From assembly GCA_902515985.1 (NCBI GenBank), contig CABXWY010000012.1, positions 1 to 32,484 on the forward strand: a DNA stretch of 32,484 nt, given 5' to 3'. A program made the position numbers and the translations under genes. The DNA comes from an uncultured Pelagibacteraceae bacterium. GTDB lineage: Bacteria > Pseudomonadota > Alphaproteobacteria > Pelagibacterales > Pelagibacteraceae. The stretch's first letter is position 1, and the number at the start of each line of letters is the position of its first letter. The notes below the pieces were generated by a model. It worked only from the letters and a program-made list of their open reading frames with translations, ran no database searches and had not been told where the DNA came from. Positions 1 through 32,484 of this stretch are shown one piece after another.

Positions 1-1046
1 TGAACAAAATTGAAATAAATAACGTTTATAAAATTTTTGGCCCTAATCCAAAAAAGATATTGCCGATGGTTCAAGATGGGGCATCGAAAGAAGAGATTTT
101 GGAAAAAACAGGGCATACTGTTGGTCTAGATAATGTGTCCCTTAAAATTGATGAGGGTGAAACTTTCGTATGTATGGGGTTATCTGGCTCAGGAAAATCT
201 ACTTTAATTAGACACATTAATAGATTAATTGACCCGACATCAGGAGTAGTTTCCGTAGAGGGTACTGATGTAATGACTTTAGATAAAAAAAGACTAATAA
301 ATTTTAGAAGACATAAAATGAGTATGGTCTTTCAAAGATTTGGTTTATTTCCACATAAAACAGTTTTAGAGAATGTTGGATATGGACTTGAGGTTCAGGG
401 AAAAAAATTTGAAGATAAAAACAAAGTTGCAATGGAAAAAATAGAAGCCGTAGGCTTAAGTGGATTTGAAAATCAATATCCAAACCAATTATCAGGAGGT
501 ATGCAGCAAAGAGTAGGTTTGGCAAGAGCACTCGCAACTGATACGGATATATTATTGATGGATGAAGCATTTTCAGCTCTTGATCCATTAATCAGAAGTG
601 ATATGCAAAAACAATTATTGGACTTGCAAGGAGAATTAAAAAAAACAATTGTTTTCATTACACATGATTTAGACGAATCTTTAAAACTAGGTGATCACAT
701 AGGTATTTTAAATGGTGGAAGATTAGTTCAGGTAGGAACTCCAATAGAGATAATAATGAAACCAGCTGATGATTATGTTGCGGCCTTTGTAAAAGATGTT
801 AATAGAGCAAAAGTAATTAAAGCAAAGATTATAATGAAATCTATAAGTGAGTCTGATGGTATTGATAAAAATAACACAGTAAAAGTAAATGAGGATCAAT
901 TTTTAGAGGAATTTTTACCGCAAGTTGTTTGTTCTAATGCTAATTGTGAAGTTGTCGATAAAAGTGGAAATGTTAAAGGTTATTTAACTCAGAATGAATT
1001 ATCTAAAGCTTTAGCCAAAGAACACTTAAACGAGGCTATTAAATAA
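1..1046 (+). CDS. proV: Glycine betaine/proline ABC transporter ATP-binding protein (copy 1, lacks first base)
   Basis: Cytoplasmic ATPase of an osmoprotectant (glycine betaine/proline) importer of the OpuAA/ProV family. The frame is open from base 3 (Asn-Lys-Ile-Glu...) and bases 1-2 are 'tg', so the real start is an ATG (or GTG/TTG) whose first base lies just outside the window. That start gives 348 residues, the same length as the paralogue at 12098-13144. A TTG at 60 would cut off the conserved Tyr-Lys-Ile-Phe-Gly N-terminus. In full-length numbering: Walker A GLSGSGKST at 60-68, signature LSGGMQQ at 164-170, Walker B with Asp188-Glu189, H-loop His222. The 80-residue tail is a reduced CBS-like region; long ProV proteins carry two CBS domains. 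Its permease and binding protein are presumably to the left of the window, because copy 2 has its own set. Family assignment is firm; the exact substrate is not shown. Confidence 0.93.
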   Translation, partial: NKIEINNVYKIFGPNPKKILPMVQDGASKEEILEKTGHTVGLDNVSLKIDEGETFVCMGLSGSGKSTLIRHINRLIDPTSGVVSVEGTDVMTLDKKRLINFRRHKMSMVFQRFGLFPHKTVLENVGYGLEVQGKKFEDKNKVAMEKIEAVGLSGFENQYPNQLSGGMQQRVGLARALATDTDILLMDEAFSALDPLIRSDMQKQLLDLQGELKKTIVFITHDLDESLKLGDHIGILNGGRLVQVGTPIEIIMKPADDYVAAFVKDVNRAKVIKAKIIMKSISESDGIDKNNTVKVNEDQFLEEFLPQVVCSNANCEVVDKSGNVKGYLTQNELSKALAKEHLNEAIK

Positions 1047-1055
1047 GAGGCTTAA

Positions 1056-1490
1056 TTAAAGTTTACTTATAAGATCTGGTGCGATTTTTTTAGATTTTCC
1101 GAAAAATTTAAGAGATTTAATTGCTTCTATATTAGATTTATCTCCGCCAACCACTACGAAACCAATCATCCCCATACTTTTATGGGGTGTGCACCAATAA
1201 GCGTAAATACCTGGTACAGTAAAAGTATATTCTGTATCTTTATTCATTTTTGATTTGAATTTTTCTACACCTTCAGGTACTCCACCCTTCATAAACTGAA
1301 CATTGTGACCTTTAGTTGTAGCTTTCCAAAAAACAGTATCGCCGACATTAATATTAACAATTTTTTGTGAATATACCATGCTCTCTTTGCCTTGTTTGTT
1401 AAGCATTTCTATTGTCATATCCTCTGCTAATACAAAGTTTGGAATAAACAGTAATGTTACGTAAATAAGTATTTTGATTAATGATTTCAT
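1056..1490 (-). CDS. Pseudoazurin-like type I copper protein, exported
   Basis: Small periplasmic cupredoxin, probably an electron carrier. Residues 1-22 form a Sec signal peptide (Lys-rich start, hydrophobic core, cleavage after Val-Leu-Ala22). The type I copper ligands are visible: His62 in GHNVQF, then Cys100, His103 and Met108 in the segment CTPHKSMGM. The Cys+3 His and Cys+8 Met spacing is that of pseudoazurin. The 144-residue length also fits, with a Lys-rich tail of about 25 residues after the core. It converges on the ATPase gene ending at 1046 and lies 82 bases downstream of the beta-keto acid cleavage gene. That gap holds a possible promoter for this gene (TTGATA at 1524-1519 and TAAATA at 1502-1497 on the minus strand, 16-base spacer), so it may be transcribed alone. 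The redox partner is not evident nearby. Confidence 0.88.
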   Translation of the reverse strand: MKSLIKILIYVTLLFIPNFVLAEDMTIEMLNKQGKESMVYSQKIVNINVGDTVFWKATTKGHNVQFMKGGVPEGVEKFKSKMNKDTEYTFTVPGIYAYWCTPHKSMGMIGFVVVGGDKSNIEAIKSLKFFGKSKKIAPDLISKL

Positions 1491-1572
1491 GAGACTTATT
1501 TAGTATTAAAATTTAGGATATCAATTTAATTATCAGAGCAAGTTGCCACAGTTAATTTTCTAAATTTCCTAT

Positions 1573-2457
1573 TTAGTTGTGTTTGATCAGTTTTAATTTT
1601 TCTCTCGTTTCCTCAGGAGTCATTATAGATGCACCAAGGTCCTCAACGATCCTTCTAGCCTTTTCAACTAACTGAGCATTTGTTGCTAGCTTTCCTTTTG
1701 AAATATAAAGATTATCTTCAAGTCCAACTCTAGGATTTCCTCCCATTACCACAGTTTGTGCTACATAGGGCATCTCGTTCTTTGATATTGCAAAACCTGA
1801 CCATACGGCTTCTTTCGGCATTATATCTTTCATAGCCTGCATAGCTGATGTAGTTGCTGGCGCTCCCCATGGAATTCCTAGACACATTTGAAACATTGGA
1901 GGATCACTTAATAATCCCTCTTCATAAAGTTGTGCACCGAACCACATATTTCCAAGATCAAATGCTTCAATCTCAGGCTTTACTTTTATTTCTTGTAATC
2001 TCTTCGCAGCTTTCCTTAAATCTCTCGGTGTATTAACTGTGATGACAGATCCATCTCCAAAATTTAAAGTTCCACAATCTAGTGTACATATTTCTGGCAG
2101 AAATTGTTCCGCATTCGCTATTCTCTCCATTACATTTACCATGTCTGTTAACGGTCCAAACTGAAGTGGACTATTCTCGCCAATATCTAAATCTCCACCC
2201 ATACCTGTTGTCAAATTTAAAACTACATCAGTGTCTGATGATCTAATTCTATCAACTACTTCTTTATATAGTTCTAGTCTTCTACTAGGTGTTCCATCTT
2301 CTTCTCTAACATGTACATGAGCTATTGCGGCTCCTGCTTTCGCTGCTTCGATCGCAGATTTAGCAATTTGCTCTGGTGTCTTTGGTAAATCTGGATGCTT
2401 TTTGGCTGTATCTCCTGACCCTGTAACTGCGCATGAAATAAATACTTTATTGTTCAT
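1573..2457 (-). CDS. cdhC: Beta-keto acid cleavage enzyme (BKACE family), candidate dehydrocarnitine cleavage enzyme CdhC
   Basis: BKACE-family enzymes (the 3-keto-5-aminohexanoate cleavage fold) transfer the acyl part of a beta-keto acid to CoA from acetyl-CoA and release acetoacetate. Zinc ligands are visible as His47 and His49 in AHVHVR, with the late conserved Arg243 and Glu247 in NPRVGLEDN. At 294 residues the length is normal. Segments such as EICTLDCGTLNFGDG and CLGIPWGAP resemble the subgroup found in carnitine clusters (CdhC), which converts 3-dehydrocarnitine plus acetyl-CoA to betainyl-CoA and acetoacetate. The substrate subgroup is recalled from family knowledge and has not been searched. 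Support from context: a carnitine dehydrogenase at 27964-28902, a CdhB-like thioesterase at 17334-17804 and betaine transporters lie in the same window. It is divergent from the aldolase gene at 2491 with only 33 bases between starts. Confidence 0.8.
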   Translation of the reverse strand: MNNKVFISCAVTGSGDTAKKHPDLPKTPEQIAKSAIEAAKAGAAIAHVHVREEDGTPSRRLELYKEVVDRIRSSDTDVVLNLTTGMGGDLDIGENSPLQFGPLTDMVNVMERIANAEQFLPEICTLDCGTLNFGDGSVITVNTPRDLRKAAKRLQEIKVKPEIEAFDLGNMWFGAQLYEEGLLSDPPMFQMCLGIPWGAPATTSAMQAMKDIMPKEAVWSGFAISKNEMPYVAQTVVMGGNPRVGLEDNLYISKGKLATNAQLVEKARRIVEDLGASIMTPEETREKLKLIKHN

Positions 2458-2490
2458 AATTTATTAATAATGTAGTTTAATATAATTAAA

Positions 2491-3219
2491 ATGGAAATAA
2501 CAGAGTTAAAAAAGGATTTAGCTGCAACATTTAGATGGGCGGCAAGATTAAATATGAACGAAGGAGTGGCAAATCACTTCAGTGCGTGCGTTCCTGGTTC
2601 CTCTGATGAATTTTTGGTTAATAAATCTGGGATTCATTTTAGTCAAATTAAAGCAAGTGATTTAATTTTGGTAAATAAAGATAATATAGATGAGCTTAAA
2701 AAAAAACCTGATTTAGTAGATGCTACTGCCATTAATATACATGGAACTATTCATCAAAAGGTGCCTCACGCAAAATGTATATTTCATGTTCATTCTAAAT
2801 ACGCCACTGCACTTTCTGCTTTAAAAGATCCTTCTCTTCCTCCAATAGATCAAAATACAATGAGATTTTACAATAGAGTCTCTTTATATAATGAGTATGG
2901 CGGCATGGGTTTTGAAGAGGAGTCTTTAAAAATGGCAGCTGCATTAGGAAATAAACAAAATTTATTAATGGCTAATCATGGAATTCTAACAACAGGTGAA
3001 ACTGTTTCAGATGGTTTTGATGCCTTATACTATTTTGAAAAATCTGCAGAAACATACTTAACAGCTTTGGCAACAGGCAAAGAATTAAATATAGCTTCAC
3101 ATGAAGTTGCTGAGAAAACAGCGCAAGAATGGGCAGACTATCCATCAGATCTTGGAAGAGCTCATTTAGATCAAATTAGAATAATTTTAGATAAAGAGGA
3201 ACCTGAATATCAAAATTAA
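2491..3219 (+). CDS. Class II aldolase/adducin family protein
   Basis: Cytoplasmic metal-dependent lyase or decarboxylase of the class II aldolase/adducin family (relatives: fuculose-1-phosphate aldolase, ribulose-5-phosphate epimerase). The zinc-binding histidines are visible as His99 and His101 in FHVHS and His163 in ANHG. The 242 residues cover a single domain of normal size. It opens a six-gene same-strand operon; the next start is 9 bases after its stop, and the following genes include an aldehyde dehydrogenase that could oxidise an aldehyde released by aldol cleavage. That link is inference. A TATAAT at 2481-2486 is too close to the ATG to be an obvious promoter unless the transcript is leaderless. 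Substrate unknown. Confidence 0.85.
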   Translation: MEITELKKDLAATFRWAARLNMNEGVANHFSACVPGSSDEFLVNKSGIHFSQIKASDLILVNKDNIDELKKKPDLVDATAINIHGTIHQKVPHAKCIFHVHSKYATALSALKDPSLPPIDQNTMRFYNRVSLYNEYGGMGFEEESLKMAAALGNKQNLLMANHGILTTGETVSDGFDALYYFEKSAETYLTALATGKELNIASHEVAEKTAQEWADYPSDLGRAHLDQIRIILDKEEPEYQN

Positions 3220-3228
3220 AGATCTATT

Positions 3229-4662
3229 ATGCAAGATAAAAGAAAATTTTATATTAATGGTAAATGGATTAATCCAATCAAACCAAACGATTTTGATGTA
3301 ATAAATCCATCAACAGAGGAAGTTTGCGCAATAATTTCACTAGGCGGTCATGATGATACTAATTTAGCAGTTAAATCTGCAAAAGATTCTTTTGAGACTT
3401 GGAAAGAAACGTCAAAACAAGAAAGATTAAAATTATTAGAAAAATTATTGGAAATATATAAATCGAGATGGAATGAAATGACTGATGCAATATCAACTGA
3501 ACTTGGCTGTCCTAAAGATTGGTGTTCTGCTAATCAAACAGCATCAGGTGCCGGACACATAGAAGATTTTATTAAAAGATTAAAAGAATTTAATTTTGAA
3601 CCTGGTTTTGACAATGGATCTGTTAACCACATAGTATATGAACCTATTGGGGTATGCGGTCTAATTACTCCATGGAATTGGCCAATAAATCAAATAGCTC
3701 TAAAAGTTATCCCAGCATTAGCCACTGGGTGCACAATGATTTTAAAACCTTCTGAAATTGCACCTCTGTCTGGCATGTTGTTTGCAGAAATGATTCATGA
3801 TGCAGGATTTCCTGCTGGTGTTTTCAATTTAGTTAACGGGGACGGAACTGGTGTCGGCACAGATCTGTCAGGTCATCCTGATGTGGATATGGTTTCTTTT
3901 ACCGGGTCTACTAGAGCAGGAAAGTTAATAACTAAAAATGCAGCTGATACAATTAAAAGAGTTTGTTTAGAGCTTGGAGGTAAAGGTGGAAATATTGTAT
4001 TTGCAGACGCTTATCCGGATGCAGTGAGAGATGGAATTAGAAATATAATGAGTAACTCAGGTCAGTCTTGTGACGCTCCAACTAGAATGTTGGTAGAAAA
4101 ATCTATATATAAAAGGGCAGTTGAAGAAGCAGGTGATGAGGCTAATAAAATTAAAGTAGATCTTGCTTCAAAAGAAGGCGAGCATATTGGTCCGGTCATA
4201 TCTAAAACTCAATTTGATAAAATTCAAAATTTAATAAAAAGTGGAATTGAGGAAGGTGCAACGCTTATCGCAGGAGGACCTGATAAACCAGAAAATTTTA
4301 AAAAAGGGTATTTTATTAAACCAACTGTTTTTACTGATGTAAATAATGATATGCGAATTGCAAAAGAGGAAATTTTTGGTCCAGTATTATCGATAATTCC
4401 TTTTGAAAATGAGGAAGAGGCAATTAAAATAACAAATGATACTGAGTATGGACTTGGGAATTATCTTCAAACCGAAGATGATGAAAAAGCTAAGAGAGTA
4501 TCAAAAAAATTAAGATCAGGAATTGTTTATGTGAACCACAAGCCTGCTGACTCTGGAACACCTTTTGGTGGTTATAGACAATCTGGTAATGGTCGTGAGG
4601 GTGGTACATGGGGTTTACATGAATATTTAGAAGTGAAAACTATTACAGAGTGGAAAAATTAA
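3229..4662 (+). CDS. NAD(P)-dependent aldehyde dehydrogenase
   Basis: Full-length ALDH superfamily enzyme (477 residues) oxidising an aldehyde to a carboxylate. Active-site elements are visible: Asn150 in TPWNWP, Lys173 of the coenzyme pocket (LKPSE), the FTGST loop at 224-228, general base Glu248 in LELGGK, and catalytic Cys281 in SGQSCDAPTR. The C-terminal PFGGYRQSG motif is typical of the family. An Asp follows the catalytic Cys, which differs from the usual betaine-aldehyde or succinate-semialdehyde patterns I know, so no substrate is assigned. It sits between the class II aldolase (9-base gap) and a VOC protein (1-base gap), so the three are co-translated and probably act on the same pathway. 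Confidence 0.92.
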   Translation: MQDKRKFYINGKWINPIKPNDFDVINPSTEEVCAIISLGGHDDTNLAVKSAKDSFETWKETSKQERLKLLEKLLEIYKSRWNEMTDAISTELGCPKDWCSANQTASGAGHIEDFIKRLKEFNFEPGFDNGSVNHIVYEPIGVCGLITPWNWPINQIALKVIPALATGCTMILKPSEIAPLSGMLFAEMIHDAGFPAGVFNLVNGDGTGVGTDLSGHPDVDMVSFTGSTRAGKLITKNAADTIKRVCLELGGKGGNIVFADAYPDAVRDGIRNIMSNSGQSCDAPTRMLVEKSIYKRAVEEAGDEANKIKVDLASKEGEHIGPVISKTQFDKIQNLIKSGIEEGATLIAGGPDKPENFKKGYFIKPTVFTDVNNDMRIAKEEIFGPVLSIIPFENEEEAIKITNDTEYGLGNYLQTEDDEKAKRVSKKLRSGIVYVNHKPADSGTPFGGYRQSGNGREGGTWGLHEYLEVKTITEWKN

Positions 4663-4663
4663 A

Positions 4664-5047
4664 ATGATTGGTTACGTAATGGTTGGAACAAATAATCTTG
4701 AAAAAGCGATTATTTTTTACGATGAGGTTCTTAAAATTATAAATTTACAAAGAAAAGATACTGATGAATTTTGTGCTGGCTACACCCAGAAAGATGGTGA
4801 CGGGTCTATAGAGTTTTATGTTACAAAGCCAGCTAACGCTAAGACCGCAACGTTTGGAAATGGAACACAAGTCTCTTTTATTGTTTCATCTAGGGAAATA
4901 GTCGATAAATTTTATAATACTGGTTTAAAAGCTGGAGGAACTAGCGAAGGAAGTGGCGGGGAAAGACCAGAGGGTTCTGGTGTATATTATTCATATATTC
5001 GAGATTTAGATGGAAACAAAATTTGTGCATTCACAAATAACAAATAA
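4664..5047 (+). CDS. VOC superfamily (glyoxalase/bleomycin-resistance-like) protein
   Basis: Small cytoplasmic protein of the vicinal oxygen chelate fold (127 residues, one beta-alpha-beta-beta-beta pair). It begins with the typical repeat start (GTNNLEKAIIFYDEVL) and ends with the typical YYSYIRDLDGNKICAF element. The first position where many VOC enzymes carry a metal-binding His or Glu is hydrophobic here (GYVMVG), so it may not be a metal-dependent enzyme. Its ATG follows the stop of the aldehyde dehydrogenase by one base, so it belongs to the same operon. Function unknown; possibly isomerisation or detoxification of an intermediate. Confidence 0.82.
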   Translation: MIGYVMVGTNNLEKAIIFYDEVLKIINLQRKDTDEFCAGYTQKDGDGSIEFYVTKPANAKTATFGNGTQVSFIVSSREIVDKFYNTGLKAGGTSEGSGGERPEGSGVYYSYIRDLDGNKICAFTNNK

Positions 5048-5052
5048 ATTAA

Positions 5053-5964
5053 ATGCCATATTCATTAATTGAAGATCGATTAGCTCAAGGCAAAACAATT
5101 ATACTTGATGGTGGTATAGGCGGCGAGCTACAAAAAGTTGGAGCAAAAATAGATGATGGTTTGTGGTGTGGAAGATGTTCTATAGATAGTCCTAATGAAC
5201 TTTTAAAAGTTCATCAAAATTATATTGATGCAGGTGCAGATGTTATTACGACAAATACTTATGCCTCAACTCCCATTTCAATGAAAAAATATGGTTATCA
5301 GGATCTAATTAAAGAGTGTAATTATAAAAGTGTAGAAATTGCAAAAGAAGCAGCCAAAGATAAAGATGTTTCGGTTGCTGGATCTGTTTCAACGTATGGT
5401 TATTTTTATAAAGATGGTACTGAAAAAATGAAACCCTTTTTCAATGAACATTTAAAAATTTTATCTGATGCCGGTGTAGATCTTATAATACTTGAAGCAA
5501 TGTCTTCACAGGCTGATATTGTTGAGACTCTTATTGAGTGTTCGAGTAAAATTAAATTACCTATATGGCTGTCTATATCCTGTGTGTTTAACGAAGATAA
5601 AGAAATCAATCTTGGTTATGATGATGATGTCTCAAAAAATAAACCTCAAATTTATGAAAATTTAAAGGATTCATTAAAAAGGTTTAAGAAATTACACTCA
5701 GGACCAATGCTTGTTGCACATTCTAACATGAGTGTAACTGAAGATGCAGTTAAAATATTTAAAAATAATCTTGATAATACTATCGGTGCCTACCCAAATA
5801 GAGGATATTTTGTAAAACCAGAATGGAAATTTACAGATAAAATTAAACCAGAAGACTATCTTAAAAGTGCGAAAAGTTGGATTAACAGTGGTGCACAGAT
5901 AATTGGTGGATGTTGTGGGATTGGAGTTGATGAAATTAAAGCAATTTCAATTTTAAAAAATTAA
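5053..5964 (+). CDS. Homocysteine S-methyltransferase family protein (betaine-homocysteine methyltransferase-like)
   Basis: Pfam S-methyl_trans family (BHMT/MmuM): methyl transfer from a donor such as glycine betaine or S-methylmethionine to homocysteine. Features: N-terminal LDGGIGGEL at 18-26, ITTNTYAST at 65-73, LEAM at 147-150, and the C-terminal zinc motif GGCCG with Cys287 and Cys288. The third zinc ligand, normally the Cys of a Gly-Val/Ile-Asn-Cys motif, falls in MLVAHSNMS (residues 219-227), where His223 and Ser224 stand instead. Chemistry may therefore differ, or His223 may be the third ligand. The length (303) fits the short BHMT2/MmuM class. It lies 5 bases after the VOC gene and 15 bases before an MsrA gene, which also concerns methionine. 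Family certain, methyl donor not. Confidence 0.82.
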   Translation: MPYSLIEDRLAQGKTIILDGGIGGELQKVGAKIDDGLWCGRCSIDSPNELLKVHQNYIDAGADVITTNTYASTPISMKKYGYQDLIKECNYKSVEIAKEAAKDKDVSVAGSVSTYGYFYKDGTEKMKPFFNEHLKILSDAGVDLIILEAMSSQADIVETLIECSSKIKLPIWLSISCVFNEDKEINLGYDDDVSKNKPQIYENLKDSLKRFKKLHSGPMLVAHSNMSVTEDAVKIFKNNLDNTIGAYPNRGYFVKPEWKFTDKIKPEDYLKSAKSWINSGAQIIGGCCGIGVDEIKAISILKN

Positions 5965-5979
5965 TATAAAATAAGAATT

Positions 5980-6435
5980 GTGAAAACATTTATTGGCGGT
6001 ATTGGCTGTTTTTGGGACGAAACTAAATACAAAGATATTAGTGGAGTAATTTCTACAGAGTGTGGTTACTGTGGGGGCGATGAACCCAACGTAACTTATA
6101 AAGCAGTTTGTGGAGGTGATACTGGTCATATTGAAGTAGTAAAAGTTGAATACGATGAAAAAATTAAATCATACGAAGATATGGTAAGACTTTTTTTTGA
6201 ATTACATGATTCTACACAAGTAAATCGTCAAGGAACATATGTTGGCATTCAATACCGTTCTGAAATTTTTTATAATAATGATGAAGAAAGAAAAATTGCG
6301 GAAAAAGTTTTAAATGAAATGAATAATAAACTTGGTGGGAAAGTATCTACTAAAGTTTCTAAAGAGAAAAATTATTCAAAAGCAGAAAATTATCATCAAA
6401 AATACGAGGAAAATAAGTCTCTTAAATTTGATTAA
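5980..6435 (+). CDS. msrA: Peptide methionine sulfoxide reductase MsrA (short, atypical)
   Basis: MsrA-family protein of 151 residues that reduces the S-epimer of methionine sulfoxide. It starts with GTG immediately at the core domain, with no signal peptide, so it is cytoplasmic. Catalytic Cys10 lies in GCFW. The usual GCFWxxE spacing is one residue shorter (Glu14 instead of position 15), and the canonical GYAGG is GYCGG, giving extra cysteines at 28, 31 and 44. Conserved DTGHIEVV (47-54), NRQGTYVG and YRSEIFY segments are present. The altered motif suggests a divergent MsrA subgroup, possibly acting on a free metabolite sulfoxide; that is inference. It is fifth in the operon, after the homocysteine methyltransferase-like gene. 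A second, canonical MsrA is at 26132-26708. Confidence 0.85.
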   Translation: MKTFIGGIGCFWDETKYKDISGVISTECGYCGGDEPNVTYKAVCGGDTGHIEVVKVEYDEKIKSYEDMVRLFFELHDSTQVNRQGTYVGIQYRSEIFYNNDEERKIAEKVLNEMNNKLGGKVSTKVSKEKNYSKAENYHQKYEENKSLKFD

Positions 6436-6449
6436 AATTAAGTTTTAAT

Positions 6450-7607
6450 TTGAAAAAAATAATTTCATATAAAAATCCAGAACTTGCTACAGTTAAAGAT
6501 AATAAAGCTTTGTGGAACCTTCCTAAAACCAGGAGATATGGTTATAGAAATCTTCATAAAATAAATAGATATGGATTATTTTTAAGATCTGACTTGGTGT
6601 TAAAACTTGAAGTAAAGCCAAAAACAAAAATTAGTCAAATCCCGCTCGTGAAAAAAATGATTAAAAATAAATATTTTTGTTCATTAATAGTTGGAAATAA
6701 TCAAAAAATTCTATTTGAAAAATATGCAAATGACTTTGCAAAGGACCAACCTCAAACAATAATGTCTATAACAAAGATGTTTGTTAATCTTTTTGTGGGA
6801 GAATTAGTCAAGAGTAAATCTTTAAATTTAAATCAAAAAGTCTCATTTTATCTACCCAAAATTGGTAGTGGGTATGCAAACGCAAAAGTAAAAGATGTAT
6901 TAAATATGAATATCATAAATGCATATACAGAAGATTATACAAAAGCTCGTTCTTCGTCTTTTTTACACGAACCTGTTGGTGGTTGGCGACTTCCAATAAA
7001 TAGAGATGTACATTTAAGCCAAGAAGAATTTTTAAATACTATAAAATCTAAAAAAAACCGTGATTTAAAAAATTCAACAGATATGGCTTTTTATAAATCC
7101 GCAAACACTGATGTAATTGGATTAATAATTGAAAAGGTAAGTGGTAAATCATTAAGACATTGGATGTTAAAAGCAGTTGAAGCAGCAGGTTTTGAAGATG
7201 GACTTTATATTGCATCTGATAGATATGGTATGCCGTGGATGTCAGGTGGAGGCTGTTTAATAACAAGAGACTTTTTACGAATGGGTCTTTTATTTGCAAG
7301 AAAAGGGAAAGGTGTAGGAAATAGGAAAATAGGCTCATCTTCTTTTTTAGATCAAACTATAAAAAAAGTTGGTCCAAAGTATATGAATTTATCAATAAAT
7401 AAATATTTGTATTACTCTAACTCAACTATGGTTTCTGGAAATATGGTGGGACACTCTGGATACGGTGGTCAATTTTTAGCTACTAATCTTAAAACAGGTA
7501 ATGTTGCAGCTTTCTTTTCGGTTTTGGAAACGAAATCTGCAACAAAAAATAATTATAAGATAGATATGATTAATATGTTGATTGATTTAGTTAATAATAA
7601 ATATTAA
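6450..7607 (+). CDS. Serine hydrolase of the beta-lactamase (class C / PBP-like) family
   Basis: Penicillin-binding-protein-like serine hydrolase (Pfam Beta-lactamase). The catalytic SxxK motif is Ser106-Ile-Thr-Lys109, the second motif is Tyr215-Lys-Ser within FYKSAN, and the third is His335-Ser-Gly337 (HSG in place of KTG), as in esterase- or amidase-type members. No signal peptide is seen, so it is probably a cytoplasmic esterase or amidase rather than a resistance enzyme. The start is TTG at 6450, 14 bases after the MsrA stop; no clear Shine-Dalgarno sequence decides it, and the first 60 residues are poorly conserved in character. Last gene of the operon; its TAA overlaps the stop of the convergent permease gene by 4 bases. 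Confidence 0.85.
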   Translation: MKKIISYKNPELATVKDNKALWNLPKTRRYGYRNLHKINRYGLFLRSDLVLKLEVKPKTKISQIPLVKKMIKNKYFCSLIVGNNQKILFEKYANDFAKDQPQTIMSITKMFVNLFVGELVKSKSLNLNQKVSFYLPKIGSGYANAKVKDVLNMNIINAYTEDYTKARSSSFLHEPVGGWRLPINRDVHLSQEEFLNTIKSKKNRDLKNSTDMAFYKSANTDVIGLIIEKVSGKSLRHWMLKAVEAAGFEDGLYIASDRYGMPWMSGGGCLITRDFLRMGLLFARKGKGVGNRKIGSSSFLDQTIKKVGPKYMNLSINKYLYYSNSTMVSGNMVGHSGYGGQFLATNLKTGNVAAFFSVLETKSATKNNYKIDMINMLIDLVNNKY

Positions 7608-8509
7608 CCAGCAGTTTTTTGTTCTTCTTTAGGAGAGAGCACTACAGCTAAGATTCCACCAAAAATAATCATCGAACTTCCAATTATTTCTCTCCAACCA
7701 AAAGGTTCATCAGTTAAAATACTCGAACTTACAACTCCAACTACGATTTCTGTTAAAAAAAGAATTGAGCATAATCCTGCACCTAATTTGCTAGGTGCCC
7801 AAAGAATGACAATACCTGTAGGAATGAAGTAAAATACTGACAATATAACTAAGAACGTAGCCATTGGAATAAAAGATTCGATTGGTGGAGCTTCGCCCAA
7901 ATAATCGACTAATAAAAATCCAGCCATTATATTGAATAATGATCCATAAAAGAAAAATGAAAATATAATTGGAAATACTCCATCAGTTTTAACAACTTCA
8001 AGTCTGATCATTCCTCCTGCAAATATTGCACCTCCAATTAATGCTATCCAATCTCCAGCATTTTGAGGTAAAGGTATAATTGTATTTTTACTAAAAACTA
8101 CCCATAACCCAGCTAGGGCTAAAGTAAGTGTAACAGCTCTTTCCCAGCCTGGTCGTTTTTTTAAAAATAAAATTTCAAATATTGTTGTCCAAATAGGTGT
8201 CATATAAAAAAGTATTAAGGCTCTTATGACATCTGTTAATAAAAAACTTAAAGCATAACAAATAAAACCACCACCAACCAAAAATCCTGTTAGGGGCAAC
8301 TCAAAACCACTTCCTCTTTTTTTATAAACTCTCCAGAGTGCAATTGGTAATAACAACATAAATCCAATTATCATCTGACCGATTGTTCCCCAACCACCAG
8401 TTAATCCTCCAGCTTCTAAAGTACGTTGAGGCAACCAATAAATTCCCCATGCACCAGCAGAAATAGCTAAAGCAAGTGCAATTTTGAAATGATGAGGATG
8501 TCTAGACAT
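7604..8509 (-). CDS. DMT superfamily (EamA) permease
   Basis: Inner-membrane transporter of 301 residues with about ten hydrophobic segments arranged as two EamA halves. Recognisable elements are the Gly/Trp-rich first helix (AGAWGIYWLPQ), the end of the first half FYMTPIWTTIFEILFLKKRPG and the corresponding TEIVVGVVSSSILTDEPFGWREIIG in the second. It differs from the other two EamA proteins in this window (11165-12097 and 17846-18793), which resemble each other. It is the last gene of the minus-strand operon with the Fe-alcohol dehydrogenase and amidase (3-base gap to the amidase). It may export or import a substrate or product of those enzymes; the substrate cannot be read from the sequence. 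Confidence 0.88.
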   Translation of the reverse strand: MSRHPHHFKIALALAISAGAWGIYWLPQRTLEAGGLTGGWGTIGQMIIGFMLLLPIALWRVYKKRGSGFELPLTGFLVGGGFICYALSFLLTDVIRALILFYMTPIWTTIFEILFLKKRPGWERAVTLTLALAGLWVVFSKNTIIPLPQNAGDWIALIGGAIFAGGMIRLEVVKTDGVFPIIFSFFFYGSLFNIMAGFLLVDYLGEAPPIESFIPMATFLVILSVFYFIPTGIVILWAPSKLGAGLCSILFLTEIVVGVVSSSILTDEPFGWREIIGSSMIIFGGILAVVLSPKEEQKTAG

Positions 8510-8512
8510 TAA

Positions 8513-9928
8513 TTAATTTATTTCTGGTTTAATTTTTGAATAATTAAAAATTTGTTCATATTTTTTTGCAAATGCAAGAACTTTTAAATCATCTTTTTTT
8601 TTACCAATTATTTGCATACCCATTGGAAGATTATTTTTATTAAAACCAATTGGTATAGTAACTGTAGGTAATTCTAGAAGACTTGACAATATAAATACTT
8701 CTATCCATCTATGATAAGTATCTAGTTTAAAGGTATTAATTTTTTCAGGGAAATTTAATTCTTTTTTAAATGGAAAAACTTGAGCTGATGGCAATGCAAT
8801 AAAATCAAAATCTTTAAATATTTTATTTATTTCTTCAGAGTATTTTTCTTTTTTGACTTTTGCATTTTCAATATCATCATCTTTAATAACTGCTCCTTTC
8901 TTGTATTCCCAAATTGCTTGGAAAGTCATTTCATCTAAATTTTTTATGTTCATACTTTCAGTATCTTTATATATGCTTTTTGATCGCAAAGTAGTCCATA
9001 ACTCCCACAACTCATCTGTATCAATATTTGGTTTTAAATATTCTACTTTAAGATTTAAATTATTTAATTTACTTAATTTTTTTTCACAAATTTGAAGGAT
9101 TTCATTCTCAAACTTATAATTTCCATTCATATCAGAAAGCCATCCAATTTTAATATTTTTAAATTCAAAATCGTTAATTTCTGTATCTGCAAAAGAATAT
9201 TTTAAATTAAATGAGTGTGGATCAAGTTTATTGTTACCAGTTGCAGCATCTAAAATTATTGCCATATCGTCAGGTGTTCTAGATAAAAATCCTGGTGTAG
9301 TTAAAATAGGTAAATTTTTTTGACTAACAGATCTTACAGATGCAATTAAACCTGGTGTTGGTCTAAAGCCATATATATTTGAATAAGCTGCAGGACTTCT
9401 GCAAGAACCCATTTGGTCGGTTCCATCAGCAAACGGAACAAGTTGCGCTGCTACAGCCGCTCCTGCTCCACCACTAGATCCCCCTGCTGATAAACTCAAA
9501 TCATATACATTAGAAGTTGGGCCAAATAATCTATTTGTTGTATGACCTCCTACTCCTAGCTCAGCCGTATTTGTTTTGCCAATTATTATTGCACCATTTT
9601 CAATTAATTTATCTACAAAAAATGAATTTTTTTTTGGAAAGTAATCTTTGTACCCTTTGTAACCGTATGTAGTTTGAAAACCTACAACATCACTTAAATC
9701 TTTTATGGCCAACGGTAAGCCATATAAAGGTTTATTTTTATCTTTTTGACTATCTTTTTTATTTGCCTCATCTAAAATTTTTTCAGTTTCTTGAAGCAAT
9801 ACAATTGCATTTAGTTTTGAATTATATTTCTCAATTCTTTTTAAATAATATTCTACAACTTCTTTGACAGATATTTTTTTTGAATGAATTAAATTAGTTA
9901 TTTCAGAAACTTTTTTATTATTTAACAT
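8513..9928 (-). CDS. Amidase-signature family amidohydrolase
   Basis: Amidase of the Ser-cisSer-Lys class (471 residues, normal length). Catalytic Lys76 lies in LPLAIKD, cis-Ser151 in GGSSGGAGAAVAA and nucleophile Ser175 in DQMGSCRSPA. The 24-residue distance between the two serines is that of the family, although the usual GGSIR is GSCRS here. The protein hydrolyses a C-N amide bond, with substrate unknown; GatA is unlikely because no gatB or gatC is near. It is second in a three-gene operon, 6 bases after the Fe-alcohol dehydrogenase and 3 bases before an EamA permease. That suggests a small amide/alcohol uptake and degradation module (inference). Confidence 0.92.
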   Translation of the reverse strand: MLNNKKVSEITNLIHSKKISVKEVVEYYLKRIEKYNSKLNAIVLLQETEKILDEANKKDSQKDKNKPLYGLPLAIKDLSDVVGFQTTYGYKGYKDYFPKKNSFFVDKLIENGAIIIGKTNTAELGVGGHTTNRLFGPTSNVYDLSLSAGGSSGGAGAAVAAQLVPFADGTDQMGSCRSPAAYSNIYGFRPTPGLIASVRSVSQKNLPILTTPGFLSRTPDDMAIILDAATGNNKLDPHSFNLKYSFADTEINDFEFKNIKIGWLSDMNGNYKFENEILQICEKKLSKLNNLNLKVEYLKPNIDTDELWELWTTLRSKSIYKDTESMNIKNLDEMTFQAIWEYKKGAVIKDDDIENAKVKKEKYSEEINKIFKDFDFIALPSAQVFPFKKELNFPEKINTFKLDTYHRWIEVFILSSLLELPTVTIPIGFNKNNLPMGMQIIGKKKDDLKVLAFAKKYEQIFNYSKIKPEIN

Positions 9929-9934
9929 TTGCCC

Positions 9935-11128
9935 TTATCGAGCTTTAGTTATGCTTTTTAAAGTTAATTGTTCTACCTCTTCTAAAGACGCTTTTTTAGG
10001 GTTTTGACCATAAGCCTGGTCGAGCATAGATTTTTTAGCAATTCGTTTGTATGAGTCTTCGGGAACACCAATTTCATTTAACCCTCTTGGTATTTTAAGA
10101 TCATCTAACATTTTATTTAAATTTTCTTTAAAACCATTAACAGAATGATCATCAAATTGCATTGCTTCTGACATTCTTTTAACTTTTTCCTCTAATCCTG
10201 GTAAATTATATTCCATAACAGTTGGTAAAATTATTGCATTTGTAAGTCCATGGTGAGTATTGTACTCTGCACCAACCATATGGGATATTGCATGAACAAG
10301 TCCTAAACCTTTTAAAAATGCTATTCCTCCTAAGTAAGATCCTATAATCATTCCACCTCTTGCTACTAAATTATCTGGTTCATTTACAGCTAGCTTTAAT
10401 GATTTGGAAATCAGATTTAAACTTTCTAATGCAGAACCATCACAAAGTGGATGAAACATCGGAACACTATAACCTTCAATTGCATGTATCATTGCGTCTA
10501 CACCAGTCCAAGCTGTTAAGTTTGCTGGTAACTTTAAAGTTAATTCTGGATCAACTAATGCTAAACAAGGTCTAGCATCAGGATGCCATAAACAAAATTT
10601 CATACCTTTTTTAGTGTCGGTAACCATTGCAGTTATTTCTGTTTCTGCGCCCGTTCCAGAAGTTGTTGGTATAGTTATTAATTTTGGAAAAGGATTCTTT
10701 CCTTTAAGATCTTTTGGAACTTTATCTAAAAATTCAAAGTCCCATAAAGGAATTCCGCTATTAACTGTTAAGGATATTGCCTTTCCTCCATCCATAGCAC
10801 TGCCTCCTCCGATTGCAATTATACCATCGTGGTTTCCATCTCTGAATTTTTTACATCCACCCTCTATTTCATCGTCCCTAGGATTAGGCGATATATTCGA
10901 ATAAATATTTGATTTTATTTTAGCATCTAAAAGTAAATTTTGTAGATCGCTTATAAAAGGTAACTTTGTACTTCCACTATCTGTTACGATTAAAGCGTTT
11001 TGAATATTGAAATTTTTACAAAAATTTCCAATTTCCTTAAATCTTCCTGGTCCATATGCTGTAAATGTTGGAAAGGTCCAATCTTGAGCACCTAATAAAT
11101 CTGTTTTGTTAAGTTTAAAATTTTGCAT
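9935..11128 (-). CDS. Iron-containing (group III) alcohol dehydrogenase
   Basis: NAD(P)-dependent alcohol dehydrogenase of the FucO/AdhB iron-dependent family, 397 residues. The nucleotide-binding GGGSAMDGGK lies at 107-116 and PTTSGTGAE at 154-162. By analogy to FucO the metal ligands are Asp211 and His215 (TGVDAMIHAIEGY), His279 (LVHAISH) and His293 (NTHHG). It oxidises an alcohol to an aldehyde or the reverse; the aldehyde dehydrogenases elsewhere in the window could act downstream but are in other operons. First gene of a minus-strand operon with amidase and EamA permease. Its start is 36 bases from the divergent EamA gene at 11165, so both promoters share that short gap. Confidence 0.93.
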   Translation of the reverse strand: MQNFKLNKTDLLGAQDWTFPTFTAYGPGRFKEIGNFCKNFNIQNALIVTDSGSTKLPFISDLQNLLLDAKIKSNIYSNISPNPRDDEIEGGCKKFRDGNHDGIIAIGGGSAMDGGKAISLTVNSGIPLWDFEFLDKVPKDLKGKNPFPKLITIPTTSGTGAETEITAMVTDTKKGMKFCLWHPDARPCLALVDPELTLKLPANLTAWTGVDAMIHAIEGYSVPMFHPLCDGSALESLNLISKSLKLAVNEPDNLVARGGMIIGSYLGGIAFLKGLGLVHAISHMVGAEYNTHHGLTNAIILPTVMEYNLPGLEEKVKRMSEAMQFDDHSVNGFKENLNKMLDDLKIPRGLNEIGVPEDSYKRIAKKSMLDQAYGQNPKKASLEEVEQLTLKSITKAR

Positions 11129-11164
11129 ATTTATTTAAAAATTTATACTAATTTACAAAAATAA

Positions 11165-12097
11165 ATGAAAATCGCAAAAGAAAAAACAGATCTCAAAAAA
11201 ACTATATTAGCAATCGTTACAATGCTTTTAGGAGTAGTTTGTGTAGATCTATACTTAGTTGTAATAAGATTAATAGGTAGTGACTATTCTGTACTTAAAT
11301 TAGCTGTATTTAGAAATTTTTTTGCTGTTATACCTCTACTTGTCTTACTGTTTATTTCTAAAGAATTCAGCTCACTTTTTAAAAATATAAATAAGAAATT
11401 TTTATCCCTTTGCTGTTTTAGAGGTTTGAGCTTCTTGGCAATGAATATATTTATTTTTATTTCTGTAATTAATGTTGAATTTGCGACCGCTATGACATTA
11501 ACATTCTCTTCACCATTTTTTATTGTGATACTTTCAATAATATTTCTCCAAGATAGAGTTGGTATTTATAGGTGGTCTGCAATAATAATTGGATTTATTG
11601 GAGTATTATTAATCTTAAGACCTACGAGTGAAATATTTAATTTTTTTTCAATATTCTCTATATTAACAGCTTTTGCTTGGGGTGTTACTGTAATGATATT
11701 AAAATTTATTCCACCAAATTTTTCAACATCAAAAATACAGTTTTATACTTTGATCTTTAATGTAATTGGTGCATCGATACTATTTATTATTTTATCTAAT
11801 GATTTTACTGTTAATTCAATAAAAGATTTAATGTTAATGGTTTTAACCGGAATACTTGGTGGTACTGCTGCAATATTATTTGTATATGCTTATAGACTAA
11901 TTTCAATAAGTAAACTCGCCTCTTTTGAATATTTTGGAATTCCTTCCTCTTTTTTATTGGGTTGGTTTTTTTTTAACGAGGCACCTTGGTCTCAACTTTT
12001 TCCAGGAGTCTTATTAATTGTATTTGCAGGATTTATAATAATATGGAGGGATGCACAAAAAAATAAACCCCTAAAAGGAAATAAAAAATTTTATTAA
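11165..12097 (+). CDS. DMT superfamily (EamA) permease
   Basis: Ten-helix inner-membrane transporter (310 residues). The two halves are recognisable by FSSPFFIVILSIIFLQDRVGIYRWSA (first half) and the final EYFGIPSSFLLGWFFFNEAP segment. It is clearly paralogous to the protein at 17846-18793: both share SSPFF, an acidic/Lys Gly-Ile-x-Arg-Trp-Ser-Ala motif and the following GFIGV helix. It stands alone between the divergent Fe-alcohol dehydrogenase and the convergent betaine ATPase, with zero bases between the two convergent stop codons (12097/12098). Substrate unknown. Confidence 0.9.
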   Translation: MKIAKEKTDLKKTILAIVTMLLGVVCVDLYLVVIRLIGSDYSVLKLAVFRNFFAVIPLLVLLFISKEFSSLFKNINKKFLSLCCFRGLSFLAMNIFIFISVINVEFATAMTLTFSSPFFIVILSIIFLQDRVGIYRWSAIIIGFIGVLLILRPTSEIFNFFSIFSILTAFAWGVTVMILKFIPPNFSTSKIQFYTLIFNVIGASILFIILSNDFTVNSIKDLMLMVLTGILGGTAAILFVYAYRLISISKLASFEYFGIPSSFLLGWFFFNEAPWSQLFPGVLLIVFAGFIIIWRDAQKNKPLKGNKKFY

Positions 12098-13144
12098 TTA
12101 AGATTTAGATTTCATTGATCTCATAACAATCGATCTGTCAATTTCACCTAGCAAATCTCCAGTCTCATTACATATTACAGGATAACTTTTATCTGTATCT
12201 ACTAATTTATCGATCAAAGTCTCAATTTTTAAGTTGTCCATAATACAATCCGTTTTTTTTGAAAATAAATTTTTTGTTTCATCAGAACATTCCTTTCTCA
12301 TAACTTTACCTGCGCTTAAAACTTTATATTTTGGAACATCTTCACAGAAATCTTTAACATATTGATCTTTTGGGTTAGCAACTATTTCTTCTGGTGTTCC
12401 GACTTGTGAGACTTCACCATCTTTCATTATTGCAATATGATCTCCCATTTTAATTGCTTCCAAAAAATCATGCGTTATAAAAACCATAGTTCTTTGAAGT
12501 TTTTCTTGAATTTTTAAAAGTTCATCTTGCATCTCTCTTCTAATTAATGGATCTAATGCTGAAAATGGCTCATCAAAAATTAAGATTTCTGGATCCACTG
12601 CTAATGCTCTTGCTAAACCTACTCTTTGTTGCATACCACCTGAAAGTTCTCTAGGATAATTATTTTGCCACCCATCTAAACCTACCATTTTTAAAACTTC
12701 CATTGATTTTTCTAATCTAATTTCTTTTTTTGTACCCCTAACTTCCAGTCCATATCCAATATTTTCGACTACCGTTCTGTGAGGAAAGAGTCCAAAATGT
12801 TGAAAAACCATACTCATTTTATTTCTTCTTAACTCCAACAAATCTCTTGAGCTCATTTTAGTAACATCAACATCATCCATTTTAACAGTGCCTGTTGTCG
12901 GTTCAATTAATCTTGAAATACATCTTACTAAAGTAGATTTTCCACTGCCAGATAATCCCATTACTACAAAGGTTTCACCTTTTTGAATTGAAAAACTTAC
13001 ATCTCTTACAGCTACTACATGACCAGTCTTTTCTTGTATTTGTTTGATTGATAAACTTTTATCTATATTTTTTATTGTTCTTTTCTCATCTGGGCCAAAT
13101 AATTTCCAAATATTTGTACACGTGATTTTTTGGTCTGAGTTCAT
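12098..13144 (-). CDS. proV: Glycine betaine/proline ABC transporter ATP-binding protein (copy 2)
   Basis: ATPase of the second osmoprotectant importer (348 residues, same length as copy 1 at the window start). Walker A GLSGSGKST at 63-71, signature LSGGMQQ at 167-173, Walker B with Asp191-Glu192, switch His225. The N-terminal NIWKLFGP and EKTGHVVAVRDVSF segments are typical of ProV/OpuAA. The last 75 residues form a single CBS-like regulatory region (VMRKECSD... YPVICNETGDLLGEIDR). The gene is divergent from the fused permease at 13227, not in the usual proV-proW-proX order. The shared 82-base intergenic region carries a 17-base inverted repeat (13182-13198) that could regulate both directions. 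Confidence 0.95.
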   Translation of the reverse strand: MNSDQKITCTNIWKLFGPDEKRTIKNIDKSLSIKQIQEKTGHVVAVRDVSFSIQKGETFVVMGLSGSGKSTLVRCISRLIEPTTGTVKMDDVDVTKMSSRDLLELRRNKMSMVFQHFGLFPHRTVVENIGYGLEVRGTKKEIRLEKSMEVLKMVGLDGWQNNYPRELSGGMQQRVGLARALAVDPEILIFDEPFSALDPLIRREMQDELLKIQEKLQRTMVFITHDFLEAIKMGDHIAIMKDGEVSQVGTPEEIVANPKDQYVKDFCEDVPKYKVLSAGKVMRKECSDETKNLFSKKTDCIMDNLKIETLIDKLVDTDKSYPVICNETGDLLGEIDRSIVMRSMKSKS

Positions 13145-13181
13145 CTTAAAATTTATAATTTAATGTTTAAATACACAATAT

Positions 13182-13198
13182 TTTACTTTAAAAGTAAA
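13182..13198. promoter_or_regulatory. Inverted repeat in the proV/proW divergent promoter region (operator candidate)
   Basis: Perfect 8-base arms TTTACTTT (13182-13189) and AAAGTAAA (13191-13198) separated by one A, in the 82 bases between the divergent proV and permease starts. The placement suits a dimeric regulator controlling both transcripts. In a 70% AT genome such palindromes also arise by chance, so this is a candidate only. Confidence 0.35.
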
Positions 13199-13226
13199 TT
13201 TAATTATTTTATTTTTGTTTATAAAA

Positions 13227-15341
13227 ATGTCTAGTAGTAACGAAATATTAGGAAAATCAAATCAATCGAAAAATATAATAACTTACTCCATCATTGGTGT
13301 AATTTTTTTAATAGCTTTATGGCTATCTTCCCAGAGTGAAGGGCCATCTAAATTTCCAAAGTTTGTAACCGATGAGTTTACTTTTACTGCGTGGGTTAAC
13401 GAAGGAGAGGATTTTTTAAAAAAAAATTATAGGTGGATGACTAAAATTGTAGCTGGCTATATTAAGGCATGTTATTATTTTGTTGAAGATTTTTTACTTG
13501 AATCTCCATGGCTTTTAATAACAGCGATTATCTTTTTACCATGTATCATCGCTGGAGGTTTAAAATTAGGTCTATATTCTTTATTTGTAATTTATTTCTG
13601 GGGAGCAACTGGTATGTGGGAGCCATCACTTCAAACAGTCGCCTTGATGGGTCTATCTGTTCTACTCTGTGTTTTTTTTGGATTTATATTGGGAGTTTTA
13701 TGTTCTCAAAGCGATAGATTTGAAAATTTTATGAAACCGGTTTTAGATACGATGCAAGTTATGCCTGCTTTTGTTTATCTTTTTCCTGCATTATTTTTTT
13801 TTGGTATCGGTGGAGCACCAGCAATTCTCGCAACTATGATTTATGCGATGCCTCCAATTATAAGATTAACTAATACTGGTATCAGACAAGTGCCAGCCCA
13901 AACTATAGAGAGTGCAACTTCTTTTGGTTCAAGTAAATTACAACTTTTATTTAAAATTAAAATTCCATTATCTTTGCCCAGTATAATGATGGGTATCAAC
14001 CAGGTTATAATGATGGCTCTTGCACTTGTTGTCTTAGCTTGTTTTATAGGAGCAGAAGGTATCGGAGGACAAGTCTGGCAAGCTATTAGAAGATTAGATG
14101 TTGGTTGGGCTATGGAAGGAGGTCTATGTATTTTATTTATGGCAATAATGTTTGATAGATTTAGTTCATCCTTTAGTAAAACTGAAGAAAGACTTCCATC
14201 AGATGTCCAGAAATTTTATTTACTTCCTCAAGGGTGGGCTAAATACACCTTAGCAAGAATTATTGAAAAGCCTTTAAGTATTACGCATATGATAACAAAA
14301 TATATTTGTATATTTATTACTAATTTAATTGCCTACTTTTTTAGGTCTTTAATCTTAATATTTAACAAAAGATTTGCAGAAAATATCAGTGAGTTAATAA
14401 GTAAAAGATATTATATTGTTCCATCCTTTATAGTCTTCTTTATAATAAGCTTAGTTGATACATACTTGATAAATATTGGTTCATTCCCTGAAGAATGGCG
14501 ACTATCAATTAGGCAACCAATAACAAATGCTGTTGAAAGTTTGACAGTCAATCCGGGTTTTATTGCGTTCACGAAAGGTTTAAGAGCATTTGTATATCTT
14601 AATTTATTAAGACCATTAGATGTTTTTTTAACTCATATACCTTGGTGGTACACTATGGCTGTATTTGTTGCATTGGGATACATAACGGTTGGAATAAGAT
14701 TTGCATTTATAACAGCTTTATTATTGCTCTTTATTGGTGCGTGTGGAATTTGGTCCCACTCAATGATAACTCTGTCTTCGGTTTTGGTATCAGTTGCTTT
14801 ATGTTTCGTTATTGGAGTTCCGCTTGGAATAATAGCATCTTATAATGAGAGATTTAGGAATATTCAAAATGTTGTGTTAGATGCAATGCAAACACTTCCT
14901 TACTTCTGTTATCTAATTCCTGTTCTTATGTTTTTTGGTGGAGGTATTGTATCTGCGGTTCTGGCTACAGTAATTTATTCTATTCCTCCAATAATAAGAC
15001 TAACATCATTAGGTTTAACCCAAGTATCAGGATCATATTCTGAGGTTTCTAGATCATTTGGAGGAACACTTATACAAACTTTAAATAAGGTTAAATTTCC
15101 ATTAGCTGTTCCAAGTTTGGTAATAGGCTTCAATCAAACTGTTATAATGGCATTCGCGATGCAAATAGTAACTCCACTTATTGGAGGAAAAGGTTTAGGT
15201 TTAGAAGTATTTAACGGTTTAGCGAGATCAGATACTGGAAGAGGTCTTGCCGCAGGAATAGGAATTGTGCTTCTAGCTATAATTATAGATAGAATTTCTC
15301 TCGCTTGGACAAAGAAACAAAGAGAGGCCTTAGGATTATAA
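13227..15341 (+). CDS. proW: Glycine betaine/proline ABC transporter permease, tandem-fused double domain
   Basis: Inner-membrane permease with two complete BPD_transp_1 domains in one chain, about twice the usual ProW length. I chose the ATG at 13227 (704 residues) over a TTG at 13215, which adds only Met-Phe-Ile-Lys; neither has a clear Shine-Dalgarno sequence. Counting from the TTG, domain 1 spans roughly 135-315 with the EAA loop ESATSFGSSKLQLLFKIKIP at 232-251. Domain 2 spans roughly 515-695 with the matching loop around EVSRSFGGTLIQTLNKVKFP at 610-629. Both contain PPIIRLT before the loop. Domain 1 is preceded by an N-terminal helix and the halves are joined by a membrane-rich linker (320-510). 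One chain would supply both transmembrane halves of the importer, paired with the divergent ATPase and the binding protein that follows. Confidence 0.93.
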   Translation: MSSSNEILGKSNQSKNIITYSIIGVIFLIALWLSSQSEGPSKFPKFVTDEFTFTAWVNEGEDFLKKNYRWMTKIVAGYIKACYYFVEDFLLESPWLLITAIIFLPCIIAGGLKLGLYSLFVIYFWGATGMWEPSLQTVALMGLSVLLCVFFGFILGVLCSQSDRFENFMKPVLDTMQVMPAFVYLFPALFFFGIGGAPAILATMIYAMPPIIRLTNTGIRQVPAQTIESATSFGSSKLQLLFKIKIPLSLPSIMMGINQVIMMALALVVLACFIGAEGIGGQVWQAIRRLDVGWAMEGGLCILFMAIMFDRFSSSFSKTEERLPSDVQKFYLLPQGWAKYTLARIIEKPLSITHMITKYICIFITNLIAYFFRSLILIFNKRFAENISELISKRYYIVPSFIVFFIISLVDTYLINIGSFPEEWRLSIRQPITNAVESLTVNPGFIAFTKGLRAFVYLNLLRPLDVFLTHIPWWYTMAVFVALGYITVGIRFAFITALLLLFIGACGIWSHSMITLSSVLVSVALCFVIGVPLGIIASYNERFRNIQNVVLDAMQTLPYFCYLIPVLMFFGGGIVSAVLATVIYSIPPIIRLTSLGLTQVSGSYSEVSRSFGGTLIQTLNKVKFPLAVPSLVIGFNQTVIMAFAMQIVTPLIGGKGLGLEVFNGLARSDTGRGLAAGIGIVLLAIIIDRISLAWTKKQREALGL

Positions 15342-15383
15342 AATAAAGTCATTTAATAAGAAATTTAGCCATTTTTTACCCGG

Positions 15384-15436
15384 TTTACATATATATAGCT
15401 TTTGCACTACAATACTTTTTTAATTTTTAGAGGAGG
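15384..15436 (+). promoter_or_regulatory. Sigma-70-like promoter and strong ribosome binding site for the betaine-binding protein
   Basis: Within the 102-base gap after the permease stands TTTACA (15384-15389), an 18-base spacer and TACAAT (15408-15413), a good sigma-70 match. Transcription would begin near 15420. A perfect Shine-Dalgarno AGGAGG at 15431-15436 lies 7 bases before the ATG at 15444. Together with the downstream terminator this allows separate, high-level expression of the binding protein relative to the permease. No structure suggesting a riboswitch was seen here. Confidence 0.55.
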
Positions 15437-15443
15437 AAACTTA

Positions 15444-16454
15444 ATGAAATTAACAAAAACAATATCAGCACTATTTATATCTTTAGTGCTACTTGTAGGT
15501 AGTTTAGGGCAAGCAAATGCTGCTAAAAGACTACATGCAGCTATTGCAGACTGGACAGGTGGTATAATCACTTGTGAAGTTGCTGTAGCAATTCTTGAAA
15601 GAGAATATGGTTACAAAGTTAAACAAACAGTTTTTCCATCAGGAACTGGTCTATGGGAAGCAATTGCAGCAGGAGAGATTGATTTTGCATGTGAAAGCTG
15701 GCCAAGTTACGCTGAAGCAGACTCTGTAATGCTAAACGAAGATCTTATTTATGAAGGTAAAGTTGTTGGATCTTACAGTGGAGACGGAAGTGTTGATCTT
15801 TTAGGCACATCTGGAATTATTGGATTATCTGATTATTGGATCCCAAGATACGCTGCAGAAGAGTTTGGTATTAAAACTTGGAAAGATTTAAATAAACATA
15901 AAGCAAAGTTTGCTACTATCGAAACTGGAAACAGAGGTAGACTTATTGGATGTCCAGTAGCTGGTTGGAACTGTCATGACCAAAAAAGACTTGATATATT
16001 AGGAATTGACTTTCAAGCAGATGAACTTGGTACTGAAGCTGCAGCGATTGCAGAAGCAAAAGCCGCTTACATGAGGAAAGAGCCATTTATGTTATACCTT
16101 TGGTCACCACATTGGTTCTTCGGTGAATTTGATATGGTAGGAGTTCAACTTCCAGATCATAAAGTTTGTGATCCTGATACATTTACTGAAGCAGGTAACT
16201 GGAAAGATTGTGGAAAAAAAGGTTGGCCAGGAACTGGTTGGGCTAAAGATTACACAATGAACTACGGTAATCCAGCTGTGTTTGCAAAATCTGAAAATTC
16301 AGAAGCTAAGAAATTCTTTGAAAACATGTCTTTACAAAATATTGACCAAGCTAAAATGTTAGTTGAAGTTGATATTAAGAAAAGACCAGTAAAAGAAGTT
16401 GTTAAAGAATGGTTAGACAATAATCCAGATAAGTGGAAACCTTGGCTAAAATAA
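15444..16454 (+). CDS. proX: Glycine betaine ABC transporter substrate-binding protein, periplasmic
   Basis: OpuAC-family binding protein that captures glycine betaine or related quaternary amines in the periplasm and delivers them to the fused permease. The ATG at 15444 is preferred because of the AGGAGG at 15431-15436 and because it begins exactly at the signal peptide. An upstream TTG at 15402 would add 14 unlikely residues. From this start the protein has 336 residues; the Sec signal peptide (Lys-Leu-Thr-Lys start, hydrophobic core) ends at Ala-Asn-Ala26. The mature part is rich in Trp, as expected for a cation-pi box (Trp37 in ADWTGG; later LWEAIA, CESWPSY, YLWSPHWFF). An independent promoter precedes it and a rho-independent terminator follows. 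Confidence 0.94.
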   Translation: MKLTKTISALFISLVLLVGSLGQANAAKRLHAAIADWTGGIITCEVAVAILEREYGYKVKQTVFPSGTGLWEAIAAGEIDFACESWPSYAEADSVMLNEDLIYEGKVVGSYSGDGSVDLLGTSGIIGLSDYWIPRYAAEEFGIKTWKDLNKHKAKFATIETGNRGRLIGCPVAGWNCHDQKRLDILGIDFQADELGTEAAAIAEAKAAYMRKEPFMLYLWSPHWFFGEFDMVGVQLPDHKVCDPDTFTEAGNWKDCGKKGWPGTGWAKDYTMNYGNPAVFAKSENSEAKKFFENMSLQNIDQAKMLVEVDIKKRPVKEVVKEWLDNNPDKWKPWLK

Positions 16455-16476
16455 CATTTTTTAAATATTAAAAATT

Positions 16477-16505
16477 AAAGGCCCTTTTTAAAGGGCCTTT
16501 TTTTT
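16477..16505 (+). terminator. Rho-independent terminator after the betaine-binding protein
   Basis: Perfect 8-base stem AAAGGCCC (16477-16484) / GGGCCTTT (16493-16500) with an 8-base loop, running into eight consecutive T (16498-16505). It begins 22 bases after the stop at 16454 and ends 3 bases before the next ATG. It is the clearest terminator in the window. Confidence 0.88.
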
Positions 16506-16508
16506 ATT

Positions 16509-17297
16509 ATGACAAATCAATCTTTAAAAAATAAAAAAATCGTAATATCGGCGGGAGCTTCTGGGATTGGTTTAGCTACAGTAAAAGTTTGTTTAGACAG
16601 AGGTGCTACAGTTTTTGTGAGTGATATAAATGATAAGTACATCAATAAACTTAAAAAAAATTCAAAAATTAATAAAAAACTATTTGTCTTTAATTGTGAT
16701 GCTTCAGATGAATATCAAGTAGTAAATTTATTTGAAAAAATCAGAAAAAAAACCCCAAAAATAGATTGTCTAATAAACAATGTTGGAATAGCAGGTCCAA
16801 CAGGAACAATGGATAATTTATCCTCATCAGAATGGGAAAATACTTTAAGAGTAAATGTGTTTAGTCATTTTTATTTTAATAAGCTTGCGATCCCGATGCT
16901 AAAGAAGAATAAAGGTGGATCAATTATTAATATTTCTTCTGGAGCAGGCATAATGGGCTTTCCATTAAGATCACCTTATGCAGCAAGTAAATGGGCTATA
17001 ATTGGTATGACTAAAACTTTATCAATGGAACTTGGAAAATTTAAAATTAGAGTTAACGCGTTATGTCCAGGAACAATTAAGGGTGATAGAATGGTTAGGG
17101 TAGCAAAAGATAAAGCTAAACATTTAAAGATTTCAAAAAAATCTATCGAGAAAGAATTCATATCTATGGCCTCTATGAACTGCTGGATTTATGAAAGTGA
17201 TATTGGAAAAATGTGTAGTTTCTTAATTTCAGATGATGCAGCTAGAGTATCTGGACAAGTAATCGGTGTAGATGGTGATGCTATTAGATTACATTAG
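16509..17297 (+). CDS. Short-chain dehydrogenase/reductase (SDR)
   Basis: Classical SDR oxidoreductase of 262 residues. The cofactor motif reads GASGIG (16-21), in the TGxxxGxG position, and Asp39 after the second strand suggests NAD(H) preference. NNVG is at 90-93, the catalytic Ser at 143/144 in NISSGAG, and Tyr157 and Lys161 in YAASK. The C-terminal SGQVIGVDGD segment is typical. It acts on a hydroxyl or keto group of unknown substrate. It begins immediately after the terminator of the betaine-binding protein and heads a four-gene plus-strand group (SDR, hotdog thioesterase, EamA permease, 2OG-Fe oxygenase). Confidence 0.92.
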   Translation: MTNQSLKNKKIVISAGASGIGLATVKVCLDRGATVFVSDINDKYINKLKKNSKINKKLFVFNCDASDEYQVVNLFEKIRKKTPKIDCLINNVGIAGPTGTMDNLSSSEWENTLRVNVFSHFYFNKLAIPMLKKNKGGSIINISSGAGIMGFPLRSPYAASKWAIIGMTKTLSMELGKFKIRVNALCPGTIKGDRMVRVAKDKAKHLKISKKSIEKEFISMASMNCWIYESDIGKMCSFLISDDAARVSGQVIGVDGDAIRLH

Positions 17298-17333
17298 GTC
17301 TTTGAATTATGATGATGTATTAATAATAGTCAA

Positions 17334-17804
17334 ATGACAATAAAGATTTCTACAGAAATAATTAAGAAAGAATGGACTGATTATAATGGTCATATGAATG
17401 TAGCATATTACATTCTTATTTTTGACCAAAATGCTGCTGAAACGCTGATGACGAAACTTAATATGGGTGAAAAATCAGCCTTAGAAACTAATAAAAGTAC
17501 AATGGTGGTAGAATCTCATATTACTTATAATCAAGAATTAATTGAGGGTGATGAAGTTGAATTAAATCTAATTCATTTTGATCATGATAAAAAAAGAATT
17601 CAGTACAAATTTGAGATGATACACAAAGAAAAAAAATATTTAGCTTCTACAATTGAAGTCTTAGCTCTCTATGTTGATTTAAAAGAAAGAAAAGTTGCTG
17701 AATTTGAAGAAGAAAAAGTAAAACTAATGGCAAAATTTATAAGTGAAAATAAAGAGACTTTTAAAAGCGAAAATCTTATATTTTCTAGTAAATTAAAAAA
17801 ATAA
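17334..17804 (+). CDS. Hotdog-fold acyl-CoA thioesterase, candidate betainyl-CoA thioesterase (CdhB-like)
   Basis: 4HBT-type thioesterase of 156 residues. The active-site segment WTDYNGHMNVAYY (residues 14-26) holds the conserved Asp16 and the Gly-His-Met-Asn motif. The form DYNGHMNVAYY followed by xxFD resembles, from family knowledge, the thioesterases of carnitine clusters (CdhB), which hydrolyse betainyl-CoA to glycine betaine and CoA. In some proteobacteria this domain is fused to carnitine dehydrogenase. The dehydrogenase (27964-28902) and the cleavage enzyme (1573-2457) of the same route are in this window but in other operons. It could instead act on another CoA ester made by the preceding SDR pathway. 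It follows the SDR gene by 36 bases. Confidence 0.78.
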   Translation: MTIKISTEIIKKEWTDYNGHMNVAYYILIFDQNAAETLMTKLNMGEKSALETNKSTMVVESHITYNQELIEGDEVELNLIHFDHDKKRIQYKFEMIHKEKKYLASTIEVLALYVDLKERKVAEFEEEKVKLMAKFISENKETFKSENLIFSSKLKK

Positions 17805-17807
17805 TTC

Positions 17808-17825
17808 TATTATTTTAAAATAATA
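17808..17825. repeat. 18-base perfect palindrome between thioesterase and permease genes
   Basis: TATTATTTTAAAATAATA is its own reverse complement and lies in the 41-base gap before the EamA gene at 17846. It could be an operator or a weak all-AT hairpin terminator; it lacks a following T run (cttttata). Chance occurrence in AT-rich DNA is possible. Confidence 0.35.
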
Positions 17826-17845
17826 CTTTTATATAGGCGCAATTA

Positions 17846-18793
17846 ATGGAAGGTAACAACAATACAAAAGGAATTTTTCTTATCCTTTTAGGTATGGCTT
17901 TTTTTTCCGTGCAAGATGCTTTAATAAAATTTATCTATAATGATATCGCCTTATATGAGCTTTACATGGTGAGGACAATAACAGCATTTGCACTATTATT
18001 ATTTTTTATGATTATTGCTAAAAAGAAAATAATTTTTAAGACTCATTTTTTATTGTTAACTATTGTTCGTGTAATATTTTTCTTTTTTGGTTTTAGCTTT
18101 TTTTATATTTCCCTAACATTTATGTCTCTAGCTATGGCTAATGCATTATTCTTTTCAAGTCCATTTTTTATGTCCATACTTGCAATGATATTTTTAAAAG
18201 AAAAAATTGGTATAAGAAGATGGAGTGCAATTGTTGTCGGATTTATTGGGGTATTTATTGTTTTAAATCCTGACTTTAAAGATTTCAATTTTATGAAACT
18301 CTCCCCAGTATTGTGTGCAATTTTCTACTCATCGTCTATGATCATAACAAAAATTACTTCAAAGAAAGATAATGTTTATACTCAAATGATGCATTTATAT
18401 ATTGGTGCGCTTTTAATTAGTCTAATATTTTATTTAACAATGGGAAATGGAGAATTAAATAATTTTTCAGATCCAACTTTTCAATTTATTTTTAGAGAGT
18501 GGTTTGTTAACATAAATTACTCATGGCCTTTTGTTATTTTAATGGGTTTTATTGCTTCAGTTTCATTTTACTGTGTTTTCACTGCATATAGTATTGCATC
18601 TCCGTCATTGGTTTCACTATTTGAATATTCTTTAATTATTTGGGCAATCATCACTGGATATTTATTATTCAATGAAATGCCAAATACTAGAACCTTTTTA
18701 GGTGCATTTATTATTATTGCTGCAGGAATTTATATTTACTTTAGAGAAAAAGTGAAAGATCAAATGATAGTTACAGATACGCCAAACAGATGA
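17846..18793 (+). CDS. DMT superfamily (EamA) permease
   Basis: Ten-helix inner-membrane transporter of 315 residues with two EamA halves. First half: ALFFSSPFFMSILAMIFLKEKIGIRRWSA. Second half: the FEYSLIIWAIITGYLLFNEMP segment near the end. It is paralogous to 11165-12097. Its stop overlaps the start of the next gene (ATGA, 18790-18793), so it is translationally coupled to the 2OG-Fe oxygenase, which suggests transport of that enzyme's substrate or product. The substrate is not shown by the sequence. Confidence 0.9.
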   Translation: MEGNNNTKGIFLILLGMAFFSVQDALIKFIYNDIALYELYMVRTITAFALLLFFMIIAKKKIIFKTHFLLLTIVRVIFFFFGFSFFYISLTFMSLAMANALFFSSPFFMSILAMIFLKEKIGIRRWSAIVVGFIGVFIVLNPDFKDFNFMKLSPVLCAIFYSSSMIITKITSKKDNVYTQMMHLYIGALLISLIFYLTMGNGELNNFSDPTFQFIFREWFVNINYSWPFVILMGFIASVSFYCVFTAYSIASPSLVSLFEYSLIIWAIITGYLLFNEMPNTRTFLGAFIIIAAGIYIYFREKVKDQMIVTDTPNR

Positions 18794-19749
18794 TAAAAAA
18801 TTATATTCCAACAATTGATATATCTTCATTAGCTAAAAATAATTTCAGATCAAAAAAATCAATTCAAACTATAAAGCATATTGAAGAAGCTTGTAAAAAA
18901 GTTGGTTTTTTTCAGATTACAGGTCATGGAATAAAAATTAATAAAGTTTCTGAAGTAGGACAAAAGTTTTTTAAACTTCCATTGCAAAACAAGATTAAAT
19001 TGGCACCAAAAAAATGGAATAAATTAAGTAAAAATACATATAGAGGATATTTTCCGAGTGATGTGAATGGAAAAGAAGGTTTGGATATTGGTGATTTGAA
19101 AGTTACAAAAAAAATATCAAAAAATATTTCAAATCAATATATAGAATATTTAGATTTAAATAAATCATTTGATAAAAAATCAATAAAAATACTATCGAAT
19201 TACTTTGACAATATTTATTTATTAAGCGAACAACTTTTCAAAAGCTTAATAATATTAAATAAAAAAAACCATATTTTATCAAAGCAAGCTTTTTCAAGAA
19301 TCAAAACTTTAAGTACGTTAAGATTCAATTATTATACTAATCAAAAAAAACCAGTGGAGATCTCAAAGCAAGACGGGGTAGCATTGGGATGTGAAACTCA
19401 CGTCGACAGTGGTATTTTTACTGTTCTCTATCAAGATCAGATAGGAGGATTGCAAGTACAAAATAGAAAAAATAAAAAATGGTATAACGTTCCATTTAAT
19501 AAAAATGCTTTAGTTGTAAATACAGGAAGAGCGTTGGAATATTTAACTAACGGAAAATTGAAAGCAACTAATCATAGGGTGCTTTGGAATAAAAAGAAAA
19601 GAATGTCTATTCCATTCTTTTTTGAACCCTCTTATGACTTTAAAATGCATGATTCCTTTTTTAAGAAAAAACCATCATTAAATCTTGGTCAAAGTTATGA
19701 TCAATTTCTTAATAATTCATTAAAAAAATTTGTTGAATATCAAAGATAA
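18790..19749 (+). CDS. 2-oxoglutarate/Fe(II)-dependent oxygenase (isopenicillin N synthase-like)
   Basis: Double-stranded beta-helix dioxygenase of 319 residues. The iron ligands are His204, Asp206 and His262 (ETHVDSG and ATNHRVLW), and the 2-oxoglutarate anchor is Arg271-x-Ser273 in KRMSIPFFF. The N-terminal DIOX_N region is recognisable by IPTIDISSL and VGFFQITGHGI. It probably hydroxylates or oxidatively cleaves a small metabolite; plant-hormone-type and antibiotic-type members share this layout, so the name says nothing about the substrate. Last gene of its operon, overlapping the permease stop by 4 bases. Its stop is 103 bases before the flavin monooxygenase gene. Confidence 0.9.
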   Translation: MIKNYIPTIDISSLAKNNFRSKKSIQTIKHIEEACKKVGFFQITGHGIKINKVSEVGQKFFKLPLQNKIKLAPKKWNKLSKNTYRGYFPSDVNGKEGLDIGDLKVTKKISKNISNQYIEYLDLNKSFDKKSIKILSNYFDNIYLLSEQLFKSLIILNKKNHILSKQAFSRIKTLSTLRFNYYTNQKKPVEISKQDGVALGCETHVDSGIFTVLYQDQIGGLQVQNRKNKKWYNVPFNKNALVVNTGRALEYLTNGKLKATNHRVLWNKKKRMSIPFFFEPSYDFKMHDSFFKKKPSLNLGQSYDQFLNNSLKKFVEYQR

Positions 19750-19761
19750 TAATAATATTGT
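19733..19761 (+). promoter_or_regulatory. Weak sigma-70-like promoter before the structured leader
   Basis: TTGAAT (19733-19738), a 17-base spacer and TATTGT (19756-19761) would place the transcription start near 19768, just before the structured leader. The matches are moderate and overlap the 3' end of the 2OG-Fe oxygenase gene. Confidence 0.3.
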
Positions 19762-19770
19762 TATTTAAAA

Positions 19771-19847
19771 GCGATACATAACTCATCGTTTTGCTCAAAG
19801 CATTCGAAAGTGGGATCGGTCGTCTTTAAATTAGTTTTTAAAGGAGG
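19771..19847 (+). ncRNA. Candidate structured 5' leader (possible riboswitch) of the flavin monooxygenase operon
   Basis: The 103-base gap before 19853 is more G+C rich than its surroundings and folds by eye. CGAU (19772-19775) pairs with AUCG (19815-19818). After a six-base bulge, CUCAU (19782-19786) pairs with GUGGG (19810-19814; two G-U pairs), with both 3' strands contiguous. Inside is a UGCU/AGCA hairpin (19792-19802) and an unpaired UUCGAAA. Next comes a separate perfect 7-base hairpin CUUUAAA (19824-19830) / UUUAAAG (19837-19843), whose 3' arm runs into the Shine-Dalgarno AAGGAGG (19841-19847). An aptamer-like fold followed by a hairpin at the ribosome binding site suggests translational control. 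SAM-V, known from Pelagibacterales, would be the first class to test; I cannot confirm a match. Confidence 0.4.
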
Positions 19848-19852
19848 CTTTT

Positions 19853-21022
19853 ATGAAATTTGGATATTTTTGCAATACAACTAATTGGACTCACAAACCT
19901 TACGATAAACTTCTAGATGAAACTAGAGAAATCACTGAATATTGTGATAAAAATAATTGGAATTCGATTTGGTATACTGAACATCACTTCAATCATGAAG
20001 GAATGGAGTCTTTGACAAACCCTTTAATGATGGGAGTTGATGCTGCTGCTAGAACAAAAAATATAAGAATAGGTCAAGCTTGTAACGTAATTACTTTTCA
20101 TAATCCAATTAGAATGGCTGAAGACATCGCTCTACTTGATCAGTTATCCAAAGGTCGAGTTGAAATTGGAATTGGAAGAGGAATATATGGAAGAGAAGCG
20201 ATCAATTTAAACAAAGAAGCAGATATGAAGGATCAAGCAAAAAATTTTAGATTGTTCGAAGAAACACTTACAATTTTAAAAAAAGCTTGGAAAGAAAAAT
20301 TTTTCAATCACAAAGGTGAATTTTATACTTATCCTGCTCCTAATTATGTATGGCAACATGATATGAGTCCTCCGAATAAAGATTTAGTAAATATTGAAAC
20401 AAATGTAATGGAAAACATAAGTGTCCTACCAAAACCTTACCAAAAACCATATCCTGCTATTCATCAGGTGGTGGATGGAATTAGATCTATTGAATGGGCT
20501 GCTGCACAAGGTTTAAATATTATAATGTGGATACCAACTGTTAAGGCCTTAAAAATTAAATTTGAAGCTTTTAAAAATGCAAAATCAGAAGCAGAAAAAA
20601 GAAATGTTCCAATGGGAGAAGGTATCTCATTAGTAAGAGATATGTTTGTTGCAGATACAATGGAAGAGGCAAGAGAAAAAGCAGGAGAGCATATGGTAAA
20701 CTATATGAGGTGGGTTTGTCACTGGAGAGGACTTGGTAACCACATGGATCCAGATGAAGAATTACCAATAACAAAAGGTAAATTAGATTTGTTAAGTTAT
20801 GATTTTTTACACAAAAGAAATATGCTTTTTGGAACTCCTGAATATGTAATTGACAAAATACACGAGCTAAAATCTGAATTAAATTTACAAAATTTGCAAG
20901 TATGGTCAAACTTTCCAGGGGTAAAACACGAAGATTACATGAAGAGTATAAAATTATTTACAGAAAAAGTAATGCCTCACTTCAAAGATAATACAAAAGA
21001 AGAAATTAAAAAAGTTTCGTGA
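19853..21022 (+). CDS. Luciferase-like flavin-dependent monooxygenase (LLM class)
   Basis: Flavin-dependent oxygenase of the bacterial luciferase-like TIM-barrel family (389 residues). Visible family segments: WYTEHHF near residue 42, NPLMMGVDAAARTKNIRIG, FHNPIRMAEDIALLDQLSKGRVEIGIGRG at about 84-112, and the C-terminal LFGTPEYVIDKI. It uses reduced FMN and O2, so a separate flavin reductase is needed; none is adjacent on this strand, although the flavodoxin-fold oxidoreductase at 25566-26135 is close. The gene has a strong AAGGAGG and a structured leader. Its TGA overlaps the GTG of the TPP enzyme (4 bases). It heads an operon of five genes whose substrate is unknown. Confidence 0.9.
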   Translation: MKFGYFCNTTNWTHKPYDKLLDETREITEYCDKNNWNSIWYTEHHFNHEGMESLTNPLMMGVDAAARTKNIRIGQACNVITFHNPIRMAEDIALLDQLSKGRVEIGIGRGIYGREAINLNKEADMKDQAKNFRLFEETLTILKKAWKEKFFNHKGEFYTYPAPNYVWQHDMSPPNKDLVNIETNVMENISVLPKPYQKPYPAIHQVVDGIRSIEWAAAQGLNIIMWIPTVKALKIKFEAFKNAKSEAEKRNVPMGEGISLVRDMFVADTMEEAREKAGEHMVNYMRWVCHWRGLGNHMDPDEELPITKGKLDLLSYDFLHKRNMLFGTPEYVIDKIHELKSELNLQNLQVWSNFPGVKHEDYMKSIKLFTEKVMPHFKDNTKEEIKKVS

Positions 21023-22719
21023 ATAAATCTAAAAAGGTTTTAAGTGGTGGCCAAGCTGCCGTTCGATCATTAAAAAAAGAAAATATCAAACATGTCTTCG
21101 GTCTTATTGGTTCAGCTACCATGGAAATGTTTGATGCACTTTACCATGAGAAAGAAATAAAATTTATTGGAGTTAGAGACGAAAGAACTGGAACTCATAT
21201 GGCAGATGGTTATGCAAGAGCTTCAAATAATCCTGGAGTTATTCTGGCGGGTCAAAATGGACCTGGTGCAACAAATTTAGTAACAGGTATTGCTCAAGCT
21301 AAAGCAGCATTCTCACCAGTAATTGCCTTAGCTGGATCATATTCCAGTAATGATAAAATGGAAGATGCGTTTCAAGGTCTTGATCAACAATCACTATTTA
21401 AACCAATTACAAAAAAAACTTGGACAGTTAATAAAGTAAAACAAATTCCTAATGTTTTAAGTAGTGCATTTAAATTGGCTATGACACCAAGACGAGGACC
21501 AGTATGTGTAAATTTACCAAGAAATATCCTTGCAGAAAATTCAAAATTTGAGATCGATGAAAGGGTTAGGTCTTTTAAAAACGTAAGCAGATTAAAAGGA
21601 AAAATATCCCAAATTAAAAAAGCCGTCAGCATTATTCTTAAATCTAAGAAACCAGTTATTGTTGCTGGTGGGGGAATTAAGTATACAAGTAAACACCAAG
21701 ATGTAATTAATCTTGCTGAACTTTTAAATATTCCGATTGTAACTGCAGCCGGACATGGTGATGCTATTCCATTTTACCATAAATTGAACGCAGGTCAGAT
21801 GGGTCCCAGAGGAAATCCTGTTGCTTCTAAGCTAGTAAAAGAGGCTGATGTTATTTTGGCACTTGGTACTAGACTTGGTTTTAACTCAACTTTTTATTCT
21901 TATGACAATATAAATAAAAAAGCTAAAATTATTCAAGTTGAGCTCGAAAGATCAATGTTGGGAAGATACTTTAAAGTTGCTATCGGAATCTATGGGGATG
22001 CTTCGACAGTAACTAATCAAATTTTTGAAGAAGTTAAAAATCAAAAGCTTTTATCATCAGCTAATTCATGGACAACTAAATATCTAAATCAGAGAGCAAA
22101 ATACTTAAGAAATAGGGATAAAGGAAAAGAAATTGACCTTTACCCTATTCAGCCAACTGGTTTATTTAAAAAATTAAGAAGTGTTTTACCTACAAACTCA
22201 GCTATTACACTTGATGCAGGTACATTGTGTCTTCAGGCAACCGACGCACTTCAATATAATGACCCTCCATCGTTATTTACTCCATTAGATTTTGGATTAG
22301 TTGGATTTTCTTTTGCATGTGGACTGGGCGTAAAAGTTGCAAGACCAGATAGAACAGTTGTTAGTTTGATGGGTGATGGAGGTTTTGGTATGACAATTTC
22401 AGAACTAAGTACAGCTGTCGAATATGGAATTAACACTACAACAATTGTAATGAACAATAAAAGTTGGGGCGCTGAAAAGGCTTATCAAAAAGATTTTTAC
22501 GGTAAAAGATATTTAGGAGCTGATATAGAGAGTCCCTCTTTCGATAAAGTTGCAGAACTTTATGGTGCAAAAGGTTTTAAGGTAAAAAGAGTTTCAGAAA
22601 TTACTGATGCGGTAGAAGCTGCAATTAAATCAAATAAACCTTCAGTCATTGATGTTGATGTTGATCCTAAAGCGTTATACAGTTTTAGAAGAGATAGCTT
22701 TAAACACAGGACTAAATAA
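21019..22719 (+). CDS. Thiamine diphosphate-dependent enzyme (acetolactate synthase / sulfoacetaldehyde acetyltransferase-like)
   Basis: ThDP enzyme of the AHAS/Xsc/oxalyl-CoA decarboxylase superfamily, 566 residues with all three domains. Cofactor-activating Glu55 lies in VRDERTGTHMADGYARAS. The central domain starts near 195 (KPVIVAGGGI at 211-220). The ThDP/Mg site is GDGG at 452-455 with Asn480. The segment NNKSWGAEKAYQKDFYGKR is close in form to the WGAEKxxQxDFYxxR of sulfoacetaldehyde acetyltransferase (Xsc), more than to acetolactate synthase, but substrate identity is not proven. No phosphotransacetylase or sulfonate gene is adjacent, which argues against simple taurine breakdown. GTG start; overlaps the monooxygenase by 4 bases and the next gene by 1 (TAATG). 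Confidence 0.88.
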   Translation: MNKSKKVLSGGQAAVRSLKKENIKHVFGLIGSATMEMFDALYHEKEIKFIGVRDERTGTHMADGYARASNNPGVILAGQNGPGATNLVTGIAQAKAAFSPVIALAGSYSSNDKMEDAFQGLDQQSLFKPITKKTWTVNKVKQIPNVLSSAFKLAMTPRRGPVCVNLPRNILAENSKFEIDERVRSFKNVSRLKGKISQIKKAVSIILKSKKPVIVAGGGIKYTSKHQDVINLAELLNIPIVTAAGHGDAIPFYHKLNAGQMGPRGNPVASKLVKEADVILALGTRLGFNSTFYSYDNINKKAKIIQVELERSMLGRYFKVAIGIYGDASTVTNQIFEEVKNQKLLSSANSWTTKYLNQRAKYLRNRDKGKEIDLYPIQPTGLFKKLRSVLPTNSAITLDAGTLCLQATDALQYNDPPSLFTPLDFGLVGFSFACGLGVKVARPDRTVVSLMGDGGFGMTISELSTAVEYGINTTTIVMNNKSWGAEKAYQKDFYGKRYLGADIESPSFDKVAELYGAKGFKVKRVSEITDAVEAAIKSNKPSVIDVDVDPKALYSFRRDSFKHRTK

Positions 22720-23306
22720 TGAAATTAGAATTAAGAAAGTTTACGAAGTTTGTAGACAAAACTTTTATAGAGGGAGGAAAAGAAGCAAAAAATCCTGTCC
22801 TATTAGTTTCTGTTGCGGCTGTTTTTAAAAATCCTTGGGATGGTCAAGGATTTGTTGAAGATTTAAAACCTACAATTCTAGATTTGGCTCCTAAACTTGG
22901 AGACATGTTAGTACCAGAATTAATAAAAGAAATTGGTTCTCCAGATAAAATTTTAGCTTATGGAAAAGCAGGTGTAGTAGGATTGAATGGTGAGATTGAA
23001 CACGCGTCAGCATTTATTCATACTTTAAGATTCGGAAATAAGTTTAGAGATGCGGTGGGTGGAACATCTTATTTAAGTTTTACTAACACAAGAGGACCTG
23101 CAGGATCAAAGATTTCTATACCAATGATGCACAAAACAGACTCTGGATTAAGACCTTATTACTTAACGCATGAATTTACCATTCATGATGCTCCATTTGA
23201 TAATGAGATAGTTATTGCAATTGGGGGAGCTTCGAGTGGAAGAGCTCATGCAAGAACCGGTGATAGATATCAAGACATGAAAGAAATGGGCATTGAACCT
23301 AAATAA
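22719..23306 (+). CDS. Amino acid synthesis family protein (PF06684, formerly DUF1185)
   Basis: A 195-residue protein recognisable by the family segments NPVLLVSVAAVFKNPWDGQ (25-43), YGKAGVVGLNGEIEHASAFIHT (76-97), GTSYLSFTNTRGPAGSKISIPMMHK and the C-terminal AIGGASSGRAHARTGDR. The family is known for a chorismate-mutase-like fold but has no established reaction. It commonly sits beside luciferase-like monooxygenases, hydrolases and aldehyde dehydrogenases, as here. Its conserved basic and polar loops (SSGRAHARTGDR) may form an active site (inference). Start ATG overlaps the TPP enzyme stop by one base; the next gene starts 5 bases after its stop. Confidence 0.88.
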   Translation: MKLELRKFTKFVDKTFIEGGKEAKNPVLLVSVAAVFKNPWDGQGFVEDLKPTILDLAPKLGDMLVPELIKEIGSPDKILAYGKAGVVGLNGEIEHASAFIHTLRFGNKFRDAVGGTSYLSFTNTRGPAGSKISIPMMHKTDSGLRPYYLTHEFTIHDAPFDNEIVIAIGGASSGRAHARTGDRYQDMKEMGIEPK

Positions 23307-23311
23307 TTTAA

Positions 23312-24088
23312 ATGATCAATGCTTTTGATTCTAAAGGTACTTATTATCAATTAAATAAAAAAAAAGAATTACCTATTGTTTTAATTCACGGTGTTGGCCT
23401 TGATCACGAAATATGGGAATATCAATTTAATTCTTTTGAAAATACGGTCCTTACTTACGATATTCTAGGTCACGGAAAAACACCTCTTGAGGCTGGACGA
23501 ATAACGTTTGATGATTTTGCTACACAACTTATTAACCTAATTGATGAGCTTGATATTGGAAAAATTCATTTAGTAGGTTTTTCAATTGGATCTCTAATTG
23601 CAAGAAATTTTGCAACAAAATATAATGATAGATTACAAACATTAACTTTACTTAGTTCTATATTTAAAAGATCTAATCAACAACAAAAGATAGTTGATGA
23701 TAGATTTGAAAAATCAAAAAACAGTAGCAAGATGTCAAACGATGCACTGGTAAGATGGTTTACAGAAGATTACCTAAAAAAAAATCAAGAAAGATCTGAA
23801 TGGATTAGTTCAATATTAAGTAGAAATAATATGAAAAATTTTAATAAAATTTATGAACTTTTTGTAAAACATAAAGACGATGAAGATTTTAAAAAAATAA
23901 AAAACTGAAACTTTAGTTATGACTGGAGAAGAAGATGTCGGTTCAACTCCAGAGATGTCAAAAAAAACCTAAGTAAAGTAATTAAAAATTCCAAATTAAA
24001 AATAATACCTAAAGGAAAACATCTGTGTAGTATTGAATGTGCAGATGATGTAAACAACGCTATTAAAGAACATGTAAAAAATGACTAA
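23312..24088 (+). CDS. Alpha/beta-hydrolase, reading frame broken by two compensating homopolymer indels
   Basis: Alpha/beta-hydrolase of the enol-lactonase/esterase type. The first frame runs to a TGA at 23906-23908 and contains VLIHGVG (23-29) and nucleophile Ser91 in GFSIGS. Removing one A from the A6 run at 23899-23904 continues into LVMTGEEDVGS with acid Asp208. Adding one A to the A8 run at 23960-23967 continues to PKGKHL with His237 and a normal end at 24086-24088. The repaired product has 258 residues with a full Ser91-Asp208-His237 triad, so everything needed is present. Sequencing error is the simplest reading, recent inactivation the alternative. The repaired end overlaps the aldehyde dehydrogenase ATG by 8 bases, as expected inside this operon. 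Confidence 0.82.
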
Positions 24089-25563
24089 ATTAAAACAGTA
24101 TAAAATGTTTATTGATGGGGAATGGGTAAACTCTGAATCAAAAAAAAACTTTTGAAACTTTAAATCCAGAAAATAATAAGCCATGGGCTGTAGTCCCAGA
24201 AGCAAGTGCAAGTGATGTTGATAGAGCAGTAAAAGCAGCACAAAAAGCATTTGAGGGAGAGTGGCCAAAATTATTGCCAAGAGAAAGAGGAAAATATTTA
24301 AGAGCAATTGGAAATAAATTAAGAGAAAATGCTAAATTGCTTGGTGAAATTGAAACAATAGATACTGGAAAACTTTTTAGAGAAACAAATAAACAAGCAA
24401 ACTATATTGCAGAATATTATGATTATTACGCTGGTTTGGCTGACAAAGTTGAAGGCACAGTTTTACCAATAGATAAACCAAATATTCAAGCTATGACAAC
24501 AAGAATACCTATTGGTGTTATTGCTGCAATAGTACCTTGGAATTCACAAATGTTTTTAACGGCTACAAAGTTAGCTCCTGCATTAGCTATGGGAAACACA
24601 GTTGTAATAAAATGTTCTGAATTAGCGCCAGCTGTTATGTTTGAATTCGCAAAATTAATAGAAGAAACTGGTATACCTAAGGGAGTGGTAAATGTTATTA
24701 CTGGATTTGGAGATCCTTGTGGAAAAACTCTAACATCTCATAATTTGGTAGAGAAAATTGCTTTTACTGGTGGTCCAGAGACAGCAAGACATATTATAAA
24801 AAATTCATCTGAAAACTTATCAGAAGTTAGTTTAGAACTAGGAGGAAAAAGTCCAGTAGCTGTTTTTGATGATGCAAACCAAGAAAGTGCAATAAATGGA
24901 ATTACTGCAGGAATTTTTGGTGCAACTGGTCAAAGTTGTATTGCAGGATCTCGACTTTATATACAACAAGGTATTTATGATGAATTTTTAGATAAACTAG
25001 TTAAGAGAGCAGAAAAAATAAAAATTGGAGCTCCAATGGATCCTGAAACCGAAATGGGACCATTAAGTAATTTTAAACAATTAGAAATAATAGAAAAAAA
25101 TATTAAATTAACTGTTGAACAAGGTGGTAAAATTAAATTCGGTGGTAAAAGACATCCTTTCTCAAATGAGGGTTATTATTTTCCTCCTACAATAATAGAA
25201 TGTGATAATCATAATTTACCTGTAGCAGAGAATGAACTTTTTGGTCCAGTTCTTTCAGTAATGAAGTTTGAAAGTGAAGAAGAAGTAATTAAAAAAATGA
25301 ATGATAATCAATATGGATTATCTTCTGGAGTATTTTCCTCAGATTTTTCAAGAGCATTAAGAGTTTCAAATGCTATAAGAGCTGGAATTACATTTGTTAA
25401 TACCTATAGATTAATTTCACCCTCTGCACCTTTTGGAGGAATAAAAGATAGTGGATATGGCAAGGAAGCAGGAATTGATTCTATTAAAGACTATACTAGG
25501 GTAAAGACTACTTGGCTAAATACTTCTGATGAACCAATGAAAGATCCTTTTACAATTGGCTAG
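24081..25563 (+). CDS. Aldehyde dehydrogenase, interrupted near the N-terminus by one homopolymer indel
   Basis: ALDH superfamily enzyme whose ATG at 24081 starts Met-Thr-Lys-Leu-Lys and the usual MFIDGEWVNSES strand pair. The A9 run at 24140-24148 then breaks the frame (stop at 24154-24156). Deleting one A joins the parts (KKTFETLNPENN) and gives 493 residues, the normal length. In repaired numbering: Asn154 in VPWNS, Lys177 in IKCSE, general base Glu252 in LELGGK, catalytic Cys286 in TGQSCIAGSRL. A TTG at 24274 is the first start in the downstream frame but would lack 64 residues of the coenzyme domain. It is the last gene of the monooxygenase operon and ends 3 bases from the convergent oxidoreductase gene. 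Confidence 0.85.
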
Positions 25564-25565
25564 AA

Positions 25566-26135
25566 CTACAAACCAATAGCTAATTTTTCTACATCTCTTA
25601 AAAACTTTTTTCTTTTTCCATCAGAAACGAATGGGACAGCAAAAAATCTTTTGTAAACTACATCTCTTATTCCACAAATATTAAATACACCTCTCCTTAA
25701 TCTTTTTGTAGGCATATTTAAAAAGAAAGTTTTAATTGCAAACTGTGGTGATCCATAAGTACAGAAAACTATAGCTTTTTTCCCTTTTAAATTGCCAACT
25801 GGATAACCATAATTTCCAAAAATTTTTTTAAATGAAAATGCCCATGGTGGAGTCATAACTCTATCTATCCACCCCTCCACTATTGCTGGCATTCTAAAAT
25901 TCCAAATTGGAGCAACTAAAACAATTATATCACAATTCTCTATCCTTTTTTGATGATCCAAAACTGTTTTGTCTGGTTTTTCTCCTGTAAAAACTGGATC
26001 AAATTTCTCTTTATATAAGTCCACACAATCAACCTCGTGCCCATTCTCTTTAACTTTTTCAATAAAAGTATTTTTAATTGCTGCGTTAAAAGACTTATCA
26101 TTATAATGACCATAGACTAAAAAAATTTTTTTCAT
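25566..26135 (-). CDS. Flavodoxin-fold NAD(P)H-dependent oxidoreductase
   Basis: NQO1/KefF-type (Flavodoxin_2) FMN or FAD enzyme, 189 residues from the ATG at 26135. That start is chosen because it forms an ATGA overlap with the MsrA stop and begins MKKIFLVYGHYND. A TTG three codons earlier is less likely. Family features: the N-terminal phosphate loop (GHYNDKSFNAA), VLVAPIWNFRMPAIVEGWIDRV and YGSPQFAI before a C-terminal helix. It reduces quinones or free flavin by two electrons. Last gene of the seven-gene minus-strand operon. It is tail to tail with the monooxygenase operon, so it could supply reduced flavin, but there is no direct evidence. Confidence 0.88.
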   Translation of the reverse strand: MKKIFLVYGHYNDKSFNAAIKNTFIEKVKENGHEVDCVDLYKEKFDPVFTGEKPDKTVLDHQKRIENCDIIVLVAPIWNFRMPAIVEGWIDRVMTPPWAFSFKKIFGNYGYPVGNLKGKKAIVFCTYGSPQFAIKTFFLNMPTKRLRRGVFNICGIRDVVYKRFFAVPFVSDGKRKKFLRDVEKLAIGL

Positions 26136-26708
26136 GATTTCCAAATATTATTTAATCTTTTTTCTCTACCACACCCTTTTTTGTATAGTAAGTAATTAAT
26201 AAATTTTTTTTCATAGTAATCCTGATGATTTTCCTCAGCTTTATAAAATTTTTTAAAATCTCTAATATAAGTTACAACTTTGGAGTTAAATTTTTTCTCT
26301 ATCTCGCTTTTAGAGTTTTCTATAATTTTTTTTTGTTCTTCATTTTGATAAAAAGCAACTGATCTATAACTAAAACCTTTGTCACAAAATTGTCCTTGTT
26401 CGTCAAAAGGATCAATATTAATCCAAAATAAATTAACTAGTTCCTCAAAAGTTATTATAGACTTATCATAAATTATTTCGATTGTTTCAAAATGTCCTGT
26501 ATTACCATAAGTTACGTCTTCGTAAGTTGGATTTTCAGTTGTTCCACCTGAATAACCTGAGATAACCTCTTTTACCCCATTTTTTTTTTCAAAAGCCTCC
26601 TCCATACACCAAAAACATCCTCCACCAAAATAAGCTTTTGAATTTTCTGCAAAAGAAAGACTACAATGCAAAACAAAAAAAAATTATTAAAAAATTAATT
26701 TTTTTCAC
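26132..26708 (-). CDS. msrA: Peptide methionine sulfoxide reductase MsrA, canonical, with frameshifted signal peptide
   Basis: MsrA with the canonical GGGCFWCMEE active site, GYSGGTTENPTYEDV, GNTGHFETIEI and YRSVAFY segments. The core frame opens at a stop at 26686-26684 and could start at TTG 26671. A better start is the GTG at 26708, which overlaps the TAG of the upstream gene by one base (TAGTG). It encodes Val/Met-Lys-Lys-Ile-Asn-Phe-Leu-Ile-Ile-Phe-Phe, then loses frame in a run of nine T (26683-26675, minus strand). Reading eight T restores a complete Sec signal peptide ending Ser-Phe-Ala before Glu-Asn-Ser-Lys and a full periplasmic MsrA of about 191 residues. Fits a sequencing error, or slippage variation between exported and cytoplasmic forms. 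Confidence 0.85.
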
Positions 26709-27175
26709 TATTTTTTTAATGCAGGGAAAACTGGATTAGATTTTTGGAAAATTTTTTGATATTCTTGTTTTATACATCTGTTAGAAATAAATTCCATATC
26801 AGAGCTTGCGGCAATTTCTTTTGCTTCATCACTATGAATTCCATACTGCAACCATAATACCTTTGAACCTATTTCTTTAGCTTGATTAGCAATTCCCGGG
26901 GTTTCTTTTGATGGTCTAAATACATCTACGATATCAACTTTTTCTGGTATATTTTTTAAATCTGCTAAAACTTTTTCGTTATTAATAATTTCACCCTCTG
27001 CAAACGGATTAATTGGATACACTTTATAACCAAAGTCTTGCATATATTTCATGACAACATTAGCTGGTTTTCTTTTTAGATTTTTAGGATCCTCACCTTT
27101 TTTTTCTGAACTAATGCCTATCATAGCAATAATTTTTGATTTTTCTAAAATATTTTTTATTTGTTCGTCACTCAT
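26708..27175 (-). CDS. CoA-binding domain protein (CoA_binding_2 / YccU family)
   Basis: Single Rossmann-type CoA-binding domain, 155 residues, without ligase or transferase domains. Family marks are IIAMIGISSEKKGEDP (15-30) as nucleotide loop, VYPINPFAEGEII, VDIVDVFRPS and WLQYGIHSDEA followed by NRCIKQEY. It probably binds CoA or acyl-CoA and may regulate or chaperone a CoA-dependent step of the operon; no catalytic role is established for the family. Its ATG overlaps the stop of the enoyl-CoA hydratase-like gene (TAATG) and its own TAG overlaps the GTG of MsrA. Confidence 0.88.
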   Translation of the reverse strand: MSDEQIKNILEKSKIIAMIGISSEKKGEDPKNLKRKPANVVMKYMQDFGYKVYPINPFAEGEIINNEKVLADLKNIPEKVDIVDVFRPSKETPGIANQAKEIGSKVLWLQYGIHSDEAKEIAASSDMEFISNRCIKQEYQKIFQKSNPVFPALKK

Positions 27176-27948
27176 TATTTATGTTTCCATTTTGGTTTTC
27201 TTTTTTCCAAGAAAGCTTGAATACCCTCCTTGGCATCAATTGACATCATATTAAGTGTCATCATCTTAGCTGTAAAATTATAAGCCTTTTTTAAGGGCAT
27301 CTCTAATTGTTTATAAAAAGCCTGTTTTCCTATTTTTATTGTCAGATTTGATTTTGAAGAAATTGTTTTTGCAATTTTCATAACTTCTTTGTTTAAATTT
27401 TTTTTCGAAAAATGATCATTTATTAAACCAACTTCTTTTGCATAATTTGCTTTAATTGGCTCACCTGTTAAAAGCATTTTCATCATTCTTTTTCTTGTTA
27501 TTTTTCTACTCACTGCAACCATTGGTGTACTGCAGAATAGTCCAATGTTAACACCCGGCGTTGCAAACAATGCATCATTAGTACTGTAAGCTAGGTCGCA
27601 ACTTGCAACTAATTGACATCCAGCCGCATAAGCTGCACCATGAACTTTGGCAATTACAGGTTTACGTCCCTCAACAATTTGGATCATTAATTTAGAACAA
27701 AGATTAAATAACTTTAAATACTTCGATCTTTTCTTAAGTCCTCTTACCTCTTTAAGATTGTGTCCAGCACTAAAACCTTTACCAACTCCCTCTAAGATAA
27801 TTACCCTTGTAGAATTATCTTTATCCATTTTTTGAAATGTTTTTATAAGTAATGAAAGAGTAGCAAAACTTAATGAATTGTAAGTTTTCGGATCATTAAT
27901 CTTGATATTTTTAATACCATTCCCAAGATTTTTTACTGTGACAGTCAT
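27175..27948 (-). CDS. Enoyl-CoA hydratase/isomerase family protein lacking both catalytic glutamates
   Basis: Crotonase-fold protein of 257 residues. The oxyanion-hole segments are clear (GFSAGHNLKEV at 58-68; VHGAAYAAGCQLVASCDLA at 102-120). The two hydratase glutamates are missing: the first position is Gln112 (GCQL in place of GCEL) and the second is Gly132 (ATPGVNIGL, where active hydratases have a Pro-Glu). It therefore probably does not hydrate enoyl-CoA but may bind an acyl-CoA thioester, isomerise it or hydrolyse it. It resembles the ECHDC3-type subgroup. It follows carnitine dehydrogenase by 15 bases in the same operon and overlaps the CoA-binding protein gene by one base. Confidence 0.85.
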   Translation of the reverse strand: MTVTVKNLGNGIKNIKINDPKTYNSLSFATLSLLIKTFQKMDKDNSTRVIILEGVGKGFSAGHNLKEVRGLKKRSKYLKLFNLCSKLMIQIVEGRKPVIAKVHGAAYAAGCQLVASCDLAYSTNDALFATPGVNIGLFCSTPMVAVSRKITRKRMMKMLLTGEPIKANYAKEVGLINDHFSKKNLNKEVMKIAKTISSKSNLTIKIGKQAFYKQLEMPLKKAYNFTAKMMTLNMMSIDAKEGIQAFLEKRKPKWKHK

Positions 27949-27963
27949 GATATTTTTTTACAA

Positions 27964-28902
27964 TCATTTCCTTAATTTGTCTTCATATTTTTTTCTTAGC
28001 TTTTGAAGATTAACTAGATATTCATCTCTAATACTGGAGATCATTGCCACAGACTTTCCTTTTGCTTGAGATTTTGTTCCACTTATTACCCTATCAGATA
28101 ATTTTTTTGAAAGTTTTGGAGCTTTCAATTTAGTCCAGGGTAACTTTAATGCTGGTCCAAATTGTTTGAGCATATGCTTCATCCCAAGTTTACCACCAGC
28201 CAAATGAAAAGTTAAAAAAGTTCCCATCAAAGACCATCTTAAACCTGGACCATCCTCAATAGCTCTATCTAAATCTTTTGTGGTCGCATACCCTTCATTA
28301 ATTATATGCAAACCTTCTCTCCAAAGAGCTTCTTGTAATCTATCTGCTAAATATCCAGGCAATTCTTTTTTAACAATAATTGGATTCATGGAAATAGATT
28401 TATAAAATTTGCTAGCCCTGTTTAAAAATTTTGTTTTAGTTTTTTTACCAGCAACAACTTCAACTCCGGGACATAGATAAACTGGATTGAAGGGATGCCC
28501 GATTATAGTTCTAGATGGATTTTTACATTTTGAATAAATTTTTGTGGGGAGTAGGCCAGATGAGCTTGACGAAATAATTGCATTATTTTTTGCGTACTTT
28601 CCGATAAGACTCATTAAATTAGTTTTAATCTTGTAATTTTCTGTAGCATTTTCTTGAATAAAATCTGCATCTTTAACTGCTGATTCTAGAGATGTCACAT
28701 ATTTAAAATTTGTAAGATTAATTTTTTTTTTTTTAAATAGTTTTTTTACAAATGGTAATGCTCTTCTTATCTCTTGAATAATTTTCTTTTTTAATTTTGG
28801 ATCTTTATCATACGCTGTAACTTTAAAATTATGAGCCAAACATCTTATAATCCAACCGGTACCTATAACTCCAGTACCAATTACTGCAATTTTTTTTATC
28901 AT
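27964..28902 (-). CDS. cdhA: L-carnitine dehydrogenase (3-hydroxyacyl-CoA dehydrogenase fold)
   Basis: NAD-dependent oxidation of L-carnitine to 3-dehydrocarnitine. Rossmann motif GTGVIG at 9-14, catalytic His136 in GHPFNP and Glu148 in VEVV, 312 residues. The family-specific C-terminal half is well preserved: LPGYLADRLQEALWRE (181-196), GPGLRWSLMGTF (218-229), AGGKLGMKHML and FGPALKLPWTKL (248-259). From family knowledge these set carnitine dehydrogenase (CdhA/LcdH) apart from true hydroxyacyl-CoA dehydrogenases. The thioesterase domain that some carnitine dehydrogenases carry at the C-terminus is absent; a separate candidate is at 17334-17804. The gene abuts the HalD-like oxygenase gene without a gap, so the two are probably co-translated. 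Confidence 0.87.
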   Translation of the reverse strand: MIKKIAVIGTGVIGTGWIIRCLAHNFKVTAYDKDPKLKKKIIQEIRRALPFVKKLFKKKKINLTNFKYVTSLESAVKDADFIQENATENYKIKTNLMSLIGKYAKNNAIISSSSSGLLPTKIYSKCKNPSRTIIGHPFNPVYLCPGVEVVAGKKTKTKFLNRASKFYKSISMNPIIVKKELPGYLADRLQEALWREGLHIINEGYATTKDLDRAIEDGPGLRWSLMGTFLTFHLAGGKLGMKHMLKQFGPALKLPWTKLKAPKLSKKLSDRVISGTKSQAKGKSVAMISSIRDEYLVNLQKLRKKYEDKLRK

Positions 28903-29754
28903 TTAGTCTGTTAAACCGTCTGACCTAGCAACATTTCTCTCTAGATGGATTGGTAGAACTTTTCCATAAATTGCTTTTGAATGTTCAGGAGTATTTACTC
29001 TCCAAGGATCAAGAACATAAGCAGGAATACACATATATCTAGATTTGTCTCCTTCTACTTTTGTCACTCTGTGTAATGTGAATCTTCCTTTGAATATTTG
29101 TAAATCTCCTGGTTCTAATTTTAATTGTCTAATCCTAGACCTATCTCCATCCAAAACTTTTTTTACTTCTTCAAAATTCTCATTACCAGGTCCTCTTATG
29201 TTGGGGCAATATTCAAATATTCCACCTTTATCAGGTTTTTGTATCATTAAACTTAAAGTAAACTCGCAACTGTCAAAATGCCAAGGTAAAATACCTTCTG
29301 GTTCCATAACATTATAAGCATGACAGGCTAAAGGATCAGCCCACCTATATATTGGTGAAACACCTAAACATAATGAAACAAATTTCAAAAGCTCCTCAGT
29401 TTCATAAAGAAATTTCATTTCAGAACCTTTTAAAAAACAATCTGAATTCAAATATCCATTAAATCTATTCATAAATGTTCTTTTAGGATGATCATTTGGT
29501 AACTTTGGATCATCTTTCGCATATAAATAGGGATTTATTTTCTCCTTAGACATATAAACTTCATCAAGCTGTTTTTCTAATTCTGAATTCATTATTGCTA
29601 ATGACTCAGGAAGTATAAAATTTGGAATTGTCGAACAGCTATCTTCATCCAACTCTTTTTTACATTTTTCAATTAATTTTTTAATTACTGGTGAATTTAA
29701 GTCGTGAATTGGATATTTTTCTAAATCAACAATTGATTTAAGTCTTTCATTCAC
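28903..29754 (-). CDS. HalD/BesD-like 2-oxoglutarate/Fe(II) oxygenase (ArpA-type) with intact HxD
   Basis: The 283-residue protein matches in layout the family annotated as HalD/ArpA or HalD/BesD (amino-acid halogenases and their oxygenase relatives): an N-terminal LEKYPIHDLNSP, DDPKLPNDHPKR at 81-92, YRWADPLACHAYNV and the core WHFDSCEF. Iron ligands are His159, Asp161 and His228 (FTLHRV), and the likely 2-oxoglutarate anchor is Arg239. True halogenases of this group replace the Asp by Gly to bind chloride; Asp161 is present, so a hydroxylase is expected. Known relatives act on free, often cationic, amino acids. Directly upstream of and abutting carnitine dehydrogenase, it may hydroxylate a carnitine precursor or analogue (inference). 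Overlaps the nucleotidyltransferase gene by 4 bases. Confidence 0.82.
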   Translation of the reverse strand: MNERLKSIVDLEKYPIHDLNSPVIKKLIEKCKKELDEDSCSTIPNFILPESLAIMNSELEKQLDEVYMSKEKINPYLYAKDDPKLPNDHPKRTFMNRFNGYLNSDCFLKGSEMKFLYETEELLKFVSLCLGVSPIYRWADPLACHAYNVMEPEGILPWHFDSCEFTLSLMIQKPDKGGIFEYCPNIRGPGNENFEEVKKVLDGDRSRIRQLKLEPGDLQIFKGRFTLHRVTKVEGDKSRYMCIPAYVLDPWRVNTPEHSKAIYGKVLPIHLERNVARSDGLTD

Positions 29755-30125
29755 TTTAGATCTCCGTCTTCTCGCATTTTAGCTCTAATTTTTGTTGCGG
29801 ATATTTTTTGTATTTCCTCAGGTAAAACTATCTCCTCTATTTTGTAACCTACTCCCCTACCGTAACAAATATTAGTAATATTTGGCACTAATATTACTTT
29901 AAATCTTCCCTCAAATTCAGGGTTTAGTCTCTCCTCTATTTTTTTCTTAACCGTTTCAAAATCAAAAGGATTGTCATCAACTCCTTGTACATCTCTAATT
30001 TGAATACAAACTTGCCCAGTTTTTTTAATTATTTCTTTAAATAAAGTATAATGTCCATCATGAAATGGCTGCCATCTTCCTAACATTTGTGCAGTTGGTT
30101 TTTTATTATCCCATTTGTAACTCAT
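29751..30125 (-). CDS. Small nucleotidyltransferase (adenylyl-/cytidylyltransferase family)
   Basis: Single nucleotidyltransferase domain of 124 residues. The HxGH motif is His22-Asp-Gly-His25 in GRWQPFHDGHYTLF, and the closing ISATKIR motif is at 108-114. It transfers AMP or CMP to a phosphate or acid substrate. The GRxQPFHxGH form resembles NadM-type NMN adenylyltransferases, but it is shorter and its role here is unknown. First gene of the operon with a strong GAGGAG (30136-30131, minus strand) five bases before the ATG. Its presence before an oxygenase and carnitine dehydrogenase is unusual; a nucleotidyl-activated substrate is a possibility, nothing more. Confidence 0.82.
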   Translation of the reverse strand: MSYKWDNKKPTAQMLGRWQPFHDGHYTLFKEIIKKTGQVCIQIRDVQGVDDNPFDFETVKKKIEERLNPEFEGRFKVILVPNITNICYGRGVGYKIEEIVLPEEIQKISATKIRAKMREDGDLK

Positions 30126-30158
30126 AGATACTCCTCAGTGACGAGTTTAATCCTAATT

Positions 30159-30185
30159 AACTAAATTAAAAGACTTTATTTAGTT
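30159..30185 (-). repeat. Inverted repeat at the 3' end of the autotransporter gene
   Basis: AACTAAAT (30159-30166) and ATTTAGTT (30178-30185) are perfect 8-base arms around an 11-base loop, overlapping the stop of the autotransporter gene. It may form an mRNA 3' hairpin or weak terminator before the nucleotidyltransferase operon; there is no following T run. Confidence 0.4.
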
Positions 30186-32433
30186 CAATATAAGCTTCTC
30201 TAGCATCTCCTAATCTAGTTAAATCGTCATTTAAATTAAAGCTTAAATCAAAACCATTAATGTCTTTTTTAATTTCAAGTTTCGACATTAGGTTTTCTGA
30301 ACCATTTAATGTAAATGCATATTCAGTATTCTTGCCGGGAAGATATCCAAGCGCGATATAAAAGTTATCGGTATACCCTGTACTATGTCCTTTGTTAAAG
30401 TTACCTTGGCTGATAGCTTGTTTTCTTTCATAGATTATAAAGAGGCTATAATTTTCGGGAAAAATTATATCAATTCCAACCTCACCATTAATATTATGTA
30501 AGGATCCAGATTGTAGTTTAGTGTTAAACGCATTAGACGGTTCATCTACATATGTATATTTAATATTTGAGGAACGTTTTAAATTAGCTTGATACTCTAA
30601 TTTTCCATGTCTTTTAATTGAATATTTTTCATTTTCTATTTTATCCACCGCTGCAATAGCTGCTCTCAAGTTTCTAGATTTTACATGTTGTTTCTTAAAG
30701 CTCATTGCAGAAATTCCAGTTTCTTTATAAGAATCTAATATTGTGTGACCAAAATCTATTTGTGCTGATGGAATTATTGTTAACGTATTTTTAATAATTT
30801 CATCTTTAAGTTTGACTGTTCCGTACATTTGTCTTCCAGATCTTTTGGCAGTTAATTTTACACCATCAAGTAAATTTAGGATATCTAAATCAATTTTTCC
30901 AATTCCAAAGATTGTATCGATATATTTGTTGTCTATAGATGAAGGTCTGGTGTTATAAAGTGTAAGATTAAATGTATCTGCATTCATATTGCTACCATTG
31001 TAACCTACTTTGGTATGATCATTTCCATATCGAAGAGCCCATCCAATAATACCATTATTTTCAGTAAATTTGTCTGCACCAATCGTTAAAGAATTTGCAT
31101 TAATTTCTTTTGAAGTTGAAACATTGGTGTCTCCCATTTTTCCAACTGAAATGCTTCCCTCACTCCAATAAAATACATTTTTATCTTTAAAGGGTTTATT
31201 TTTTTTAGTGACTGACGTCTTTACTGCTTCTGTAAGAGAAGCTAGCATTTGATTTGAAAAATCAATATCAATCTGTAAATTTGTTAGATCTTGTTTATCT
31301 TTGTTTCTTCTTATCCATTTTAATCTGTTCAAAGCTGAATTTGTTGAATGGTCGATCGTTCTTCTAGCTAGTTCCATTTGTGCTTCTGCCATACCGGTTC
31401 GATCACCCTCTGTTATAGCGTCACATTTACCTTCAAAAAGATTATAAGGACAAACCAAATCATACTCCATTAATTGATCTAAACCATTTTCGTTAAAATC
31501 ATTAGCAATAATCAGTTTTATTCCATTTATACCAAAATCCAGTCCTCTTGGTTCGTTATTACTGGGAGTTAAATTATTTATATTCACTGTTCCATCTATA
31601 ACAAATGATGATGAGTCAAAGGGATTTGTAAATGAAACTTGAGTAACAGCAGAGTCACCTTCAGCATGACTTGTTATAAAAATTCTTTTTCCGTTAGGAC
31701 TAAAACGCAAACTTCCTGGATTTTCTACATACGGTGATGATGAATCGGGATGGGCAAACTCGATACCAGCAGAGTTAACTAGTGACAATGTTCTTAAGTC
31801 GTACGGAGTTGATAGTGTATACTCTAACAATCTAGCACCGATAGTAGTATCAACATTTTTCATCCAAATTAAAAATAATTTACTACCATCGTTACTGATT
31901 TCTATTCCTTGAAGTCTATTTTGTTTTTTATTTCCTTCATAATCAAAATCACCACCATTACTTCCATTGTTATAAAGGGCTTGATCTAAATTTTCTGTTC
32001 TATGATCAAATACACAAGTGGAAATATCATAAGGTGTAGTTAAATCAAATCTAAAAGCTTTGTCACCATCCTCAATATTGTGACCAGCATTTCTTGTAAC
32101 GATAAAAAAATGCATTCCATTGTTACTAAATTCTAAGTCATATGGAGTATCATTGTTTAAAATATCTTCTCCCATATTACATCTTTCGCTGTCCCCTACA
32201 TAAGTTTTCGATGAAATATCGTATGGTATAGATAAACTAAATTCATTTATAAACCTTCTGTCGTTAGCAGAACTTGTAAATACTTTTGTACCATCTGAAT
32301 TGAAAGCAACACCAGCAACAAGAGAACCAGCATCGAGGCTTGCTGTTTGATTGTGAGTGAACATTGCTCCAAATGAATTTGTGATTGGAAGTAAAAATAT
32401 TAAAATAAAGAATATTTTTTTTAATAATTTCAT
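30166..32433 (-). CDS. Outer-membrane autotransporter with beta-propeller passenger
   Basis: Surface protein of 755 residues. Residues 1-23 are a Sec signal peptide (LLKKIFFILIFLLP core). Then come five propeller-like repeats at about 38-75, 97-137, 174-214, 239-275 and 294-332, each with a pattern like GxxFSxDGxKxF and ending near PYDISS/PYDLRT. A charged helical linker spans about 343-410. From about 420 (YWSEGSISVGKMGD) alternating amphipathic strands form an autotransporter-type barrel ending in the C-terminal Phe of ELNKVF, the outer-membrane sorting signal. The passenger probably mediates adhesion or binding at the cell surface; five visible repeats suggest either degenerate blades or an oligomer. 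No protease or lipase motif is seen. It is upstream of the nucleotidyltransferase operon on the same strand, with a 40-base gap. Confidence 0.87.
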   Translation of the reverse strand: MKLLKKIFFILIFLLPITNSFGAMFTHNQTASLDAGSLVAGVAFNSDGTKVFTSSANDRRFINEFSLSIPYDISSKTYVGDSERCNMGEDILNNDTPYDLEFSNNGMHFFIVTRNAGHNIEDGDKAFRFDLTTPYDISTCVFDHRTENLDQALYNNGSNGGDFDYEGNKKQNRLQGIEISNDGSKLFLIWMKNVDTTIGARLLEYTLSTPYDLRTLSLVNSAGIEFAHPDSSSPYVENPGSLRFSPNGKRIFITSHAEGDSAVTQVSFTNPFDSSSFVIDGTVNINNLTPSNNEPRGLDFGINGIKLIIANDFNENGLDQLMEYDLVCPYNLFEGKCDAITEGDRTGMAEAQMELARRTIDHSTNSALNRLKWIRRNKDKQDLTNLQIDIDFSNQMLASLTEAVKTSVTKKNKPFKDKNVFYWSEGSISVGKMGDTNVSTSKEINANSLTIGADKFTENNGIIGWALRYGNDHTKVGYNGSNMNADTFNLTLYNTRPSSIDNKYIDTIFGIGKIDLDILNLLDGVKLTAKRSGRQMYGTVKLKDEIIKNTLTIIPSAQIDFGHTILDSYKETGISAMSFKKQHVKSRNLRAAIAAVDKIENEKYSIKRHGKLEYQANLKRSSNIKYTYVDEPSNAFNTKLQSGSLHNINGEVGIDIIFPENYSLFIIYERKQAISQGNFNKGHSTGYTDNFYIALGYLPGKNTEYAFTLNGSENLMSKLEIKKDINGFDLSFNLNDDLTRLGDAREAYIELNKVF

Positions 32434-32448
32434 TGATAATTAATTATC

Positions 32449-32484
32449 CTATTTTTTTAAATCTTCATATATCTTAGGTGCCCA
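32449..32484 (-). CDS. Possible 3' end of a further minus-strand gene (11 codons seen)
   Basis: Reading the minus strand from the window edge, one frame is open for 11 codons (Trp-Ala-Pro-Lys-Ile-Tyr-Glu-Asp-Leu-Lys-Lys) and stops with TAG at 32451-32449, 15 bases before the autotransporter ATG. This fits the tight gene spacing of the region, but the stretch is too short to identify or to prove coding. Confidence 0.3.
   Translation of the reverse strand, partial: WAPKIYEDLKK

Follow-up and report, generated by a model that had tools for sequence, protein, structure and literature searches.

The window analysed here, 32,484 nucleotides of DNA from an uncultured Pelagibacteraceae bacterium, raises the question of whether the 103-nt leader between the end of a 2OG-Fe(II) oxygenase gene (19749) and the gene for a luciferase-like flavin monooxygenase (LLM; 19853-21022) is a riboswitch and, if so, what kind of molecule it would sense. 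An earlier note had pointed to several paired strings in the structured segment of this leader (19767-19847), and all of them are present as described: CGAU (19772-19775) with AUCG (19815-19818), CUCAU (19782-19786) with GUGGG (19810-19814), and a perfect 7-bp hairpin, CUUUAAA/UUUAAAG, whose 3′ arm enters the AAGGAGG at 19841-19847. Taken from the window alone the observation is weak: the folding energy of the single sequence is unremarkable both for 19750-19855 (z = -1.66; 13/200 shuffles as good) and for 19771-19847 (z = -1.16; 28/200). Comparison with the corresponding sequences of relatives lifts it far above chance. We consider it quite probable that the leader acts in cis as a translational riboswitch, one whose class is absent from Rfam and from the papers searched, and that it would control a probably catabolic operon in SAR11, the group of highly abundant marine bacteria to which the window belongs. 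The parts of the leader are as follows.

19768-19775, + strand: 5′ arm of P1, AAAGCGAU, the closing helix of the putative aptamer; pairs with 19819-19827, with compensatory changes and a strand-swap result of 24/5000.
19776-19781, + strand: J1/2, ACAUAA, a strand of the internal loop, near-invariant among the 96 distinct relatives aligned, the search pattern partly imposing this invariance.
19782-19785, + strand: 5′ arm of P2, CUCA; partner at 19811-19814, three pairs invariant and one varying on one side; in the RNAalifold consensus.
19786-19807, + strand: P3 hairpin, with the stem UCG (19786-19788)/CGA (19805-19807) and a loop variable in length and sequence.
19808-19810, + strand: AAG bulge between P3 and P2, invariant in the alignment, its columns belonging to the search pattern.
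19811-19814, + strand: 3′ arm of P2, UGGG, from the alignment, the pair test and RNAalifold.
19815-19818, + strand: J2/1, AUCG, the other strand of the internal loop, mostly conserved in the alignment.
19819-19827, + strand: 3′ arm of P1, GUCG(U)CUUU, whose last four bases (19824-19827) are also the start of the anti-SD hairpin.
19824-19843, + strand: anti-SD hairpin, CUUUAAA (19824-19830)/UUUAAAG (19837-19843); strand-swap 0/5000 with 57 distinct pairs.
19841-19847, + strand: ribosome binding site AAGGAGG, read from the sequence, with its first bases within the hairpin; its accessibility was predicted.

The aptamer model was evaluated on an alignment (A4) of 96 distinct aptamers, from which L075 was excluded. 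These rows, and the 119 distinct leaders used further below, were gathered by the core pattern, so that their conserved columns are partly imposed, and relatedness is uncorrected in the covariation shuffles and in the swap tests. With P1, P2 and P3 as modelled, 91.5% of the cells are paired, versus 38-49% after a shift of the partner by one column. Double changes occur in 8 of the 16 model pairs (equalled by 2/500 shuffles) and in 30 cells (equalled by 0/500). The slide by +1 also gives 30 double-change cells, but in fewer pairs (6 versus 8), and therefore more reliance is placed on the pairing percentage and on individual cases. In L013, GCGAU is changed to GAAGAC together with a change from GUCGUC to GUUUUC; in L017, AGCGAU stands opposite GUCGCU; and in L163, P1 is formed by GUUAACGAU opposite GUCGUAAC. 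Non-standard pairs make up 12.5% of the P1 cells in the alignment. By eye, P1 in L076 and L088 is shortened or shifted rather than lost, one A-U pair being absent on both sides in L076. When the strands of P1 are exchanged among leaders, 24 of 5000 permutations are as good as the native partners (38 distinct pairs).

P3 has double changes in 3 of its 4 modelled pairs, around a loop of highly variable length; no conserved pseudoknot partner of this loop, which varies also in sequence, was seen by inspection. Its first base, U19786, had been placed by the earlier note at the end of a CUCAU/GUGGG helix. That helix is nearly right, with three invariant pairs, and its fifth base fits better opposite A19807 in P3, where the pair is standard in 93 of 96 aptamers and shows 4 double changes. 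The fourth pair of P2 (19785-19811) varies on one side and is non-standard in 11/96. Since covariation is no test of the three invariant pairs, P2 is a predicted helix that rests on folding; RNAalifold, with no structure supplied, recovers the inner pairs of P1 as well as P2 and P3. The CGAU/AUCG helix of the same note had to be given up: it shows 0 double changes in 96 relatives, and the covariation score of the structure of which it was part is equalled by 500/500 shuffles. The AUCG strand of L013, which stays the same while its CGAU strand changes, likewise argues against this pairing being under constraint. In the revised model, AUCG belongs to the internal loop. The loop ACAUAA/AUC and the AAG bulge are invariant or almost so. 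The same core appears in 74 printed matches of a covariance model, which are free of the pattern, with few exceptions (GGGAUA in L087, L090, L091 and L105; AUAUAAC in L095).

This covariance model, R1, was built from 17 leaders of relatives, and its scans of the genomes of the order, class and phylum used stricter Infernal filters, by which weak matches are lost. In the order, 136 of the 397 genomes have R1 matches (138 in all; E as low as 1.1e-16 for one genome), and an independent protein search found LLM in 137 of the 397; 135 genomes have both. In 135/138 cases LLM follows the match on the same strand at a distance of 17-32 nt, the remaining matches being one in G414 and extra copies in G401 and G072. 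Cut contigs account for the genomes that have one partner only: in G039 and G355 LLM is cut by the contig end and the leader would be off the contig, and in G414 LLM is cut short at the contig end. Inspection of 74 R1 matches in 73 loci gave an LLM homologue as the next gene in 72, and no gene after two extra copies. Among the 61 close relatives, the window's own genome included, LLM is found in 19 and the core pattern in 17, and a reversed control pattern has 0 matches. The two LLM genomes missed by the pattern are G039, whose contig starts inside the gene, and G028, whose copy differs in its P1 strand and has an enlarged P3 loop.

A scan of named genomes with the DNA pattern returned at least 118 stretches, and more genomes carry the motif. 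Among the stretches listed, 108/118 bear Pelagibacteraceae, Pelagibacterales or Pelagibacter titles. Five of the 118 listed (L116, L117, L139, L151 and L213) were dropped as chance stretches, and 113/118 listed are real by inspection; five matches on viral contigs were dropped too. The first gene after the RNA is LLM in 110 of the 113 real stretches listed; of the other three listed, two run off the fetched piece and L163 has an ALDH fragment next. In L163 the RNA lies at 7863-7920 (- strand), and this locus is probably decayed or chimeric. Five of the 113 listed carry other labels (MarineAlpha5_Bin9, MED641, AG-916-I19, TMED61 and AG-464-G03), which may be SAR11 relatives or misbinned. Another unusual locus is L073, in which two RNA copies (1164-1226 and 2675-2742) stand on either side of an inserted gene, whose 356-aa product matches a methyltransferase domain weakly and below the cut-off; the first copy is without an operon gene downstream, and the arrangement looks like a duplication around the insertion. 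Carriage by phages was considered and rejected: an LLM gene follows none of the five pattern matches on viral contigs, and a search for LLM in 50,697 phage records gave no match at E up to 1e-10.

In wider samples, R1 matched only the window's own genome among 385 genomes of the class, which include 4 further family members without the RNA, and 349 of the phylum; within the sampled genomes the element thus looks confined to SAR11 and near relatives. Its conservation and its one-to-one link to LLM are seen directly in these comparisons, as are P1, P3 and the arm that P1 shares with the anti-SD hairpin. The translational-riboswitch layout proposed in the earlier note came through both checks that bear on it, with ligand binding kept as a candidate property. 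The element precedes every LLM gene with upstream DNA on its contig in the 397 genomes, and compensatory changes are found in P1 and P3 and, by strand swap, in the anti-SD hairpin, though not in the CGAU/AUCG helix that had been named.

How such a leader might switch is suggested by the arm shared between the two structures. The hairpin had been thought separate from the aptamer; instead, the last four bases of P1, CUUU, open the hairpin and pair there with the AAAG of the ribosome binding site, so that the 3′ arm of P1 overlaps its 5′ arm. After four leaders in which no ATG was found had been excluded from the 119, 115 entered the swap tests. The set for accessibility and linker shuffling comprised 106, repeats and leaders with no recognised ribosome binding site (four, by script) being left out; in L077, L135, L138, L146 and L181 the ATG chosen by the script precedes the probable start of LLM. 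The native partners of the anti-SD hairpin beat swapped ones, with 0/5000 permutations as good. The window's own hairpin shows no gain in this test (-5.0 with its own partner versus -5.5 swapped). Averaged over 106 leaders, the predicted unpaired probability of the ribosome binding site is 0.20 in the free fold and 0.44 once P1 and P2 are imposed; the window's leader gives 0.18 versus 0.42. Under this constraint accessibility gains more than 0.1 in 79/106 leaders and loses more than 0.1 in one. The constraint is predicted to cost 4.7 kcal/mol on average, an amount that the ligand would need to supply. Shuffling of the linker raises the predicted accessibility to 0.34, the native value being lower in 97/106. 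In these predictions P1 and the anti-SD hairpin behave as coupled, mutually exclusive structures.

This sharing of one arm by P1 and the hairpin makes a switch plausible, and the doubling of predicted access under forced P1 and P2 suggests a ligand-ON translational riboswitch, which we favour as the predicted direction. The aptamer, of about 60 nt, would consist of P1, the internal loop ACAUAA/AUCG, P2, the AAG bulge, and a short P3 with a free loop. When the ligand is absent, the CUUU of the P1 3′ arm would preferentially pair downstream with the AAAG of AAAGGAGG, and the ribosome binding site would be hidden. When a ligand fills the internal loop, P1 would be stabilized and retain the CUUU, and the ribosome binding site would be exposed. 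We infer that the ligand of the candidate aptamer is a small molecule. An OFF switch, or a version of the same arrangement bound by a protein, may operate instead.

A protein is the partner in one alternative, which we consider rather improbable. In this case a regulator or an enzyme of the operon would bind the conserved loop and shift the balance between P1 and the hairpin; a conserved internal loop and a bulge on a short stem would suit a protein as well, and one operon per genome, with a second copy in only 2/136 genomes, is what autoregulation would give. The same core is kept, however, in operons with or without a TPP-dependent enzyme and with LLM identity down to about 57%, and no labelled gene outside the operon is a constant neighbour in the compared loci; a regulator could be encoded at a distance. 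The conserved strings could also act at the DNA level, as an operator or promoter element that a transcription factor binds. TATAAT-like boxes (with up to one mismatch) show peaks at -27 (47/143) and -24 (40/143) relative to the core, versus 2.65 per position further upstream, which would place the start of transcription immediately ahead of P1. There is a third peak inside the P1 strand itself, at -11 (42/143), besides smaller ones. The element sits just downstream of such boxes, a position at which operators occur, and its core is kept as sequence; an operator would give no reason for the compensatory changes in P1 and P3, for the swap result of the anti-SD hairpin or for the free loop length between the conserved halves, and we hold it to be highly improbable.

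Very unlikely, too, is a leader that senses no molecule, whether a simple RNA thermometer or a constitutive element for setting the level of translation. In favour of this reading, the anti-SD hairpin is weak, at a mean of -5.3 kcal/mol, and AT-rich, and L013 has a match to the ToxT thermometer family, though far below threshold (13.5 bits versus 81 required, E = 9); a thermometer needs only the hairpin, and the conserved 60-nt upstream domain with its competing P1 would be left unexplained. Little credence can be given to the idea that the leader has diverged from an already known class, for example SAM-V, THF-II, yjdF or TPP. Size and leader position are similar, and SAM-V occurs in SAR11, which had led the earlier note to name it as a possible known class. 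Against this, the search of Rfam 15 (4227 families) gave 0 matches in the window at the gathering cut-off, and lists extending to E = 10, made for the leader and for three divergent relatives, contain no riboswitch family; no SAM family, neither SAM-V nor SAM-II, appears in any of these cmscan results. SAM-V of Pelagibacter ubique is likewise a leader RNA of SAR11 that controls translation (PMC6061858, PMC2704228, in the parts available), and is described there as an H-type pseudoknot before methionine genes (PMC6061858); unlike it, the LLM leader has been given a model in which P1, P2 and P3 form one nested stem, the internal loops being conserved and the apical loop variable.

Other RNAs have been proposed in SAR11. 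The candidates of Meyer et al. (2009) also come from comparative genomics and are mostly leaders, like the LLM-leader RNA; in the portions consulted, their motifs rpsB, rpsL, ffh, rhtB, pntA, bablM and SAR11_0636 belong to other genes and have other architectures, and the words luciferase, monooxygenase and alkanal are absent from the main text. Word searches of two later RNA surveys found no SAR11, luciferase or monooxygenase, and Pelagibacter in a reference only. No published description of the element was recognised in the literature searched, most subscription papers lying outside it. A possible functional parallel is the azaaromatic riboswitch yjdF, which binds nitrogen-containing aromatics (PMC4793209, as far as seen); the LLM-leader RNA has no Rfam match to it, and its own putative ligand link comes from the operon. 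What is found is a conserved structure, supported by covariation and, for P2, by prediction, upstream of a specific gene, as in riboswitches, and we call it a new riboswitch candidate class with a known way of working.

What the candidate switch would sense can be approached through the genes that follow it.

19853-21022, + strand: luciferase-like flavin monooxygenase LLM (PF00296), the first gene under the proposed regulation.
21019-22719, + strand: TPP-dependent enzyme, acetolactate synthase- or sulfoacetaldehyde acetyltransferase-like, present in some operons only.
22719-23306, + strand: DUF1185/AA_synth (PF06684) protein of the TgnF family.
23312-24088, + strand: alpha/beta-hydrolase, with a reading frame that in the assembly is disturbed close to an A-run (about 23905).
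24142-25563, + strand: aldehyde dehydrogenase (ALDH), the in-frame aligning part, with the N-terminus out of frame in the assembly.

At 23880-24190, the hydrolase has an in-frame stop after its disturbed frame, and both this and the out-of-frame N-terminus of ALDH are near A runs. In L192 (single cell AG-422-N07), whose leader is identical to that of the window as far as the start codon, the same two genes are intact (257 aa and 493 aa). The breaks in the window are probably assembly or sequencing errors. The order LLM-TPP enzyme-DUF1185-hydrolase-ALDH is found in 32/113 and LLM-DUF1185-hydrolase-ALDH in 27/113 of the stretches listed, and the remaining listed loci are shorter pieces of both orders, mostly from the end of the fetched DNA. 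The TPP enzyme directly follows LLM in 56 of 110 listed loci and does not in 38, while 16 could not be told; the same RNA core stands before both types, with LLM proteins down to about 57% identity. The two types differ at the bases after GGGAU (19817-19819), which among the loci listed are CGG in 55 of the 56 TPP-enzyme operons, and CGG in 17, CAA in 11, CGA in 9 and CAG in 1 of the 38 without the enzyme; lineage or an altered ligand preference could lie behind this difference.

No flavin reductase was seen inside the SAR11 operon. A flavodoxin-like or FMN-reductase-like gene faces it at 25566-26144 (- strand) and might supply LLM with reduced flavin. Upstream (12098-19749) are genes for a choline/glycine betaine-type ABC transporter, an SDR and a thioesterase, followed by EamA and the 2OG oxygenase, the last two being upstream of the RNA also in many relatives. 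The interval between the 2OG oxygenase gene and the RNA holds varied unlabelled frames in L105, L108, L110, L112, L120, L126, L128, L210, L215 and L219, suggesting an insertion hotspot. Sequence neighbours in the PDB of LLM, DUF1185, the TPP enzyme, the 2OG oxygenase and the hydrolase identified no substrate.

Both operon types carry the same RNA, so the ligand should belong to their shared steps, and the substrate of LLM or an early product is its likeliest identity. By gene content, the operon has the tgn-type clustering of LLM, hydrolase, ALDH and DUF1185: an LLM oxygenase, an alpha/beta-hydrolase, an ALDH and a TgnF-family DUF1185 protein are shared with the tgn cluster of Acinetobacter baylyi and with similar clusters of Rhizobiales, in comparison with which the TPP enzyme is an addition of some SAR11 operons. 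TgnB is an LLM protein, TgnD a hydrolase, and TgnC and TgnE aldehyde dehydrogenases, as Perchat et al. reportedly found in 2018. Homologues of the four proteins are clustered on the 4 Rhizobiales plasmids examined, out of 386 plasmid records with a DUF1185 match; the L192 proteins are 25-27% (LLM), 25-33% (hydrolase), 42-51% (ALDH) and 57% (DUF1185) identical to theirs. Unlike the SAR11 operon, these four clusters adjoin an annotated flavin reductase and a DNA-binding regulator. A search for LLM on plasmids gave 11 records, with identity of at most 31.9%, and PF06684 is absent from 14 control genomes.

This resemblance to the trigonelline gene set makes an N-methylpyridinium carboxylate, or its ring-opened product, the best guess at the ligand, and it is a tentative one: a carboxylate such as trigonelline or homarine is possible, though we doubt it more than we believe it. 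We know of no riboswitch for pyridinium betaines. TgnF, a DUF1185-family protein, has a stimulating effect on TgnE, an enzyme by which Acinetobacter baylyi handles trigonelline, and another member of the family is found in a 7-hydroxycoumarin operon, where such stimulation could not be shown (PMC7913881). The occurrence in the latter operon means that the family alone leaves the substrate unfixed. TgnA/TgnB open the ring of trigonelline and were judged in the same study unlikely to act on homarine (PMC8269262, whose homarine values are lowered by a correction, PMC10134881). A 2026 paper on homarine catabolism, cited in PMC13390433, reportedly ties homarine to Mgd; its genes may include or exclude the SAR11 LLM operon.

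The SAR11 LLM operon is a probable ring-breaking, catabolic oxygenase operon, and an orphan riboswitch candidate linked one-to-one with it offers a direct handle on the substrate that is degraded: once the ligand of this 60-nt RNA is found, the substrate of the pathway should follow. In one version, conceivable and held only tentatively, a new riboswitch class of SAR11 and near relatives would sense trigonelline, homarine or a ring-opened product and switch on its breakdown. If the ligand is homarine or trigonelline, the riboswitch would tie a phytoplankton metabolite to its consumers, and SAR11 would sense a phytoplankton osmolyte directly by RNA.
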